Origin: an uncultured Oscillospiraceae bacterium
Lineage (GTDB): Bacteria; Bacillota; Clostridia; Oscillospirales; Oscillospiraceae
NCBI GenBank assembly: GCA_947589545.1
Contig: CANQBA010000011.1
Location: 16,909 to 80,908, forward strand
Direction of reading: 5' to 3'
Length of the DNA: 64,000 bases
The first letter of the stretch is position 1, and each line of letters starts with the position of its first letter. The translations under genes and the position numbers were made by a program. Below are positions 1 through 64,000 of this stretch, one piece after another. The notes under the pieces are model-generated. The model did not search any database, was not told where the DNA came from, and saw only the letters and a program-made list of their open reading frames with translations.

Positions 1-635
1 TCAACGGGGGCTTGTTCACCTATCCGTGCCTCATGGCGGCGGATATCCTGCTCTATCAGCCGGACTTCGTGCCCGTGGGGGAGGATCAGCGGCAGCACGT
101 GGAGCTGTGCCGGAACATCGTACAGCGGTTCAACGGCATCTACGGGGACGTGTTCAAGATGCCGGAGCCCTACATCCAGAAGGTGGGGGCCCGCATCATG
201 TCCCTGAATACCCCGGAGAGCAAGATGTCCAAATCCCAGCCCGAGGGGTGCGTGTTCCTGCTGGAGAAGCCGGAGGACATCGCCCGGAAGTTCAAGCGGG
301 CGGTGACCGACAGCGACACGGAGAACTGCGTCCGCTACGACCAGGCCAACAAGTCGGGCGTTGCCAATCTGATCCAGATTTACGCCGCCGCCACCGGAAA
401 GACCTTTGAGGAAGTGGAGAGGGAGTTCGCCGGGTGCGGCTATGGGAAATTCAAGCCCGCGGTGGGGGAGGCTGTCATCGAGACGCTCCGGCCCATCCGG
501 GAGGAGACGGAGCGTCTTTTGAAGGACAGAGCGTATCTGGAATCGGTCTACCGCCAGGGCGCGGAGAAGGCGTCCTATGTGGCCGAAAAGACGCTTCGCA
601 AGGTGTATAAAAAGGTGGGCTTCCTTCAGCGGTGA
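1..635 (+). CDS. trpS: Tryptophan--tRNA ligase, C-terminal part (5' end outside window)
   Basis: Class I aminoacyl-tRNA synthetase that charges tRNA-Trp in the cytoplasm. The reading frame is already open at base 3, so the start and the HIGH signature lie upstream of the window. Visible are the conserved FTYPCLMAADILLYQ stretch of the catalytic domain, GEDQRQHVEL, the KMSKS ATP-binding loop (about bases 220-236) and the helical anticodon-binding region, ending in a TGA at 633-635. It is followed by an inverted repeat that probably terminates transcription. The family assignment is secure; only the missing 5' end limits it. Confidence 0.95.
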   Translation, partial: NGGLFTYPCLMAADILLYQPDFVPVGEDQRQHVELCRNIVQRFNGIYGDVFKMPEPYIQKVGARIMSLNTPESKMSKSQPEGCVFLLEKPEDIARKFKRAVTDSDTENCVRYDQANKSGVANLIQIYAAATGKTFEEVEREFAGCGYGKFKPAVGEAVIETLRPIREETERLLKDRAYLESVYRQGAEKASYVAEKTLRKVYKKVGFLQR

Positions 636-639
636 GACT

Positions 640-670
640 GTCGAAAAAGCTCTGACGGACTTTTTCCGAC
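640..670 (+). terminator. Inverted repeat after trpS, probable terminator
   Basis: GTCGAAAAAG (640-649) pairs with CTTTTTCCGAC (660-670) apart from one bulged base, with a 10-base loop. It starts five bases after the trpS stop. The T-run is inside the stem and no T-tail follows, so termination is likely but not certain. Confidence 0.5.
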
Positions 671-688
671 AAGGGGAACGTGCGGGAA

Positions 689-720
689 AAATTTCTGAAT
701 TTTGCGAAATTCAGAAATTT
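689..720. repeat. Perfect 14-bp inverted repeat in the trpS-wecA-like intergenic region
   Basis: AAATTTCTGAATTT (689-702), loop TGCG, then its exact reverse complement (707-720). It is AT-rich inside GC-rich DNA and lacks a T-tail, being followed by CCCCC. It lies in the roughly 240-base gap between trpS and the transferase gene; the rest of that gap shows no gene that I can support. Confidence 0.6.
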
Positions 721-876
721 CCCCCTGCCGTCGCCCTGCGCGCACGCAGAGCGCACGCTTGTGCGACAAAAGGGCTTTTTTCCGACGTACATGCCGCCGG
801 AAAAAACATCGGATTCGAGTTTTTGTGACAAGCTGTCCTTCAAAGGTAAGGGAAAGACACACAGAGGGATCGAGAT

Positions 877-2031
877 ATGAACATAGCTTTGGACGATTTG
901 CTGAAGATCGGGCTGGCGCTGGGGGTGGCGCTCCTGGTTTGCTTTGTCATGACGCCGCTGGTTCGCTCCTTCGCGGTGAAGGTGGGCGCGGTGGACGTGC
1001 CGAAGGACAACCGGCGTATGCACGATCACCCCATCCCCAGGCAGGGCGGCCTTGCCATCTTTCTGGGCTTTTTAGTGGCGGTGGTGCTGTTTGCCGACTT
1101 GGACAGACAGGTGCAGGGCATCCTGTTGGGCTCCGTCATCATCGTCACCATGGGCGCTATCGACGACATCGTACCCCTTCCCGCGCTGTTGAAATTTGTG
1201 GTGCAGATCGCCGCCGCCGGCGTGGCGGTGGCCTTCGGCGTGCGGTTTGAGTTCATTGCCAACCCCTTCTTCTGGTCGGATACGCTTTATATCAGCTTCG
1301 GCGCCTGGTCTATCCCTATTACCATTTTCTGGATCGTGGGCATCACCAACTCTATCAACCTCATCGACGGGCTGGACGGCCTGGCCTGCGGCGTGTCCGC
1401 CATCTCCTCCCTGACCTTCCTGGTCATCTCCATGGTGTGGGGGCAGGTGAACGTGACCGTCCTTCTGGCGGCCATTCTGGGTGCGTGCCTGGGCTTCATC
1501 CCCTACAACCTGAACCCCGCCAAGATCTTCATGGGCGACACCGGGGCCCTGCTTTTGGGGTATGTGCTGTCCACCATATCGGTGATCGGCCTCTTTAAAT
1601 TTTACACCATCATCTCCTTTACCGTCCCCCTGCTGGCCCTGGCCCTGCCCATCTTCGATACCTGCTTTGCCATCATCCGCCGGCTCCTGAAGGGCCAGAA
1701 CCCCATGAGCCCTGACCGGGGACACTTCCACCACAGGCTTATCGACATGGGCCTTTCCCAGAAGCAGTCCGTGGCGGTGCTCTACTCCATATCCGCCGTG
1801 CTGGGCCTATCCGCGGTGCTCATCACCACCACCGGGGCCATGAAGGTGCTGATCCTGGCCCTTGCCTTCTGCGTGGCCATCATCATCGGGATCGCTCTCC
1901 TGCGCAGCTACGATACCCATAAGGAAAAGCTCCAGGAGGAGCAGAAGGCGGAGGCCGAGCATACCGCGCCCCCCCGCCCGGAGATCCCGGAAGAGGCCGG
2001 CACACAGGATGGGGAATCGGAACAAAAATAA
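877..2031 (+). CDS. Undecaprenyl-phosphate sugar-1-phosphate transferase (MraY/WecA/TagO family)
   Basis: Polytopic membrane enzyme that transfers a sugar-1-phosphate, most likely GlcNAc-1-phosphate, from UDP-sugar onto undecaprenyl phosphate, the first step in wall teichoic acid or other surface polymers. Family motifs are in order: HDHPIPRQGG near residue 49, DDIVP near 95, the NxxNxxDGxDGLA signature near 158-170, MGDTGA near 218-223 and the HFHHRL loop near 284. About ten hydrophobic segments are seen, and the C-terminal 35 residues are charged and probably cytosolic. Length (384) fits WecA/TagO better than MraY. A UDP-GlcNAc 2-epimerase gene lies 5 kb downstream, which fits a surface-polymer role. 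The exact sugar is not readable from sequence. Confidence 0.88.
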   Translation: MNIALDDLLKIGLALGVALLVCFVMTPLVRSFAVKVGAVDVPKDNRRMHDHPIPRQGGLAIFLGFLVAVVLFADLDRQVQGILLGSVIIVTMGAIDDIVPLPALLKFVVQIAAAGVAVAFGVRFEFIANPFFWSDTLYISFGAWSIPITIFWIVGITNSINLIDGLDGLACGVSAISSLTFLVISMVWGQVNVTVLLAAILGACLGFIPYNLNPAKIFMGDTGALLLGYVLSTISVIGLFKFYTIISFTVPLLALALPIFDTCFAIIRRLLKGQNPMSPDRGHFHHRLIDMGLSQKQSVAVLYSISAVLGLSAVLITTTGAMKVLILALAFCVAIIIGIALLRSYDTHKEKLQEEQKAEAEHTAPPRPEIPEEAGTQDGESEQK

Positions 2032-2036
2032 AAAGG

Positions 2037-2062
2037 ACAGGGAGGCGGCGCCTCCCTGTTTG
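2037..2062. terminator. Bidirectional rho-independent terminator
   Basis: ACAGGGAGGC (2037-2046), 3-base loop, GCCTCCCTGT (2050-2059), with A-rich sequence on the left and TTT on the right. It sits between convergent genes and can serve both. Confidence 0.8.
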
Positions 2063-2067
2063 TGCGG

Positions 2068-2436
2068 TTATTCATCTTTATCCTTGTGAAAGAGGGAGAT
2101 CCCCACCACGATCAGGATGATGAGGAAATCCTCGTCCTTGCTCTCCGAGTAGAGGAAAAGCAGCATAGCCGCCAGAAAGAGGTCGCCGGGATCCAAGCCC
2201 TCCGGCAGTACCTGCTCCAGGGCCCCGGCGAGGCCGCCCTTTTTTGGAGGGGGCGCGTTTCCGGGCCGCTGTGATCCGCCGCGCTCCGGCGCGCCGCCGG
2301 GCGGCGGCGGGGGAGGGGCGGAGACGCCGGGGGCCGCGCTTTTCGGCGGCCGGGGCCCGTATCCCGGCCGGGGCCGCGCGTTCTGGCGGTAATACCAGTC
2401 CGGCTGGCCGCGTCTATAGTCCGAGATCCGGATCAC
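2068..2436 (-). CDS. Hypothetical proline-rich protein with C-terminal hydrophobic segment
   Basis: Not recognised. The GTG at 2436 is preferred over the longer frame to 2457 because it follows a G-rich Shine-Dalgarno-like run and overlaps the end of the upstream gene only moderately, as in a coupled operon. The protein begins with RISDYRRGQPDWYYRQ, continues as a proline/glycine-rich low-complexity linker (about residues 20-70), then a hydrophobic C-terminal third ending in a lysine/aspartate-rich tail. It is the last of three small minus-strand genes. A membrane-anchored or coat-associated role is possible because sporulation genes are nearby, but that is only inference. Confidence 0.55.
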   Translation of the reverse strand: MIRISDYRRGQPDWYYRQNARPRPGYGPRPPKSAAPGVSAPPPPPPGGAPERGGSQRPGNAPPPKKGGLAGALEQVLPEGLDPGDLFLAAMLLFLYSESKDEDFLIILIVVGISLFHKDKDE

Positions 2437-2794
2437 CCCCCAGCTCACCCATGACAAGACGGGCCGCCCGGGCGATTTTGGCGATCTTCAGGGCACGATC
2501 CAGCGCCTCCCGCCGTTCGGGCCGCACATAGGGCTTCATGGACGCGATCAGCGCCGCCTTGCCGTCCCCGGAGGCGTTGAGGCCGCCCAGGATCCTGCCC
2601 AAGGCGGTCAGAAGCTTGGGGCTTATGTCCCCAAGACCGGGGATGGACGAGGCCGCCTCCGGTTCCGGCTTCCGCTCCGGCTCCGGCGCGGCCTCGGGGC
2701 CCCCGCCCGACAGCTCCCGGGCCAGGCCCATGATCTTCTCCATGTCCTTGGGGGAGGAGAGGATGGAGCCCAGCATCTCCTCAAAATCGCCCAT
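2414..2794 (-). CDS. Hypothetical protein, small helical
   Basis: 126 residues, not recognised. The N-terminal helix (MGDFEEMLGSILSSPKDM) resembles regions in other unknown clostridial proteins; a proline/glutamate-rich linker (about residues 33-50) leads to a helical C-terminal half rich in alanine, leucine and arginine. The start follows GGGGTGAG at good spacing. It lies 12 bases after the 88-residue gene upstream and overlaps the next gene, so the three look like one operon. Confidence 0.6.
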   Translation of the reverse strand: MGDFEEMLGSILSSPKDMEKIMGLARELSGGGPEAAPEPERKPEPEAASSIPGLGDISPKLLTALGRILGGLNASGDGKAALIASMKPYVRPERREALDRALKIAKIARAARLVMGELGGDPDLGL

Positions 2795-2806
2795 GGGCTC
2801 ACCCCC

Positions 2807-3073
2807 TTACTTCTTCTCCATCAGCGCCTTGAGATTTTTAACAAGTCTGGCGCCGGACTCCGTTTTCATGACCTGCTCCAGGGAGGCGCGCAGGGCTCCT
2901 GTGTCGCCCCGCCGTACCGCGTCCTCAAAGCCGCCGGCCTCCAGCATGGTTCTGACCCGCTCCCCGTCGGTGGAGGAGGCGATGCGCTCGATGTCCGCCT
3001 TTTTGCCGGAGAGCTTTTTTCCCTCGGAGCCGGAGAGAAAATCACGGGACAGGCGGTCAAATTCATTCTCCAT
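2807..3073 (-). CDS. Hypothetical protein, 88 residues, helical
   Basis: Soluble, highly charged, probably all-helical protein; not recognised. ATG at 3073 has a GAGGTG ribosome site upstream. First gene of the three-gene minus-strand cluster, divergent from the phosphodiesterase gene that starts 64 bases away. Its residues MLEAGGFEDAVRRGDTGALR resemble a short regulator-like repeat, but no family can be named. Confidence 0.6.
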   Translation of the reverse strand: MENEFDRLSRDFLSGSEGKKLSGKKADIERIASSTDGERVRTMLEAGGFEDAVRRGDTGALRASLEQVMKTESGARLVKNLKALMEKK

Positions 3074-3136
3074 GTCAATACACCTCGATTTTCGCTTTCA
3101 AACCAGTATATTCACCGGGAAGGGGAATTGCCACCT

Positions 3137-3598
3137 ATGAAGATCCTTGTTTTTGCCGACTCCCACCGCTTCGTCCAGCCCATGGTGGACGCCGTGGCGG
3201 CGGAGTCGCCCCACCAGATCATCCATCTGGGCGACGTGGAACCGGACGCCGACGAGCTGCGGCGGCTCTTTCCGTGCATCCCCGTGGCTTCCGTCCCCGG
3301 CAACTGCGATTTCGGCTCCACAAACGAGGTCACTCTCCAATTCACCCTGGCGGGGAAGCGGTTTTTCATCACCCACGGCCACCGGTACGGGGTGAAGACG
3401 GGGCTGGCCGGCCTTGTCAACACCGGCCTCACCGCCCGCGCCGACGTCATCCTTTTCGGGCACACCCATGAGGCCTTTTCCACCTGGCTGGACGGCACCC
3501 TGATCGCCAACCCCGGCGCCGTGGGCTACGGGGCGCGGGCCTACGGGGTCATTACCGTTGAAAACGGGGAAATGACCTACGAGGCAAAAAGAGCGTAA
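3137..3598 (+). CDS. Metallophosphoesterase, YfcE/MJ0936 family phosphodiesterase
   Basis: Small cytosolic phosphodiesterase (153 residues) of the calcineurin-like fold, with dinuclear metal ligands in order: FADSH near residue 8, HLGDVE, VPGNCD, ITHGH and FGHTHE. This is the full set for the YfcE/MJ0936 group, and the length is typical. The ATG at 3137 is chosen over an in-frame TTG at 3128 because it lies a usual distance after AAGGGG. The physiological substrate is unknown for most of this family. It stands alone, divergent from the preceding small genes. Confidence 0.88.
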   Translation: MKILVFADSHRFVQPMVDAVAAESPHQIIHLGDVEPDADELRRLFPCIPVASVPGNCDFGSTNEVTLQFTLAGKRFFITHGHRYGVKTGLAGLVNTGLTARADVILFGHTHEAFSTWLDGTLIANPGAVGYGARAYGVITVENGEMTYEAKRA

Positions 3599-3599
3599 A

Positions 3600-3977
3600 A
3601 AAGCAGCGGGAAATATAACAACGGGCCGCCGGCGTCGTCGCGGAACCGGCGATGGCTCGGGCTGCAAGTGTTTGCCCTCGCTTGCACGGTTCGCTCCTCC
3701 TTTCCCCATCGGGCAACGGCCCGATGGGGGCCCCAATGCGGCCCGTACGGCGTCTAAGGGGGATTTTCGGGAATTCGACACACGGGCCGGCCGGGTATCC
3801 GGCCCGTACGGAAGCGTATAAATCGGATATTGCGGAAATCGGTGGTGCCATGGTTCCAGAGGGGGGAAATACGAAATCCTCCTCTGGTTGCTTTCTCCTC
3901 TTTTGACGGGACAAAAGAGGAGAAAGCAAATTCCCGTCCGCCGTTAAGGCGGACACCTTATAATCCCCCCGGCGGGG
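3600..3977. other. Intergenic region with three inverted repeats, no gene seen
   Basis: About 380 bases with no convincing reading frame. It holds three perfect inverted repeats: 3704-3714/3719-3729 (11 bp, CCCCATCGGGC), 3783-3790/3799-3806 (8 bp, CGGGCCGG) and 3888-3904/3913-3929 (17 bp, TTGCTTTCTCCTCTTTT). The last lies closest to the 3' end of sigE and could terminate it on the minus strand, although it has no T-tail. Confidence 0.6.
3888..3929. repeat. 17-bp perfect inverted repeat downstream of sigE
   Basis: TTGCTTTCTCCTCTTTT (3888-3904), 8-base loop GACGGGAC, exact complement (3913-3929). The pyrimidine/purine asymmetry of the arms is unusual for a simple terminator and suggests a dispersed intergenic repeat; only one copy is in this window. 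Confidence 0.7.
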
Positions 3978-4703
3978 TCACCCGGCGTCACTGAGCTTTC
4001 GGGACATGTCTCTTCTCAGGCGCAGGATGATGCGTTTTTCCAGGCGGCTGATGTAGGATTGGGAGATGCCCAGCCTGTCGGCTACCTCCTTCTGGGTGAG
4101 CTCCCGGCCTCCGGCCAGGCCGTAGCGCAGGGTGATCAGCGTCTTCTCCCGTTCGGAGAGCCGGGACAGCGCTTCCCGGAGAAGCTGTCTGTCTACGTCG
4201 TCCTCCAGGGGCCGCATCACCATATCGTTGTCCGTGCCCAGGATATCGGAGAGCAGCAGCTCGTTCCCGTCCCAGTCGGTGTTCAGCGGCTCGGAGAGGG
4301 ACACCTCCGCCCGGAGCGGCGTCACCTTCCGCAGATACATGAGGATCTCGTTTTCGATGCACCGGGAGGCGTAGGTGGCCAGACGAATGTTTTTGCCGCC
4401 GTCAAAGGTGCTGATGGCCTTGATGAGGCCGATGGCGCCGATGGAGATCAGATCCTCCAGGTTGACGCCGGTGTTTTCAAACCTCCGCGCGATGTACACC
4501 ACCAGCCGCAGATTGTGCTCGATGAGCTTGTCGCGGGCCTGGGCGGAGCCGGCCAACAGCGCCGTCAACGCCTCCTGCTCCTCCTCCTTGGGCAGGGGCG
4601 GCGGCAGATAGTCCGGGCCGCCTATGTAGTGGATCTCCTCCGGGAAGAGCGCGGAGCGCATCTTCGCCAGAAGAAGTGTTATCTTCAAAAGAAGCTCGTT
4701 CAT
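3978..4703 (-). CDS. sigE: RNA polymerase sporulation sigma factor SigE
   Basis: Mother-cell sigma factor that acts after asymmetric septation. The first roughly 25 residues ([19 protein letters not shown]) form the membrane-associated pro-sequence, followed by the [13 protein letters not shown] block that marks the processing region of pro-sigma-E. Region 2 ([16 protein letters not shown], then [13 protein letters not shown]) and the region 4 helix-turn-helix ([19 protein letters not shown]) are intact. Length 241 matches the family. It follows spoIIGA, the gene for its processing protease, by 15 bases, the usual spoIIG operon. The pro-sequence is shorter than I remember for Bacillus. Confidence 0.96.
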
Positions 4704-4718
4704 ACAAATCTCCTTTCC

Positions 4719-5555
4719 TTATACGCCCACAATGGCGGTATAGCCCTGGCACCGGCCCGCGCCGGCGGCGTCGATGGCCACGGCGCAGACAAGCTCCCGC
4801 CCGCCAAGCCGCGCCCCGTCGGGACGGAAGGCGGCCAGGATACCGCCGGGATTTCCAACGGCGGCGTAGGGGACGGGGAAGAAGCCGAAAAATCCCGCCC
4901 GGGACAGGGCCAGGAGCGCCCGGGAGGCGTCCGGCTCCCGCCGCAGGATCGCCGCCGCCTCCCGGGGCAGCAGCGGCTCCACCGCCTCCAGGGAGCACAC
5001 CGTCACGGGCAGGCCGCCGGAGGGGGTGCGCAGGGAGTTGCCCGTATCCAAAAGCGCCGTCACTGTCACCGTCCGTCCGCCCCAGGTGAGGGCGAGAGGG
5101 GCCGTGCCGCCCCGGAGCTTCCGCCGGGCCAGGGAGGCGAAGGCGGCGGTAAAGAGGGCGTAGAAGGCGGCGAAGGCCGCCAGCAGGCTGACGGGGCTGA
5201 CGGCCCCCACATAGGCGTTCCCTACGCCCTCCCCCCGGATCATGGCCCCGGCCATAACGGCCCCGGCGAAGGCGGCGGACAGGGCGAAGAAGAGCAGCGC
5301 CGTCCGGGCCAGATGGGCGGACACGCCGAAGACCACCGCCGCCATCAGCCCGCCCATCAGGAGCTTCACGGCCAGGGAGGAGAGGAACCGGCCGCCCACC
5401 GCCGCGGCGACGGCGTAAAGCCCTCCGGCGGCGGCCGCCGCCCAGATTCGCCGGCGCTTGACGGCGCATCCCGCCAGCCGCGCCGTGACCAGGAGCAGCA
5501 GATAGTCCAGCAGGAGATTGAGAAGAAAAACCTCGTCGGCATAGATGACCTTCAC
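4719..5555 (-). CDS. spoIIGA: Sporulation sigma-E factor processing peptidase SpoIIGA
   Basis: Membrane aspartic protease that cleaves pro-sigma-E in the mother cell. The N-terminal half has about five hydrophobic segments beginning KVIYADEVFLLNLLLDYLLL; the cytosolic C-terminal half carries ALLDTGNSLRTPSGG, with the DTGN catalytic aspartate motif. The GTG at 5555 is chosen because GGGAGG sits about seven bases before it and the family normally starts with KVIYxD; the longer frame to 5585 lacks a ribosome site. Co-transcribed with sigE. Upstream is a promoter with a Spo0A box (see 5584-5617). Confidence 0.93.
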   Translation of the reverse strand: MKVIYADEVFLLNLLLDYLLLLVTARLAGCAVKRRRIWAAAAAGGLYAVAAAVGGRFLSSLAVKLLMGGLMAAVVFGVSAHLARTALLFFALSAAFAGAVMAGAMIRGEGVGNAYVGAVSPVSLLAAFAAFYALFTAAFASLARRKLRGGTAPLALTWGGRTVTVTALLDTGNSLRTPSGGLPVTVCSLEAVEPLLPREAAAILRREPDASRALLALSRAGFFGFFPVPYAAVGNPGGILAAFRPDGARLGGRELVCAVAIDAAGAGRCQGYTAIVGV

Positions 5556-5583
5556 GCGCCCGCCTCCCGTGTGGAATGAGTTC

Positions 5584-5617
5584 ATTATAGTTTGCGTACA
5601 ATAAAAAGGCTGTCGAA
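5584..5617 (-). promoter_or_regulatory. Spo0A-box promoter of spoIIGA-sigE
   Basis: On the minus strand TTCGACA (5617-5611), an exact 0A box, is followed after 21 bases by TATAAT (5589-5584), then the spoIIGA start. The 0A box sits where a -35 would, with a spacer longer than 17, which is the arrangement known for the Bacillus subtilis spoIIG promoter. This is strong positional support for direct Spo0A control. Confidence 0.75.
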
Positions 5618-5700
5618 GGGGCGGCGGCGGGGAAATTTCTCTCCGCGGTGAAAATTGTAAAAAAATTTAAATTCTGACCCTATCTTTTGCGCTCCGGGTG

Positions 5701-5709
5701 TGCTATAAT
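5701..5709 (+). promoter_or_regulatory. Extended -10 promoter for nfeD-SPFH operon
   Basis: TGCTATAAT, an extended -10 element, lies 31 bases before the nfeD ATG. No good -35 was found at 17 bases, which extended -10 promoters can tolerate. Confidence 0.55.
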
Positions 5710-5739
5710 ACGATTATCAATAGGAAGGGGGAAACCGGA

Positions 5740-6180
5740 ATGTTGTTCTGGATCATCGTCATGCTGGTTTTTCTGGGCGTTGAGGCGGCGACGGTGGGGC
5801 TTGTGTCCATCTGGTTTGCCTTTGGCGCCTGCGCGGCGCTGATCGCCACGGCGCTGAAGGCCAATTTAGTCCTCCAGATCGTGATTTTCCTGGCTGTGTC
5901 TGGCCTCAGTCTGCTGGCGCTGAAGCCCTTGGCGAAAAGGACGCTGCAGGTGCGCAAAAAGCCCACCAATGCCGACCGGGTGCTGGGCGTCATCTGCTCA
6001 GTCACCCAGGACATCGACAACATCGCCGGCACCGGCGCGGTGACCGCCGAGGGGAAGACGTGGACGGCCCGGAGCCTTACCGGCGTCAATATCCCGGCGG
6101 GGGCGTATGTGCGCGTGGATTCCATCCAGGGCGTGAAGCTCATCGTGGAGCCGGTTGTGCAGACAGCGGACGTGGAATGA
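5740..6180 (+). CDS. NfeD family membrane protein
   Basis: Small membrane protein (146 residues) with three hydrophobic segments (about residues 2-70) and a C-terminal OB-fold domain (GTGAVTAEGKTWTARS, VRVDSIQGVKLIVEP) typical of NfeD1b. NfeD proteins partner with SPFH/stomatin proteins, and here the SPFH gene follows after 46 bases. Start at 5740 rather than 5698, because it follows GGAAGGGG and begins the first membrane segment. Role in the pair is probably membrane-microdomain organisation; no protease domain is present, so it is the short form. Confidence 0.85.
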   Translation: MLFWIIVMLVFLGVEAATVGLVSIWFAFGACAALIATALKANLVLQIVIFLAVSGLSLLALKPLAKRTLQVRKKPTNADRVLGVICSVTQDIDNIAGTGAVTAEGKTWTARSLTGVNIPAGAYVRVDSIQGVKLIVEPVVQTADVE

Positions 6181-6226
6181 TGTACTCAAGCCGCCGGGGG
6201 CGGAAAAAATATAAGGAGGTAAACCT

Positions 6227-7120
6227 ATGGGCCCATTGGAATATGTTTTGATTCTGATCGTCCTGATTGTCATCGTCGTCATCGCCAGGAGCATCCGGGT
6301 GGTACAGCAGGCCAAGGCGTACGTCATCGAGCGCCTGGGCGCGTACTCCACCACCTGGAGCGTCGGCCTGCACTTCAAGATCCCCTTCATCGAGAGGGTC
6401 GCCAAGATCGTCTCCCTGAAGGAGCAGGTGGCGGATTTCCCGCCCCAGCCCGTGATCACCAAGGACAACGTCACCATGCAGATCGACACCGTTGTCTACT
6501 TTGAGATCACCGACCCCAAGCTTTACACCTACGGCATAGAAAACCCCATGACCGCCATCGAGAATCTGTCCGCCACCACCCTGCGTAACATCATCGGCGA
6601 TTTGGAGCTGGATCAGTGCCTTACCAGCCGCGACATCATCAACTCCAAGATGCGCGTCATCCTGGACGAGGCCACCGACCCCTGGGGCATCAAGGTCAAC
6701 CGCGTGGAGCTGAAGAACATCCTGCCGCCCAAGGAGATCCAGTCCGCCATGGAGAAGCAGATGAAGGCCGAGCGCGAGCGCCGCGAGGCGATCCTGAAGG
6801 CCGAGGGCGAGAAGCGGGCCGCCATTCTCTCCGCCGAGGGCGAGAAGGAGTCCGCCATCCTCCGGGCCGACGCCAAGAAGCAGGCCGCGATCCTGGAGGC
6901 CGAGGGCCACGCCGAGGCCATCCTGAAGGTCCAGCAGGCCACTGCCGAGGGCTTGAAGCTCTTGAACGAGGCCGCCCCCACCGATCAGGTGGTGAAGATC
7001 CGCGCCTTGGAGGCGTTTGCCGCCGCCGCCAACGGACAGGCCACCAAGATCATCATCCCCTCCGAGATCCAGGGCCTTGCCGGTCTGGCAGAAGGCATCG
7101 TGGAGAGCGTCAAAAAGTAA
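6227..7120 (+). CDS. SPFH domain / stomatin-like protein (QmcA type)
   Basis: 297 residues. One N-terminal membrane anchor (about residues 3-20) precedes an SPFH/band 7 domain starting RVVQQAKAYVIERLGAYS and a long alanine/glutamate coiled-coil (about 175-235, KAEGEKRAAILSAEGEKES) used for oligomerisation. Ends with a short hydrophobic/charged tail. AAGGAGG lies at ideal spacing before the ATG. Forms an operon with the NfeD gene, the common stomatin-NfeD pairing. Followed by a strong bidirectional terminator. Confidence 0.92.
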   Translation: MGPLEYVLILIVLIVIVVIARSIRVVQQAKAYVIERLGAYSTTWSVGLHFKIPFIERVAKIVSLKEQVADFPPQPVITKDNVTMQIDTVVYFEITDPKLYTYGIENPMTAIENLSATTLRNIIGDLELDQCLTSRDIINSKMRVILDEATDPWGIKVNRVELKNILPPKEIQSAMEKQMKAERERREAILKAEGEKRAAILSAEGEKESAILRADAKKQAAILEAEGHAEAILKVQQATAEGLKLLNEAAPTDQVVKIRALEAFAAAANGQATKIIIPSEIQGLAGLAEGIVESVKK

Positions 7121-7135
7121 ATTCCTTAAAAAATG

Positions 7136-7165
7136 AAGCCCCCGTCCGGTTGGACGGGGGCTTTC
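7136..7165. terminator. Bidirectional rho-independent terminator
   Basis: AAGCCCCCGTCC, loop GGTT, GGACGGGGGCTT, with TTT on the right and an A-run on the left. It separates the convergent SPFH and epimerase genes. Confidence 0.9.
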
Positions 7166-7185
7166 GCATCATGTTACATGGGAAA

Positions 7186-8304
7186 TTACACCGTGGCGCG
7201 GCCTTTGGTGAGGATATCCGCGATGCGGCAGGAGGCCAGACCGTCGCCGTAGGGGTTCTGGGCGGTGCTCATGGCGTTGTAGCGCTCCTCGTCGGTGAGG
7301 AGAGCCTTGAATTCCTGATAGATCACGTCCTCATTGGTGCCGATGACCCGCAGAGTGCCGGCCTTGACGCCCTCCGGCCGCTCGGTCACGTCCCGGAGGA
7401 CAAGCACCGGCTTGCCCAGGGACGGGGCCTCCTCCTGGATGCCGCCGGAGTCGGTGAGGATCATGTAGGAGCGGGCCAGGAAGTTGTGGAAGGCCACCAC
7501 GTCCAGAGGCTCGATGAGCCGGACGCGCTCACAGCCCATCAGATCCTCCGCCGCGGCCTGACGCACCAGGGGGTTTAAATGGATGGGGTAGATGACCTTC
7601 ACGTCGTCAAACTCCTCCACCACCCGCCGGACGGCCCGGAAGATGTGGTGCAGAGGCTCGCCCCAGTTCTCCCGCCGGTGGGCCGTCAGGATGACGAGGC
7701 GGGAGCCCTCCGCCCAGGTGAGCTCCGGGTGCTCAAAGCCGCTGACCACGGTGGTGCCCAGGGCGTCGATAGCGGTGTTGCCGGTGACCCAGATGCTCTG
7801 AGGCGGCTTGCCCTCCCGGAGCAGGTTGTCCCGGGCCAGGGCCGTGGGGGCGAAATTGTAGGAGGCGATGGAGCCCACCGCCTGCCGGTTGAATTCCTCC
7901 GGGTAAGGCGCGCGGATGTTGTATGTACGCAGTCCCGCCTCCACATGGCCCACGGGGATCCCCAGGTAGAAGCAGGCCAGGGCGGAAGCGAAGGTGGTGG
8001 TGGTGTCCCCGTGGACAAGCACCACGTCGGGCTTTGCCTCCGCCAGCACCGCTTTCATGCCCTCCAGCACCCGCTCCGTCACGTCGAAGAGGGTCTGGCC
8101 CGGCTTCATCACCGCCAGATCGTAGTCCGGCTCCACCCGGAAGGCATCCAGCACCTGGCGGAGCATCTCCCGGTGCTGGCCCGTGACGCAGACCACCGTC
8201 TCCACACCGCGGCGGGTTTTCAGCTCATTGACCAGCGGGCACATTTTGATGGCTTCGGGCCGCGTCCCGAAGACCAGCATGATCTTTTTCGGATTCCCGT
8301 TCAT
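7186..8304 (-). CDS. wecB: UDP-N-acetylglucosamine 2-epimerase, non-hydrolysing
   Basis: Interconverts UDP-GlcNAc and UDP-ManNAc in the cytosol, supplying ManNAc for teichoic acid linkage units or other surface polymers. Conserved blocks in order: FGTRPEAIKMCPLV, HGDTTTTFASALA, HVEAGLRT, LTAHRRENWG and DSGGIQEEAPSLGKPVLVLR. The length of 372 is standard. Monocistronic, ending at the shared terminator. Bacillus calls the same gene mnaA. Fits functionally with the membrane glycosyl-phosphate transferase upstream. Confidence 0.95.
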   Translation of the reverse strand: MNGNPKKIMLVFGTRPEAIKMCPLVNELKTRRGVETVVCVTGQHREMLRQVLDAFRVEPDYDLAVMKPGQTLFDVTERVLEGMKAVLAEAKPDVVLVHGDTTTTFASALACFYLGIPVGHVEAGLRTYNIRAPYPEEFNRQAVGSIASYNFAPTALARDNLLREGKPPQSIWVTGNTAIDALGTTVVSGFEHPELTWAEGSRLVILTAHRRENWGEPLHHIFRAVRRVVEEFDDVKVIYPIHLNPLVRQAAAEDLMGCERVRLIEPLDVVAFHNFLARSYMILTDSGGIQEEAPSLGKPVLVLRDVTERPEGVKAGTLRVIGTNEDVIYQEFKALLTDEERYNAMSTAQNPYGDGLASCRIADILTKGRATV

Positions 8305-8432
8305 ATTCCCACTCCCGGACGAGATATTGATTCTTTACCGTATATATTGTACCAGCTTTTCCGCGGGAATACAAGGGGTACAGACGGAAAAACCGTTTGC
8401 ACCCCAATTTTGCGTGTCTATCGCTGCCGGCG

Positions 8433-8699
8433 TCAGAGAAGGAGGGTCAGCAGCCACGCCGCGCCCATGCCCCCGGCGCCCATCAGGGAAAACGCCCACC
8501 AGGGCAGCTGTGCAAGCCGGCGTTCCCGCTGGGAGCGGGCGAAGTTCTCCGCCACGGCCTGGGCTTCCTTTAAAAGCCGCTCCGTAGTCACCCCCGGTCC
8601 CCGTCCTGTCTCCTCCCGTACCAGGAAAATGGCCTCGTCAAATACCTTCGGATCCGGCGACTTTACCACCACGACCCTTCTCGCGATCCCCTTGACCAT
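8433..8699 (-). CDS. Hypothetical protein with C-terminal membrane anchor
   Basis: 88 residues, not recognised by name. ATG at 8699 follows GAGGTGAT; the longer frame to 8747 has no ribosome site. Starts MVKGIARRVVVVKSPDP and has one hydrophobic C-terminal segment (WWAFSLMGAGGMGAAWLL), so probably tail-anchored with a cytosolic helical domain. Such small proteins are common in this bacterial group. Stands alone between the epimerase and the putative RNA. Confidence 0.65.
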   Translation of the reverse strand: MVKGIARRVVVVKSPDPKVFDEAIFLVREETGRGPGVTTERLLKEAQAVAENFARSQRERRLAQLPWWAFSLMGAGGMGAAWLLTLLL

Positions 8700-8814
8700 C
8701 AAATCACCTCGCGGAAAGTTTTTCCGGTTTTCTGGGAAAATATACATGACGCGGAAGAAGGCTCACGGCACCGGAAAAATGCCACAAATAGACATCTTTT
8801 CGCGGTCTATGTCC

Positions 8815-8843
8815 TTTACAAATTTGACAAAATGTGCTATATT
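8815..8843 (+). promoter_or_regulatory. Promoter of putative structured RNA
   Basis: TTTACA (8815-8820), 17-base spacer, TATATT (8838-8843), preceded by TG for an extended -10. Predicted transcription start near 8850, exactly at the base of the long hairpin. Confidence 0.7.
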
Positions 8844-8849
8844 AAATTT

Positions 8850-8991
8850 GCCACACAGTTCAATACACATTCAGACGGGCATACTATGGGTAAAAACGTA
8901 TGCCTTGGCTGTTTTCCTGTCTGAATGGAACTGTGTGGCAACAGAAGGCCGGGCCGCGTTTTTCGCGCGCGGCGTACTGCCGCGCGTTTTT
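8850..8991 (+). ncRNA. Putative structured small RNA or leader
   Basis: A promoter, a long hairpin and a terminator in line with no reading frame. The hairpin pairs 8848-8861 (TTGCCACACAGTTC) with 8928-8941 perfectly. A second helix, 8868-8876 with 8919-8927, follows a 6-base bulge, and a third, 8878-8884 with 8898-8904, follows a 14-base bulge on the other side. About 140 nt in all. I cannot match it to a named family; it lacks features that I would need to call it 6S RNA. Because it ends in a terminator 40 bases before an ABC ATPase gene it could alternatively be an attenuating leader. Confidence 0.55.
8966..8991 (+). terminator. Rho-independent terminator of putative RNA
   Basis: CGCGCGGC, loop GTACT, GCCGCGCG, then TTTTTA. 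Perfect 8-bp GC stem plus T-tail. Confidence 0.85.
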
Positions 8992-9030
8992 ATGTAGTCC
9001 GGCTTATTGAAAAGATCGGAGGTATACCTG

Positions 9031-9762
9031 ATGCTTGAAGTTTCCCATGTCACCAAGAAATACGGCAAGGTCACAGCCTGCGACGACGTCACCTTCTGTC
9101 TGGAGCCGGGGAGCGTCACGGTGCTGTTGGGCCCCAACGGGGCGGGGAAAAGCACTCTGATGAAGTCCGTCATCGGCTTTCTCAAGTTCGAGGGCGCCAT
9201 CACCGTGGGGGGATACCCCAACAAGACGGTGGAGGCCCGCCGCCTGCTGGGCTACATCCCGGAGATGCCGTCCCTGTACCCCAACCTGACGGTGTCCGAG
9301 CACATGGAATTTCTGGCCCGGGCCTATAAGCTGACGGACTACAAGAGCCGCATCGACGAGCTTTTCCGCCGCTTTGAATTAGAGGACAAGCGGCGCAAAT
9401 TCGGAGACGAGCTGTCCAAGGGGATGCAGCAGAAGCTGAACATTTGCCTGGGCCTCCTGCCGGAGCCGCGGGTCATCCTTCTGGACGAGCCCATGATCGG
9501 CCTGGATCCCCACGCCATCAAGGAGCTGAAGCTCATCATCGAGGAGCTGCGCTCCCGGGGCTGTACCCTCCTGGTCAGCACCCACATCATCGACAGTGTG
9601 GATATGCTGTGGGATCGGGCCCTCATTATGGACGCCGGACAGATCCGGGCCAACGTGGGTCGGGAGGAGCTGGCGGAGCGGGGCGAGACGCTGGAGCAGC
9701 TCTTCTTTGACGTGACGGAGGGGCAGAGCGCCGAGACGCCGGAGGAGGGGACGCCGGAATGA
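9031..9762 (+). CDS. ABC transporter ATP-binding protein
   Basis: Nucleotide-binding subunit, 243 residues. Walker A GPNGAGKST (about 34-42), signature LSKGMQQKL (about 128), Walker B RVILLDEP (about 148-155) and switch histidine in STHIID are all present. Start at 9031 follows GGAGGT; the track to 9007 is longer but lacks a site. It overlaps the following exporter gene by four bases (ATGA), so the two are translationally coupled and form one transporter. The family resembles bacteriocin or drug exporters; the cargo is not readable. Confidence 0.93.
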   Translation: MLEVSHVTKKYGKVTACDDVTFCLEPGSVTVLLGPNGAGKSTLMKSVIGFLKFEGAITVGGYPNKTVEARRLLGYIPEMPSLYPNLTVSEHMEFLARAYKLTDYKSRIDELFRRFELEDKRRKFGDELSKGMQQKLNICLGLLPEPRVILLDEPMIGLDPHAIKELKLIIEELRSRGCTLLVSTHIIDSVDMLWDRALIMDAGQIRANVGREELAERGETLEQLFFDVTEGQSAETPEEGTPE

Positions 9763-12392
9763 GCTTTTTCGGATATTACGCCCTCCACACCTTCAAAAAT
9801 CAGCTGAAAAAGCTCTTCAAGACCTGGGTGCTTGTGTTCTTCCTGGTCTGCGTTTTGCTGGGCGTGGCCATCGGCTTTATCGCGGCGCTGGTGGACGGCG
9901 GGGAGGACGGGGATCTGCCCCCGGAGGGGGAGATCGTTGAGGAGATCGAGGAGCCCGACGAGGCGCCGGATACTGAAACCGTCGCAACTGTTGTGGAGCT
10001 GGCGGCGGGGGCCCTTGTGATGGTGATTTTCTTCTTTTACGCCCTAAACGCGGACAAGAACGGCAGCGCCATCTTCCAGCCGGCGGACGTGAATCTGCTG
10101 TTTCCGTCGCCCATGCGGCCCCAGTCGGTGCTGATGTTCCGGCTGGCTACCCAGATGGGCGTGGGGATCCTGGGCAGCGTCTATATGCTCTTTCAACTCC
10201 CCAACCTGACGATGGGCCTGGGCCTCAGCCTGTGGTCGGCGCTGGCGCTGATGGGGGCCTGGTGCTTCACTGTGGTTTTCGGCGTGCTGATCCAGCTGGC
10301 CCTCTACACCCTCTCCGCCACCTATCCCGCCGTGAAGCGCAATCTCCGCCGGGGACTTTACCTGCTGGTGGCGGCGATCGCCGTGGCCTTCATCCTCTAC
10401 GCCTCCCGGTCGGGGGAGGGGTGGCTGCCGGCGGCGAACAGCTTCTTCAACGCTCCCGTCACCCGTTTCATCCCCTTCTGGGGCTGGATCAAGGGCTTCG
10501 CCGGCTTTGCTGTCCGGGGGAATGTGACCGGCGCGCTCCTGTCCCTGCTGGCCCTGCTCCTGGGCGGAGGTCTGCTCGTCTATATTATCTGGAACATCAA
10601 GGCTGACTTCTACGAGGACGCCATGGCCAAGAGCGAGGAGCGGGCGGAGCTGATGGCCGCCGCCCAGTCCGATGCCGCCGGCGTGGCCGTCCGGCGCAAG
10701 AAGGATCGGAACGAAAAGCTTCTGCGGGACGGCCTCAACCGGGGGCGCGGCGCCAACGTGTACTTCTGGAAGACCATGTATAACCGCCGCCGCTTCGCCC
10801 ATCTGGGCTTTCTCACCAAGACCATGGAGACGTACATCGCCGCCGCCCTGCTGGTGGCCGCCGTGTGCCGGTTCGCCGCCCACACCGACCCGCTGATTCC
10901 CATGGCCCTGACGGTGGGGGCGCTGGCCTTCTTCCGGTCGCTGGGCAACCCCCTGGTCCAGGACACGGGTATGGGGTTCTTCCTGCTGATCCCCGAATCC
11001 ACCTGGGCCAAGCTGTTCTGGTCGCTGATGGGGAGCACTGTCTGCTGCGCCCTGGATGTGCTTCCGGCGTTGCTTCTGGGGGCGCTCCTGGGCGGGTCAA
11101 ACCTGCTTTACGCCCTGCTGACGGTGCCCGCCATCGTCTCGGTGGACTTCTACGCCACCGCCGTGGGCGTGTTTATCGGCCTCTCCGCCCCTGTCTCCGC
11201 CGGGAAGATGCTCAAGCAGATCCTCCAGGTCGTGTTCTTCTACTTCGGCCTTCTGCCGGATGTCGTCATCGCCGTGGTGGGAATGGCTGTGTTCCACGCC
11301 GCCCCTGTGGCTATCCTGTGCGCGGCGGCCTGCAACGTGGCCCTGGGCGCGATCTTCTTCGCCCTGGCGCCGATCTTCATTGACCCCAAGGGCGGGAGGG
11401 TGAGAGCCGCCGGCGGCGACGGGGATCTGAACGAGGCTAAAAAACGGTTCTCCCGCCTGGGGCAAGGCGTCTTCGTCATCTATGCCTCCGCCGCCCTTTT
11501 CCAGCTCCTTTTTGCCGCTGTCATCGGCCTCGTCTGGCCCGAGGGCGGCGAGCCCGGCTGGATGCTGTGGCTTGTCACCTTCGTGCCCATGTACGTCCTG
11601 GCCGTCCCCCTGGGGCTCCTGGTGATCCGCAAGGTTCCGGCGACGCCCCGGGAGAAAAAGCCCCTGGGCGCGGGGCATTTCGCCGCCATCGCAATCATCG
11701 CCGTCTTTGTGATGTACGCCAGCAACCTTCTGGGAACACTGCTCCTGAGCCTCCTCCAGTCCGCCTCCGGGGCCGCCTCGGCAAATCCCCTGGAGACATT
11801 TACCACCGGCGAATACCCGCTTTTGCAGGCGTTGGTGATGGTGATCCTGGCCCCGCTCATCGAGGAATACGTCTTCCGCAAACAGCTTATCGACCGGATG
11901 AGCGTCTATGGCGAGCGGCTGGCCGTGGTCACGTCGGCGCTGATGTTCGGCCTTTTCCACGGGAATCTGAGCCAGTTTTTCTACGCCTTCGCCCTGGGCC
12001 TGGTGCTTGGGTATGTGTACCTGAAAACAGGCCGCCTGAGCTTCTCCGTCTCCATCCATATGTTCATCAACTTCCTGGGCGGCGTCCTGGCCCCCTGGCT
12101 GATCGGGCGTGTGGATCCGGAGGCGCTGGAGAACCTTGACCCGGCGAATACCGCCGCTATCCTGGAGCTGGGAAATCAGCTCCTGCCCCTGATGGCCTAC
12201 GGCCTTGTGATCCTGGTGCTGTGCGTCGCCGGCTTCGTGCTCTTCTGCGTCCGGTGCCGCCGCGCCTCCTTCGACCCTGCCCCCCGGGAGCTTCCACGCC
12301 GGGGCCGCCTCCGGGCGGTGTGGCTGAATCCCGGCATGATCGCCTTTACCGTGCTGTGCTTGGCGTCCGTCGTGCTGATGTTTGTGGTTTGA
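9759..12392 (+). CDS. ABC exporter permease fused to CPBP (CAAX-type) intramembrane protease domain
   Basis: 877 residues. The N-terminal ~600 residues hold many hydrophobic segments in the style of the putative ABC exporter family, with a charged loop at residues 45-75. The C-terminal part is a CPBP glutamic protease domain: LIEEYVFRKQLIDRM near residue 700, FGLFHGN near 730 and SIHMFINFLGG near 766 give the EExxxR, FxxxH and HxxxN motifs. Preceded by its ATPase. This suggests a transporter that also cleaves its substrate or another protein in the membrane; the domains are usually encoded apart, although fused forms exist. Confidence 0.85.
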   Translation: MSFFGYYALHTFKNQLKKLFKTWVLVFFLVCVLLGVAIGFIAALVDGGEDGDLPPEGEIVEEIEEPDEAPDTETVATVVELAAGALVMVIFFFYALNADKNGSAIFQPADVNLLFPSPMRPQSVLMFRLATQMGVGILGSVYMLFQLPNLTMGLGLSLWSALALMGAWCFTVVFGVLIQLALYTLSATYPAVKRNLRRGLYLLVAAIAVAFILYASRSGEGWLPAANSFFNAPVTRFIPFWGWIKGFAGFAVRGNVTGALLSLLALLLGGGLLVYIIWNIKADFYEDAMAKSEERAELMAAAQSDAAGVAVRRKKDRNEKLLRDGLNRGRGANVYFWKTMYNRRRFAHLGFLTKTMETYIAAALLVAAVCRFAAHTDPLIPMALTVGALAFFRSLGNPLVQDTGMGFFLLIPESTWAKLFWSLMGSTVCCALDVLPALLLGALLGGSNLLYALLTVPAIVSVDFYATAVGVFIGLSAPVSAGKMLKQILQVVFFYFGLLPDVVIAVVGMAVFHAAPVAILCAAACNVALGAIFFALAPIFIDPKGGRVRAAGGDGDLNEAKKRFSRLGQGVFVIYASAALFQLLFAAVIGLVWPEGGEPGWMLWLVTFVPMYVLAVPLGLLVIRKVPATPREKKPLGAGHFAAIAIIAVFVMYASNLLGTLLLSLLQSASGAASANPLETFTTGEYPLLQALVMVILAPLIEEYVFRKQLIDRMSVYGERLAVVTSALMFGLFHGNLSQFFYAFALGLVLGYVYLKTGRLSFSVSIHMFINFLGGVLAPWLIGRVDPEALENLDPANTAAILELGNQLLPLMAYGLVILVLCVAGFVLFCVRCRRASFDPAPRELPRRGRLRAVWLNPGMIAFTVLCLASVVLMFVV

Positions 12393-12441
12393 GGCGCAGA
12401 AAATCCCGCCGAGCGCGGGGCCAATAAGGATATACAGATAG

Positions 12442-12467
12442 GCGCGGTCTTTCGGGGCCGCGCTTTT
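12442..12467 (+). terminator. Probable terminator after exporter operon
   Basis: GCGCGG (12442-12447) and CCGCGC (12458-12463) with a 10-base loop followed by TTTT. Modest stem, but correctly placed after the stop. Confidence 0.5.
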
Positions 12468-12577
12468 GCCGTTAAAAAATACAACCATCCGTTGAAAAAC
12501 ATCAAAAACGCCTCCGTTAAACTCAACTGGCATTTTTGCTATAATTCAACTGTCGAGACGAAAGGACGGCGCATGGC

Positions 12578-12727
12578 ATGGCAAGCGAACTGAGCGAGCG
12601 AATCGCCGCTTTGCGTAAAGAGCACGGCCTCACACAGGAGCAGCTGGGAAACATGGTGGGCGTATCCGCCCAGGCAGTGAGCAAATGGGAGAAAGGCGGC
12701 ACGCCGGATGTGGAGCTGCTGGGCTGA
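12578..12727 (+). pseudogene. Truncated XRE-type helix-turn-helix regulator
   Basis: 49 residues: a full XRE helix-turn-helix (RIAALRKEHGLTQEQLG, then VSAQAVSKWEKGGTPDVELL) that stops at a TGA immediately where the family continues with its linker and C-terminal domain. An extended -10 TGCTATAAT lies near 12536. The sequence after the stop is not homologous to the expected continuation, so this is a truncated gene; it may still make a small DNA-binding peptide. Confidence 0.65.
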
Positions 12728-12742
12728 ATCTACAGACGCAAT

Positions 12743-13009
12743 GTGGGCTGGTTTTCACCGGGCGTTGTGATGAAGTCTCTGCAAATGCCGCAGAAACGGA
12801 GGAGAAGCTGCTGGGGGGTGTTGACTGAGCGAAAAATGATGTTTTCCATGGAGCTTGAGTTAGAGGACGGCAAGGCGACCGTCTATACGGTGGTGGAGCC
12901 TTTGAGGCTGATCCCCTTTCTCCTGCTGGGGAGGGCGCTCATGCAAAATGATTCAAATATCATGCGACTTGGCGACGCCGCGCCGGTTCTGGAGCCGGAC
13001 GAGCGCTGA
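12743..13009 (+). pseudogene. Gene remnant downstream of truncated regulator
   Basis: The first third of this frame reads like noise, but from about 12830 it looks coding (ELELEDGKATVYTVVEPLRL). Probably the surviving 3' end of a gene damaged together with the regulator before it. No family recognised. It ends 32 bases before the next decayed gene. Confidence 0.4.
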
Positions 13010-13040
13010 GCATGAGAAAAACGCATGGGGAGGAACTATC

Positions 13041-13575
13041 ATGAAATTAAGGCTTTTCGGTTCGGTACACAGTAATATGTCGCAATTTGGGTTTGATGAT
13101 AAACGGGTCTGTGAGCTCTTTGACCGGTTCAAGTCGGACATTCTCTGAGGCGAGGTACGGCGCGAGGACTTAGAGCAAAACTGCGCGTATCAGGGGCCGG
13201 GGGAATACCGGCGGTTTATCTTCCCGTATTGCAAGGAGCGCGGGATACGGTTCGTCCCCTGCGATCAATATGAGGATTCCGACGAAGAGTATGACCGCCG
13301 GATGGAGGAGATCGAGGTGGAAAGCGAGGAGGAGGCCCGGCGCATTCAACGACGTGGTGGAGGAGAAGCAGGCGTTCCAGGGAAAGCTCCACCCGGAGGA
13401 GCAGGAGATCGTCTGGGTTCGGCGAAACAACGCGATCGCGGACAACATTCTGCAGGTGATTCGCGAGAACCCCGGCGCGAGTGTGCTGGTGGTGTTTGGC
13501 GCGGAGCACATCTACTGGCTTAAAAAGGCTTTTTTGAAGCTGGAGAATGTTGGAATCGTCTTTCCGCTTGCCTGA
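13041..13575 (+). pseudogene. Decayed gene, TraB/ChaN-like (tentative)
   Basis: ATG at 13041 follows GGGAGG. Frame one gives MKLRLFGSVHSNMSQFGFDD, is broken by a TGA at 13146-13148 and continues as GEVRREDLEQNCAYQGPG. Near 13345 the coding frame shifts by one to FNDVVEEKQAFQGKLHPEEQ and runs to VLVVFGAEHIYWLKKAF and the final stop. The two pieces together look like one protein of about 175 residues with one nonsense and one frameshift change. The C-terminal RNNAIADNI and VFGAEH motifs are reminiscent of TraB/ChaN-like proteins; that link is weak. Confidence 0.6.
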
Positions 13576-13654
13576 CTCCGGCCGTTTGGTATTAGAGGGC
13601 TCCCAGCCTGTGAGGCAGTTGCTCCAACGGCATCGGCGTTGTGGCGCAGTTCCC

Positions 13655-13688
13655 GCTGAGATTGAACCAGCGATCTCCTGCGTGTGAA
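13655..13688 (-). repeat. Degenerate tRNA 3'-end fragment
   Basis: Read on the minus strand: TTCACACGCAGGAGATCGCT followed by GGTTCAATCTCAGC. It matches, with changes, the tRNA 3'-half repeats at 56626-56670 and 62082-62126. It lacks the acceptor end. Likely an old integration scar. Confidence 0.5.
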
Positions 13689-13830
13689 CCGATTTTTAAA
13701 ACTTTTTCCGACCATTTCTAATGCTTTTTGATAGTCTTTGCTACAAATCAAATACTCTCCGCCCCTCTTTCCTCCGCCCCGGTACGATGTCTCCGAGCGT
13801 GTCTGTGGCGAAACATGTGGTCAGAATCCA

Positions 13831-13866
13831 CCACACCCTCACCCGGCAAGCCGGGTGAGGGTGTGG
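13831..13866. repeat. 17-bp perfect inverted repeat
   Basis: CCACACCCTCACCCGGC, loop AA, exact complement. No T-tail. It lies in the roughly 400-base gap between the decayed genes and the mini-ORF at 13977; that gap holds otherwise only the tRNA fragment. Confidence 0.6.
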
Positions 13867-13976
13867 GTGTATTGTAGCTTGAGAGGAGGGGGGATGTCAA
13901 GTAATTTAATTATAAAAAATCCCTGGACTTTCCTCCAACCTTGTGGTATTTGTTGTTCCAACAAGGAGGTGCTAAA

Positions 13977-14054
13977 ATGGCACGGAAACTGAACATGAAA
14001 AGAGAGCGGCTCGTTGGGGCCGCTCTTTCACTGTGTAGGAGGGAAGAAAAATGA
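13977..14054 (+). CDS. Mini-ORF (25 residues) coupled to DUF6809-like gene
   Basis: ATG at 13977 follows a near-perfect AAGGAGGTG site at ideal spacing. The peptide begins MARKLNMKRERLVGAALS and is basic. Its TGA overlaps the ATG of the next gene (ATGA, 14051-14054), so the two are translationally coupled. A hairpin (14004-14010 with 14019-14025, then TTT) lies inside the mini-ORF and CCTTGT/ACAAGG could mask its ribosome site. Either a leader peptide or a tiny functional protein. Confidence 0.55.
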   Translation: MARKLNMKRERLVGAALSLCRREEK

Positions 14055-14332
14055 AGGTGATCGAAGAACTCTGGTATGGAAACCTCAAAATGTGCGAAAG
14101 GGAAGTCCCCAAAGACTCGCCGCTTCGCAAGTCCATGAACCAGGCATCCAAGGCGGAGGAAAAGCTCACGGAGACGCTAAACGAGGAGCAGCTCAAAATG
14201 CTTGAGACCCTCTTGGACAAGCACCTGACTCTCACCGCAGACCTTGAGTGCGACGCCTTCACAACCGGCGTCCGCTTTGGGGCGCGGATGATGATGGAGA
14301 TTCTTGGCGCGGACGACGGTCAAAATTTGTGA
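14051..14332 (+). CDS. DUF6809-like small protein
   Basis: 93 residues: short N-terminal ELWYGNL motif, charged helical middle and C-terminal FTTGVRFGARMMMEIL. A relative with the same ELYYGN and GARLMMEIL ends lies at 62890, beside a serine recombinase. I assign it to the DUF6809 group from memory. Members of this kind sit on clostridial mobile elements; function unknown. Its stop codon lies inside the recurring motif starting at 14321. Confidence 0.65.
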   Translation: MKVIEELWYGNLKMCEREVPKDSPLRKSMNQASKAEEKLTETLNEEQLKMLETLLDKHLTLTADLECDAFTTGVRFGARMMMEILGADDGQNL

Positions 14333-14350
14333 CGGTATAAGCAAAAAGAG
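14321..14350. repeat. Recurring motif, copy A
   Basis: CAAAATTTGTGACGGTATAA followed by GCAAAAAGAG. One of seven copies of a core GACGCTATAAGCAAAA-like motif in the window (14321, 14724, 20682, 47021, 47252, 51259, 56448). Copies A and C share a longer identical stretch (from GACGACGGT). Confidence 0.7.
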
Positions 14351-14354
14351 AGAT

Positions 14355-14672
14355 TTACAGAAGTTGCTCTATCTGCGCCCGAAAGTCGTCGCTGAAGCCG
14401 TCAAGGTCTGCCGGCGTGATGACATTTTCCCGCAACAGGAGCATCAGATTTTGTAGCATCATGGACCGGCGCATCTCTATCTGCACTCCGATGCTTCGCT
14501 TGTCGCGCCGTATCCTGTCATGCAATGCCCAAAACCTCTCTGACGGGTTGCCGCCACTGCTAAGGAGATCCGCGTATTCTTTGCAAAGCCCGTCCATATA
14601 CCTCTCCTGCCATCCGGGAACCTTTTCCCGGAAGACCCGCCAGTCTTTTTCGGAAATGTTGTAATCGTTCAC
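14355..14672 (-). CDS. Hypothetical protein between repeat copies A and B
   Basis: 105 residues, not recognised. GTG at 14672 follows AGGAGG seven bases upstream; the frame to 14777 includes noise and reads through repeat copy B. Starts VNDYNISEKDWRVFREKVPG, which is helical and charged, soluble. Seems to be a small cytosolic protein of the accessory kind, framed on both sides by the recurring motif. Confidence 0.6.
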   Translation of the reverse strand: MNDYNISEKDWRVFREKVPGWQERYMDGLCKEYADLLSSGGNPSERFWALHDRIRRDKRSIGVQIEMRRSMMLQNLMLLLRENVITPADLDGFSDDFRAQIEQLL

Positions 14673-14723
14673 TAAATAGCCTCCTGTCTGGGTTTGTGGA
14701 ATGGGGTTTTTGTATAGCGAATT

Positions 14724-14753
14724 CAAAATTTGTGACGCTATAAGCAAAATAGG
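14724..14753. repeat. Recurring motif, copy B
   Basis: CAAAATTTGTGACGCTATAA then GCAAAATAGG, right after which the kinase gene (minus strand) ends. The same arrangement occurs at copy C with the second kinase. Confidence 0.7.
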
Positions 14754-14757
14754 AAAT

Positions 14758-15630
14758 TCAGGCGTAACGCTCCGCAAGGGCCTTTACCTCGGCGAGGTAG
14801 GGGAGGCCGAAAAGGTTGAGGTGGTTGAGGAGGTGGTAGAGGTTGTATAGGTCGCGGCGGTCTGGGTAGGCGCGGTCAATGGGATTGATTTCGTTGTAGG
14901 ATTGGTAGAAGCGGGCGGGGAAGGCGCCGAAGAGCTCAGTCATGGCGAGGTCAGCTTCAAAGTGGGCGACGTAGGTCGCGGGGTCCAGGATCCAGGCTTT
15001 GCCGTCGGGGCCGCAGAGGGAGTTGCCGGACCAGAGGTCGCCGTGGATGAGGGAGGGGAAGGAAGGTTCCGGGAGGAGAGAGTCGAGGCGGGCGGCGATA
15101 TGGGTGAGATTGCGGCGGGTGCGGTCGTCTAAAAGGTTCCAGGCGAGCTTCATTTGCAGGATAAGGCGGCGGTCACGGAAGAACGACACCCAGCTGTCTG
15201 AAGGAACGTTTTGCTGGGGCGTGGAGCCGATGTAGTTATCGGTCGGAAAGCCGAATTTGGGGCCGCACTTTGCCCGGTGGAGCATTGCAAGCTCGCGGCC
15301 GAAGGTCTCCCAGCAGTCGGGGCGACGCGGGGCTGATTCGAGGTATTCCATTATCAAAAATGCCTCGGTGTTGTCCGCTCCGGCCGCCAGCGGCTCCGGT
15401 ACGCCGATGGTGCCGGTGGCCTTCAGAGCATTGAGGCCATCGGCTTCGGCGGTGAACATGCCGAGAAGATCGGGGTGGTTGCATTTGAGAAAGACGCGCT
15501 CACCATTGGAAAGCGACAACCTGTACGTGCGGTTTATGTCCCCGCCGGACACCCTTTGCCGGTCGGCTACCGTGACCGAGGGACCGAAAAGGGTGAAGAT
15601 CGCTTCGCTTATCGAATTTGCCATGAGCAC
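14758..15630 (-). CDS. Fructosamine kinase family protein, copy 1
   Basis: 290 residues of the fructosamine/ketosamine-3-kinase family, which phosphorylates sugar-protein adducts so they fall off. Kinase-like motifs: VFLKCNHPDLLGMFTAEADG (lysine and helix C), LIMEYLESAP (hinge), SLIHGDLWSGN (catalytic loop) and LDPATYVAHFEADLAM (metal-binding aspartate). Start is a GTG at 15630 after GGTGAT, or the ATG at 15624. A near-duplicate lies at 20717 in the same orientation. Both are intact, which suggests a recent duplication. Confidence 0.88.
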   Translation of the reverse strand: MLMANSISEAIFTLFGPSVTVADRQRVSGGDINRTYRLSLSNGERVFLKCNHPDLLGMFTAEADGLNALKATGTIGVPEPLAAGADNTEAFLIMEYLESAPRRPDCWETFGRELAMLHRAKCGPKFGFPTDNYIGSTPQQNVPSDSWVSFFRDRRLILQMKLAWNLLDDRTRRNLTHIAARLDSLLPEPSFPSLIHGDLWSGNSLCGPDGKAWILDPATYVAHFEADLAMTELFGAFPARFYQSYNEINPIDRAYPDRRDLYNLYHLLNHLNLFGLPYLAEVKALAERYA

Positions 15631-15716
15631 TTATATCACCGCCAAAATCAGATACGTCCATTTTACCCCACAGCGTCCGATTTTTCAAAAAATAACCTTA
15701 AATCCACATGTTCCGG

Positions 15717-15745
15717 TTGGCTTGACAGGTCACGCGTGATATAAT
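15717..15745 (+). promoter_or_regulatory. Promoter for beta-helix gene
   Basis: TTGGCT (15717-15722), 17-base spacer, TGATATAAT extended -10 (TATAAT 15740-15745). It is 32 bases before the GTG start. Confidence 0.6.
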
Positions 15746-15777
15746 GGGTCCAGCCTTAAAATAGGAGGGTGCGGCCC

Positions 15778-17805
15778 GTGAGAACATATATAATGACCAC
15801 CGAACGGACGCTGAGGGAGCAGATCGGGGAGATTCGGGAGGACGAGGTGAGATTAGTGTTCCCGGAGGGGCTGTATTTTGCCGGCGGGGACGAGACGGAG
15901 TGTCTGCGCATTAAAAAGGAGCGGCTCATCATGGAGGGGCAGGGCGACGCGGCGATCTACGACAACCGGGGCCACATGATAAACGCCCATCCAAAGCCCA
16001 TGGAGCCGTCGTCGCTTGCGCACACCGTGCTAATCGAGACGCGGGAGGCGGAGATCCGGGGGCTTACCTTCGTCAACGGGTGCAATATCGATTTTGAGTA
16101 TCGGGGAAAGCTCCTGCCGAAGGTCAGCGACGTGGTCACCCAGGCCTACGCCTTCGGGGCGTGGGATACGGAGCGGATTTGTATTGAAAAATGCGGGTTT
16201 TACTCAATTTTAGATACCTTCGGCTTTAAAAATGTTAGCGACGTGACCGTCACGGGCAGCTACATTCAGGGCAACAACGACTTTCTGCCAATCGGGGACT
16301 CAACCTACCTCAAAAACTGCCGCGTCCGGCACATGGGGCCATATCCCATGTGGTCCGCCGGTGCGAAAAGGTGCGTCTTTGACGGGTGTGAATTTCGCAT
16401 TGACCCGGAGGTGGAGGACTTCGCCTTCACCAAGCGGGGCGGAAATCTGGCGTTTCTGAACTGCCGGATATTCGGCGGGCTCCCGGAGCTTCGGATGGAG
16501 ATCGAGCCACGGCGGGAGTCCCGGTATTACCTTTTTAACACCACGTACAACGGGCAGAAGGCCCGATTCCGGGGCTGGGAGGAGTCCTTCATTGACCTCA
16601 GTGAGAGTGAGGCGGATGAACTGAGGCGTGTCCGGCCGGATACGCTGACAATCGGTGTGGAGGGCTCCCGGAAGCTTGAGAGGGCCGGGAAATTACTGCT
16701 GGGCCGGACACCGGACGCGGTGAGCGCGTCGGATAACGTGGATTTTAGGCTTGATGGGCGGGAAATCCTTTTGACCTCCGATGCCGTTGGCCGCGACCGG
16801 GAGGGGTGGCTGGAGCTCCGGTTGGGGCCGCTCCGTCAGCGGGCGTACCTTGAGGTGATTGGCGAGAAAATCAAAGAGCCGGAAATCGCGAGGGCGCTTA
16901 CGTACACCGTTGAAAACGGGCGTCTGCGGGTGGATTTTGAGGTTTTGGGGGACGACGAAAATCTCTCATTTGTCCAGGTGGGTGAGCTTTGCCGGCTTCG
17001 GGCCGGGGAGGCGATGGACCTGACCACATCGGACGTGGGCAAAAAAATTCCCCTCACCCTCCACGCGATGACGGCGGAGACGAGGGAGACGGTGTGCGAG
17101 CCGGTGCTGACGAGGGAGATTGCCGCCGGGGACGTGGGGAGCGGTCTTGAAATTTCGGACTTCCGGGGGTATTTCCTTACGGACCCGGAGCACCTCCATA
17201 TGGGCAAGAGCGACTTTGCCTACCTCGGTGAGGAGGTGCCGAATGTGGTCCGATTTGTCCATGCCGGCGAAGCGCCATTCACATACGCCTACGGCGCCGA
17301 CGGCGCGGCGGGCGTCCGGGGGCTTCTCTACACTGGTCGGGGAGGATGCATTGTAAATCCAACCGCTGAGCCGGTGAAAACCCTGTCGCTGGAGATCGAT
17401 TTGGCCGTGGAAAAGTCCACCGGAGAGGGCTTTGGCAGCGCCAACGGGCAGTATCTGGAGCTCATCATGGGCAATCTGGAGCGAGGCATCGCCCTGAGAC
17501 TTGAGCGGGAGGCGTCCTCGGACCGGGGCGTTTTCATGTCCGCGAGGCGGTATTTGGGCGGCGTCAATGAGCTTATCGGCGAGAAGATTTTTACTGAAAA
17601 TTACAAGACATACTGCACTCTCAGCGCCGACTTTGACGGGAAGAGTCTTGCTTTCTGCATTGAGCATGACGGCGATGTAGATACCGTAACTGTGCCGTGT
17701 GAATCGCTTACCACGGAATTTATGCTCCGCTCATCAGGCACGGTGGGCGTTGGAAACAGGTTTTTACTGATGGGGCTGAGGCTGGTCACGTCCAAAGCTC
17801 TGTGA
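15778..17805 (+). CDS. Pectinesterase-like right-handed beta-helix protein
   Basis: 675 residues, no signal peptide. Residues 1-280 read as a pectin-methylesterase-like beta-helix: the typical opening MEGQGDAAIYDNRG and later QAYAFGAWDTERICIEKCGF, LPIGDSTYLKNCRV and AFTKRGGNLAFLNCRI. The rest is beta-rich and may be one or two sandwich domains, the last of concanavalin/lectin type (TLSLEIDLAVEKSTGEGFGS). GTG at 15778 is chosen by an AGGAGG nine bases before. Active on a carbohydrate is probable, substrate unknown. The lack of a signal peptide suggests a cytoplasmic enzyme for imported oligosaccharide. Confidence 0.75.
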   Translation: MRTYIMTTERTLREQIGEIREDEVRLVFPEGLYFAGGDETECLRIKKERLIMEGQGDAAIYDNRGHMINAHPKPMEPSSLAHTVLIETREAEIRGLTFVNGCNIDFEYRGKLLPKVSDVVTQAYAFGAWDTERICIEKCGFYSILDTFGFKNVSDVTVTGSYIQGNNDFLPIGDSTYLKNCRVRHMGPYPMWSAGAKRCVFDGCEFRIDPEVEDFAFTKRGGNLAFLNCRIFGGLPELRMEIEPRRESRYYLFNTTYNGQKARFRGWEESFIDLSESEADELRRVRPDTLTIGVEGSRKLERAGKLLLGRTPDAVSASDNVDFRLDGREILLTSDAVGRDREGWLELRLGPLRQRAYLEVIGEKIKEPEIARALTYTVENGRLRVDFEVLGDDENLSFVQVGELCRLRAGEAMDLTTSDVGKKIPLTLHAMTAETRETVCEPVLTREIAAGDVGSGLEISDFRGYFLTDPEHLHMGKSDFAYLGEEVPNVVRFVHAGEAPFTYAYGADGAAGVRGLLYTGRGGCIVNPTAEPVKTLSLEIDLAVEKSTGEGFGSANGQYLELIMGNLERGIALRLEREASSDRGVFMSARRYLGGVNELIGEKIFTENYKTYCTLSADFDGKSLAFCIEHDGDVDTVTVPCESLTTEFMLRSSGTVGVGNRFLLMGLRLVTSKAL

Positions 17806-18190
17806 TGAACATGGGAACCTCGCCGGCGCCGACCTTGAAGCCGCAGGACTCGTAAAACGGCACCGCCGCGTCGTAGCTCAGGAGCATGAGCCGCAGGTAG
17901 TCACGGTAGCGGTCCTTCACAAGCTCCACCAGCCGCCGCCCGATGCCCCGGCGCTGGTACTCCGGGCGCACAAGTAAATAATGCACGTAGGCCGTCATCA
18001 CACCGTCGTCCATGGCCGCGGCCAGTCCAACCAGCCGCCCGCCATCCCACGCGGATATGACGGTCTCGTAATTTTTCATGGCCGCGGCCAGCTTCTCCGG
18101 AAAATGCCCGGAGGATCAGTTGACGGACAAAAACAGATCCTGGAGGTCGGATTGAGTGAAGTCGCGGGAGGTGGTGTAGGTGATGGACAT
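17786..18190 (-). pseudogene. GNAT N-acetyltransferase broken by an in-frame TGA
   Basis: The ATG at 18190 follows GAGGT and starts MSITYTTSRDFTQSDLQDLF. A TGA at 18118-18116 interrupts LSVN*SSGHFPEKL; in intact relatives a tryptophan stands at this point, so TGG has become TGA. The frame then continues as an acetyltransferase (MKNYETVISAWDGGRLVGLA, RRGIGRRLVELVKDRY, FYESCGF) to the stop overlapping the beta-helix gene 3' end. An internal ATG at 18079 could still yield a shortened product. Confidence 0.75.
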
Positions 18191-18307
18191 GGGGGGTACC
18201 TCGGTGTGGGAAGGATTTTTTGGTATCACTATAACAGGGTGAGGGGAGAAAATCAAGGGAGGGAAGGTGTGAACAAAAAGAGTATGGTGTGATTCTTGAA
18301 ATAAAAC

Positions 18308-18340
18308 GGCCCAGACTACGTTGGTGTGGTCTGGGCCTTT
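18308..18340. terminator. Bidirectional terminator after aldo/keto reductase
   Basis: GGCCCAGAC (18308-18316), 12-base loop, GTCTGGGCC (18329-18337), TTT on one side and A-rich TTTTAT complement on the other. Confidence 0.8.
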
Positions 18341-18354
18341 GACGTTTATGGTGG

Positions 18355-19446
18355 TTATTTTCCGAAATACTCCGCGATTTCCCTCATCCTGTCCTCTTGC
18401 TTTACGTGGAATGGACAGCGGCTTTCGCAGTGGCCGCAGTGGAGGCAGGAGGAGGCGTGGAGGGGGAGATTGAGGTAGTGGTTCTTTGCCAGCTCGTCGC
18501 CGATGCGGGCAAGGTCGTAGTATTTGTTGATGAGGCCCACGTTCAGGCCGGCGGGGCAGGGCTGGCAGTGGTTGCAGTAGACGCACACGCCTTCGGCATC
18601 ACGGGGCGTGAAGCGGCTGATATCCGAATAATCCAGTTCCTCTGGCGTGGCATCCACGTAGTGGAGCGCGGTTTGGAGGTCCGTCATGTCCCGGACGCCG
18701 GGGAGCACCGTCAGCACGGCGGGGCGGTCCAGGGCGTACTGGAAACACTGAACATGGGTGAGGGCGTGGCCGAAAAGGGAGCGTTTTTCGTCAAGGAGCT
18801 GGCCTCCGGCGAAGGGCTTCATCACGGAGATGCCCACGCCCATCCTCTCGCAATCCCGGTAAAGGGCGGCGCGCTGGGCGACCTCGCCGATGGCGTACTC
18901 GCCCTTCTGGTAGTCGTAGGCAGGATTTATGCTGAACATGAATAAATCAATGAGCCCGGTGTCCAGAACCCGCCTCGCGATGGTGGGATCGTGGGAGGAA
19001 AACCCCAGGTGCCGGATGACGCCGTCCGCCTTGAGGCCCTTCATGTAGTCCCAGAGGCCGCCGTTCAGCACCTCGTCAAGATCCTCCGCGTCGTCAACGC
19101 AGTGGATGAAGCCGAAGTCCGTATAGTCCATTTTGAGAGTGCGGAAATTCCAGGCGATCTGCTCCTTGATCTCGTCAAGGTCGCGAGTCCAGCCGTACTC
19201 GCCGGTTTTGTAGATCGCGCCGAAGTGCATCTGGGTGAGGATCTTGTCACGCCTCCCGGCGAAGGTTTCAGCGTAGGCGAACAATGGTGCTTCAACGGAC
19301 GGGGCCAGGTCGAAGTAGTTGATGCCGTTATCAATGGCGGCGTTCAGCACGGCGACCATCTCGTCCTTCGTGCCGGAAAGGCTCCCGGCGCCGAGGCCGA
19401 TGACGCTGATTTTCTCGCCGCCGTGGGGCAGTGTGCGATATTCCAT
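18355..19446 (-). CDS. Aldo/keto reductase with C-terminal ferredoxin domain
   Basis: 363 residues. TIM-barrel oxidoreductase (GLGAGSLSGT, NYFDLAPSVEAPLFAYAE, DFGFIHCVDDAEDL, HLGFSSHDP) followed by two cysteine clusters, CVYCNHCQPCP and CLHCGHCESRCP, each fit for a [4Fe-4S] centre. This makes it a member of the iron-sulfur AKR group in anaerobes. ATG at 19446 follows GAGGT; the longer frame runs into the lipoprotein gene. It lies eight bases after that gene, so both are likely in one operon. Substrate unknown. Confidence 0.88.
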   Translation of the reverse strand: MEYRTLPHGGEKISVIGLGAGSLSGTKDEMVAVLNAAIDNGINYFDLAPSVEAPLFAYAETFAGRRDKILTQMHFGAIYKTGEYGWTRDLDEIKEQIAWNFRTLKMDYTDFGFIHCVDDAEDLDEVLNGGLWDYMKGLKADGVIRHLGFSSHDPTIARRVLDTGLIDLFMFSINPAYDYQKGEYAIGEVAQRAALYRDCERMGVGISVMKPFAGGQLLDEKRSLFGHALTHVQCFQYALDRPAVLTVLPGVRDMTDLQTALHYVDATPEELDYSDISRFTPRDAEGVCVYCNHCQPCPAGLNVGLINKYYDLARIGDELAKNHYLNLPLHASSCLHCGHCESRCPFHVKQEDRMREIAEYFGK

Positions 19447-19453
19447 ATGTACC

Positions 19454-19930
19454 TCATTCCTCCATGGACAGGGTGATGACAACGTCGCCGTTTGAGAGAA
19501 GCCGCGCCATCTCCTCATCCGTTTTGTCTATGATATGTCCGAGCCGCGTATACGCCCAGGAGTTGGAGCCGTAGAACACCACGATCTGGTCGCCGGAGTA
19601 GAGCACGATGTCGCCGGACTTCGTCACGGTTTGCGTGTCATTCCGCGGCAAATCGGCACCGAGGGAGCCCACCTGCTCGAAGCCGCCGTACATGGACATT
19701 TGGACTGTGAGTGGGCCGCCTTGAGCGAGTTTTTGGAGGGCCGCGACGGTCTCGTTGTCCTCCCATTCCACCGAAACGTCCGCGTCGGCGATCTTCATTT
19801 TCAATGTCCCGTTCATTTGAATTTCCTCCTTGTCTGTTGCGGATGTCTCCTCTTGCCCCTCCCCGCCGGAGCATGACGCAAGAGCGAGAAGCATGACGGG
19901 GAGGAGCAGTAAAATCGTGAGTTTTTTCAT
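19454..19930 (-). CDS. Lipoprotein with cyclophilin-like fold
   Basis: 158 residues. Signal MKKLTILLLLPVMLLALASC has a lipobox cysteine at position 20, so it is anchored outside the membrane. The mature part (NGTLKMKIADADVSVEWEDN, AQGGPLTVQMSMYGGFEQVG, DIVLYSGDQIVVFYGSNSWA) matches the cyclophilin-like domain group often found beside oxidoreductases. Function is not known. First gene of a likely two-gene operon with the aldo/keto reductase. Confidence 0.82.
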   Translation of the reverse strand: MKKLTILLLLPVMLLALASCSGGEGQEETSATDKEEIQMNGTLKMKIADADVSVEWEDNETVAALQKLAQGGPLTVQMSMYGGFEQVGSLGADLPRNDTQTVTKSGDIVLYSGDQIVVFYGSNSWAYTRLGHIIDKTDEEMARLLSNGDVVITLSMEE

Positions 19931-19950
19931 ATTTCAACGCCGTTTCTGTG

Positions 19951-20586
19951 TTATTTGCGATCTGAATAAATCTCAGAAGACAACTTGTCCACTATAGCTT
20001 TGATTTCGCCATAAGGGCATTTCAAAGCGCCGATTCGCGCAAGACCGGGAATGGAGATCTGCCGCTGGTTGCCCAAAAGGCGGTCGATTACACTGGTTTT
20101 AACTATGTAAAATTCCCACTGGTCAAGGTCGAGCGGATTTGCCGCGGAGCGCCTCTTTTCGGCGAAAAGGCAAAATACATAAATTTCAGAACGGCGTTTC
20201 GGAGGCCCGCCGTCTCTGCCGGAATAGTAAAAGCCGTGCTCATTTTCGGAAATGTCGCAATTCAGCGTCTTGGCGATGGAAAAGGTCGGGGTCGAGAGCT
20301 TTTCGCGCTCCCAAGCCTGGAGATAGGTTGAGCATTTGACTTCGATCCTGATTGGACCATCTTTGTATGGGTAGACAATGTCGCACTCACCCCAGCCCTT
20401 TTTGGGGATGGTCATATCCATTCCGAGGGCAGTGTTGACGATAAATTCCGCCAGGTCGCCACGCGGACCGTCCGCCATGAGCCTCGACCTGGCCCACGCC
20501 CAGAAGTCCACGACCTTCGCTGTGGTCGGAGCGCCGTTGAGTACAAACGGCTCCGAGGGAGATAAGATTTTATGCTTCATTTCCAT
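19951..20586 (-). CDS. Putative PD-(D/E)XK nuclease-like protein
   Basis: 211 residues. The core GECDIVYPYKDGPIRIEVKC shows a D...ExK arrangement with a preceding helix and a following strand, typical of the restriction endonuclease-like fold; DIVY supplies the aspartate and EVK the rest. A tail of aromatic and charged residues follows. No methyltransferase is nearby. It could be a solitary nuclease (type IV-like) or a Holliday-junction-like enzyme. Start at 20586 or 20580; no clear ribosome site. Confidence 0.55.
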   Translation of the reverse strand: MEMKHKILSPSEPFVLNGAPTTAKVVDFWAWARSRLMADGPRGDLAEFIVNTALGMDMTIPKKGWGECDIVYPYKDGPIRIEVKCSTYLQAWEREKLSTPTFSIAKTLNCDISENEHGFYYSGRDGGPPKRRSEIYVFCLFAEKRRSAANPLDLDQWEFYIVKTSVIDRLLGNQRQISIPGLARIGALKCPYGEIKAIVDKLSSEIYSDRK

Positions 20587-20673
20587 TTTGATGTCTTCAT
20601 GCCGTGCAACTCATACTTGCGTTGCTGCGTTCATTATAGCGTAAAAAGCGCAAAAGCACAAGACCGCCGGGTG

Positions 20674-20708
20674 ACGACGGTCAAAATTTGTGACGGTATA
20701 AGCAAAAT
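20674..20708. repeat. Recurring motif, copy C
   Basis: GACGACGGTCAAAATTTGTG followed by ACGGTATAAGCAAAA; identical for about 35 bases to copy A (from 14312). The second kinase gene ends directly after it. Confidence 0.7.
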
Positions 20709-20716
20709 AAGGCGTA

Positions 20717-21601
20717 TCAGGCGTAATGCTCCGCAATGGCTTTCACCTCGGCGAGGTAGGGGAGGCCGAAAAGGTTTAGGTGGTTGAGGAGGTGGTAGAG
20801 GTTGTAGAGGTCGCGGCGGTTTGGATAGGAGCGGTCAATGGAGTTTACCTCGTTGTAGGCCCGGTAGAAACGCTCCGGGAAGCCGCCGAAAAGCTCGGTC
20901 ATGGCGAGGTCGGCTTCAAAGTGGGCGACGTAGGTCGCGGGATCCAGGACCCAGGCTTTGCCGTCGTGGCCGCAGAGGGCATTGCCGGACCAGAGGTCGC
21001 CGTGGATGAGGGAGGGGAAGGCGGGCTCCGGGAGGAGGGAGTCGAGGCGGTCGGTGACGCGGGTGAGGTTTCGGCGGGTGTGCTCGTCTAATAGTCCCCA
21101 GGCGAGCTTCATTTGGGGCAGGAGGCGGCGGTCGCGGAAGAACGACACCCAGCTGCCTGAGGGAGCGTTTTGCTGGGGCGTGGAGCCGATGTGGTTATCG
21201 GTTGAAAAGCCGAAGCGGGGGCCGCACTTTGCCCGGTGGAGCATTGCGATCTCGCGGCCGAAGGTCTCCCAATAGTCGGTACGGCGCGGGGCTGATTCGA
21301 GGTATTCCATTATCAAAAATGCCTCGCTGTTGTCCGCTCCGACCGCCAGCGGCTCCGGTACGCCGATGGCGCCGGTGGCCCTCAGAGCATTGAGGCCATC
21401 GGCCTCGGCGGTGAATATGCCGAGGAGATCGGGGCGGTTGCATTTAAGAAAGACGCGCTCACCATTGGAAAGCGCCAACTTGTACGCGCGGTTTATGTCT
21501 CTGCCGGAAACTCTCTGTCGGTCAACGACCTTGACTGAGGGGTCGAAAAGAGTAGAGATTGCACTATCTATTGAGTTCACAGAAAGCATTGTCATCACCA
21601 C
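20717..21601 (-). CDS. Fructosamine kinase family protein, copy 2
   Basis: Second copy of the kinase at 14758, near-identical by eye along most of its length and in the same orientation. All catalytic motifs (FLKCNRPDLLGIFTAEADG, LIHGDLWSGN, LDPATYVAHFEADLAM) are kept. Its N-terminus differs (MVMTMLSVNSIDSAIS) and the start is uncertain among several in-frame ATG/GTG codons. The same short motif follows both genes, so the duplicated unit includes this flank. Confidence 0.87.
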   Translation of the reverse strand: MVMTMLSVNSIDSAISTLFDPSVKVVDRQRVSGRDINRAYKLALSNGERVFLKCNRPDLLGIFTAEADGLNALRATGAIGVPEPLAVGADNSEAFLIMEYLESAPRRTDYWETFGREIAMLHRAKCGPRFGFSTDNHIGSTPQQNAPSGSWVSFFRDRRLLPQMKLAWGLLDEHTRRNLTRVTDRLDSLLPEPAFPSLIHGDLWSGNALCGHDGKAWVLDPATYVAHFEADLAMTELFGGFPERFYRAYNEVNSIDRSYPNRRDLYNLYHLLNHLNLFGLPYLAEVKAIAEHYA

Positions 21602-21770
21602 AGTATCACTTTATCGTTATCCTCCATATAGACAATCAGGAAAAACAATAAAGTATTGAAAAAAATGTCGATTTGGAGCATAATAGTACCAATATAGCAG
21701 CCCTCATACAAGATATCAAGAGAGATGTATTTCTTTAGAATCCCTAAGATAGTGATTTTCAATATACCCG

Positions 21771-21800
21771 TTGAAAGCATGACAATAGTCATGGTATAAT
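21771..21800 (+). promoter_or_regulatory. Promoter of phosphorothioation island
   Basis: TTGAAA (21771-21776), 18-base spacer, TATAAT (21795-21800), 67 bases before the first gene. AT-rich DNA surrounds it and marks the left edge of the island. Confidence 0.65.
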
Positions 21801-21866
21801 ACACAATGTGCTAGTATATGCCAGGCTTTATGCTAATTTCATATACGGAAGGAGGAAAATCGGAGC

Positions 21867-23582
21867 ATGTGGTGCAAGCACTGCAATTTGGAGACTAACG
21901 AGCCGACTTGCCCGGTCTGCAAACGCGAGACCTGTGAGGATGTTCCGGTAGAAATCTACTGGTGCAAAAACTGTATGCTTCCGATCATTCATCTTTCCAC
22001 GGCGGCAGATAAGGGCATATGTCCGATTTGCGGGGAAGAGACTGAGTATTTGGCTTCTGATTTAAGGCCAGTTTTCCCGGAAGAACGACTTCTGCTTGCA
22101 ATTCTACTCAATAAGAAGCCAGAAGAATACATGAATCATTCTGTTTGGGCAGCAAATAGCAGATATTATATTGATGGAAAAAGCCGTTCCATTTCTCTAA
22201 AAGTTTTTTCTGAGGCGGATACAGATAAAATAGCTCAGGAAGTTAAAAGACAATCAAATAAAATCGATTATACATATTTCAATCATAACATAGCTCAATT
22301 TATTAGAGCCAATCAGCATAGATTAGCCTACCTTAAAGATGAAGCATATGAGTTTATTCGCCAGGCTACAGAAAAGGTCAGTGAAGAGGATATTGTGCTT
22401 TCTTTTTCCGGAGGAAAGGATTCAACTGTAACAGCGGATCTGGTCACAAAAGCATTGAGCAATCCATGCTTGGTACATATCTTTGGGAACACGACACTCG
22501 AGTTCCCTATGACGATTGAATACGCAGATCGGTATCGCGATGAGCATCCCATGGCTATTTTTCAGGTCGCCAAAAATGATGACCAGGTTTTTTACGATGT
22601 GTGCAAGGACATTGGCCCACCTGCCCGAATGATGCGGTGGTGCTGCTCAATGTTCAAAACAGGTCCAATATCAAGAATTATTAACAGCTTATACGGAAGC
22701 CAGCAAATATTGACGTTCTATGGTATAAGAAAATCGGAATCGGTAAGCCGAAGCAAGTATAATAGAATTGAGGACGATCCTGAATCCGTTAAAATTCAAC
22801 AACAGACCGTTGCTTCTCCGATTTTCTTTTGGAAGGATATCGACATATGGTTATATATACTTGCTGAAGAAATCGACTTCAATTCAGCATATAGACTTGG
22901 TTATGATCGCGTTGGTTGTTGGTGCTGTCCAAATAATAATCAGCGCGCGCAATTTCTTTCCCGAATCTATATGCCTGAAGAGTCAAAAAAGTGGCGTGAT
23001 TTTCTCATTGATTTTGCGAAAAATGTCGGAAAACCAGACCCTGAAGTATACGTGGACAGTGGGAAGTGGAAGGCGCGTCAGGGAGGAAATGGACTTGCGT
23101 CAGCAAATGACGTGAAAATACGGTTTACCAACTGCACAACAGAAAATCACGCAAAGATATACCAGCTTGTCAGGCCGTTTGATGATGAACTCGTCGGGAT
23201 GTTTGTCCCATTTGGCAAGGTCGCGCCGGAGCTTGGGAAGAAACTTTTGCGAGAGACTATAATACTTGATGCTCATACGAATGTGCCGATTCTATCAATC
23301 CAACCGTTCAACCAAGACGGCTATGATTACGCAGTTAAGGTAAGAACCATGAATGTGTCTGATCATGAAAAATTGCAACGCATGGCAGGCTATCAAATCA
23401 GGAAATTCAATGCCTGTAGGAAGTGCCTTAAATGCGAATCTATCTGTAGACAAGGGGCTATCTCCATTATTGGAGACAGCTACTATATCGATCCAGGTAA
23501 GTGCATCCATTGTAAAATGTGCATGACGGCCAAATATCTCGACGGCGGCTGCATGATGGATAAATATTTACGGACAAAGTAA
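21867..23582 (+). CDS. sspD: PAPS reductase-family ATP pyrophosphatase (SspD/DndC-like) with zinc ribbons and ferredoxin
   Basis: 571 residues. Two pairs of CxxC knuckles at the N-terminus (CKHCNLETNEPTCPVC; CKNC...CPIC) suggest zinc ribbons. Then the PP-loop SFSGGKDST (about 181-187) and the adenylyl-sulfur transferase core with CWCCPNNNQRAQF. The C-terminus has CRKCLKCESICRQG and CIHCKMCM, fitting a [4Fe-4S] ferredoxin. Family role: activates DNA backbone phosphate with ATP so that sulfur from the cysteine desulfurase can be inserted. First gene of the island; its neighbours support SspD rather than a sulfate-assimilation enzyme. Strong SD upstream. Confidence 0.85.
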   Translation: MWCKHCNLETNEPTCPVCKRETCEDVPVEIYWCKNCMLPIIHLSTAADKGICPICGEETEYLASDLRPVFPEERLLLAILLNKKPEEYMNHSVWAANSRYYIDGKSRSISLKVFSEADTDKIAQEVKRQSNKIDYTYFNHNIAQFIRANQHRLAYLKDEAYEFIRQATEKVSEEDIVLSFSGGKDSTVTADLVTKALSNPCLVHIFGNTTLEFPMTIEYADRYRDEHPMAIFQVAKNDDQVFYDVCKDIGPPARMMRWCCSMFKTGPISRIINSLYGSQQILTFYGIRKSESVSRSKYNRIEDDPESVKIQQQTVASPIFFWKDIDIWLYILAEEIDFNSAYRLGYDRVGCWCCPNNNQRAQFLSRIYMPEESKKWRDFLIDFAKNVGKPDPEVYVDSGKWKARQGGNGLASANDVKIRFTNCTTENHAKIYQLVRPFDDELVGMFVPFGKVAPELGKKLLRETIILDAHTNVPILSIQPFNQDGYDYAVKVRTMNVSDHEKLQRMAGYQIRKFNACRKCLKCESICRQGAISIIGDSYYIDPGKCIHCKMCMTAKYLDGGCMMDKYLRTK

Positions 23583-23601
23583 GGACTTGGAGGACTCAGC
23601 A

Positions 23602-24513
23602 ATGCCTATGAAATTCAGAGCTCACGAAACATTTTTTATCAGGAAGGGATGGCTCAGCAAAGGCATGCGCTGTGTAGCGGACAATCCGGAAGTCTTTATT
23701 TCCCGCGAAGAAAATCCCATGGATGTGCTCGGCATTGGCGCGAATATGGTCAAGGCGTTACGCTATTGGCTGCAAGCCGTTGGACTTACCGAAGAACCGG
23801 AAAGAGGCAGACGGTTCCAAGCCTTCACGGCACTTGGTGAATTGATTTATGAGCGTGATAGATATATCGAAGAATTAGGGACCCTTTGTCTATTACAGTA
23901 TCGTCTTGCCTCTCAAAAGGATGACGCCACAGCTTGGTACTTCTTTTTCAACGAGTTTTCCGTTTCAGAATTTTCAAGGGAAGATTATGTTGTTGCCTTG
24001 CAGAAATACATTAAAATGCGCGACGGCGAGGTTGACGTTGCAATCAGGTCACTGAACGACGATTTCCAATGTATTATAAATACCTATCTTCCTCGCTATA
24101 AAGTGAATACGGTGCGAGTATCCCCTGAAAATAATATTGATTGTCCTCTGGGAGAGCTCGGCCTTGTAGATGTTCTTAACAAACGGAAAAAGACTTACAG
24201 AAAGAGCATTCCGGCCAGCAATACCCTTGACCCATATATTATGTTGGCGGTCATAGTTGACAATGCTGGAGGGAAAAAAGAAATCAGTCTGAATGAGCTA
24301 TTGACGGCGCCCTGCAATATTGGAAGAGTATTTAATCTCGATTCAATCACAATGCTTGATGTGCTGTATCGAATCGAGAAACTTGGACTTATCAAAATCA
24401 ACCGCACAGCAGGTCTGGACGTTATAAATATACAAGAAGAACTTGATTTCTATGATTGCGTAGAGCGATATTATGCGTCTATCAATGAGCAAGGTCAGGA
24501 GAGAGCAATATGA
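23602..24513 (+). CDS. sspB: DUF4007 family protein (SspB-like)
   Basis: 303 residues. Opens with MPMKFRAHETFFIRKGWLSK and MDVLGIGANMVKALRYWLQA, the DUF4007 hallmarks, then winged-helix-like segments. To my knowledge the SspB nickase of single-strand phosphorothioation systems belongs here, but I could not check. Start at 23602, after GGAGG with spacing eight. Its stop overlaps the next gene (ATGA), so it is made together with the ATPase. Predicted to nick DNA at modification sites. Confidence 0.78.
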   Translation: MPMKFRAHETFFIRKGWLSKGMRCVADNPEVFISREENPMDVLGIGANMVKALRYWLQAVGLTEEPERGRRFQAFTALGELIYERDRYIEELGTLCLLQYRLASQKDDATAWYFFFNEFSVSEFSREDYVVALQKYIKMRDGEVDVAIRSLNDDFQCIINTYLPRYKVNTVRVSPENNIDCPLGELGLVDVLNKRKKTYRKSIPASNTLDPYIMLAVIVDNAGGKKEISLNELLTAPCNIGRVFNLDSITMLDVLYRIEKLGLIKINRTAGLDVINIQEELDFYDCVERYYASINEQGQERAI

Positions 24514-27500
24514 GAGACATGATTTCTGTCGCTTCTGGCTTCCAATATTCTGTAAATATTGGATATGATCTTGGAAGTGATGATAAATTAAGAAATTTTA
24601 TCCCGACTAAATCAGCGATCAACTTGCTGGAAGATATACTCCTGAGTATATCCCCGACCTCTACTGATCGAGCCAGGGTGCTGATTGGCGCATACGGCAA
24701 AGGAAAGTCGCACATTGTACTAACGATTCTCTCCTTGCTTTTAAAGCGAGATCTCTCCCTCTTTGAGAAGCTGATGCCGAGACTCCGGGAAAATCCGAGG
24801 CTTTATCAACTTGTTTTAAATTATTATGACAGTGACAACAAGATCCTTCCGGTTGTCATCAACGGCAGTAACACAAGCCTTACCCAGGCGTTCCTGATTT
24901 CTCTGCAGCGCACACTTTCAGAATATGACCTTGTGACAGCCATGCCAGAGACAAACTACAAGGCGGCTGCCGGGGTCATTGTGCGTTGGGAAAAAGAATT
25001 TCCGGATACATATAAGGAGTTTCAGAAGTGTATTGATGATCCGGCTGAGGTGTTCATTTCGCGACTGGAGAACTTTGATGTTACCGCATATGAAGTTTTC
25101 GAGCGTATATACCCGACGTTGACGTCAGGTAGTGTTTTTAATCCCTTCCTGGGCTTTGACGTAGTCGACCTTTATGAAAGTGTTGCTAAAAGCCTTAAGT
25201 CCAAAGGTTATTCCGGTATCTATGTTGTTTATGATGAGTTCAGCAAATTTTTGGAGGCCAATATTGTAGACGCTTCTGTGAGCGACACGAAGATGCTCCA
25301 GGATTTTGCCGAAAAGTGTTGCCGCAGTGGAGATATGCAGCTCCACCTTATGCTGATTTCTCACAAGGAGATATCAAATTATATTGATAAACTCCCTAAG
25401 GAGAAGACCGATGGATGGCGCGGGGTATCCGAACGCTTCAAGCACATCCACATGAACAACAACTTTACCCAGACATATGAGATCATCTCATCCGTTATAC
25501 AACATAAGGACCCGCTCTGGAATACATTCTGCGAAGATCATGAGCGCGATTTTGATGCGCTGTTCAACATATATAGAACGCACCAGATGTTCACAGATGC
25601 ACAAGGGGAGATAAGCACCGCAATCAAAGGTTGCTTCCCTCTCCACCCTGTATCAACTTTTATTCTCCCTCGGCTTTCTGAGCGCATTGCCCAGAATGAA
25701 CGTACACTATTTACTTTTCTGTCAGCAGAAGGAACAGCCACGCTTTCGGCCTTTTTGGATGAGTACAAAGATGACTTCTCTCTGGTCACACCCGATCAGA
25801 TATACGATTATTTTGAGCCATTACTGAGAAAAGAGGTATATGCCGGAGAAATACATGACACTTTCGTCCTTACAAGTACTATTCTAAGTCAGCTCCAGGA
25901 AGGATCGATTGGCAGTAAAATAATAAAAACAATCTCGCTGATTTATATCCTTGAACAGTTCGAACGCCTTTGTCCTACTATGGAGCAAATCATAAACACA
26001 TATTCGAGCTCTTATGACGTTGAGGACATTAGGCGAGCTGTCAAAGACCTTGTTGAAAAAGAGTTTGTCATTTACGTTAAGAGAGGCAATGACTATCTCA
26101 GATTGAAGCAAACCTCCGGTGTAGATATTCAACAGAAGATTCGCGATTTAATGGAGCTGCAATCCGGAAAGATTTCAACTAAGGACATCCTTAACGCATC
26201 CAATTTTGACAACTATATGTATCCAACGCGTTATAATGACGAGCACGAAATGACACGCTTCTTTTCATTCCAGTTCATATCCGGCGCGGAAGTTACAGAA
26301 AATGTAGACTGGAATATTAAAAGTGAGTCAATTAAGGCTGATGGCGTTATCTATGGTATAATTCCGGACGGCGAATCGGAGTTGACAAATATTGCAGACA
26401 TTATCAGACGCACGAGCCAAGGCTGTGACAGATATATTTTTGTGCTTCCCAAGCATTATTCAGATGTGAAAGAGCTCGTTGGAGAGTACGCCGCCGTTTT
26501 GAGTCTACGCGACCAAGCAGTGGACGACCCTGTATTGTTTGATGAGTATGAGGTGGTATTCGAGGACCTGCAGGAGGTTATAAACAGCTTTATTGGCGCA
26601 TACACGCGTCCGGAAAGCTATCAGTCTGTCTATATCCATGACGGAGACACACTAAATATACGGCGGAAATCCGGCTTGACCGAAACTCTGTCACGAATTT
26701 GCGACAGAGTTTATGACATGACCCCGATTATCAACAACGAATCCGTAAATAAAAACGAGATTACCATCATGGCGCAGAACAGTCGCAATAAGATCATCAG
26801 CGCCTTGTTGAGAAGTGAGCTTGAGCCGAACCTTGGTCTTACCGGGACGGGTCAGGAAGTATCTATCATGCGCAGTACGCTCCTTCGGACGGGGATTTGG
26901 AGTGAAGAGGCCGGGATTCAGCAAATAAACCTTCACCCGGATGATCCGGCAATGCGCAATATGTTGAAAACGATAGAAAACTTTATTCATGAAGCTCAAC
27001 AAAATGGGCGAGTCAGCTTTTCTGTACTCTATGACCGTCTGACTTCTCCGGAAAACCACATAGGGCTGAGATATGGCTTGATTCCAATTTATGTTGCAGC
27101 AGTCATGCACAATTACCGCCAGCAGACCGTTATACATGGCCGCTTTGAACCTGTCCCGGCAAGTGCGGATGTGCTGGTGCAAATAAACAGTGATCCAAGC
27201 GGCTTTGCCCTGGAGTACTTAGATTGGAATCCGGAAAAAGAGAACTATGTCGCCCGATTGGCAAGGGCATTTGGTGAGTATGTCGTTCCCGCAGAAAAAG
27301 CAGGCAATCCTTACGACTATGTCGCGAATGCGATGCACCGCTGGCATATGGCACTCCCAAAGTATTCCAAAGAGAGCACAAAACGGCCAAGCGGAGAGAA
27401 ACTCCACAGAAGACAGCTTGAAATGATAAAGCTTCTCCGGCAGAACATCAGTAGTTCTGATTTGCTTTTTAGAAGATTGCCGGAAGCAATGGACTACCAT

Positions 27501-28115
27501 GAAAACTATGATGATGCCGCTGCAGACATTATTGATGCAAAAGGCGTTTTTGATGGGCTTTTGAACGAGCTGAAGCAAGAACTGATTCAAGAAACTAAAA
27601 TGGCGTTTCTCCCCAAAAAAGACAAAAAATCCGGGAAGAACTTATCTCTGACAGACGTGGCAAAAGAATGGTGCGACCGGCTTGATCAAAAGAGCTTTGA
27701 GCAGCTTTTCCCGGATGGAACGGACCGGTTTCTTCAGCATGTAAGGGACATGACGAACGACGAGGAGCTTTTTATAACTCGCCTTGCAAAGCTGGCCACG
27801 GGACTTCGACTCGAGGACTGGGACAGCAAAACCGCAAATCACTATTCTGAATCAATTATCGGCTTTATAAAAACTGCAGAGAAGTTCCACAGTGACGCAG
27901 TCGCCGAGACTATCAACGAAACATCCAGCTATCAGGTGACCTTCGCGGATGAAGAAGGTGTCAATACGACGAGGCGGTTTGACAAGGTCGAAATATCGGC
28001 CCGTGGAAAACTCCTGTTTAAACAAATCACCGCGTCACTTGCAGCGATGGGACAGTCGATTTCTGAACAGGAAAAGAGACAGATTTTAATGGAAGTGCTA
28101 AAGAAGCTTTGCTGA
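24510..28115 (+). CDS. sspC: BrxC/PglY-like large P-loop ATPase (SspC-like)
   Basis: 1201 residues. Walker A GAYGKGKSH (about 60-68) and Walker B VVYDEFSKF (about 239-246) sit in the N-terminal third; the rest holds several helical modules with no enzyme motif that I recognise. Domain layout resembles BrxC/PglY and the ATPase partner of DUF4007 proteins in Ssp systems. Translationally coupled to the DUF4007 gene. Very likely needed for modification, perhaps as a DNA-translocating clamp. Replaces the SMC-like DndD of classic dnd loci, which is absent here. Confidence 0.75.
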   Translation: MRDMISVASGFQYSVNIGYDLGSDDKLRNFIPTKSAINLLEDILLSISPTSTDRARVLIGAYGKGKSHIVLTILSLLLKRDLSLFEKLMPRLRENPRLYQLVLNYYDSDNKILPVVINGSNTSLTQAFLISLQRTLSEYDLVTAMPETNYKAAAGVIVRWEKEFPDTYKEFQKCIDDPAEVFISRLENFDVTAYEVFERIYPTLTSGSVFNPFLGFDVVDLYESVAKSLKSKGYSGIYVVYDEFSKFLEANIVDASVSDTKMLQDFAEKCCRSGDMQLHLMLISHKEISNYIDKLPKEKTDGWRGVSERFKHIHMNNNFTQTYEIISSVIQHKDPLWNTFCEDHERDFDALFNIYRTHQMFTDAQGEISTAIKGCFPLHPVSTFILPRLSERIAQNERTLFTFLSAEGTATLSAFLDEYKDDFSLVTPDQIYDYFEPLLRKEVYAGEIHDTFVLTSTILSQLQEGSIGSKIIKTISLIYILEQFERLCPTMEQIINTYSSSYDVEDIRRAVKDLVEKEFVIYVKRGNDYLRLKQTSGVDIQQKIRDLMELQSGKISTKDILNASNFDNYMYPTRYNDEHEMTRFFSFQFISGAEVTENVDWNIKSESIKADGVIYGIIPDGESELTNIADIIRRTSQGCDRYIFVLPKHYSDVKELVGEYAAVLSLRDQAVDDPVLFDEYEVVFEDLQEVINSFIGAYTRPESYQSVYIHDGDTLNIRRKSGLTETLSRICDRVYDMTPIINNESVNKNEITIMAQNSRNKIISALLRSELEPNLGLTGTGQEVSIMRSTLLRTGIWSEEAGIQQINLHPDDPAMRNMLKTIENFIHEAQQNGRVSFSVLYDRLTSPENHIGLRYGLIPIYVAAVMHNYRQQTVIHGRFEPVPASADVLVQINSDPSGFALEYLDWNPEKENYVARLARAFGEYVVPAEKAGNPYDYVANAMHRWHMALPKYSKESTKRPSGEKLHRRQLEMIKLLRQNISSSDLLFRRLPEAMDYHENYDDAAADIIDAKGVFDGLLNELKQELIQETKMAFLPKKDKKSGKNLSLTDVAKEWCDRLDQKSFEQLFPDGTDRFLQHVRDMTNDEELFITRLAKLATGLRLEDWDSKTANHYSESIIGFIKTAEKFHSDAVAETINETSSYQVTFADEEGVNTTRRFDKVEISARGKLLFKQITASLAAMGQSISEQEKRQILMEVLKKLC

Positions 28116-28129
28116 GGAAGTGAAATTAA

Positions 28130-29275
28130 ATGGCGTATTTTGATAACGCGGCTACCACATATCCGAAGCCGGATGAAGTCTATGCTTTTATGGACAGCTT
28201 CTACCGTATGTACGGAGGGAGTGCAGGCCGCGGAGAATATGCCCTTGCCAACAGCGCCAGAGGACTCATAGATGAGACAAGGAGATTGCTTCAGGAGCTC
28301 TTACATTGTTCTGCAAAGCAAGTGATTTTCACTCCAACGGCAACTATTGCCTTGAACATGATTATTCAAGGAGTGATCAGGGGGGGAGCAAAGAGCGTTT
28401 ACATTAGCCCCTTTGAACATAATGCGGTCACGCGTGTTCTTTATCACTTTGAGCAGCTCGGTCAAATAACTGTTACAGAATTGGCGGTTTCTGAAACGCT
28501 TGAATATGATTTAGCCAGAATACGCTATCAGTTTGATGCTGTTCACCCTGATTTTGTGATTGTGAGCCATGCAAGCAATGTCATTGGCCTGATAGCCCCG
28601 GTGGAAGACATTTTTGCGTTAGCAAAAAAGTATGATGCTGTGACATTAGTAGATATGGCACAGACAGCTGGACTTGTTGACTTAAACGTTGGATTCGATA
28701 CAATTGATTTTGCCGTTTTTGCAGGGCATAAAACGCTGCTTGGCCCAACAGGGCTATCTGGATTTTTGATAGCCCCATCGATCCTTCTGCCGCCAGTCCT
28801 GTTTGGAGGAACGGGGTATGACTCCGCAAATCAGGATATGCCCGACAGCCTTCCTGAAAAGTATGAGATGGGAACCATCAATACGATAGGCGTTGCCGGC
28901 CTGAACGCGGCCCTAAAATGGATAGACCGTCAGACAGTAGAGAAACTTTGCCAGCTGGAACAACTCCACAGGATCAGGCTTTTGGAGATACTGCGTGATT
29001 ACGATTTTGTGACGACTGTAGGAGTCGTAGAAGGCCGAAAGTATGTCGGCATCGTCTCCTGCCTGATCGATGGGATCAGCAGCGACAGCGCCGGGAGCAT
29101 TTTTAGCTCAAAAGGTGTTGCTGTACGGACGGGGCTCCAATGTGCGCCCCGAACGCACAAGAGGTTGGGGACGTTCCCGGCGGGCACGGTACGGTTTAGC
29201 GTAGGACCTTTCACGGATGAGAAGGATTATGCCGAGCTGGCTGCTGCCCTTGACTATATCGCTGAGAATATGTAG
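28130..29275 (+). CDS. sspA: Cysteine desulfurase (SspA/DndA-like)
   Basis: 381 residues, class V PLP aminotransferase fold. PLP lysine in FAGHKTLLGPTG (about K201) and catalytic cysteine in RTGLQCAPRTHKRLG (about C338). Starts MAYFDNAATTYPKPDEVYAF, typical of the group. Supplies persulfide sulfur for DNA phosphorothioation when found beside SspB/C/D-type genes. Fourteen bases after the ATPase gene. It could in principle also serve other sulfur pathways, but gene context argues for the DNA system. Confidence 0.9.
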   Translation: MAYFDNAATTYPKPDEVYAFMDSFYRMYGGSAGRGEYALANSARGLIDETRRLLQELLHCSAKQVIFTPTATIALNMIIQGVIRGGAKSVYISPFEHNAVTRVLYHFEQLGQITVTELAVSETLEYDLARIRYQFDAVHPDFVIVSHASNVIGLIAPVEDIFALAKKYDAVTLVDMAQTAGLVDLNVGFDTIDFAVFAGHKTLLGPTGLSGFLIAPSILLPPVLFGGTGYDSANQDMPDSLPEKYEMGTINTIGVAGLNAALKWIDRQTVEKLCQLEQLHRIRLLEILRDYDFVTTVGVVEGRKYVGIVSCLIDGISSDSAGSIFSSKGVAVRTGLQCAPRTHKRLGTFPAGTVRFSVGPFTDEKDYAELAAALDYIAENM

Positions 29276-29315
29276 TGGCCGATGAACCGAGACAGATCAT
29301 GAGTGGGGGTTGAAT

Positions 29316-31004
29316 ATGTCTGAAATGATCTCGAAGTTTCCGAATGAGAGTTTTGTCGATTATCTCAATACGCTTCATAACGCCAGCGCCAACAATCAGA
29401 GCGCCATCGCGGAATTGAATATCACCAACCCGTTCTTTGCAAAAACGATGGTACAGCGTGAGGTTGGCGAGTACATCAAGAAGCAGCTTGAGGGTGAGCC
29501 CCATATTTTTGTGTTAACAGGACACGCCGGAGACGGAAAAACAGGCTTACTGTATCAAACGCTGAGAGATTGGAATGTCATCAAGGCCAGGGACGGGCTG
29601 AAAACAGAGAATATCGTGGAGTCCCCAAACGGCAGGAAGGTGAACTATGTCAAAGACTTCAGCGAGCTCACCGCAGAGGATAGACGGCCAATCTTAGAAA
29701 CGGCGAAAGCCGCTTGCTCCCAAGGGATAACCACCTTTTTGGTGGCTAACACCGGACCGCTCATCAAGACCTTTGATGAGTGCTTTTCCGATTCGACATC
29801 CGCCTTGCTCCTTGATGCGATCGACAACAACGATGGGCAAACCAAACTATATGACGGGATACCTGTTGCGGTTATCAATGTGGCGACGATAGATAATTCG
29901 ACGTTTGTAAAGCCCTTTCTACATAATCTCCTGTCGGAGGAGCTGTGGAGTCCCTGCAGTACCTGCGGTAAGAGGGACTATTGCCCCATCTATTCCAATC
30001 GCAGATTAATGAATCAGTCGAGTGACCGAATCGACGATTTCATAACGAAACACTATATTTTTCAACAGGAGTATGGCGAGAAGTTGACCATCCGCCAAAT
30101 TGTAGGGCATCTCAGTTTTACCTTAACAGGCGGTTTAACTTGCCAAGGCGTATCGAATAGCAAAAGTGCCCTGTTTAAGTTCCTCTTTTCTAACAACTTC
30201 TTTGGATATAAGGGTATACATATCAACCGAGAATCGCTGAATATGAGGGCCGTTGCGGATATCGCCCGAGCTGCTTATGACCAGAAGCGGCTCAGGGCGG
30301 ATGAATCCTTGTTCATTAAGCGGGACCTGGCTGGTATTTTTACGAAGTATATCGCAGAGCTTCTTGATAGAGAAGGGGAGCGGTTGCACTATAATGAAGA
30401 CTGGCAGCGAGCCGTGCGGCGGGCATATATGTTCTTGAACATTGACACCTCTGAGACGAGCCGAAAAGAGATGCTGCAGGACGTTTTTTCTTACTGGTTC
30501 CCGCGTTATTTACAGCTGAGAAGCGGAGCGCCGGCTTCGGGCGCCGACAAAGAATTGGTTCAGGACGCTCTTCAGATGATTTTTACGGAATCCATTTCCG
30601 GAACAGAAAAAGATATTCCAATCACAATGAAACGTGAAAATGGCGTCTCTCAGAGCGTCCAGTTAGTCTATGATTCGATCGTAAAGAAAAAAGTCAGGAT
30701 AGAGCCTAAAGCGGTTTCAGATTACAGCAAAAGCAAACGGTATTTGATTTACATTTCCGTTGAGGGGGAGCGGGTCAATACACAAATTTCCTTACCCATG
30801 TTTGATTATTTTGAAGAGATCCGGCGGGGGGCTATTGCGACAAATATCGATCCGATGCTCTCCCAGGGGATTGACAGCCTGAAGGCGCAGATCATTTCGC
30901 TGTTTGATGCAGATAGATCGGAAATTGAACTCCTTACCCTGACGGGCTCCAGATGGGAATCTATCATTGCTGAATACGAAGCGGGTGATTGGAGAATTGT
31001 TTGA
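29316..31004 (+). CDS. DptF/SspF-like restriction ATPase
   Basis: 562 residues. P-loop GHAGDGKT (about 69-76) and a cysteine cluster CSTCGKRDYCPIYSNRR near residue 215 that may bind zinc. Length and gene order match DptF of phosphorothioate-dependent restriction. Start at 29316, an ATG after GGGGG, rather than the upstream TTG. In the known systems F, G and H attack DNA lacking the modification. Forms an operon with the next two genes, with only a short gap after the desulfurase gene. Confidence 0.72.
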   Translation: MSEMISKFPNESFVDYLNTLHNASANNQSAIAELNITNPFFAKTMVQREVGEYIKKQLEGEPHIFVLTGHAGDGKTGLLYQTLRDWNVIKARDGLKTENIVESPNGRKVNYVKDFSELTAEDRRPILETAKAACSQGITTFLVANTGPLIKTFDECFSDSTSALLLDAIDNNDGQTKLYDGIPVAVINVATIDNSTFVKPFLHNLLSEELWSPCSTCGKRDYCPIYSNRRLMNQSSDRIDDFITKHYIFQQEYGEKLTIRQIVGHLSFTLTGGLTCQGVSNSKSALFKFLFSNNFFGYKGIHINRESLNMRAVADIARAAYDQKRLRADESLFIKRDLAGIFTKYIAELLDREGERLHYNEDWQRAVRRAYMFLNIDTSETSRKEMLQDVFSYWFPRYLQLRSGAPASGADKELVQDALQMIFTESISGTEKDIPITMKRENGVSQSVQLVYDSIVKKKVRIEPKAVSDYSKSKRYLIYISVEGERVNTQISLPMFDYFEEIRRGAIATNIDPMLSQGIDSLKAQIISLFDADRSEIELLTLTGSRWESIIAEYEAGDWRIV

Positions 31005-31018
31005 GGAGGACAGCCAAG

Positions 31019-32581
31019 GTGAAAGTAAAATATCCGTTGAACGGTTCCTGCGAAAACTTGGAGAATCCTGCTATACGGATCTACGGCAACCGTTTTCACA
31101 ATGACCAGTCTCTATATGAATACCTGATCGAGTTTTTGCTGGTCTTCTCCTCCGCGAAAGCGCCTGATGGCACAGGAGAGATGTCGTTCCATAGCGATGA
31201 GCCCTTGTACTATTATGTGAAACCAAGAAATGGGCTTCGTCGGTTTATTTTCTTTGATCAAGCCAAACGGACAAAAAGGATCCCCGGAGACGAAAGAGCA
31301 AACGAGAGTATCAAGGGGATTTTACTGAAGCATATAGAAGCGGATAAGGAGAGCGAAAAAGAGGAGTTCCTCAGCGCCGTCCAAGACCTGTTTCGGGGTT
31401 ACGCCGCTGTCCTCAAGAATCGCTCCTGGTGTGCGCAGGCCCTTCTCCCTCTTTGCCCAGAGATGATCTTCTGCGAGGAGATGCCTAATGATAAAAAACG
31501 CTTAAAATGGGAGAAAGGTTCAGAAGCTGACAAGGCCGCATTCCGGAAAAAGTATTCTGGAGATGTTGCTGCCGGATATTCCGTTGAGGATACCTTTTTT
31601 GACTCTTCCTTTGACCTGACCAGGCACAATTTCTTGGCCCGCGGGGGAGAGGTATTTTATCTGCACCTGTTACAGGTCCTCAAGGATGACCCTGAGGCAA
31701 AAGAATGGCTCCAATTGTTGCTCGTTAATCTTCTTACCGACAAGAGTTCAGATTTTTCTCAACTGGCCAATTGGATACAGGGCACATGGGAGAAGGAGAA
31801 AAATATTGATCCTAACCACCTTGTGACGAAGATGAATATTGGCTGTATTCCTGCAGGAGCGTATCTTAAATCCGGTAAGTTTGCTGTAGAGGAACTGACC
31901 TGCTTCTTGTCCAATGAGCTTCACCCTGTTAAGCGTGTGGAATTGCTTGCCAAGGGGATTATGTTGCAGATCATGCGAATGCAGGTCGAACAGACGGAAG
32001 AATATCTTTTCAGAGAAAGATTGCCCTGGATCATCGATATGCGCAGCGCCGGGAATAAAACGGTCAAAAAACTCTCTTCCCAGAGCTTCATCAGGATATC
32101 AGAGGCGATCATGAGCGCGATTAATCAGGAAATCATCAACAGTCGAGATCCGCACAAGGAAGGGTATGATTTGACAGAGGAGTATAAGCTCTTTGTCAAG
32201 GCGAGAAAAGAATCGTTGGATATTTTTAAGAGCAAAGGGAAAGAAATACAGTGTATTATCCCTTTAAACGGGCCGGATGAGCGTTTCTCCATTTCGGAAG
32301 ATGTGATTAAATTCTTAGTGCTCTCTTTAGTCCCCGCCGGAGGAAAAATGGATTTAGACAGTTTTTTGGAAAAACTGTATGATCATTACTCCTTCGTAAT
32401 TGGTCCGAACGAATATAAACGCTGTCAAATGACTGATGAGCTTGATAAGGGCCTCTCAGACAGTTTCACTAGCAATAAGGTGGCCTTTCAGAAGTTCCTG
32501 AAGGATGCCGGATTCCTCCGGGATTTATCGGATGCTACTTCCATTGTTGTAAACCCATATAAGGGGGTTGAAATAGAGTGA
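31019..32581 (+). CDS. DptG/SspG-like restriction protein
   Basis: 520 residues. GTG at 31019 follows GAGGAGG and gives VKVKYPLNGSCENLENPAIR; the longer frame overlaps the previous gene. No enzyme motif recognised. The name comes from position and size between an F-type and an H-type gene and from general resemblance. Its stop overlaps the next GTG start (GTGA), so coupling is tight. Probably a scaffold or DNA-contacting subunit. Confidence 0.65.
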   Translation: MKVKYPLNGSCENLENPAIRIYGNRFHNDQSLYEYLIEFLLVFSSAKAPDGTGEMSFHSDEPLYYYVKPRNGLRRFIFFDQAKRTKRIPGDERANESIKGILLKHIEADKESEKEEFLSAVQDLFRGYAAVLKNRSWCAQALLPLCPEMIFCEEMPNDKKRLKWEKGSEADKAAFRKKYSGDVAAGYSVEDTFFDSSFDLTRHNFLARGGEVFYLHLLQVLKDDPEAKEWLQLLLVNLLTDKSSDFSQLANWIQGTWEKEKNIDPNHLVTKMNIGCIPAGAYLKSGKFAVEELTCFLSNELHPVKRVELLAKGIMLQIMRMQVEQTEEYLFRERLPWIIDMRSAGNKTVKKLSSQSFIRISEAIMSAINQEIINSRDPHKEGYDLTEEYKLFVKARKESLDIFKSKGKEIQCIIPLNGPDERFSISEDVIKFLVLSLVPAGGKMDLDSFLEKLYDHYSFVIGPNEYKRCQMTDELDKGLSDSFTSNKVAFQKFLKDAGFLRDLSDATSIVVNPYKGVEIE

Positions 32582-35500
32582 AATACATCGTTGACACAAT
32601 CATCAAAACCATTAGCAGTCAAAATCCCCGGCCGAATGAGCAGCTTCGCATTCGCATAAGCGGATTTGAGGATGTGAGAATTTATGAGGCTGTCGCAAAG
32701 CGCCTTCATGATACCTATGACGGGAGACTTGCCGTCGAGACGAGACTGTCAAAAGAGAAGTGTAATGAGTTTAAAAAAGATTCTCAATCGAACCAAACAG
32801 CCATGCTCTCATTAGAGGCGCATGGTTGGGTCGCCATGAAGAATAGCCTCACCTACTATAGAAACCTTCCGCTGAGTGAGGCTCAGTTGATCGTGATCAT
32901 GGGCACCGAGGCGGTGGACGATCAGGGCGGATTAAGTGACTTTTATTATCTTGACCCTGAAAAGCTGGTTTCTGAGCTTGTCCCGAATTACTATTTAGCG
33001 TTTTCACCTATTGCGGGCGGGTGGACCGATGACGAGAAGAAATGCGTCAATAAACTGTATGGTGATTTGTTTTCCCTTGTGCCGATCAACCTCTGCAAAT
33101 TCAGTGATTTGGCAGATTCATGGGGAACGCTATCTACTATAGAGGATTTCGTTGAAAGGTTTTTTGAGCAGCTCCCGTTGTGGGGCTTATGCCGTGTTCG
33201 AGACACGCTTCCAACGGTCAATCAAATCATCAAGACCGGCAGGAAGAACCTGCTTCAAACGAACTATGACTTTATTACCCGTAAACTGTTTGCAAAAATG
33301 ACGATCAAACAGTTTAATAATTATTTAAATAAAGTTGAGTTATATCAGAACGGCACAGAAACGAACAAGGAGAACACAAAAAAGTACCCTGAGGATTGGA
33401 CAGGCTGGTCAAATCAGAGCGTAAAGTCCCTACTGACATATTCCAATTCCCTCTCTCAATTTATCCGCGGAGAGAACATAGAGGAAAACCGCAGGCAGCT
33501 CCAAGGAGTGGATTTTGCCATTACGGAGTACGTTCTGGGAATCACACTGCCTGATGTCGTTGTTCACAAGAAAAAGAAGTTGTCCGTCACTGGTGACCCC
33601 TATTTCGCTTTTTTAAAGGCGATATGCGCCTCAATTGCCTGTGAGGATACTGAGCCCTTCGACACGATCAGGGTAAAGGTATCTTCAATTGAGCTGGCCG
33701 ATGCTGTCGACTCGCTGATAGATGCGGATGAATCGGCGCAATTAGCAACTGCCTGGAAAAAGGTATGTTGGTTTGCCGGGGGAGTCATCGAGTATATCAA
33801 TAGCATCGGATTTGAGGTCAATGGAAACGAAATAAGCATCGAGAGCGATGATTCTTCCCCATTTGACTCAAAATGTGTGGAGCTTAATATCTCAGAGGGG
33901 CTCATTTCTACAGCGGCGGCCAGCAAAAAGCTGGACAAAGTGAGTTTTGAGGTGGCTCACTACCACCAGGGGAAGTCCACGGACATTCGGCACAGCTTTG
34001 AGTGGACCTTTACCCTTCACGACGATTGGGTCATCGCCTTTGACCAGATGTGCTTGCAATACGAGCAATGGGATGAAGATCAAATCGACGCAGCCGTACC
34101 TGTGTTGACGGTAGACAAGTATGAGGCTTTGATGAACGCGAAGAGCGAAGAGGAGTTCCTTGACGTCTTTGAGTTATCCTCCCTCTCCTTTGACTTGAAC
34201 CTAAGCGCCGAGGCGCAAAAACAGCTTGTGCCCGATGGGACGATCGAATGGCGTGCGGAGTATTCAGCCCTTGGCCGGAGCTTTGTGAGTTTTTGCAGGA
34301 GCCTTACCAGCGTTGGATTCTACGCGGATATTCTTCAAAACCAGAAGGGCGAGTGCAAAGCCAACCGGTTTATTGACGGATATGTCAAACTCGGCGATTT
34401 GATCGTGAACAGTACCTTCACTCAGAAGTCAGAGTGGGTGATGGATTATTTTACCCATGCTTTTGCTATTGAAAGTTCTACAAGAGCGATCACAACTGGT
34501 GAAAACGATACCGGGTGTATCATTCCGCCCTTCCACCCCGCTATACTGCAAAAAATGATTGATAGGGTCGTTTTTGTGGCGGATGGGTGCCGTGAATGGC
34601 TTCATGATAACGAGGAGATGCACGCCTCGTTTGATAAGATCTGTTCCATGGTGAATGAGCTGGCTCAGCTGTCACAGATCCAAGAGGGGGTTGACATTTT
34701 CCCCAGTATAAAGGGTACATTTTTTGGAACAACACAGGGTTTTGCCAACTACTGCATTTGCGGGGAATGCGAAAGATCTTCTAAAATGCGGATGACAGCC
34801 CTTATGAAGAAAGACGCCGTGTTTGACGATGATTTTTCTGACGGAGCTCTCAAGACAATGAACGTCTCAGCAAAAATGTTTGCTGATGTTCTGGAGACGT
34901 ACAAAAAGGCACTGCCGAACTATTCTTTTAATCTCTCCATAGCGGTGATCAATCCAGAGGACCTGCAGCCAATCATTGCGGCTCTCTATCAATATATCAG
35001 CACAGTAAAGAAAGAGCCCGGAGCAGATGAAAAAGCCATTCAAATCAGATTGCATGTCCTTGTTCGTCCTAAAAACAAGGGGGGGAAGAACTATCTGTCC
35101 TACTGGGCAAATACGTTCTTCAATCAAGATGAAAATGTCGATTTGAAAATCTATCTGAACGAGTGGAATAACAATGACGACCTTGAAAAGCTGTTGGACA
35201 CGAATCTGGACCTGATTTTCCTGATGGATGTGTTGGTGCTGAACCAACTGCGATTTGTGCGGCAAAATGCGGAATCGAGTGGAAGCGGGCTCAGCGACTG
35301 CCGGTTTCCCATTGTGTTTAAACCGGCACCTGTTTCGGTTGCATATGTCAAGAGAAGTATCGAGCTGACACAACAACAATTTGGCGCGGCAACGATCCAC
35401 AGTCAGGTCGTTTACTACAGGGAGACCTACGAGTCATTCCCTTACCAAAAACAGCTTGTCGTTCGAGAGGCGAGTATTGACAAAGAACGCAAGGACTTGA

Positions 35501-37860
35501 TTGTGATGCTCCACCGAAAATCCAATTGGGTAGTTTGTGTGGACAGCGGGATGGACGGTGCATTGCTCCGAGACAGGGAAGGCAAAAACCAGGATTATTC
35601 TATTATCGGCTTCAGCACAGGTAAGGGGCCGCATGGGCAATATAACCTGACGATAACAGCTAGAAATTCTATTATCAACGCTGTTGAGGCAAAGCTAAAA
35701 AGGAGACTGCAAAAGTCCTTTTCCTGGGACAAGTTGAAAACGACGGTGGCGGCTCGAGTCTGCATGGATGAGGCCAGGAATCTGGACGGGGTGAGTTTGC
35801 TAAGTGCCATCAACCCGAAAGACGAAAACATCCATGAGTTTTTGGCCTATGTCCTTACTTCTCTCCAGGCGAAAAAGGAACGCAGCGCATCAGCTCTGCA
35901 GGTCGTGGTTCATCTCGATTCCTATCAGCACTGGTTTGAGAGCAACATCCTTGAGGAGAAGGTCGAGAACAGATCAAGACCTAATTTCCTTCAAGTGTCG
36001 GCGGACATTGGCGACGATGGCAAAATCCATCTTGACGCAACCGTCATAGAATGCAAAATCGCAAAATATGACAATGCGGAAGAGCGAAAAGCCGATGCGA
36101 TCCAGCAGGTCAAACACGGGATAGAGCATCTTTCAAAACTGTTTGACCCAAGATCGACGTCCATTCGCCGCCGTTATTGGTTCGCACAATTATATAGAGC
36201 TTTGGCCTTTTCGCAAATCACGTTCCAATCGGATACGCTGGCGTTTCAGCGCCTTTCCGAGCAGATGCGAGACATTCTCGAGGGCAGCTTTGAGATCTCT
36301 TGGTTCGGGAAGATCATGGGCTATTGGAAGGATATGCCCGGAGAGAATGAGATCATAACCACCATGTCCATGGTCCCCATGATCAAGTTACATGAGGTTC
36401 CGCAAAAAAGGATCCAGAGGATACTCCTTGATGATGACGATGCTGCGGTCGAGTTTGTGTCAGTTGTCGAGGAGGACGAAACAGATATCCCCGAGGAAGA
36501 GGAGGACGAGAGCGTTTCCGTTCAAGCCGCCCATGAAACAACTCCTGCGAAAGAGACTGCGGAAGAGGTTTCGACAGACCTGAGCGCGACAAACGAAAAC
36601 AGTTACTCCGGCGAGACTGCCTCTACCTCTCAGGAAGAAGAGAAGGCCCCCGTGCTTGAACCGGTATTGGATACGGGAAAACAGCCGACGCCCCCCTCCC
36701 AAGCTAAAACTGAGAAGCCTGAAGTTATCCAGAAAAGAGCTCTGGAGGATGTCAGAGTATTCATCGGAAAGGACAAGGCCGGGAATAAAGTCTTTTGGGA
36801 TTTTGGCCATCCGAAACTTGCTAACCGCCATCTGCTCATAACCGGCACTTCCGGCCAAGGAAAGACCTATAGCATTCAGGCCATGTTGAAGGAGCTGGCC
36901 GAGAACGGTATCTCCTCTGTGATTTTTGATTACACAGAGGGATTCCGCGAGGACCAGCTTGAACCGGCGTTTAGAAACGCTTTGGCAGATCGAATCTCTC
37001 AACAGGTCGTTTATGTGTCGGGGATTCCCATTGATCCCTTCAGACGTCATGAGATCGAGATCGGAGATTTTAAGGTGCCGGAGAAGGTTTCAGACGTCTC
37101 TCAGAGGATCGCCGCCATCTTCACACACGTCTATAACTTTGGCGAACAGCAATTTGGCGCTATATACTCAGCGTGCAGTGACGCCATGAACACCTACGGG
37201 GACCAGACAGATATATTCAAATTTAGGGAAAAACTCAAGGAGCTGGGCAATCCTGCCGCAAAATCGGTCCTGACAAAGATGGCCCCGTTCTTTGACAGCG
37301 TGGAGTTCCAAAAGGATGCCGAATTTGACTGGAACTCAGTTATCCGCTCTGATGGGTCAATCATCATTTTCCAGTTGACGCATTATGTGAGGGAGATCCA
37401 GGTGATCATCACGGAAATGATGCTGTGGGACGCTTGGCATTATTTCAAAAAGAATGGTGATAAGAACACGCCCTTTGTAGTGGTGCTTGACGAGGCGCAG
37501 AACCTCTCCATGAAAGACGGTTCTCCCGCGGAGGTCATCCTACGGGAGGGAAGGAAATTTGGCTGGTCAGCGTGGTTCGCTACGCAAAGTCTGAAATCAC
37601 TGTCGGAAAATGAGGTAGTCAACCTCCGCCAGGCTCCATTTTCACTCTATTTCAAGCCTACGGATGATGAGATCCTTAAGATCGCAAAGCAGATCGATCC
37701 CACATCCAGCAACAGCTGGGTGACCCAGATCAAGGGATTGCACAAGGGGCAGTGCGTTGTAGTTGGTGACCGAGTTCGCACGGATGGTACTTTTGGTACA
37801 TTCAAGCCAACGGTCACGAATGTCACGTCATTTGAAGAAAGAGAACATGAAGAAGTATAA
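32578..37860 (+). CDS. DptH/SspH-like large protein with nuclease-like motif and HerA/FtsK-type ATPase
   Basis: 1760 residues. The C-terminal ~370 residues are a HerA/FtsK-type translocase: Walker A GTSGQGKT (about 1422-1429) and VVVLDEAQNL (about 1634). Before it lies an acidic low-complexity linker (about 1298-1387, rich in E, T and S). At about 1153-1160 the sequence DATVIECK gives a D...ExK pattern reminiscent of a PD-(D/E)XK nuclease. A CICGEC cluster lies near residue 720. The GTG start is coupled to the preceding gene. Matches DptH in size and layout: translocase plus nuclease of the restriction arm. Confidence 0.75.
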   Translation: MKYIVDTIIKTISSQNPRPNEQLRIRISGFEDVRIYEAVAKRLHDTYDGRLAVETRLSKEKCNEFKKDSQSNQTAMLSLEAHGWVAMKNSLTYYRNLPLSEAQLIVIMGTEAVDDQGGLSDFYYLDPEKLVSELVPNYYLAFSPIAGGWTDDEKKCVNKLYGDLFSLVPINLCKFSDLADSWGTLSTIEDFVERFFEQLPLWGLCRVRDTLPTVNQIIKTGRKNLLQTNYDFITRKLFAKMTIKQFNNYLNKVELYQNGTETNKENTKKYPEDWTGWSNQSVKSLLTYSNSLSQFIRGENIEENRRQLQGVDFAITEYVLGITLPDVVVHKKKKLSVTGDPYFAFLKAICASIACEDTEPFDTIRVKVSSIELADAVDSLIDADESAQLATAWKKVCWFAGGVIEYINSIGFEVNGNEISIESDDSSPFDSKCVELNISEGLISTAAASKKLDKVSFEVAHYHQGKSTDIRHSFEWTFTLHDDWVIAFDQMCLQYEQWDEDQIDAAVPVLTVDKYEALMNAKSEEEFLDVFELSSLSFDLNLSAEAQKQLVPDGTIEWRAEYSALGRSFVSFCRSLTSVGFYADILQNQKGECKANRFIDGYVKLGDLIVNSTFTQKSEWVMDYFTHAFAIESSTRAITTGENDTGCIIPPFHPAILQKMIDRVVFVADGCREWLHDNEEMHASFDKICSMVNELAQLSQIQEGVDIFPSIKGTFFGTTQGFANYCICGECERSSKMRMTALMKKDAVFDDDFSDGALKTMNVSAKMFADVLETYKKALPNYSFNLSIAVINPEDLQPIIAALYQYISTVKKEPGADEKAIQIRLHVLVRPKNKGGKNYLSYWANTFFNQDENVDLKIYLNEWNNNDDLEKLLDTNLDLIFLMDVLVLNQLRFVRQNAESSGSGLSDCRFPIVFKPAPVSVAYVKRSIELTQQQFGAATIHSQVVYYRETYESFPYQKQLVVREASIDKERKDLIVMLHRKSNWVVCVDSGMDGALLRDREGKNQDYSIIGFSTGKGPHGQYNLTITARNSIINAVEAKLKRRLQKSFSWDKLKTTVAARVCMDEARNLDGVSLLSAINPKDENIHEFLAYVLTSLQAKKERSASALQVVVHLDSYQHWFESNILEEKVENRSRPNFLQVSADIGDDGKIHLDATVIECKIAKYDNAEERKADAIQQVKHGIEHLSKLFDPRSTSIRRRYWFAQLYRALAFSQITFQSDTLAFQRLSEQMRDILEGSFEISWFGKIMGYWKDMPGENEIITTMSMVPMIKLHEVPQKRIQRILLDDDDAAVEFVSVVEEDETDIPEEEEDESVSVQAAHETTPAKETAEEVSTDLSATNENSYSGETASTSQEEEKAPVLEPVLDTGKQPTPPSQAKTEKPEVIQKRALEDVRVFIGKDKAGNKVFWDFGHPKLANRHLLITGTSGQGKTYSIQAMLKELAENGISSVIFDYTEGFREDQLEPAFRNALADRISQQVVYVSGIPIDPFRRHEIEIGDFKVPEKVSDVSQRIAAIFTHVYNFGEQQFGAIYSACSDAMNTYGDQTDIFKFREKLKELGNPAAKSVLTKMAPFFDSVEFQKDAEFDWNSVIRSDGSIIIFQLTHYVREIQVIITEMMLWDAWHYFKKNGDKNTPFVVVLDEAQNLSMKDGSPAEVILREGRKFGWSAWFATQSLKSLSENEVVNLRQAPFSLYFKPTDDEILKIAKQIDPTSSNSWVTQIKGLHKGQCVVVGDRVRTDGTFGTFKPTVTNVTSFEEREHEEV

Positions 37861-38656
37861 TTTGAACTTTCATCAAACTTTTCCTCCAACAGCCGAGTAC
37901 ATTACGCGGCTGTTGGAGGTGTGCGATCATGGAGAAGCCCTCACAAAAGAACAAATCTCCGAGCTTACGGGGATACCGACAGGGACAAGCAGCGGGAAGG
38001 TCGAGCCACATATCTGCTACGGGGAATATATGGGCCTGTTGCGGGATGACCGTGCCGAGGGAAAACACCTTTTGCGGCTGACGTCTCTTGGTAAAGAGCT
38101 TCTGGAGCAGGATCCTGGTCTGCGAGAAAAGGTATCGACCGCCGTTTGCCATGCGAGGATCACATCCCGTTACGGCGGTGCGACACTTTGGACAGTGATC
38201 ATAAAGGATATATTCCCAAAATACCCGCAGGGGATCAGCGATGCGCTTCTTAAGGATGAACTGGAAAAGAGATATGGCATGCCCACGAAAACCGGTCCCT
38301 TCTTCAGCTCCTACTCTGGCATGTTCGATAACCTTGCACTGTTCAATAAAACGGGAAACCTGGTCGGCTTGGGCAGCGGGATTATAGATAGGGAATTGCT
38401 CTACGTTTACGCTTACGCCCTTTTGTATGAGTGGGAAAACGCATTTCCGGACCAGGTGGAAATCACCGCACCGGAGCTGGGCTCCCTGAGTATTGCTGAG
38501 ACATTTGCCTTTTCGGGAAAAGTGTTTTACGAGGTCATTGAGCTGCTGGCAGAGAAGGGGATCGTTCGCTTCAACCGTCAACTTGCTCCGTATACCCTTT
38601 TGCGTTTGCGTGGTTCAGAGGATATAATACCGTCCCTTTATAGCGAACTTTGCTGA
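37847..38656 (+). CDS. Winged-helix/DUF4007-like protein, unassigned member of the island
   Basis: 269 residues. Opens MKKYNLNFHQTFPPTAEYIT with LTKEQISELTGIPTGTSSGK; the FHQTFP opening and helix-turn-helix resemble DUF4007 proteins, but the match is distant. A second region reads SRYGGATLWTVIIKDIFPKY. The start overlaps the H gene by 14 bases. It precedes a second BrxC-like ATPase, repeating the DUF4007-ATPase order seen at 23602-28115. Not part of the canonical Ssp or Dpt sets. Function unknown; adaptor or sensor is a guess. Confidence 0.6.
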   Translation: MKKYNLNFHQTFPPTAEYITRLLEVCDHGEALTKEQISELTGIPTGTSSGKVEPHICYGEYMGLLRDDRAEGKHLLRLTSLGKELLEQDPGLREKVSTAVCHARITSRYGGATLWTVIIKDIFPKYPQGISDALLKDELEKRYGMPTKTGPFFSSYSGMFDNLALFNKTGNLVGLGSGIIDRELLYVYAYALLYEWENAFPDQVEITAPELGSLSIAETFAFSGKVFYEVIELLAEKGIVRFNRQLAPYTLLRLRGSEDIIPSLYSELC

Positions 38657-38675
38657 TGAGTGGGAGGCCGTAAAT

Positions 38676-41600
38676 ATGAGATTTGGCGAAGTATTGTCTT
38701 TCCGAAAAGATATTTTCTTTGACGGAGCCGTACAGATCGATTGGTTTTATAACCCGGTACGGACGAAGACCGTTGCGGAGAACTTTGTATTCCACGGCAG
38801 TGAATACTTTGGCGTAAGTGATTCGGGTGGCAAAAAACTGACCGATACGGTCCAGTTTGTCCATGACATCGTCATGAAAGTATCTGACGACCAGCATGTG
38901 AACCCTCTTTCCCTTGCTATAGCTGGCTATGGCACCGGAAAGTCGCATTTGGCGGTCACACTGGCGGATCTGCTCTCTGGTGAAGACTATCAGCCTGATG
39001 TCCATAGGACCATCATCAAAAATATTGCGGCAATAGATGGGCAAAAGGCCGCCTTGATCGCTCAAGCCACCGGGCGCCCTAACCTGGTATTGGTTCTCAA
39101 CGGGATGAAGGACTTTAACCTCAACTATGAGCTGCTCAGAGCCGCACAGAGATCACTTCGCCTCTATGGTTGCTCTGATGACAATTTGAAAAAACTGAAC
39201 CGAGCGATAGAAACGGCATTCCGCTTTTTTGAGCGCAATGCCTCCTCCTTGCTCGGCCTGTTTGAAGAAAAGGCCCGTTCTTTCGGTTATTCACAAACGG
39301 GTCAAGAGTTGGTTGATATACTGCGTCTACAGCTTGGTGAGGAAGAATCGGCGTTTGATGTGATCAACGCTGTCTACAATGAAATAAATGGCAACGAGAT
39401 CCGCTGGGATGAGGGGGTTTCCGCGACCTCAGTTTTAGAGACCTTGCTGAGTGAATACTGCGGGATCAGCGGCCCCTTTAACAAGATCGTTCTCATCTTT
39501 GACGAGTTTGGAAGATATTTAGAGTATGCGTCTGCGACCACGACAGCGCGTTCAGGAGATTCCGCTCTTCAGCAGATTTTTGAGTGCGCCCAGAATGCGG
39601 AAGGGGCCATTCAAGTCGTTAATTTCATCCAGTCCGATATTAAGAGTTACCTGCAGCGCGTCGATCAGACGAGCAACATCAGCAGATACATAGGCCGGTA
39701 TGACGCCAGCGATAAATATTATCTCTCATCAAACCTGGAAACCGTTTTTGCCAACCTTATTCAACGTGTTGATAAGGATGCCTTTGGAAGGACGATCCGT
39801 CCTTGGCAGCAGGGGAGAGAGGCCCTTTGGAATGATATTTTCAAGGACATGAATCGCTGGCTTCCCACCAAGGGTGTGTGGAAGGACTACTCCTTGTTCC
39901 GCCAGGTCGTTGTTGAGGGGATATATCCCCTTCACCCCTTGGCGACTTACATGCTGTCACAGCTATCAGACTATTTACAGAACCGCTCCTCGCTGATGCT
40001 CCTGGGGCGATATGTGAACGAGTATGAAAATACAGAGCTCACCCCAGAAGCGATTCCTTTAGTCTACCCCGAGACCTTGCTGTCGGGGGACTTATTTACG
40101 GAGATGCTGTCCGCAGAGGAAGAGGGACGGCAGTACAGCCAGCACTGTATTCGATACAGTAACATCCTCCGAAAATACGAGGATAAGCTGTCTGACCATT
40201 CTAAGATGATCCTGAGAGCGAACCTTGCTATGCGCATCCTTCGCTGCAGGATCGACAGCTATGAGGACGTCAAGCACGCAATCAGTATTTTTTCTGGACT
40301 TGATCAAGGGGTCATCGAGGAAGAACTCGTATGGCTTGAAAACGAGTATGCGATCCTCGGATACGACGAGCACTCATACTGCTTCGATTTTTTGGAGGAC
40401 TCCAGTGGTGCCCATGATTTCAAAACGTTTTTCAAGCGGCTTCGGGCAAATACAGCTTTTTCATACAGTGTACTTGAAGAATCGAAGATCCGGGAATGGG
40501 CCGATGTCCTTACGCCCCAGACATCCAATTTTGCCGCGAAACACAAGATCAAAACCAACGAGTGGCAATATGAGCAGGATCTCTTCTCAATAAACGAACT
40601 GTCGGAACCCTTTGTTCAGACCTGCATAGAGGCCTGGAAAGCGGCCATCACTCCTGATAAACTGAAAGGAAAACTGATTTGGCTTTACCTGAACAGGGAT
40701 TCAGCAAGCAATGCGTTGGAACTGGCCTGTTCTCTGGCTAAGAAGGTCGAGGGAACACCGATCGTGTTCATGCTTCTGAATGATACAGAGGACAGACTAA
40801 ACAACGCCCTGTGCGACTATCTCGCTCTGCAAGCTGTCTCAGAGGCTGACCGACAGAAATATGGCCGCCATTATATTGATAAGCTCGAGCAAACGGAAGA
40901 GAATATCAAAAATGCCTTTGATCAACTGAAAAAGCAGAGACAAAGGATCACCGGGCACGGCGTACAAACTCTCGAGAGCCGTTTGGCGGTCGCATTAACA
41001 GATATCTTTGAGAACGTTTACCCGAAGGTCATCCCCTTTGATTTTGACGGATTTGACAGCAAGCAGCCCGGAAAAGCGAGAAAAGCATTTTGTTCCATCG
41101 TCCGTCTGCTCCTATCGGGGTCGGTCAACGGAGATACGATCCATTCGTTTCCCTCCGAAGTCAGGAACCGTCTTGAGGCGACACTTTTTCATACAGGTGC
41201 TTTTTCCTGGAAGGTCATTAACGCAAATTATCAGATCATCCCTCCCGAACAGAAAAATGTGCGGGCTGTTTATGAGGAGATCGTTGATATGCTTCCCGAG
41301 GGAAACGAGATCCCTCTGGACAGATTGATCGCCAAATTGGTCGCACCCCCTTACGGCCTGAATGATTACGTCTCCGTGTATTTGCTGTTTACCCTGTGCG
41401 CAAATATGAGCTATTGCCTGCGTGTAGTGGTGAATGGAGCAGTATACAGCATTGCGGCATGGAGAGATGAAGTTATACAGGACAGCAAAATCGACCTGGG
41501 GACAATCAGGAAGTCCACATTGAAGCGAGTCAATGCCGGCGCAGTGGCTGACAGCTTTTTGCGGATGTTTGCTCGGATAGATAACAATGTGGATATCGGC

Positions 41601-43283
41601 CAGGTTGACGCGCTTTCACAAGAGTTGGAGACTTTGAAGCGGGCGGAGAATATTCCGGAAGCCCTTAATGCTCAGTACCAGCTTGCGCTCAATAAGATCC
41701 AGGAAGGGCGCCGTATCAAAAAGAGATGGGATGGTCTCAAAGATGAAGTGAATGAAAAATACGGTGAATTTCTGGACAAGAGAGATGTCTATTCCGGGCT
41801 GTTGGCGATTCAGAAGCTTGGAGGCATGTCCTTCTACAATTGTTTTTCTGATTCACCATATGCGATGACGGAGGAGCAGAGGAACGAGATAACATCCCAG
41901 AGACAAGAAATAGAACAATTTGTAAATCCCTTCCTCCAGGGGTGGATCTTAGAGCAACGTTGTAAAGGCGTTGAGAGCATTTCTCAATATCGAAAACATA
42001 TGGAAAGGCTCAAGAATCTTCTCCAAGATGTGGGCTACGATACAGCTGCTAAACAGGTAAAGGACAGGGCCGAACAGGAGTTGAGCAACGTTGAGAATAT
42101 CAGGGCCCGTCAGCAGCTCCGCTCTAACTGCTCTGATTATCTGCAAAACTGTGTTGTCAAGGCTGTGGTCCCCTATACTCGCCTGGTTGAATGGAAAAAG
42201 CAGGGGGAGGTGTTGCTGGGCCAAATCCAGAAGTTTTCCGCTTCTCTGGGCAGTGAAGCGGAAGGAATAAATAAGAATATTTCCAATCGGGTGGCTGAGG
42301 TCGATAAGTCCATTGAACGGATCAAGAAGGATATGAATGACATCTATGATGACATTTATTCCGTTTCCAGCGTCGAAGACATCAGCGATATGATCAGCAG
42401 GATTCAGCAGGTTTGTCAGAAGGGGATTCCCTCGACGGACATTGCGGATTTTGAAGAACTTAAGAGTACGCTTGAATCCTTTTTGACTGACATCAGGGCT
42501 CTTTCGGACTGCCAAGAGGATTGGGAGGCTTTCAATATAGAGCATGATGAGCTGATGAGGAAGTATGCGGATAATGAATATGATTTCGATGTTGTCTCCA
42601 TACTTGAGCAAGTGTCCGCTGCCATTCAAGATTCGCTCAAAAAACGTGATGTTGACTGGTCTGCAAAATACCTATCTAAGGCTCTGAACAGCCGTGTGGA
42701 TCTGCTAGCCTGGGTAGACGGCACTCGAATGACTCCCAAGTATCTTTCCGAAGAGACGAAAGCCAAGTTCTTAGAACGCAGTAAAGAGGTCGCCGAGCGC
42801 CTGAGCAAAGCTAAGATCGACGACGTGATCTATAGCTTTATCAAACTGGAAGAGAAGGAAAAGGAGCTGTGCTTTGACCGCCTGATAGAGATATACCAGA
42901 ACCATGATACAAACGAGCCAAACGTTATCGAAGCCACCATCTCGCGGAACAAGAAATGGGACCTTGAGGAATGGGTCGTACTGGCCAAGCTCTATTTCGA
43001 GAACAGAGGAAAAACTCGCACTGAACTCGCAGATGAACTATCTGCGCTCTCTGCGATGCTGGTCCGTAGAGCGGACATCCTCGAAATAGAGCATGACGGG
43101 AAATACCGGAACGTCAATGGCCTTGCCATGCAACTTGACCGGATCAAGTACATTGATACAAAGGGCGAGAGAGGACTATCCGCCTACAGCGAGTTAGCGG
43201 AGGCAGCCGTCTCCATGTACCATGTTGACCGGGAAGGGTTTGAGCTGATCGCCAAGAAATGTTGGGAGAAGTATGAAAAATGA
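38676..43283 (+). CDS. Second BrxC-like large ATPase
   Basis: 1535 residues. Walker A GYGTGKSH (about 84-92), Walker B IVLIFDEFGRYLE (about 272-282), then a long multi-helix body with coiled-coil stretches (QKEGRRIKKR and VAEVDKSIERIKKDMND region). Same broad class as the 1201-residue ATPase but not a close copy. It starts 20 bases after the winged-helix gene with a GGGAGG site. Its frame stays open after the TGA at 43281-43283 for 38 more codons (see findings), so the annotated end may be a nonsense change. Confidence 0.72.
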   Translation: MRFGEVLSFRKDIFFDGAVQIDWFYNPVRTKTVAENFVFHGSEYFGVSDSGGKKLTDTVQFVHDIVMKVSDDQHVNPLSLAIAGYGTGKSHLAVTLADLLSGEDYQPDVHRTIIKNIAAIDGQKAALIAQATGRPNLVLVLNGMKDFNLNYELLRAAQRSLRLYGCSDDNLKKLNRAIETAFRFFERNASSLLGLFEEKARSFGYSQTGQELVDILRLQLGEEESAFDVINAVYNEINGNEIRWDEGVSATSVLETLLSEYCGISGPFNKIVLIFDEFGRYLEYASATTTARSGDSALQQIFECAQNAEGAIQVVNFIQSDIKSYLQRVDQTSNISRYIGRYDASDKYYLSSNLETVFANLIQRVDKDAFGRTIRPWQQGREALWNDIFKDMNRWLPTKGVWKDYSLFRQVVVEGIYPLHPLATYMLSQLSDYLQNRSSLMLLGRYVNEYENTELTPEAIPLVYPETLLSGDLFTEMLSAEEEGRQYSQHCIRYSNILRKYEDKLSDHSKMILRANLAMRILRCRIDSYEDVKHAISIFSGLDQGVIEEELVWLENEYAILGYDEHSYCFDFLEDSSGAHDFKTFFKRLRANTAFSYSVLEESKIREWADVLTPQTSNFAAKHKIKTNEWQYEQDLFSINELSEPFVQTCIEAWKAAITPDKLKGKLIWLYLNRDSASNALELACSLAKKVEGTPIVFMLLNDTEDRLNNALCDYLALQAVSEADRQKYGRHYIDKLEQTEENIKNAFDQLKKQRQRITGHGVQTLESRLAVALTDIFENVYPKVIPFDFDGFDSKQPGKARKAFCSIVRLLLSGSVNGDTIHSFPSEVRNRLEATLFHTGAFSWKVINANYQIIPPEQKNVRAVYEEIVDMLPEGNEIPLDRLIAKLVAPPYGLNDYVSVYLLFTLCANMSYCLRVVVNGAVYSIAAWRDEVIQDSKIDLGTIRKSTLKRVNAGAVADSFLRMFARIDNNVDIGQVDALSQELETLKRAENIPEALNAQYQLALNKIQEGRRIKKRWDGLKDEVNEKYGEFLDKRDVYSGLLAIQKLGGMSFYNCFSDSPYAMTEEQRNEITSQRQEIEQFVNPFLQGWILEQRCKGVESISQYRKHMERLKNLLQDVGYDTAAKQVKDRAEQELSNVENIRARQQLRSNCSDYLQNCVVKAVVPYTRLVEWKKQGEVLLGQIQKFSASLGSEAEGINKNISNRVAEVDKSIERIKKDMNDIYDDIYSVSSVEDISDMISRIQQVCQKGIPSTDIADFEELKSTLESFLTDIRALSDCQEDWEAFNIEHDELMRKYADNEYDFDVVSILEQVSAAIQDSLKKRDVDWSAKYLSKALNSRVDLLAWVDGTRMTPKYLSEETKAKFLERSKEVAERLSKAKIDDVIYSFIKLEEKEKELCFDRLIEIYQNHDTNEPNVIEATISRNKKWDLEEWVVLAKLYFENRGKTRTELADELSALSAMLVRRADILEIEHDGKYRNVNGLAMQLDRIKYIDTKGERGLSAYSELAEAAVSMYHVDREGFELIAKKCWEKYEK

Positions 43284-43573
43284 TTCGATTCCACAAAAAC
43301 TTTTACGTCTATCATGCAAGAATGGTTCAAGTGGTGTAGTGATGATTTGGGTCAAAACCACTGTGCTGCGCTGGATGTGTTGATATCTGAGAGGCAGTGA
43401 TCAAAATGAGCTTAAATTGCAATTGGGGAAAAAGATGTGCTACTATCTGAATAAAGGAGCTTAAGACCTTCAGGCTTGCGTTATATTTTGAAAATAATAC
43501 CGGTTTACGGTGATGCTTTGCGTATTAGGGTAACTCTGTAATCTTAAATTTCTATATTGAGAGGATGAAATAG

Positions 43574-44182
43574 ATGAAAGAAATAAAATGCGAAATAAAA
43601 CAGAAAGAAATAGATAAGGAAGAAATCAGCAAGTTGAAGAGTCAGATATGGTTGACGAGAATGTCTCGAATTAACGCAGAAAAGCGAATGCTTCATAATG
43701 AGAACTTTGTTCAAGGGATAAACATATATTATTTGTGCGTTATTACTCTGGTATCAATTTGTCTCCTCAGATGGAAAGAATCTAATCTTGATTTACTTGT
43801 GACATTTATGTCAGTGGCGCTTCTAGTTGTAATCCTTTATTTAAAGAGCTTAAGATTTTCTGAACGTGCATTGGACTTTCACAAACTATATCCCAAACTT
43901 CAACAATTAGAGTTTAGACTGGAGAAAAAAGGAATAACAGATGAAGATATTGAAGATGTTAAAAAACAATATTCAATATTAATGGCTAAAGGGGAAAATC
44001 ATATTACTTATGATTATTATAAAGCGATATATGATAGTACTGGAGACTATCGGGAAAAGAATTGTACGTCAAAAATATGGTGTGGATTTTGGCGAGGAAA
44101 AATTTGGCGCGGTCTAATAATGATGGCAGTTGTTTTGTTCCCCATTTTAATTGCTCTACCATACTTTCTGCACTTGAAATAA
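43574..44182 (+). CDS. SLATT-domain membrane protein
   Basis: 202 residues. Pattern: N-terminal charged helix, two adjacent membrane segments (about residues 50-95, INIYYLCVITLVSICLLRW...), a cytosolic helix-rich part, and a third hydrophobic segment at the C-terminus. It fits SLATT effectors, which form pores in defence systems and are usually next to a nucleotide cyclase or a reverse transcriptase. Neither is present, so it is an orphan here. The upstream gap of about 290 bases has only the extension noted at 43284. Confidence 0.65.
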   Translation: MKEIKCEIKQKEIDKEEISKLKSQIWLTRMSRINAEKRMLHNENFVQGINIYYLCVITLVSICLLRWKESNLDLLVTFMSVALLVVILYLKSLRFSERALDFHKLYPKLQQLEFRLEKKGITDEDIEDVKKQYSILMAKGENHITYDYYKAIYDSTGDYREKNCTSKIWCGFWRGKIWRGLIMMAVVLFPILIALPYFLHLK

Positions 44183-44270
44183 GTAAGGAGTATAGGTGAC
44201 ACTTTTTGTAAAGCCCATAAAAACGGCGCTCCCGCTGTTATGATGGGTTTACCTATTGAAAAACATTAAA

Positions 44271-44306
44271 AAAGACGGCCGGTGATTTCTCACAGGCCGT
44301 CTTTTG
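44271..44306. terminator. Bidirectional terminator
   Basis: AAAAGACGGCC, then GTGA/TCAC inner pairs, GGCCGTCTTTT (44296-44306). Strong stem with A and T tails, between convergent genes. Confidence 0.88.
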
Positions 44307-44312
44307 ATATTT

Positions 44313-44732
44313 TCAAATCGCCTTCATCAGAAACAGCTCCATCGGCTGTGCGTGACCCGGAGTGTTCAGAACCAGGTCGCCGCAGTCGTGGTAGCCGAGG
44401 GCGCGGTAGAAGTGCTGGGCCGATTCGTCCACTTGTGTGGAGGTCAGGACCAGGTCGAAACCTTGGGCGCGCATATCTGATTCCCAAAACTCCATGAGGG
44501 CTCGGCCACAGCCGGTGCGCTGGTGGGCGGAATCCACGTAGAGCAGGGTGCAGGAGGGGGTGTTGTCCCAAAAGAGGTTGTACCTCAATATCCCAACGGG
44601 CGTGGTGTCCTCAGTGAGGACATACGCCCGTTTTAAATTTACCTTGTTCTCAAACTCCGCCTCCGACAGGTGCCGGTCGAGGCTGAACCAGAAATCCCTG
44701 TCGCTCATTTGCGCGTATCTGATTTTCCGCAT
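44313..44732 (-). CDS. GNAT family N-acetyltransferase
   Basis: 139 residues. Contains the acetyl-CoA loop region TGCGRALMEFWES (QRTGCGRAL) and FYRALGYHDCG. Begins MRKIRYAQMSDRDFWFSLDR. Probably acetylates a small molecule or protein terminus; substrate not readable. Back in GC-rich DNA, so this marks the right edge of the island. Ends at the shared terminator. Confidence 0.85.
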   Translation of the reverse strand: MRKIRYAQMSDRDFWFSLDRHLSEAEFENKVNLKRAYVLTEDTTPVGILRYNLFWDNTPSCTLLYVDSAHQRTGCGRALMEFWESDMRAQGFDLVLTSTQVDESAQHFYRALGYHDCGDLVLNTPGHAQPMELFLMKAI

Positions 44733-44750
44733 ATGTGAACCTCCTGAATG

Positions 44751-45251
44751 TCAATAGTAAAATCCTTTCCGGCGCAGGAGCTTGCAGAAGTCGTAATACT
44801 CCCCGGCGGGTTTGTCGAAGGGGAAGGAGAAGGCGAAGCCGATCTCTCGCTCATCGGAGGCGCGGATCGCCTCGCGCATGGCATCGACGCTCCCGTCGGG
44901 GCGGTAGTATGTGTCGTAATAGTGCTCCACGCCGAAGACCTCCACGGGAATGCCGTCGAAGATTCCCATGTCCAGAGCCAGGGCGTCGTCTCGTTTCAGC
45001 CTCGCGGTGACGGTGACCTCGGCGGGCTCGATGTGTATCTCGCTGAAGCCCTTCACGGTGATGACGGGGACGGGGAAGCGGTCAATCTGCCACGTCCCAT
45101 CGGGCAATTCGTGCTCGTGACCGCTGTACCAGCCGGCATCGACCTGAAAGATCCTGTGCGTCAGCGCCACGGCGATCTGCGTCATCTTTGAAGACAGCTC
45201 GGAGTACATCTTGTTGAGCTCGCGCCGGAAGTCCTCTGTCATTTCAAACAT
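44751..45251 (-). CDS. DUF3201-like protein (tentative)
   Basis: 166 residues. ATG at 45251 after GAGGAGG; starts MFEMTEDFRRELNKMYSELS. Includes IDRFPVPVITVKGFSEIHIE and EVFGVEHYYDTYYRPDG. I think this matches DUF3201 from memory but could not verify. Cytosolic, no membrane segments. Same strand as and 18 bases before the GNAT gene, maybe one operon. Confidence 0.6.
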   Translation of the reverse strand: MFEMTEDFRRELNKMYSELSSKMTQIAVALTHRIFQVDAGWYSGHEHELPDGTWQIDRFPVPVITVKGFSEIHIEPAEVTVTARLKRDDALALDMGIFDGIPVEVFGVEHYYDTYYRPDGSVDAMREAIRASDEREIGFAFSFPFDKPAGEYYDFCKLLRRKGFYY

Positions 45252-45478
45252 CGTCTGCCTCCTCAAAAGTTTTTAGAAAAAGTTCGCATTGGAACCCTGA
45301 AATCAGAAAATAAATTCGATTTTTAAGAAACAGGGGCATAGAAATGAAAATTTTTTCACAATAGGGGATTGAGATTGTGCGGCGGGGTTGGAGGTATACA
45401 AAAAACGAATAAATTTTTTTCAAAAATCAAGTACGCTTTTGGGCCTTGGGAGTTGTGGTAATAGGAGTGAGGGGGAAA

Positions 45479-46288
45479 TCACTCCGCCGTGTCGGATTTC
45501 CGCTTTCTGCTCCGGCTCACGTTCTCCACGTTACGGCACGACGCCGAGCAATACTCCGCTCTGGTGCCGTGGGTGAGGAGAGGGGCGCCGCAGTGTTTGC
45601 AAAGGCGCACGGCGGGCTTGGGGCAGGTCAGCATTTCCATCATGTAAAAGTCGACAAGGCTCTTGAGAGAGTCGTACCAGACCCGCCGCCGGCCGATGCC
45701 GCCGCATAGCTCGTACCGGAGCTCCACGTTGCCGTGCAAAAGCACCATGTCCTCTCCGGCCTGGGCCCGCCGCATCAGGTCATAAAGCTGAAGCCCGTAT
45801 CTCCCGTACCACACCACGGCCTCGGAGTTGTAGTAGTCCGGGTGCAGGACCGGCTCTCGATTATCCTGAAGCGGCAGCTCATCGACGCGCTGAATACTCA
45901 CCCTCCGGCTCTGCCGCCGCTGCTCCTTCGGAAACAGGCGGAACAGGTCAATGTACTCCCTCTGCGTCGCGGCCTTCCGGCCCAGGATGTTCCCGGCGTA
46001 GAACTTCACGGACTTGTCGTCGTAGGTCTTCTCTACCAGCGCGTCCTCAAATCCCAGCAGTCCGAATCGGATGCAGAAGCTCTGGACGTCGCGGGAGTAG
46101 TCCTGATGCTTTTCATACTTACGCCCGATGCGCAGAAGCTCCAGCACGATCTCCGGCATGACCTCCATCGGGTCATACTCTCTGCTGTACACGTCCAGGT
46201 TCCCCACCACGCACAGCTCGTCCCGGTGGTTGTATTCCAGACTGTAATACCGCCCGGTGCTCCAGCGGTCAACGTACTCGTCCCGCAC
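45479..46288 (-). CDS. Hypothetical protein with C-terminal CxxC...C-x-C zinc finger
   Basis: 269 residues. C-terminal LCKHCGAPLLTHGTRAEYCS followed by ASCRNVENVSRSRKRK looks like a CGNR-like zinc finger. The N-terminal part is charged and of unknown fold. Proteins of this sort can be DNA-binding regulators on clostridial mobile elements. It reads toward an untranscribed-looking gap, and its promoter side faces the degenerate repeat region. Confidence 0.6.
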   Translation of the reverse strand: MRDEYVDRWSTGRYYSLEYNHRDELCVVGNLDVYSREYDPMEVMPEIVLELLRIGRKYEKHQDYSRDVQSFCIRFGLLGFEDALVEKTYDDKSVKFYAGNILGRKAATQREYIDLFRLFPKEQRRQSRRVSIQRVDELPLQDNREPVLHPDYYNSEAVVWYGRYGLQLYDLMRRAQAGEDMVLLHGNVELRYELCGGIGRRRVWYDSLKSLVDFYMMEMLTCPKPAVRLCKHCGAPLLTHGTRAEYCSASCRNVENVSRSRKRKSDTAE

Positions 46289-47020
46289 AGATCAACATCC
46301 TCTGCTAATAGAAATGAAATGATACTATTATCCTATCACACCTTGCCGCAAAAGTCACGGGGATTTTTTCAGACGCCGGAGATATTGGCGGGGCGTGATT
46401 CTCCGTCGAACCTGATAAAAATGAGTGGCCTAAAATGTGCAGGTCTACAAAAACATAAGTTTTTTCTGAAATTCCTTGGTCACCACCCTTCCGTTTCGGG
46501 AATAGAGGTGAGAGGACTTTTTTCGGTCATGGTGCAGAGAAGAAAAAATATCAACACCCCCCTCATTTTGGCGCGTAGATGTCCGATGAATAGTGAGGGG
46601 ATACGAAGGCGGTGGAAATGAATTGATGCATTTTTTGTAAGAGAAGGTTATAGATACGAGAAAAATTCGGCAATAGGGAATGGGGAGGGAGAGTCGGTGA
46701 TGTCGCCAATGAGAATATAAAATCCCGAAAAATTTTTTCAAGGCAGGGTGTGATTTGAAGTAAAAATGTCCGTAGTAAAGAGAGGGGTATAAAGATCAGA
46801 GAGGATAAATTGATGCGATTATTGAATTAGAAGGTTGACGATGCGAAAAAAATCGGGCAATAGGGAAGTAGGAGGATGAGTTGCGATGGTGGCGGAGGCA
46901 AGGCCCGGATGGGGTGTGAAGTCAGGAGCTCTGAATTGGGTGAGGAAAAAATCAAAATTTTTTCCGAGAGGGGGGTTGTGGTTTGAGGTGAAAATGTCCG
47001 TTGTTGGGTGAGGGGGTATT

Positions 47021-47056
47021 CAAAAACAATGACGCAATAAGCAAAAAGAGGAGTGA
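47021..47056. repeat. Recurring motif, copy D
   Basis: CAAAAACAATGACGCAATAA then GCAAAAAGAGGAGTGA. It ends the second-last degenerate unit. Confidence 0.65.
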
Positions 47057-47251
47057 GAGCTCGATGAGTGATCGGCATGGGTAGTCGCGGAGGCGAGGAC
47101 GGCTGACGATTCGCTCCGTTGGTACTGTCAGTGTCGGGGGACGAATGAGGTACATGATGGTGACCTACGAATCGAGCGGCGAAAAAAATTTTTTCTACGG
47201 GGGGTTAATTTTTGAAATGAAAATGTCCGTTGTTGAGTGAGAGGGGTATTC

Positions 47252-47288
47252 AAAAACAAGGACGCTATAAGCAAAAAGAGGGGTGAGG
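47252..47288. repeat. Recurring motif, copy E
   Basis: CAAAAACAAGGACGCTATAA then GCAAAAAGAGGGGTGA. It lies 70 bases before the excisionase-like gene, and with copy F flanks the 4-kb module. Confidence 0.7.
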
Positions 47289-47356
47289 GTTTGACGCAAG
47301 ATCAGTAAGCGAAAAAAGTGTTCAACAAAATCAGAGATTCACGAAAGGAGTACAAC

Positions 47357-47566
47357 ATGAAAGAGACGACCTACAAAAGCTATGACGAGCTGCCGCTGTT
47401 CCTGAATGCGGAGACGGTGGCAAAGGTGCTGGGGGTGTCGGTGTCCTCCGGCTACGAGCTGATGCGGGAGCCGGGGTTCCCGGCGCTGAGAGTGGGGAAC
47501 AGGATCGTGATCCCCAAGGAGCGGTTCATCCAGTGGGTGAATGAGCAAAGCGGAGGTGTGAGATGA
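47357..47566 (+). CDS. Excisionase-like helix-turn-helix protein
   Basis: 69 residues beginning MKETTYKSYDELPLFLNAET, with the MerR/Xis-type helix-turn-helix AKVLGVSVSSGYELMREPGF and GNRIVIPKERFIQWV. ATG at 47357 follows AAAGGAG. It overlaps the next gene by four bases. Such proteins bind the ends of integrated elements and help excision; the truncated integrase of the same element is 3 kb downstream. Confidence 0.8.
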   Translation: MKETTYKSYDELPLFLNAETVAKVLGVSVSSGYELMREPGFPALRVGNRIVIPKERFIQWVNEQSGGVR

Positions 47567-47748
47567 TCGTTCAAAACTCCGGGCTCTTCTTCCCGGTGCC
47601 AAAATCGTTGTTCTATTTTAACCTGGACGCCTGCGAGATCGCCACCTACGTCTACTTAAAGCTGTTGGAGGATCGGAAGAAGTACGTCTGCTGGCCCAGC
47701 TACCGCACCATCGGCGACGCTATCGGACGCAGCCGGAAATTTGTGTGA
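47563..47748 (+). pseudogene. 5' fragment of replication-type winged-helix protein
   Basis: 61 residues, MIVQNSGLFFPVPKSLFYFN then LKLLEDRKKYVCWPSYRTIG. Only the first winged helix of a helix-turn-helix/replication initiator protein is left; it stops at TGA where the third helix should continue (GRSRKFV). Coupled to the excisionase gene by ATGA. Truncated, therefore probably inactive. Confidence 0.6.
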
Positions 47749-47835
47749 TAGTTGATCCTTATCCCAAAAATAACAGACGGACATACCCTTTTTACGGGGG
47801 ATGTCCAAATAATCAAATATCTACGTGGCGGTACA

Positions 47836-48177
47836 CTAACCAAGATTTTTCCGCAAATTTTCCTTTAAGGCCCGCATGGTTCCTGTTATGACCTTCAATT
47901 CTCTGTGGGAGCAGTCGGAAAGAAGTTCTGAAACTTCACGTTCATATGAAGCTGATGCACTAGGTACGCTGTCACACAGCAAATCGTCAACGGTAACATC
48001 GAGCGCGTTGGCTATGCTCACAAGTGTCGGAAGACTCAGCTTTGTGGCCCCCCGCTCAATATGAGAGATGTTCGACGGCTCCTGATTGGATAATTCCGCC
48101 AAGGCTTGCTGCGTTAGTCCCCGCTCTTTGCGAAACCTGCGTATTCTGACGCCTATAGCGCTATAATCAAGCTCCAT
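47836..48177 (-). CDS. XRE-family transcriptional regulator
   Basis: 113 residues: MELDYSAIGVRIRRFRKERG plus LTQQALAELSNQEPSNISHI is a full HTH domain; the C-terminal half is helical. ATG at 48177 after GGAGTG is preferred over the GTG at 48186. Divergent from the radical SAM gene, with a perfect palindrome between (48242-48258). It is the likely repressor of this element. Confidence 0.85.
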   Translation of the reverse strand: MELDYSAIGVRIRRFRKERGLTQQALAELSNQEPSNISHIERGATKLSLPTLVSIANALDVTVDDLLCDSVPSASASYEREVSELLSDCSHRELKVITGTMRALKENLRKNLG

Positions 48178-48205
48178 TTCTTTCACTCCTTTTTTGATAA
48201 TGTTA

Positions 48206-48258
48206 TTGTATCTCCGAAAAGGATATGATAAAATAGAGCAAATATCCTATTAGGATAT
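48206..48258. promoter_or_regulatory. Divergent promoter with palindromic operator
   Basis: Rightward promoter TTGTAT, 17-base spacer, TAAAAT (48206-48234), followed by the perfect palindrome ATATCCTA-T-TAGGATAT (48242-48258). A GGATAT half-site lies inside the spacer. The likely operator of the XRE protein. Confidence 0.65.
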
Positions 48259-48376
48259 ATAATGACATTTGAAAGGAAAGATCAGAGCATGATACGATTG
48301 GATAATTTCCCTGGGGCCTTTTTCGCGGGACGATTGATAGAATTCTTTCCGATTATATGAAGGAGAAAAATGAAAA

Positions 48377-49876
48377 ATGAAAGCAAATGTAATACTTGTA
48401 GCGTTTTATAACAAGAAAGCATTGGGTGTTCGGTACTTGGAGGGTGCGTTATTACGAAGCGGCCACGATGTCCGGGTAGTATATTTTAAAGATTTCAACA
48501 GCCTCCATCCGCGCCATACAACAACGGCAGAGCTGAACCTCCTGAAGGATGAGGTCACAAAATACAGGCCTGATATGATTGGCCTGTCGGTCATGAGCTC
48601 CATGTACATGGATACAATAAACGCAGTCATCAATACGCTTCGCAGTAACTTTACAGTTCCAATCGTATGCGGCGGGGCATTTGCGACGATGTTCCCCGAG
48701 TATTTCCTTGATCGCGGCGTCAACTTTGTGATCCGAAGCGACGGAGAAAACGCTATCTGCCGGCTGGCGGAGGCGCTCGTAAACGGCGATGGATATGAGG
48801 AAATAGCGAATTTGTGTTTTATGAAAAACGGGAAGCCTGTTGTCAACGAGATCGGCGGACTGCTTAACGATATTGACGACTACGGTATTCCCGTTATCAA
48901 CAGTGCGAACGCCTGCTTTATCGATCAGGATATAATAAAATACGGCGATCCTCAAATCAATACCAGAAGCTATGAGGTCATAGCGTCCCGAGGCTGTCCG
49001 TTTACCTGCTCTTACTGCTGCTGCAATAATCTCAGGAAGCTCTTGCCGAGGGGGATCAAGGGTGTCAGGACGCGATCTGTGGACAGTGTCATAGAAGAAT
49101 TGATCGAGGCAAAAAAACAGTGTAAGAAAATCGCTTTTGTCCATTTTTACGACGAGACCTTTCCCAATCTTCCGGGATGGGTGGATAAGTTTGTGATAGA
49201 ATACAAGAAGCACATCAACCTGCCGTTTACCATATGGACTCACCCCAAAATGGTCGACCCGGAGGTCCTGAAAAAACTGGTAAAAATCGGTTTGGCCGAG
49301 GTCATCATGGGTATACAGTCAGGATCGGAGCATATCCGCAAAGATATTTTTCACCGCTATGAAACACAGCAGGACATACTGGACGCCACAAGGATCATCC
49401 GCGAATCCGGGGTATTTTGGTGCAGCTATGATTTTATGCTCCAGCACCCCTTTGAAACGATTGACGATTTGAAGGAAAGCTATTGGCTTGCTAAAAAGAT
49501 GACGGGCCCCTATGAGCTGCAGTTGCATGGCCTGAATTTTCTGCCGGGGACAGATATCGTTCAAATGGCGATAGACGCCGGAATATACACGAAGGAAGAA
49601 ATGGACGCCATCCTGTTCGCGCCAATGGATGAACAGTTTGATACATATTGGCAGAGAGCAGCCACACGAGAAAGCGACCTGTGGTACAAGATGTTGTATT
49701 GCCTGCAATACAAATCCATAAGAAAATCGGTTGAAGCATTTGAAGTCAATCCGATTGCGTACGGCAAAAAAATCGATTCACTATATGCCCTCGCTCAAAA
49801 ATACAGTAAAATACGGTATGTCTACAAAAAGTCAAGAGTTGTGCTGAAAAAATATGAGTTGCGCTTCCTGAGATGA
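48377..49876 (+). CDS. B12-binding radical SAM protein
   Basis: 499 residues. The N-terminal 130 residues are a cobalamin-binding-like fold (VILVAFYNKKALGVRYLEGA, PIVCGGAFATMFPEYFLDRG). Then radical SAM CPFTCSYC (Cys about 206, 210, 213) with an unusual extra cysteine pair, and GIQSGSE near residue 318. Probably modifies a small molecule or peptide; substrate unknown. Sits on the element between the repressor and the integrase, as cargo. A terminator follows the stop. Confidence 0.82.
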   Translation: MKANVILVAFYNKKALGVRYLEGALLRSGHDVRVVYFKDFNSLHPRHTTTAELNLLKDEVTKYRPDMIGLSVMSSMYMDTINAVINTLRSNFTVPIVCGGAFATMFPEYFLDRGVNFVIRSDGENAICRLAEALVNGDGYEEIANLCFMKNGKPVVNEIGGLLNDIDDYGIPVINSANACFIDQDIIKYGDPQINTRSYEVIASRGCPFTCSYCCCNNLRKLLPRGIKGVRTRSVDSVIEELIEAKKQCKKIAFVHFYDETFPNLPGWVDKFVIEYKKHINLPFTIWTHPKMVDPEVLKKLVKIGLAEVIMGIQSGSEHIRKDIFHRYETQQDILDATRIIRESGVFWCSYDFMLQHPFETIDDLKESYWLAKKMTGPYELQLHGLNFLPGTDIVQMAIDAGIYTKEEMDAILFAPMDEQFDTYWQRAATRESDLWYKMLYCLQYKSIRKSVEAFEVNPIAYGKKIDSLYALAQKYSKIRYVYKKSRVVLKKYELRFLR

Positions 49877-49980
49877 ATCTCAGCGTATGCTGTTTGAATC
49901 TTTTTCGATGTGGCTCTTGGGTAATCCCTGAATCCCTGCTGCAAAGGCCGCGTCTCCCATTTTGAAGATTCACAAAACAG

Positions 49981-50011
49981 AACCGCCCTGGCAACTGCCA
50001 GAGCGGTTTTC
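49981..50011 (+). terminator. Rho-independent terminator after radical SAM gene
   Basis: AACCGCCCTGGC, loop AACT, GCCAGAGCGGTT (one mismatch), TTTT. Confidence 0.8.
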
Positions 50012-50087
50012 TTCTGCGCTAACGGAAAGAATCTGTAAATACATCCCTAATATAAGACAACACGGACACGCATTTTACGACAATTAA

Positions 50088-51278
50088 GAACCCCGCCTCC
50101 GATTCAAGTCCCGCGAGGACTACGAAAATGAGATCTACAACCACATCGTCCCACGGATAGGGAAGGTGCCGCTGAATATAATCTCCGTGGAAGTCCTGCA
50201 AAAATTCTACACCGACCTCAAGCAAAACGGACGTCTGACGAACCGGGACATCTACGGATCCGGTGTGTCGGACAGGCTGGTGGAGGGCTGTCACTTCCGC
50301 ATCCGCTCGGCACTGGCCGAGGCCGTGGAGGAGCGGCTGATCCCCAGGAATCCCGCCGAGGAGTGCAAGCTCCCCCAAAGTGCCCGCCGCGAAAAGCAGG
50401 TGCTGACCCGCGAGGAGCTCCAGCGCTTCCTGACCCAAGCAAAAGAGGAGGGCTACTACGAGCTGGTCCTGCTGGAGCTGGCCACCGGCCTCCGGCGAGG
50501 TGAGATACTGGCGCTGAAGTGGTCGGACCTGAATCCCAAAACGGGAGAGCTGAGAGTGGAGCGGCAGGTCTACCGCACAGGCGGCAAGCTGACCGTCGCC
50601 CCGCCAAAGACAAAGACGTCGGCGCGGAGCCTTCTGGTCCCCAAGGCTCTGCTCGACATCCTCATCGAAATGCGAAGCCGCGCCACGTCCGAGTGGATGT
50701 TCCCCTCCCCGGTAAAGCCCGACTCTCCCCTTGACCCGGCTTCCGTCCGCAAGCGGATACAGACGATCCTGGATCACGCCGGTTGCCGCAAGCTCCGTTT
50801 TCACGACCTCCGCCACACTTTCGCCACGCTGTCGCTGGAGGCCGGCATGGACGTGAAAACCCTCTCCGCCATCATCGGCCACAACAGCGTGTCCACGACG
50901 CTGAACGTCTACACCCACGTCACCGACACCATGCGCGCCCAGGCCGCCGCGGCCATCGACAAGGCCATCACGGGGAGCACTGCCCTCATACCTGCCCCGG
51001 AGCCTGAAAAGCCCTCCGCTCCCTTCCAACCCTACAAGGGCCTCCGCCGCAAACCCGGCACCGGCTGCATCACCCAGGTGTCTCAAAACTGCTACGAGGG
51101 CAAATACACCCCCCGCCTCCCGAACGGCACGAGGTACATAAAAACCGTCTATGCCTCAAGCCGGGAAGAGTGCGAAGCAAAGCTCGCCGCCCTCATCGCC
51201 CAAGTCAAGCCGGAGATAGATAAGCTGAAGCGGGAGCTGAAGGAGGGGATGGAAACATCAAAAACTGTGACGCTATAA
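50088..51278 (+). pseudogene. 5'-truncated tyrosine integrase
   Basis: The frame opens after a TAA at 50085 and reads EPRLRFKSREDYENEIYNHI, which aligns with residues about 81 onward of the intact integrase at 59991; the N-terminal domain is missing. Catalytic residues persist: TGLRRGE, HDLRHTFATLS and TLNVYTHVT. After it comes an extra C-terminal segment (GLRRKPGTGCITQVSQNCYE, GNGTRY-like, charged helix) that resembles the arm-binding domain normally found at the N-terminus. No good start exists except GTG at 50166. It lies at the right end of the 4-kb module and the stop is inside motif copy F. Confidence 0.7.
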
Positions 51279-51289
51279 GCAAAAAAGAG
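51259..51289. repeat. Recurring motif, copy F
   Basis: CAAAAACTGTGACGCTATAA then GCAAAAAAGAG; includes the integrase TAA. With copy E it flanks the module as a direct repeat. Confidence 0.7.
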
Positions 51290-51328
51290 TTTCCGCGTCC
51301 AGGCACAGCCCTGCGCACGGAAACTCTT
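51285..51328. terminator. Bidirectional terminator
   Basis: AAGAGTTTCCG (51285-51295) pairs with CGGAAACTCTT (51318-51328); T/A tails on both sides. Confidence 0.75.
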
Positions 51329-51342
51329 GCTCGGTTACATGT

Positions 51343-52683
51343 TTACAGACACATCGCCATATACAGCGGCAGGTGCCATATCCCGTCCTTTTCCATGACA
51401 TCCTTAGCATAGAGAATATACGGTGTGCCTATTTTCTGAGAAAATTTCCTTCTGAATTTATCAAGAGAGGAATGATAACGGTAATCCCCGGATTTTACCT
51501 CGATGGGGGCGATTTTCCGCTTTTCAGTGATCAGAAAATCGATCGCCATATGGTTCTCACGGTTTACATTGTCGTTGTGAGAATAGAAATACAGCTTGTG
51601 CCCGTTTCGGCGGAGCATCTGAGCGACGATATTCTCCATGATCATGCCCTCGTTGATGTCCAGCTTGTCAAACAGGACGGCCTTATACAGCTCATTGTCG
51701 GTAAAGGCGGTATCCATAAAGGCCAACGTCACGAGGAGGCCCGTATCCGCCATATAACACTTTTGGGAGGAGTCATCGGCGCTCAGGGCCAGTCCTACGC
51801 CGGGATCGGTGACATTCAGACAGGAATTCACCACCATGGCCTCGTTGAGCCAAATAAACGAGTCCTGATAGGCGCGGAACCGAGCCTTGCTGTTGATGGA
51901 TGAAAGACGGTATTTCTTTTCCTTCTTTGAGAGCTGACCCGGAATTCCGTCAATAACGGCATAGACCTTCTCCTCATACCCTTGGGCAAATTTAGACACA
52001 TCCTCCCGGTAGAGCCTGAGGATACGGCGCTTGGCCTCATCGGAAGCGGTAAAATCCTTGCCGTTCAGGTACGCCAAGATCGATTGCGGCATACCACCCA
52101 CCAAGACATACTGCCGGAAGTCGTTCATGACCTTTCGATGAAGCGCCTGCCCAAGAGGCGTCTTTGACGCAAAGCATTTGCGAATCAGCGGGGCGGTCGC
52201 CTCGTCGCCCATGGCCCACAGGAATTCCTCGAAGTCCAAGGGGAACATCTCAATGTGCTCCTCCTCGGAGGGGATAATAATGTTTTCCGTATTCTTTCGC
52301 AGCCGTATAAGGGAGCCTGTCTCAAGATAGTCGTACCGCCCGTCGGCAACAAGATACTTTATGAGCTGTCTCGCCCTGGGAAATTGCTGTACCTCGTCGA
52401 ACACGATCAGGGATTCACGCCTGTGGAGCGGCGTCGCGTAAAATGCCGACAGCTTCGCGAAAAACAGATTCAGGTCGGAAGCTTCATAGGTAATGAGGTC
52501 GAGTATTTCCGAAGACACATTTCCGAAATCAATGAGAATATAGCTCTTGTACTCCTGCCTTGCGAAAAGCTCAGCCATATAGCTCTTTCCGACCCGCCTC
52601 GCGCCGTCAATCAGCAGCGCCGTTTTCCCATTGCTCTTGTTTTTCCACTCCACCAGATTATCGTATATCTTCCTTTTCAGCAT
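51343..52683 (-). CDS. ATP-binding protein with DUF4143-type domain
   Basis: 446 residues. AAA ATPase domain with GARRVGKS (about 27-34) and LIVFDEVQQFP (about 95), then a DUF4143-like C-terminus ending AIDFLITEKRKIAPIEVKSG, which is a D...EVK nuclease-like pattern. ATG at 52683 follows AGAGGG. Proteins of this design are common and poorly understood; toxin or defence roles have been suggested. The 5' side carries a 33-bp-spaced repeat array. Confidence 0.8.
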   Translation of the reverse strand: MLKRKIYDNLVEWKNKSNGKTALLIDGARRVGKSYMAELFARQEYKSYILIDFGNVSSEILDLITYEASDLNLFFAKLSAFYATPLHRRESLIVFDEVQQFPRARQLIKYLVADGRYDYLETGSLIRLRKNTENIIIPSEEEHIEMFPLDFEEFLWAMGDEATAPLIRKCFASKTPLGQALHRKVMNDFRQYVLVGGMPQSILAYLNGKDFTASDEAKRRILRLYREDVSKFAQGYEEKVYAVIDGIPGQLSKKEKKYRLSSINSKARFRAYQDSFIWLNEAMVVNSCLNVTDPGVGLALSADDSSQKCYMADTGLLVTLAFMDTAFTDNELYKAVLFDKLDINEGMIMENIVAQMLRRNGHKLYFYSHNDNVNRENHMAIDFLITEKRKIAPIEVKSGDYRYHSSLDKFRRKFSQKIGTPYILYAKDVMEKDGIWHLPLYMAMCL

Positions 52684-52729
52684 GTTCAGCCCTCTTTCAC
52701 CTGTACTACGGACATTATACAATGACAAT

Positions 52730-52808
52730 CACGAAAAAGCAAGACGGAATGAACGTAAATCGCACGAAAAAGCAAGCTTAAAAATGACGAAAACGCACGA
52801 AAAAGCAA
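52730..52808. repeat. Three CACGAAAAAGCAA repeats spaced exactly 33 bp
   Basis: Identical 13-mers at 52730-52742, 52763-52775 and 52796-52808, followed by a one-mismatch copy CACGAAAACGCAA at 52976. They lie 47-125 bases upstream of the DUF4143 gene start. Three helical turns per interval suggests protein binding on one face, either autoregulation or iterons. About 300 bases around them hold no gene. Confidence 0.75.
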
Positions 52809-53094
52809 TCTGAGCCTTCGGCCAAGTCGGCTGGTTCAGAAAAATGATTATTGGCCCCCGCTTAAAAATTAATAAAAGTGTGATGATATAACACGTTTTT
52901 CTATATAAAAATGTGATACACGCCCCATGGAACGGCTTTTTATGCATGGGTTATGGGAGCAGGAAAACTCTGAAACACGAAAACGCAACTGGCTTGAGGA
53001 AAAGGACAAAACTTTCTCAAGTGACTTTGAAATAAAAGACGCAACTTTTTAAACCGACTTTTTGCGGCAACGCAATATTGCTCGAACATTCACC

Positions 53095-53796
53095 CTATCT
53101 CGCTGCGTCCACGAACGCTTTGAAAATCTTCCGGCTGTTGGCATCGGACTTATGGGAAAACTCCGGGTGCCACTGGACGGCCCAGAGGAATTTCCGCGCC
53201 GGCATGTATAGTGCCTCTGTAAGCCCGTCGGGGGAGACGGCCATACATTCAAGCCCCGGCGCCAGGTTTTTCACGGCCTGGTGGTGGCAGCTGTTTACCG
53301 CCAGATGACGGGCGTTCAGACAGTATGCCAGCGGCGTATTTTCCTCAAGCTCAACATCGTGTATGGGAACATCGTAGGGGGCGCGCTGGTGATGCTCCAC
53401 GCCGGACGGGTGCTGTGAGGGCAAGTCCTGATACAAAGAGCCGCCCAGGGCAGCGTTGATGAACTGGATCCCGCGGCAGATGCCGAGGATGGATCTGTCC
53501 AACTCCATGGCCGCCCGGAGGACGATGCTCTCCATAAAGTCCCGTTTTTCACAGCAGGAGACAAGGCCGGGCAGGGCCTCCTCCCGATAGAGCCCCGGCG
53601 ACACATCGTGGCCGCCCGTAAACAGGATGCCGCTGCAAAGCTTCACAAGCCCTGTCAACTCCTCCACGTCGTCGGAGAAGGGGAAGATGATGGGCGTGCC
53701 CCCGGCCTCGATGATCCCGTCCATATACCCCGGCAGCATCCAAATGCTGTCCTTCTCGTCGTCCCACAGCGGCATGACCCCAATGATCGGCTTCAC
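53095..53796 (-). CDS. Gamma-glutamyl-gamma-aminobutyrate hydrolase family peptidase C26
   Basis: 233 residues, class I glutamine-amidotransferase fold: GGTPIIFPFSDD, FTGGHDVSP, the nucleophile GICRGIQFINAALGG and WHPEFS. GTG at 53796 after GGAGG; the upstream frame is noise. Cytosolic; hydrolyses gamma-glutamyl amides. Stands alone. Confidence 0.87.
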   Translation of the reverse strand: MKPIIGVMPLWDDEKDSIWMLPGYMDGIIEAGGTPIIFPFSDDVEELTGLVKLCSGILFTGGHDVSPGLYREEALPGLVSCCEKRDFMESIVLRAAMELDRSILGICRGIQFINAALGGSLYQDLPSQHPSGVEHHQRAPYDVPIHDVELEENTPLAYCLNARHLAVNSCHHQAVKNLAPGLECMAVSPDGLTEALYMPARKFLWAVQWHPEFSHKSDANSRKIFKAFVDAAR

Positions 53797-53902
53797 ACGA
53801 AACCACCTCCATAAAGAAAGACAAGGACGCCGCCAGGCGCCCTTGTCCGCTTGAATCATTATATGCCAAAATGGCGGGAATTTCAACACTTTTTTACCGC
53901 AC

Positions 53903-54235
53903 CTAAATTCTGTTCTTTTCTCCCCATTCGCACATACTGTCTAAAATCGGGATCAAAGACTCTCCCCGCTCTGTCAGACTGTATTCCACTTTAGGCGGAA
54001 TTTGCGGAAATTCCTCGCGGTGGACAAGCCCGTCCGCCTCCAATTCCTTTAGGGTCGAACTCAGCGTTTTATAGGAAATCGTTTTGATATATTTCTTTAA
54101 TTCATTGAAACGCACGACCTTAAACCCCATCAGAGCGTACAGAATAAACATCTTGTATTTTCCCTGTATCAACGACATGGTATAGTTAAATCCGGTTTCT
54201 TCCAGGCGGGCGTCTTTGATACACTCTACACTCAT
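53903..54235 (-). CDS. HxlR family transcriptional regulator
   Basis: 110 residues, winged helix: FVVRFNELKKYIKTISYKTL-like region (RFNELKKYI, TLSSTLKELEADGLV, VEYSLTERGESL). A cysteine near the N-terminus (SVECIKDARL) could sense oxidants or electrophiles, as in related proteins. Divergent from the flavin reductase gene with about 150 bases between, so likely its regulator. Confidence 0.87.
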   Translation of the reverse strand: MSVECIKDARLEETGFNYTMSLIQGKYKMFILYALMGFKVVRFNELKKYIKTISYKTLSSTLKELEADGLVHREEFPQIPPKVEYSLTERGESLIPILDSMCEWGEKNRI

Positions 54236-54299
54236 TCCAAACTCTCCTTCAGGTAAGTATTGAACCTTGCTGTAGGTATCGCACTTTTATGTGCGTACT

Positions 54300-54327
54300 T
54301 GCTTTTCTTTCTATTCTTGTTATGATT
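54300..54327 (+). promoter_or_regulatory. Promoter for flavin reductase gene
   Basis: TTGCTT (54300-54305), 16-base spacer, TATGAT (54322-54327), 56 bases before the ATG. Confidence 0.45.
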
Positions 54328-54382
54328 GTACTATCAAAACCGGATAAAGTCAATCCGGCTGACATGGAAAGGAGTCATAGCA

Positions 54383-54955
54383 ATGTCAAAGAATCTGGGC
54401 GTTAAGCCCTACCTGTTTCCCATGCCGACTTATATGATCGGAACATATAACGAGGACGACACAGTGGATGTTATGATGATGGCCTGGGGCGGTATCTGCG
54501 CCGAGGACATGGTCGCGCTGAACCTGGAGGCAGAACATAAAACGGTGGCCAATCTTGAGACGAGAAAAGCCTTCACGCTGGCCGTTCCGGGCACAGATAC
54601 GCTGCGGGAATCGGATTTTCTCGGGATCGCCAGCTCCAACAAGATGGCGGACAAATTTGAGCGCACCGGTCTGCACGCCGTCAAGAGCGAGCGGGTGGAC
54701 GCTCCGGTGATCACCGAGTATCCGCTTACGCTGGAGTGTGAGGTTGTGGAAATGCAGTCCCAGCCCTATGGTCTGCGGGTGCTGGGAAAGATCATCAATG
54801 TGATCGCGGACGAAAAAATTTTGGAAGATGCTGGAAAGATCGATGCCGGGAAGGTTCGCGCGTTCACCTTTGACCAGATGAAGAACGGCTACTATGCTGT
54901 TGGCGAAAAGGTAGGTCAGGCATGGCACAGCGGCGCCGGCTTGATGCATAAGTAA
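54383..54955 (+). CDS. Flavin reductase family protein
   Basis: 190 residues: MSKNLGVKPYLFPMPTYMIG, AWGGICAEDMVALNLEAEHK, ESDFLGIASSNKMADKFERT. FMN-binding split-barrel protein that likely reduces flavin or transfers electrons. Start at 54383 after AAGGAG. Paired with the divergent HxlR gene, a common arrangement for redox-responsive control. Confidence 0.88.
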   Translation: MSKNLGVKPYLFPMPTYMIGTYNEDDTVDVMMMAWGGICAEDMVALNLEAEHKTVANLETRKAFTLAVPGTDTLRESDFLGIASSNKMADKFERTGLHAVKSERVDAPVITEYPLTLECEVVEMQSQPYGLRVLGKIINVIADEKILEDAGKIDAGKVRAFTFDQMKNGYYAVGEKVGQAWHSGAGLMHK

Positions 54956-54998
54956 AAAGCCTTGGTCTTTGAATAATTCATTTTACCGTTTCTCTCCG

Positions 54999-55047
54999 AA
55001 AACGCGCGAGGGCTCCAGAAAATGTCTGGCAGTCCTCGCGCGTTTTT
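54999..55047 (+). terminator. Rho-independent terminator
   Basis: AAAACGCGCGAGG (54999-55011) pairs with CCTCGCGCGTTTT (55034-55046), inner CCAGA/CTGG pairs, T-tail. Strong. Confidence 0.88.
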
Positions 55048-55102
55048 GGTATAATGGGAAAAATCAAGCCGCGATACGCCCGACGGGCAGGGGGAGGTCA
55101 AT

Positions 55103-56467
55103 ATGGGAAATAGCTTGCCTGAATACAAAAGCTTCTTTCTCCCGGCCCCGGTGGGCGGAAGTCAGCCGTGGGTGGGGGACGTGATGCCCTACTTCGAGGA
55201 CGGTACCTTTTACATCTACTACCTCAAAGACGGTGGGGACTCCTATAACCACTCCATTTTCCTGGCCACATCAAAGGATCTGGCTGATTTTACCGAGCAC
55301 CCCGGCCCGATCCTGGAGGCCGCCCCTGGGCGCGACTTCTGGATGGGCACCGGCTCCGTGTTGAAGGTGGGGGAGAAGTATTATTTATTCTACACGGCCC
55401 ACAACGCCTCGCCGAAGTTTGAATTCGACGAGGTCATTCGCGTGGCCGAGGGCACGTCGCCCACATCCTTCAAAAAACGCGAGGACTGGATGCTGACGCC
55501 CCCGGCGTTCCTGGGCCAGCGCATCGACTTCCGCGACCCGCAGGGGTACTACGACCCTGCCTCCGACACCATCGCCCTCACGGTCACGGCCAGCCACCAG
55601 AACACGGCGAAGGCGCTGAAATTTACCGTCAGCGGGAACCTCAAAAGTACGGTCTGCGACGGGTTCATCTTCACAAACGATAAGGAGCGGTGTGGGGATT
55701 TCTGGAACCTGGAGTGCACCGACACCTTCCGCCTGGGCGAAACGTATTACCTCACCTACTCCGCGCAGAACGACGCCCTCTGGTACGCCATGTCTGACAG
55801 GCCCTACGGCCCCTACGGCGAGCCGCGGCGGCTGGACGGGAAGCTCTTCTACTCGGCAAAGCATGTGGAGAGCCCGGACGGCGCCTGGATGGTGGGCTGG
55901 GCGCGCCGGAGCGCCGACAGCTGGGGCGGGAACCTGATGGCCAGGAAGCTGTGCCGGAAGGACAACGGCGACCTCTACCTCATGCCCGTGGACGCCGTGC
56001 CGGAGCGCTTCCAAACGCCCGCGCCACTCTCTTGCGGCCAGAACGTGACGGTCACCGGCGGGAACGCCAGAGCTTACGTGCCGGCCCTTGCGTGCCGCGG
56101 GAGCTTTATGATAAAAGGGCAGTTCCGATTTGACGGCCACGGCTCCTTCGGCCTCGCCTTTGACGCAACTGGGGAGCCGGGTGACACCGCATACCTCTCC
56201 ATAGACCCCTCCGCCAGCCGGATCAGGCTCACCCGCGGCAGAAAGACCGTCGCCGAAATCGCGGCGGAACTTGATACCGGGCGTGATTACGCCTTTTCCT
56301 ACATCCAGGAGGGCACCCTCGGCCTCTTCACCGTCAACGCCGCCGCATCCCTGACCGTCCGCGTCCCCTCCACCGAGAGCCTGACCCTCCGCCTCTTCGC
56401 CCGCGCGGGAACAGCCGTTTTCTCAAATCTCCACGCCCTGACCCCTTCAAAATCTGCGACGCTATAA
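55103..56467 (+). CDS. GH32-like glycoside hydrolase (five-blade beta-propeller)
   Basis: 454 residues, no signal peptide. WVGDVMPYFEDGTFYIYYLK, the RDPQGYYDP block near 143 and NLECTDTF near 202 match the GH32 pattern (nucleophile region, RDP, EC). Residues 325-454 form a beta-sandwich (FMIKGQFRFDGHGSFGLAFD, LFTVNAAASLTVRV). Probably cleaves a sucrose- or fructan-like oligosaccharide in the cytosol. The stop lies inside motif copy G. Confidence 0.78.
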   Translation: MGNSLPEYKSFFLPAPVGGSQPWVGDVMPYFEDGTFYIYYLKDGGDSYNHSIFLATSKDLADFTEHPGPILEAAPGRDFWMGTGSVLKVGEKYYLFYTAHNASPKFEFDEVIRVAEGTSPTSFKKREDWMLTPPAFLGQRIDFRDPQGYYDPASDTIALTVTASHQNTAKALKFTVSGNLKSTVCDGFIFTNDKERCGDFWNLECTDTFRLGETYYLTYSAQNDALWYAMSDRPYGPYGEPRRLDGKLFYSAKHVESPDGAWMVGWARRSADSWGGNLMARKLCRKDNGDLYLMPVDAVPERFQTPAPLSCGQNVTVTGGNARAYVPALACRGSFMIKGQFRFDGHGSFGLAFDATGEPGDTAYLSIDPSASRIRLTRGRKTVAEIAAELDTGRDYAFSYIQEGTLGLFTVNAAASLTVRVPSTESLTLRLFARAGTAVFSNLHALTPSKSATL

Positions 56468-56483
56468 GCAAAAATAGGGGAGT
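56448..56483. repeat. Recurring motif, copy G
   Basis: CAAAATCTGCGACGCTATAA then GCAAAAATAGGGGAGT. Includes the GH32 gene TAA. Last copy in the window. Confidence 0.7.
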
Positions 56484-56625
56484 GGGGGAGGAGTGATGTG
56501 GTCAACGAAAATCTTCAACTGTGGTATTTGATGTGGTCAAAGGAAAAATTGAGAATTGCGATATAACTTTTCGCCCTAAAAAGTACGAAAAATCCATGAT
56601 TTCGTAAGAAATCAGGGATTTTTGA

Positions 56626-56670
56626 TGGTGGAGACTGCTGGACTCGAACCAGTGACCTCCTGCGTGTGAA
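56626..56670 (-). repeat. tRNA 3'-half direct repeat, copy 1 (attL-like)
   Basis: Read on the minus strand: TTCACACGCAGGAGGTCACT, GGTTCGAGTCCAGCAGTCTC, CACCA. It is the anticodon-loop to CCA end of a tRNA, apparently tRNA-Val(CAC), with no 5' half. A hairpin terminator (56587-56623) follows on the minus strand. Same 45 bases at 62082-62126. Confidence 0.7.
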
Positions 56671-56802
56671 GATTCGCTGGGGCATAATGCGAGGTTTTTT
56701 GAGGCATTTCCGGCCCTTTCCGCTCGGCTTTGGAGGGGGTAAGAATGGTGCTGTATCCACTGCTTCCACCCGCTGATTTCCTGTGGTGGGTCAAAGTGTG
56801 GG

Positions 56803-57063
56803 TCAGGCGGAGAAGGCGGGGCGGACATTCAAATCAATACCAGACTCAGCCTCTTTCTGTTTTGCCCATGTGACGCGGGTCGCTTCCTCAACAAACCCGC
56901 GCTCCTTGGAGGACGCCGAATAATAGCGGATACCGAACTGGCGGCAGATGTCAAAGAGCAACTCGGTATATTCCATGCTTTCCTTTGACGGAATGGAGAA
57001 ATAGCCGCCCGCCTGTTCAGCCAGAGCATCTATGGATGCCTGCTCGACGGTGATGCGTTCCAT
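56803..57063 (-). CDS. Hypothetical mobile-element protein, copy 1
   Basis: 86 residues from MERITVEQASIDALAEQAGG, no family known. ATG at 57063 after GAGGAGG. The paralogue at 62259 is mostly identical until the last 20 residues. Both lie just outside a tRNA-like repeat. Confidence 0.6.
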   Translation of the reverse strand: MERITVEQASIDALAEQAGGYFSIPSKESMEYTELLFDICRQFGIRYYSASSKERGFVEEATRVTWAKQKEAESGIDLNVRPAFSA

Positions 57064-57258
57064 GGTCACTCCTCCTCAGACGGTATAATAACTCTTTCGT
57101 GCAGGTAAGTCAAGGACTCAAATCCAGCGGGGGAGACCCTGCAATTTTTGGGATGGGAACTGTATTAATAATGTGAAAGTCAACAGGTAAAAAGCCTCTG
57201 CGGAAAAGTGATATAACAAAAATCTTGAAGATTAAATCAATTTTTTTGATTTTTTATG

Positions 57259-57286
57259 TTGTATTTCTTCTGAAATGTGGTATACT
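57259..57286 (+). promoter_or_regulatory. Promoter of RloA/RloB operon
   Basis: TTGTAT (57259-57264), 16-base spacer, extended -10 TGGTATACT (TATACT 57281-57286). Twenty bases to the ATG. Confidence 0.6.
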
Positions 57287-57306
57287 ATCAGCATGGAGGT
57301 GAAAAT

Positions 57307-58605
57307 ATGTTAATTGAATTTTTATTTAAAAATTACAGATCCTTTCGAGATAAAGCAAGTCTATCCCTTGAAGCGGCAGGCCTTGGCGTATTAAAAAACA
57401 GCTTGTTCGAATATGGTGAATTAAAATTACTTCCAGGCGTTGCGATTTATGGCAAAAACGGCGGAGGGAAAAGCAATGTTATACGGGCATTTTGGCTTGC
57501 TGTTCAGTTTATTAAGAATGCCCAACGTACACAACATGAGAATGCTGAAATACCAGTTGTTCCTTTTTCCTTGGATGACTATTCGTGTGATCAGCCAACG
57601 GAATTTGAATTTACCTATATTTTTGATGGAATAAAATATCTGTACGGGTTTGCCGCGACAAAAGAAAAAGTGGTTAGTGAATATTTGTATCACGCGCCAA
57701 AAGGTCAAAAAGCGCTTGTTTTTAAGAGAGATGGACAGGAATTCAAGTTTTCAGAAGATAAGGCAAAGCGTACTTTGATTAGCAAAACTATTGCGCAAAA
57801 TCAGCTTTTCTTTTCAGTGGCATGCACTATGAACGATCCCGCATGTATAAATGCTATGCGGTGGTTTAGAGAGTGCATTTTCTTTTCACGTGATTATTCT
57901 GATGTTCCTCAACAGTTAGTTGAACATTATGAAGATAAAAATTTGCTCAGAGCAATGTCAGATTATGCAGTCACTGCGGATGTCGGCATAGAAGAAATGC
58001 GTTTTGAGGTCAACAGTCGTGAAGTTACTGATGATATGCCTGATATTGATGATCTTCCGGAAGGCATGATAGCAGCACTTAAGCAGTTTGCTCATGCCTT
58101 GTCTGAGTCACTTGGCGGCTCTGAGGCGCATTTGCGAACCGCCCAGGTAACAGCAAAGGCAAGACATATGGGAACAAACCGTTTCGGAGATCGGAAGTAT
58201 TATGAGATCGACCTTTCTGACGAATCTGACGGAACAAGACGGCTGATGGCGCTTGCACCGGCTATTGAAACCGCACTTCGGACAGGAGGGGTGCTTCTGG
58301 TGGATGAAATCGAACGGGAGCTCCATCCAGCACTGGTCAACTTCATTGTATCCAGGTTTCAGAACAAGAAAACAAATCCCAATGGAGCGCAGATCATCTT
58401 TACTACACACAATACTGAGTTGTTGAACCTGGAGTATCTCCGAAAGGATCAAATCTATCTTGTTGATAAAAAGGCAAACGATGGAGCATCAGAGCTTTAT
58501 AGCATAAGCGATTTCTCTACAAGGACAACTGACAATATTCGCAAGGGCTATCTCTTGGGAAAGTACGGAGCAGTTCCAAATATCGACATCGAGGAGGTAG
58601 AATAA
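57307..58605 (+). CDS. RloA-like AAA ATPase (AbiLi-like)
   Basis: 432 residues beginning MLIEFLFKNYRSFRDKASLS, the usual opening of OLD-like ATPases. Walker A GKNGGGKSN (about 49-57), and VLLVDEIERELHP (about 331-343) give the ABC-like Walker B. GGAGGTG is seven bases before the ATG; the longer frame is not needed. Overlaps the next gene (TAATG). With RloB it resembles the AbiL abortive infection pair. AT-rich. Confidence 0.85.
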   Translation: MLIEFLFKNYRSFRDKASLSLEAAGLGVLKNSLFEYGELKLLPGVAIYGKNGGGKSNVIRAFWLAVQFIKNAQRTQHENAEIPVVPFSLDDYSCDQPTEFEFTYIFDGIKYLYGFAATKEKVVSEYLYHAPKGQKALVFKRDGQEFKFSEDKAKRTLISKTIAQNQLFFSVACTMNDPACINAMRWFRECIFFSRDYSDVPQQLVEHYEDKNLLRAMSDYAVTADVGIEEMRFEVNSREVTDDMPDIDDLPEGMIAALKQFAHALSESLGGSEAHLRTAQVTAKARHMGTNRFGDRKYYEIDLSDESDGTRRLMALAPAIETALRTGGVLLVDEIERELHPALVNFIVSRFQNKKTNPNGAQIIFTTHNTELLNLEYLRKDQIYLVDKKANDGASELYSISDFSTRTTDNIRKGYLLGKYGAVPNIDIEEVE

Positions 58606-59288
58606 TGCCTCGAAGGAAAGCAGGGAGCAGAGGAGACGGAAAAACGATTATTCGGGTATTTTGCGAAGGGGAGAGTGAACAGGCATATACGGAGTTCTTA
58701 AAAAGGCGTTTTTCGGATGTGGCAGTGATTGCTTACCCAAAGGAAATTGGCTTGTTCGATGCGGCAAAGGCCAGATTTGCCAAAGATCCCAGGTACCGAG
58801 ATTATACGGACGCTATCGATGAAATCTGGTTTTTCTTTGATGTTGAGACAAAAGATATTGACTCGTGGGATCACCGCTTTGAGATCATAGAGTACTTGAG
58901 GAAACTGAAAAGAAAACCTTATATAAGAGTTCGCCTGCTTATGACAACGGGGTGTATAGAGTATTGGCTCATGCTCCACTATAAAATGTATGCTCCGCCT
59001 ATTCAGACGGTCGCAGAAAAGGAACGCGTGATAGGGGAGCTCAAGAGAACAGAGCCGACATATGAAAAGGGCGATTACGATTCTATTGAGAAGATTGCAA
59101 TTAACTATCAGACCGCGTTGGTACACGCTAAGATGGTGCTGGGAAATTTGTTGGAACAGGGGATGCCTAACCTGGAAGAATCGGATGAACGGAATGAATG
59201 GCTTTGTAAAAAATGCCTGACTTTTTCAAATGTTTTTGAAGCTATTGAATTTTTGGAGGAAAAGGCCAGCAAAAATCATACTACATAA
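58605..59288 (+). CDS. RloB family protein (AbiLii-like)
   Basis: 227 residues. IIRVFCEGESEQAYTEFLKR and DEIWFFFDVETKDIDSWDHR match the RloB/TOPRIM-like pattern, giving a catalytic-acid-rich nuclease fold. Coupled to the ATPase. The ATPase likely triggers this subunit on infection. Confidence 0.85.
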   Translation: MPRRKAGSRGDGKTIIRVFCEGESEQAYTEFLKRRFSDVAVIAYPKEIGLFDAAKARFAKDPRYRDYTDAIDEIWFFFDVETKDIDSWDHRFEIIEYLRKLKRKPYIRVRLLMTTGCIEYWLMLHYKMYAPPIQTVAEKERVIGELKRTEPTYEKGDYDSIEKIAINYQTALVHAKMVLGNLLEQGMPNLEESDERNEWLCKKCLTFSNVFEAIEFLEEKASKNHTT

Positions 59289-59322
59289 GTGAGCGGCTAA
59301 TGTGCTGACGTACTATAAAGTT

Positions 59323-59362
59323 ATCCCCCAGACAAGATTTCAGAACTTGGACTGGGGGTATT
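59323..59362 (+). terminator. Terminator after RloB
   Basis: ATCCCCCAG pairs with CTGGGGGTA, inner CAAG/CTTG, TATTAT tail. Confidence 0.7.
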
Positions 59363-59467
59363 ATTATGCTTTTTTAAAGAAGGGTGACAACCTAAGATTC
59401 CGGAATGTCTATAGATGCCTATTTGAAGGAAAGAATTATTCATAATAAAATGATTAATCAGGCCCTC

Positions 59468-59640
59468 AAAAATTGCGGGGGATCCCCTGCAATTTTGGGG
59501 AGGGGAATAGTATTAACAAGACGTAGAGCAACAAGTATAAAGCCCTTTCAAACGGCCTGCATCGCACGCGCTTTCTCCGTTTTGCCAAAACGGTTTCTCT
59601 CGACTTGTTCACTTCTCTGCGGTATTGTGTGTTGCCAAGT
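59468..59640. repeat. Palindromic repeat element, copy 1
   Basis: About 170 bases closely matching 62705-62877. It starts with a near-perfect palindrome AAATTGCGGGGGATCC/CCTGCAATTT and goes on AGTATTAACAAGACGTAGAG. A shorter relative lies at 57114. No gene within. Confidence 0.65.
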
Positions 59641-59794
59641 CTAATGGTGTGAAGTCAAGAATGCAATAAGAGAAAATTTGCGAAAGAAGTACCCTAAAAG
59701 AGTAGTAACCAGGAAAAAAGGCAACACCAATCCAAGCCCTGCCCCTGCGCATTTTTGAAACAGGGCTGGCAGCGTCAAAGGGGAGAGCGAATGC

Positions 59795-59986
59795 TCAGCC
59801 CTTTGGCGGGATATACAGGCGGTTGTCCTTCAGCAGTCGAAAGACAAGCCGGACCAGTTTTCTGGCAGTTAAAGCGAGTGCGCGTTTATGCTGGAACTGG
59901 TTAACCTCTTTGAATTTGAGGTCGTAGTAGCGCCGAAACTCGGAGTCGCATCTTCTCACATCAAATCTTATTATACGAGGAGGCAT
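59795..59986 (-). pseudogene. Remnant of IS110-family transposase, C-terminus
   Basis: 63 residues. EFRRYYDLKFKEVNQFQHKR and ALALTARKLVRLVFRLLKDN match the end of IS110 transposases. The rest is missing, so the element is dead. It is five bases from the integrase start. Confidence 0.65.
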
Positions 59987-59990
59987 AGAT

Positions 59991-61148
59991 ATGGCAAAGA
60001 GACGGGCTCAGGGTGAAGGGAACATACGAAAACGTTCCGATGGACGCTGGGAAGGCCGTTACACGGCTGACCACGACCCCGTCACCGGCAAGCGTATCAC
60101 CAAAAACGTCCTCGGAAAGACGCAAGCCGAGGTGAGGCAGAAGCTGAAGCAGGCCATCGAGAACAGCCAGAATCTCGACATGACACGGGCGGGGAGCTTC
60201 ACGGTGGAGTCGTGGATCAAGCTGTGGTATGAAATTTACGCCGAGCCGAGACTGCGGGAAAAAACCAAGGCATATTACCTCAACTACATCAATAACCACA
60301 TCATCCCCGGCATCGGAAGTATCAAGCTGGACAAGCTCACCACCTTGCAGATCCAGATGTTCTACAACGATCTCCGCAAAAACGGGCGGGTACAGAGGTA
60401 CAAACACATTGAGAATAAGGACAACGGTCTCAGCGTCCGGGTCACCCACGGGATCCATATGCTGCTCAATAACTGCCTCGAACAGGCGGTTTCGGAGAGG
60501 CTGATCCTCACGAATCCCGCCAAGGGCTGCAAACTCCCGCAAATAGAGAAGCGGGAGATGAAGATTCTCCCAGAGGAGCAGATCGGGGCGTATCTGGCCG
60601 AGGCGGAGAGGCGTGGACTGCTGGCGGTGTACTATCTGGAGCTGACCACGGGACTGAGAAGGGGAGAGTTGCTGGCCCTGCTTTGGAAGGACCTGGACGT
60701 GGAGAACCGAACGATTTCAGTCACCAAGCAAGTCGCTCGCATCAACGGCGAGCTTGTGGTGTCCACGCCAAAGACGCAAAACTCCATACGCACGCTGGCG
60801 GTACCCCAGCACGCGGTGGATCTCCTCGTGGCCGAGCACGAAAAGCACCCGGACAACCCCTATATGTTCCCGTCGCCCAAGACCGGCACGATGTTCGACC
60901 CCGACTCCTTCCGGCACACCCACGACAAGATACTGAAAGCCATCGGAGAGGAGCACATACGCTTTCATGATCTCCGCCACACCTTTGCGACCTTGTCTCT
61001 GAAAAACGGCGTGGACGTAAAAACCTTGTCCAATGCCCTCGGCCACTACTCCGCCGGTTTCACGCTGAATACCTACACCCACGCCACGACTCAGATGAAA
61101 CAGGCCGCGGTGGACACGATTGGAGAAGTGATAAATCGGGCAATGTGA
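59991..61148 (+). CDS. Tyrosine integrase, intact
   Basis: 385 residues. N-terminal arm-binding domain (RKRSDGRWEGRYTADHDPVT), SAM-like core-binding part and catalytic domain with TGLRRGE, HDLRHTFATLS and TLNTYTHAT. GAGGAGG precedes the ATG. Probable integrase of the element bounded by the tRNA-like repeats. Confidence 0.93.
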   Translation: MAKRRAQGEGNIRKRSDGRWEGRYTADHDPVTGKRITKNVLGKTQAEVRQKLKQAIENSQNLDMTRAGSFTVESWIKLWYEIYAEPRLREKTKAYYLNYINNHIIPGIGSIKLDKLTTLQIQMFYNDLRKNGRVQRYKHIENKDNGLSVRVTHGIHMLLNNCLEQAVSERLILTNPAKGCKLPQIEKREMKILPEEQIGAYLAEAERRGLLAVYYLELTTGLRRGELLALLWKDLDVENRTISVTKQVARINGELVVSTPKTQNSIRTLAVPQHAVDLLVAEHEKHPDNPYMFPSPKTGTMFDPDSFRHTHDKILKAIGEEHIRFHDLRHTFATLSLKNGVDVKTLSNALGHYSAGFTLNTYTHATTQMKQAAVDTIGEVINRAM

Positions 61149-61156
61149 GGATAGAA

Positions 61157-61199
61157 ATACCGGCTGACACGTCGGAGGGGCGTGTCGGCCGGTATATTT
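61157..61199. terminator. Bidirectional terminator
   Basis: ATACCGGC, GACACG / CGTGTC, GCCGGTAT with AT tails. Very stable. Confidence 0.85.
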
Positions 61200-61202
61200 C
61201 AG

Positions 61203-61850
61203 TCAATTTTGTTTTCTGGCCGCCTCTGCGTAGAACGCGGCGAGAATAAGAATGTAGCAGACGGTTTTGGGGAGCATCAGCATTCCGAGAATTGGGACGA
61301 TGCCCGCCGCCACAGCCACGGGGATGTAGAAAAGGAAGGAGAGCGTGACGAGAAGCCAGATAAACCGGAAATGGTGGTTTTTATTCCGGGACTTGAAATA
61401 GAGAGCCACAATGATCACTCCGAGAGCCACGAAGGGAACGTTGCGGATCACGCCCCAAAGCACTCCGCTGTCGTTCTCCAACCATTTGTTTTGTGGGAAC
61501 AGACAGAGGACGATGCGGATGGCGGCCAGCACCCATATGGCGGCGGTAAGGGGCTTTTTCTCAGTCTCATCGTAGGCTCCAAGCCAGATATAATACATGA
61601 GTACATAGAAAACGGTCATGGTGAGGGAGGTGACGAGCTTCCCGACGCCCAGCGCCGCGGTAAAGTCTGTGTCCACGAAGTAGTTGAGGACACGGGGAAT
61701 GAGATGAAAAGCGTCCCCAAGCCCCAGCGTCAGCGCCGCCGCGCCCATGAGCTTCCCGGCGTGGTCCTTTGCGTGGCGCAGAATCATAACGCCGCAGAGA
61801 ATGGCAAAGAGCAGGTAGAGAACGTCAAATGATGACTCGCCGTATTTCAT
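61203..61850 (-). CDS. Polytopic membrane protein of unknown function
   Basis: 215 residues, about seven hydrophobic segments; start MKYGESSFDVLYLLFAILCG. ATG at 61850 after GGAGG. Not recognised; resembles in length YhhN-like enzymes but I see no diagnostic motif. Convergent with the integrase. Confidence 0.65.
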   Translation of the reverse strand: MKYGESSFDVLYLLFAILCGVMILRHAKDHAGKLMGAAALTLGLGDAFHLIPRVLNYFVDTDFTAALGVGKLVTSLTMTVFYVLMYYIWLGAYDETEKKPLTAAIWVLAAIRIVLCLFPQNKWLENDSGVLWGVIRNVPFVALGVIIVALYFKSRNKNHHFRFIWLLVTLSFLFYIPVAVAAGIVPILGMLMLPKTVCYILILAAFYAEAARKQN

Positions 61851-61976
61851 AACGCGCCTCCGTAAAAATCAGGGTGCAATTATTATAGCAAATATAGGAG
61901 TAAAAGTATAGGGGAAACCCGAAAATAATACCCCACGAATTGCACTCCAGAGCCCGGAAAAGCCACTATTCAAGTA

Positions 61977-62021
61977 GTGGGTCAGGTAGTGGGTCTAAGG
62001 CAGACCCACTACCTGACCCAC
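61977..62021. repeat. 19-bp perfect inverted repeat
   Basis: GTGGGTCAGGTAGTGGGTC, 7-base loop, exact complement. The repeating GTGGGTC/GTAGTGGGTC also recurs in part at 56790 and 62250 beside the tRNA-like repeats. Confidence 0.75.
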
Positions 62022-62081
62022 AAGCAAAAACCTCCGAAAAGTTATAAAAAGTCCCCAATTTCGCAGAAATTGGGGACTTTT

Positions 62082-62126
62082 TGGTGGAGACTGCTGGACT
62101 CGAACCAGTGACCTCCTGCGTGTGAA
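62082..62126 (-). repeat. tRNA 3'-half direct repeat, copy 2 (attR-like)
   Basis: Identical to 56626-56670 for 45 bases. Followed on the minus strand by a perfect 17-bp terminator stem (62046-62082). Confidence 0.75.
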
Positions 62127-62258
62127 GATTCGCTGGGGCATACTGCAAGGTTTTTTGAGGCATTTCCGACCCTTTCCGCTCGGCTTTGGAGGGGGTGAGA
62201 ATGGTGCTGTGTCCACTGTTTCCACCCGCTGATTTCCTGTGGTGGGTCAAAGTGTGGG

Positions 62259-62519
62259 TCAGGCGGAAAAGGCGGGGCGGACGCCAAGCTTTATCCCATC
62301 CGCCGCTTCTCTCTGCTTGGCCCATGTAACGCGGGTCACTTCCTCAACAAACCCACGCTCCTTGGAGGACGCCGAGTAATAGCGGATACCGAACTGACGG
62401 CAAATGTCAAAGAGCAGCTCGGTATACTCCATGCTTTCCTTTGACGGGATGGAGAAATAGCCGCCGGCCTGTTCGACCAGAGCATCTACGGATGCTTGCT
62501 TGGTCGTGATGCGTTCCAT
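62259..62519 (-). CDS. Hypothetical mobile-element protein, copy 2
   Basis: 86 residues from MERITTKQASVDALVEQAGG. See copy 1. Its ATG overlaps by coupling with the remnant upstream (GTGACCATGG). Confidence 0.6.
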   Translation of the reverse strand: MERITTKQASVDALVEQAGGYFSIPSKESMEYTELLFDICRQFGIRYYSASSKERGFVEEVTRVTWAKQREAADGIKLGVRPAFSA

Positions 62520-62521
62520 GG

Positions 62522-62680
62522 TCACTCCTCCTCAGAAAGATATTTTGAAAACAGCGCCCAAGCGTCCTCATCCGCCAGCATAAAGCGTTTTGGCCCGCCG
62601 GAAAAGGCGCTGGGGATCGGCTTCGCGCCAATGTTATAGTGCAGATAGCCTGCTGGAATTTTGTTTACGGTATAATAACT
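62522..62680 (-). pseudogene. 3' remnant of the gene upstream of copy 2
   Basis: Reads KIPAGYLHYNIGAKPIPSAF and then PKRFMLADEDAWALFSKYLS to a TGA that couples to copy 2. No start. Absent from copy 1, where about 135 bases are deleted. Confidence 0.5.
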
Positions 62681-62704
62681 CTTTCATGCAGGTAAGTCAA
62701 GGGT

Positions 62705-62877
62705 TCAAATTCTGCGGGGGACCCCCTGCAGTTTTGGGGAGGGGAATAGTATTAACAAGACGTAGAGCAACAAGTATAAAGCCCTTCCAAAAGGCATTCA
62801 GCACTCGCGGTTTCTCCGTTTTGCCAATACGGTTTCACTCGACTTTTCCGCACCTCTGCGGTATTGTGTGTTGCCGA
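62705..62877. repeat. Palindromic repeat element, copy 2
   Basis: Matches 59468-59640, palindrome CTGCGGGGGACC/CCCTGCAG with compensatory differences. Confidence 0.65.
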
Positions 62878-62889
62878 GGAGGGATGAAG

Positions 62890-63162
62890 ATGGACAATCT
62901 TATCAACGAACTTTACTATGGCAATATCCGCCCCGTCGAACAGATGGGCGGCCTCACACCGGAAGCGGCGGCCATTATGAAGCGGGTGCACGAGAACGAG
63001 GACAGGCTTGAAGCAAGCCTCGATGAGCAGGAAAAGGAACTGCTTCACACCATCCAGAATGACCGCCTTGATGTCACATGTATCATCGAAGAAAGACGCT
63101 TCCGAGAAGCACTCATCTTGGGGGCGAGGCTGATGATGGAGATACTCACGGATAAATATTAA
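62890..63162 (+). CDS. DUF6809-like small protein
   Basis: 90 residues, MDNLINELYYGNIRPVEQMG to ALILGARLMMEILTDKY. Relative of 14051. ATG at 62890, spacing seven from GAGGAGG. Precedes a serine recombinase, as usual on such elements. Confidence 0.7.
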   Translation: MDNLINELYYGNIRPVEQMGGLTPEAAAIMKRVHENEDRLEASLDEQEKELLHTIQNDRLDVTCIIEERRFREALILGARLMMEILTDKY

Positions 63163-63387
63163 TCAATAGTTGCTTTTTTCGACAGTCTTCCGTCAACGCA
63201 GTACATCAAGATTAGAGGAAGATACATATTCCTTTCCCTAATAGCTATGATAACTCATACTTACTTTATTGTCAACAAAATGAATAATATAATTATTAAA
63301 TCTATATATCGATTATATTTTACAACTGTATATGCGCATATTATGATTTCCTTTATGAAAGAGTAAACCTTACAAGGAGGAGATCAT

Positions 63388-64000
63388 ATGAAAGAAAAAG
63401 TATACGGCTATATTCGTGTGTCCACGAAGGAGCAGAATGAAGATCGTCAGCGTATTGCCATGCGCCAGTTTGGAGTACCTGATAGCTATATCGTTATGGA
63501 CAAGCAGTCAGGAAAGGATTTTGAGAGGCCGGGCTACCAAGTACTTTTGAAAAAAATAAAGGCCGGCGACACCCTTGTAATCAAGAGTATTGACCGGCTG
63601 GGCCGAAATTATGAGGAGATACTGGAGCAGTGGAGACTCATCACCAAAGAGAAGCGCGCGGCGATTGTGGTGCTGGATATGCCGCTTCTGGACACGCGAC
63701 AGGGGCGGGATCTGACGGGAACGCTGATTGCGGATATCGTCCTACAGCTTCTGAGTTATGTGGCGGAGACGGAGCGGCAATTTATACGCCAAAGACAGGC
63801 TGAAGGAATAGTTGCCGCAAAAAACCGTGGGGTTGTTTTTGGGAGAAAGCCCATAGAGCGGCCGCCCGCATTTGAGTCGACATTGCTCTCGTGGCTCAAC
63901 GGTGAGATTTCGGCAAGAGGTGCCGCAAGAACGCTGGGGGTATCCCATAAGACATTCCTCAGATGGGCGAAAGATGCCAGCGGGACAAAAAGTACACTTT
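63388..64000 (+). CDS. Serine recombinase (resolvase/invertase), 3' end outside window
   Basis: At least 204 residues. VYGYIRVSTKEQNEDRQRIA has the catalytic serine; IKSIDRLGRNYEEILEQW and the C-terminal helix-turn-helix (SARGAARTLGVSHKTF) follow. AAGGAGG precedes the ATG. Runs to the last base. Confidence 0.92.
   Translation, partial: MKEKVYGYIRVSTKEQNEDRQRIAMRQFGVPDSYIVMDKQSGKDFERPGYQVLLKKIKAGDTLVIKSIDRLGRNYEEILEQWRLITKEKRAAIVVLDMPLLDTRQGRDLTGTLIADIVLQLLSYVAETERQFIRQRQAEGIVAAKNRGVVFGRKPIERPPAFESTLLSWLNGEISARGAARTLGVSHKTFLRWAKDASGTKSTL

What the first reader, a model, noticed from the sequence alone, without database searches (positions are those of the whole stretch)
37847..43283. Second DUF4007-like plus BrxC-like pair attached to the phosphorothioation island
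A small winged-helix protein and a 1535-residue ATPase continue the operon after the H gene and repeat the order of the SspB-SspC pair. They are not part of the canonical sets known to me and may be a third arm (sensor or replication block), perhaps akin to archaeal Pbe genes.
Basis: partly seen in the sequence, partly recalled or inferred. Interest (0 to 1): 0.78.

Follow-up and report, generated by a model that had tools for sequence, protein, structure and literature searches.

The report
Second DNA-reader pair for sulfur-mark restriction
The two genes at the end of this bacterial operon are a diverged second version of the SspB-SspC pair, which in related systems takes part in putting sulfur marks on DNA; they travel with the FGH genes of the predicted DNA-restriction module in bacteria of many phyla and likely help that module find and attack foreign DNA that lacks the marks.

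The parts
21867..23582 (+). D: PAPS-reductase sulfurtransferase (SspD role, BrxP-type with ferredoxin-like tail)
   Evidence: PADLOC BrxP 6.4e-81, SspD 3.3e-12; Pfam PAPS_reduct 5.5e-32, weak Fer4 matches
23587..24513 (+). B: SspB (DUF4007), modification-side DNA-binding protein
   Evidence: Pfam DUF4007 1.7e-83; PADLOC SspB 2.9e-57
24510..28115 (+). C: SspC, modification-side AAA+ ATPase
   Evidence: PADLOC SspC 9.1e-131
28130..29275 (+). A: SspA/DndA cysteine desulfurase
   Evidence: PADLOC SspA 2.4e-38; Pfam Aminotran_5
29310..31004 (+). F: SspF-type P-loop protein
   Evidence: PADLOC SspF 5.7e-35; nSTAND_NTPase5 match below its cut-off
30989..32581 (+). G: SspG-type protein
   Evidence: PADLOC SspG 2.6e-33
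32578..37860 (+). H: DndH/SspH-type protein with a HerA-like ATPase at its C-terminus
   Evidence: PADLOC DndH 9.1e-74, SspH 4.9e-22; Pfam DUF87/HerA; chimeric similarity
37847..38656 (+). x: second SspB-like protein, 269 aa
38676..43283 (+). Y: second SspC/BrxC-like AAA+ ATPase, 1535 aa
38925..38945 (+). Walker A of Y (residues 84-90, GYGTGKS)
   Evidence: Y85, G86, G88, K89, S90 invariant and T87 nearly so in 27 aligned Y proteins
39501..39515 (+). Walker B of Y (residues 276-280, DEFGR)
   Evidence: D276, E277, F278, G279 invariant and R280 nearly so in 27 aligned Y proteins
42888..43283 (+). C-terminal extension of Y (about residues 1405-1535), absent from most relatives
   Evidence: in the 60 rows shown, homologues align to about residue 1410 or stop before it, except P0157 and P0140, which cover the extension; no Pfam match

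Best explanation
Genes x and Y are a diverged second SspB-SspC-type pair whose sequence distances follow F, G and H, and they likely serve as the restriction side's own DNA reader (x) and ATP-driven loader (Y), which would bring the predicted FGH nuclease-translocase to target sites that lack the sulfur mark. In this reading the operon holds two parallel target-finding machines. SspB-SspC, with SspD and SspA, would write phosphorothioate at its motif. x-Y would scan for the same or an overlapping motif; x senses the unmarked site with its winged helices, and the AAA+ domain of Y assembles on DNA there and docks or licenses F-G-H, whose H carries the predicted nuclease and HerA motor. Shown here: the homology and predicted folds, the intact Walker motifs, the operon, the recurrence, and distances that follow FGH. 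Inferred: DNA reading by x, ring assembly by Y, contact with F-G-H, and the motif being shared. BREX type I offers a precedent: a single BrxC may control both modification and restriction there (PMC13326643, abstract and two sections read). Here the two jobs would be split between two ATPases.
Against: FGH can work without xY: SspFGH of V. anguillarum FF-93 protects E. coli with only IscS-SspBCD (PMC8092258), and 7 Ssp-linked FGH loci here lack the pair in the stretch fetched. Thus xY is not needed by every FGH. In L008 xY follows a Pbe module with no FGH, so it may act without FGH. Whole cassettes can sit between H and x (L025, L038, L045, L049). The distances of x to SspB and Y to SspC also correlate more than all 2000 permutations, so the contrast with FGH is one of degree, and for Y with H over C it is thin. 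Co-inheritance within one operon does not show physical contact. Nothing computed here shows DNA binding, motif sharing or sensing of the mark.
Confidence: 0.55

Rival explanations
1. x-Y is a second writing pair: it guides SspD to a second DNA motif, so the operon marks two sequences.
For: x and Y are homologous to SspB and SspC, which belong to the modification machinery, and SspB is a nicking protein needed for the mark (PMC8092258 introduction). The sulfur enzymes A and D are in the same operon.
Against: No second SspD or SspA in the window operon. Distances of x and Y follow F, G, H more than B and C. SspB-SspC also occurs with Pbe, BREX-4-like genes and plain FGH without xY, so writing does not seem to need it.
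Confidence: 0.13
2. x-Y is a brake: it holds FGH off DNA until infection, as BrxA binds BrxC and lowers its DNA binding in BREX.
For: SspFGH without marks damages the host (PMC8092258). BrxA binds BrxC and inhibits its association with DNA (PMC13326643 discussion). xY goes with one part of the FGH tree only.
Against: Plain SspFGH is held in check by the marks alone, with no xY. Y keeps the motifs of a full ATPase motor, more than a brake needs.
Confidence: 0.15
3. x-Y is an independent third defence arm that only shares the transcript, for instance a replication block.
For: Retained behind a Pbe module without FGH in L008; cassettes intervene between H and x in 4 loci; canonical SspFGH works without it.
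Against: No intact stand-alone xY seen in 48 loci: the one case without a neighbouring restriction module is the truncated L048, and L031 ends at the contig edge. Distances follow F, G, H. No effector domain recognised in x or Y by Pfam, NCBIfam or PADLOC.
Confidence: 0.12

Closest known systems
SspABCD-SspFGH (PMC8092258)
   Same: SspA, B, C, D and F, G, H are all present in one operon with PADLOC matches.
   Different: Described as a three-gene restriction module. Here it has five genes, and H carries a DndH/HerA-like C-terminus (region 1139-1767 matches Priestia DptH at 1.3e-161), while H proteins of Ssp loci without xY align mainly upstream of the HerA part.
SspB-SspC pair of the same system
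   Same: Fold, order and homology.
   Different: x is a separate clade, not a local duplicate; the near-invariant N122 of the SspB alignment has no conserved counterpart in x; distances follow the restriction genes.
BREX type 4 (PMC12839542, section 34 and passages)
   Same: Phosphorothioation with DUF4007 and BrxC proteins. A Pseudanabaena plasmid with BrxL (L249) has a second DUF4007-BrxC-like pair beside SspB-SspC, and that DUF4007 groups with x (98); L071 shows a similar layout.
   Different: The window operon has no PglZ or BrxL match; its restriction part is FGH.
BrxC-BrxA of type I BREX (PMC13326643)
   Different: BREX uses one BrxC for both jobs; this operon has two such ATPases.
PbeABCD (PMC6459918, PMC10853773 passages)
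   Same: A restriction module that can accompany Ssp modification (10 of 20 neighbourhoods fetched).
   Different: No homology: PbeC is a CxC ABC ATPase, PbeA a PLD-nuclease-helicase protein.
HerA/FtsK capture systems with an Orc/Cdc6 ATPase and triple winged helix (PMC10853773 section 22)
   Same: A HerA motor together with an Orc-like AAA+ and SspB-related winged-helix protein.
   Different: Those are described apart from FGH and with an inactive nuclease inside the AAA+ protein. The sections read do not mention an FGH operon with such a pair; figures and supplements were not available to me.

Membership tests
SspABCD-SspFGH | SspB, SspC, SspD (and SspA) modification genes | tested here: met
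   PADLOC matches in order D-B-C-A; D scores better as BrxP (6.4e-81) than as SspD (3.3e-12)
SspABCD-SspFGH | F, G, H genes of the Ssp type | tested here: inconclusive
   F and G match SspF and SspG; H scores far higher as DndH than as SspH and looks chimeric
SspABCD-SspFGH | Restriction module of three genes | tested here: not met
   Five genes F-G-H-x-Y here and in many relatives
SspABCD-SspFGH | Phosphorothioate marks and protection against phage | not testable with these tools
   Needs wet work
SspB family (DUF4007), for x | Sequence profile and fold of SspB | tested here: met
SspB family (DUF4007), for x | Lies inside the SspB clade | tested here: not met
   x is its own clade, SH-aLRT 99
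SspB family (DUF4007), for x | DNA nicking needed for the mark | not testable with these tools
   Catalytic residues not given in the papers read
SspC/BrxC AAA+ ATPases, for Y | N-terminal Orc/Cdc6-like AAA+ with intact Walker A and B | tested here: met
BREX type 4 | PglZ and BrxL present | tested here: not met
   No match among the nine operon proteins
PbeABCD | PbeA PLD-helicase and PbeC CxC ABC ATPase | tested here: not met
   No Pbe match for x or Y, nor among the matches listed for the other seven
HerA/FtsK capture systems with Orc/Cdc6 | Inactive nuclease inserted in the Orc/Cdc6 protein | not tested
   No domain-level search for it was made in Y

The most novel reading that the evidence does not exclude
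Sulfur-mark defence in a wide lineage of Ssp-FGH systems runs on two complete DNA-scanning machines of common descent, one that writes the mark and one that checks for it; the checking pair x-Y is a portable reader that can be plugged onto different restriction modules (FGH, and in one genome PbeAC), which would explain how a sparse, patchy mark can still decide self from non-self.
Probability: 0.35. Interest if true: 0.78.

Novelty: new variant of a known kind. Interest (0 to 1): 0.62.

Why it matters
Phosphorothioate systems mark only about 10-15% of their motifs in the cases studied (PMC8092258, introduction read), so how restriction tells self from foreign is open. A restriction module with its own SspB-SspC-type reader gives a handle: swap or delete x-Y and ask whether target choice changes. 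It also suggests that Ssp-FGH is at least two lineages, one with five restriction genes. The PADLOC library used here matched x and Y only weakly or not at all, so such tools would miss them.

Tried and rejected
Pbe kinship: rejected by the family scans and by the published domain account. The idea that xY adapts Ssp marks to any Dnd-type restriction module: rejected, because 10 of the 20 Pbe neighbourhoods fetched have SspB and SspC beside Pbe and none has xY (20 of the 23 PbeA-positive genomes were fetched; L207 ends just after the Pbe genes, but its genome gave no Y), and 7 Ssp-FGH loci also lack it. Local duplication of SspB-SspC: rejected by the tree. x as a copy of G: no similarity.

The SspH model search matched 231 of 249 genomes, apparently FtsK, and was useless. 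Sequence search of solved structures gave nothing significant for x or G and only weak matches to other proteins for Y (best E 0.0019, exocyst). G of L026 found no plasmid. Window Y found 3 plasmid records; the one I opened (L249) is not an xY locus. Pfam gave no domain for the C-terminal extension of Y. In the VIA-align lists rows below the ones quoted were not used. The part of Y after residue 730 was not folded.

Rows dropped: 29 of the 77 loci are not Y loci (L050-L052 and L054-L078 hit SspC/BREX-type ATPases or, in L078, nothing; L079 matches only the Y extension). 7 of 28 tabulated loci were left out of the distance test because a gene was missing or short. The tree used 54 of 115 distinct sequences. 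L255, in the no-xY group, has no SspB or SspC in the DNA fetched. G184 holds only a fragment of Y.

Not-in-print claim: rests on searches of an open-access library; supplements, figures, bioRxiv and most subscription journals were not searchable, among them the 2020 SspE paper and the 2024 BREX type 4 preprint (seen only as citations).

Full report
What is there. The operon runs without a break from 21867 to 43283 on the + strand: D, B, C, A, F, G, H, x, Y. By family scans B and C are SspB and SspC, A is SspA, D is a BrxP-type SspD, F and G match SspF and SspG, and H matches DndH better than SspH. The finding concerns x (37847-38656) and Y (38676-43283). Neither has a strong match to any family in Pfam, NCBIfam or PADLOC.

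Where it occurs. A scan of named genomes gave 77 loci, of which 48 hold Y. In 48 of 48, x is directly upstream of Y. In 41 the gene before x is H. In four, H comes first and a cassette intervenes: BrxD and BrxHI-like genes in L025 (L038 has genes of similar size, not scanned), HEC-01A/B in L045 (L049 alike in size, not scanned). In L008 a PbeA-PbeC module precedes x (PADLOC E 2.1e-247 and 1e-163). L031 ends at the contig edge. L048 is a truncated remnant with no restriction genes beside it. The record titles name 13 phyla for 47 of the 48 (22 are Bacillota); many are metagenome bins.

Modification genes. Longer upstream DNA was fetched where contigs allowed. On the same contig, 27 of 48 loci show SspB, SspC or SspD, and 22 show all three (in L018 SspC is in two pieces). 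The other five show part: L022 and L025 an SspC piece and SspD, L035 and L037 SspD at the contig edge, L038 an SspC-like protein near the edge and no SspD found. In the remaining 21 the contig ends upstream before the place of these genes, except L009, where A precedes F and D-B-C lie on another contig of the genome, and the remnant L048. Orders seen: D-B-C-A-F-G-H-x-Y, exactly the window's, in L007, L010, L011 and L046; B-C-D-(A)-F-G-H-x-Y in L015, L017, L024, L026, L029, L034, L040, L042, L044 and, with its cassette, L045; F-G-H-x-Y-B-C-D in L004, L005, L006 (D turned round), L032 and L047; F-G-H-x-Y-D-B-C-A in L053. Some of these have broken frames, such as H in L004 and F in L032. No DndD, DndE or DndB match was found in the xY loci examined, apart from a weak DndD match of the PbeC protein in L008.

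How common. In genomes drawn from the window's own phylum, with the window's genome counted, Y occurs in 9 of 398 (one, G184, only a fragment), DndH in 10 of 398, PbeA in 23 of 398. Eight of the ten DndH-positive genomes carry Y. The other two are G183, a canonical Dnd locus with DptF, G and H, and G342, where a DptH-like gene lies beside a DndD-like one. Of 60 genomes searched as relatives, 3 match: the window's own, G012 with a true Y (1.0e-246), and G009, where the weak match is SspC. Five loci fetched from the phylum sample show B, C, D, F, G, H, x and Y (G427, G129, G332, G237, G194), two of them with A (G427, G194).

FGH without the pair. Dnd-linked DptFGH on the Priestia plasmid and in G183, and DptFGH alone on a Levilactobacillus plasmid, lack xY. 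Seven Ssp-linked FGH loci lack it too in the stretch fetched: L247, L248, L250, L251, L252, L253, L254. In a quick tree of G these, plus L255, form one side (SH-aLRT 96), and the 27 G proteins of xY loci fall in two further groups (97 and 92); one origin of the association is not ruled out, nor is it proved. The H proteins differ as well: in xY loci residues 1139-1767 resemble Priestia DptH (1.3e-161), whereas the H proteins of Ssp loci without xY align mainly before the HerA part. A canonical DptH (G183, L178) matches there only weakly, so the type of HerA half varies among Dnd systems too.

Whose module is it. Over the 21 of 28 loci with all seven genes, pairwise distances of x correlate with Y 0.91, G 0.92, F 0.87 and H 0.87 but with SspB 0.64 and SspC 0.72; Y correlates with G 0.94 and H 0.85 but with SspC 0.70. 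Rank correlations agree. Resampling loci keeps the differences (share at or below zero 0.0025 for x with H over B, 0.0205 for Y with H over C). The weaker correlations are themselves above all 2000 permutations, so modification and restriction genes are not independent. x is a single clade against SspB (99). So I read the pair as an old part of one FGH lineage, not a repeat duplication of the neighbouring SspB-SspC. SspB itself mixes: near relatives sit beside FGH-xY, Pbe, plain FGH or BREX-4-like genes.

How it likely works. From BREX (PMC13326643: abstract, discussion and one results section read), BrxC forms dimers and ring-like assemblies with a pore that could hold DNA, is regulated by BrxA and BrxB, and may balance modification and restriction. 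SspFGH damages unmarked DNA (PMC8092258, sections 4, 6, 7 and 9 read). I infer that x reads the unmarked site and Y, using ATP, loads or licenses F-G-H there. None of these steps is shown here. The strongest result against a general need is that SspFGH of V. anguillarum works without such a pair.

Known or new. PMC10853773 (sections 18, 21, 22, 25 and passages) describes FGH as three universal components and, separately, HerA systems with Orc/Cdc6 ATPases and SspB-related winged-helix proteins. PMC12839542 (section 34 and passages) describes DUF4007 and BrxC in BREX type 4. I saw no account of FGH followed by its own SspB-SspC-type pair in these texts or in searches; figures and supplements were not available. 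I therefore call it a new variant of a known kind.

Noticed in passing
L008 / L134 (Clostridium sp. D43t1): D-B-C-A, a small gene, PbeA, PbeC, a 172-aa protein, then x-Y: the pair retained behind a Pbe module instead of FGH.
   Followed up: partly
L202, L204-L211, L215: Ten of 20 fetched PbeA neighbourhoods are Ssp D-B-C-(A) plus PbeA-PbeC plus a conserved protein of about 175 aa, so Pbe pairs with Ssp marks as well as with Dnd.
   Followed up: partly
L248 and L249 (two Pseudanabaena plasmids): The same Ssp B-C island carries FGH in one and a second DUF4007, a BrxC-like protein and BrxL in the other: a swap of the restriction slot.
   Followed up: partly
L257 (G000:C43:1-19900): The window's own genome holds a second PT-type locus: an 850-aa PAPS-reductase protein (a DUF4007 match lies in this frame), an SspC-like ATPase of 1157 aa, then 810- and 477-aa proteins not scanned, a layout like BREX type 4.
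   Followed up: partly
window 43574-44182: A SLATT_5 two-TM effector-type gene follows Y after 290 bases; PADLOC RTasSLATT 7.7e-43; not seen beside Y in the other loci.
   Followed up: partly
window 32578-37860 (H): H looks chimeric: Dnd-type C-terminal half with HerA, Ssp-like middle.
   Followed up: partly
L139:8472-13034 (F): F of the Desulfopila locus is 1521 aa with NERD nuclease and protein kinase domains before the SspF part, like PglW; the window's F is 564 aa.
   Followed up: no
L045 7300-9125; L025 1711-9027: Whole defence cassettes (HEC-01A/B; BrxD plus BrxHI-like helicase) lie between H and x on the same strand.
   Followed up: partly
L079:9980-10927 and window 42888-43283: The C-terminal extension of Y resembles part of a 315-aa protein with a methyltransferase domain, suggesting a mobile domain (27% identity, E 6e-5).
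   Followed up: no
L034 and L035: The Y loci of two metagenome bins labelled as different phyla match Y alike (25% over residues 2-1334), with x and H of equal and F of near-equal length, a possible binning error.
   Followed up: no
L247, L251, L250: A pair of an annotated ATP-binding or histidine-kinase protein and a 640-715 aa hypothetical protein sits beside or inside Ssp-FGH loci of Agrobacterium, Sinorhizobium and Chlorohelix.
   Followed up: no
L135 11437-15698 (Herbivorax, L009): Upstream of A in this xY locus lie a HD-CE/ACP-domain protein and a WD40-repeat protein where SspC would be expected; D-B-C are on another contig.
   Followed up: no
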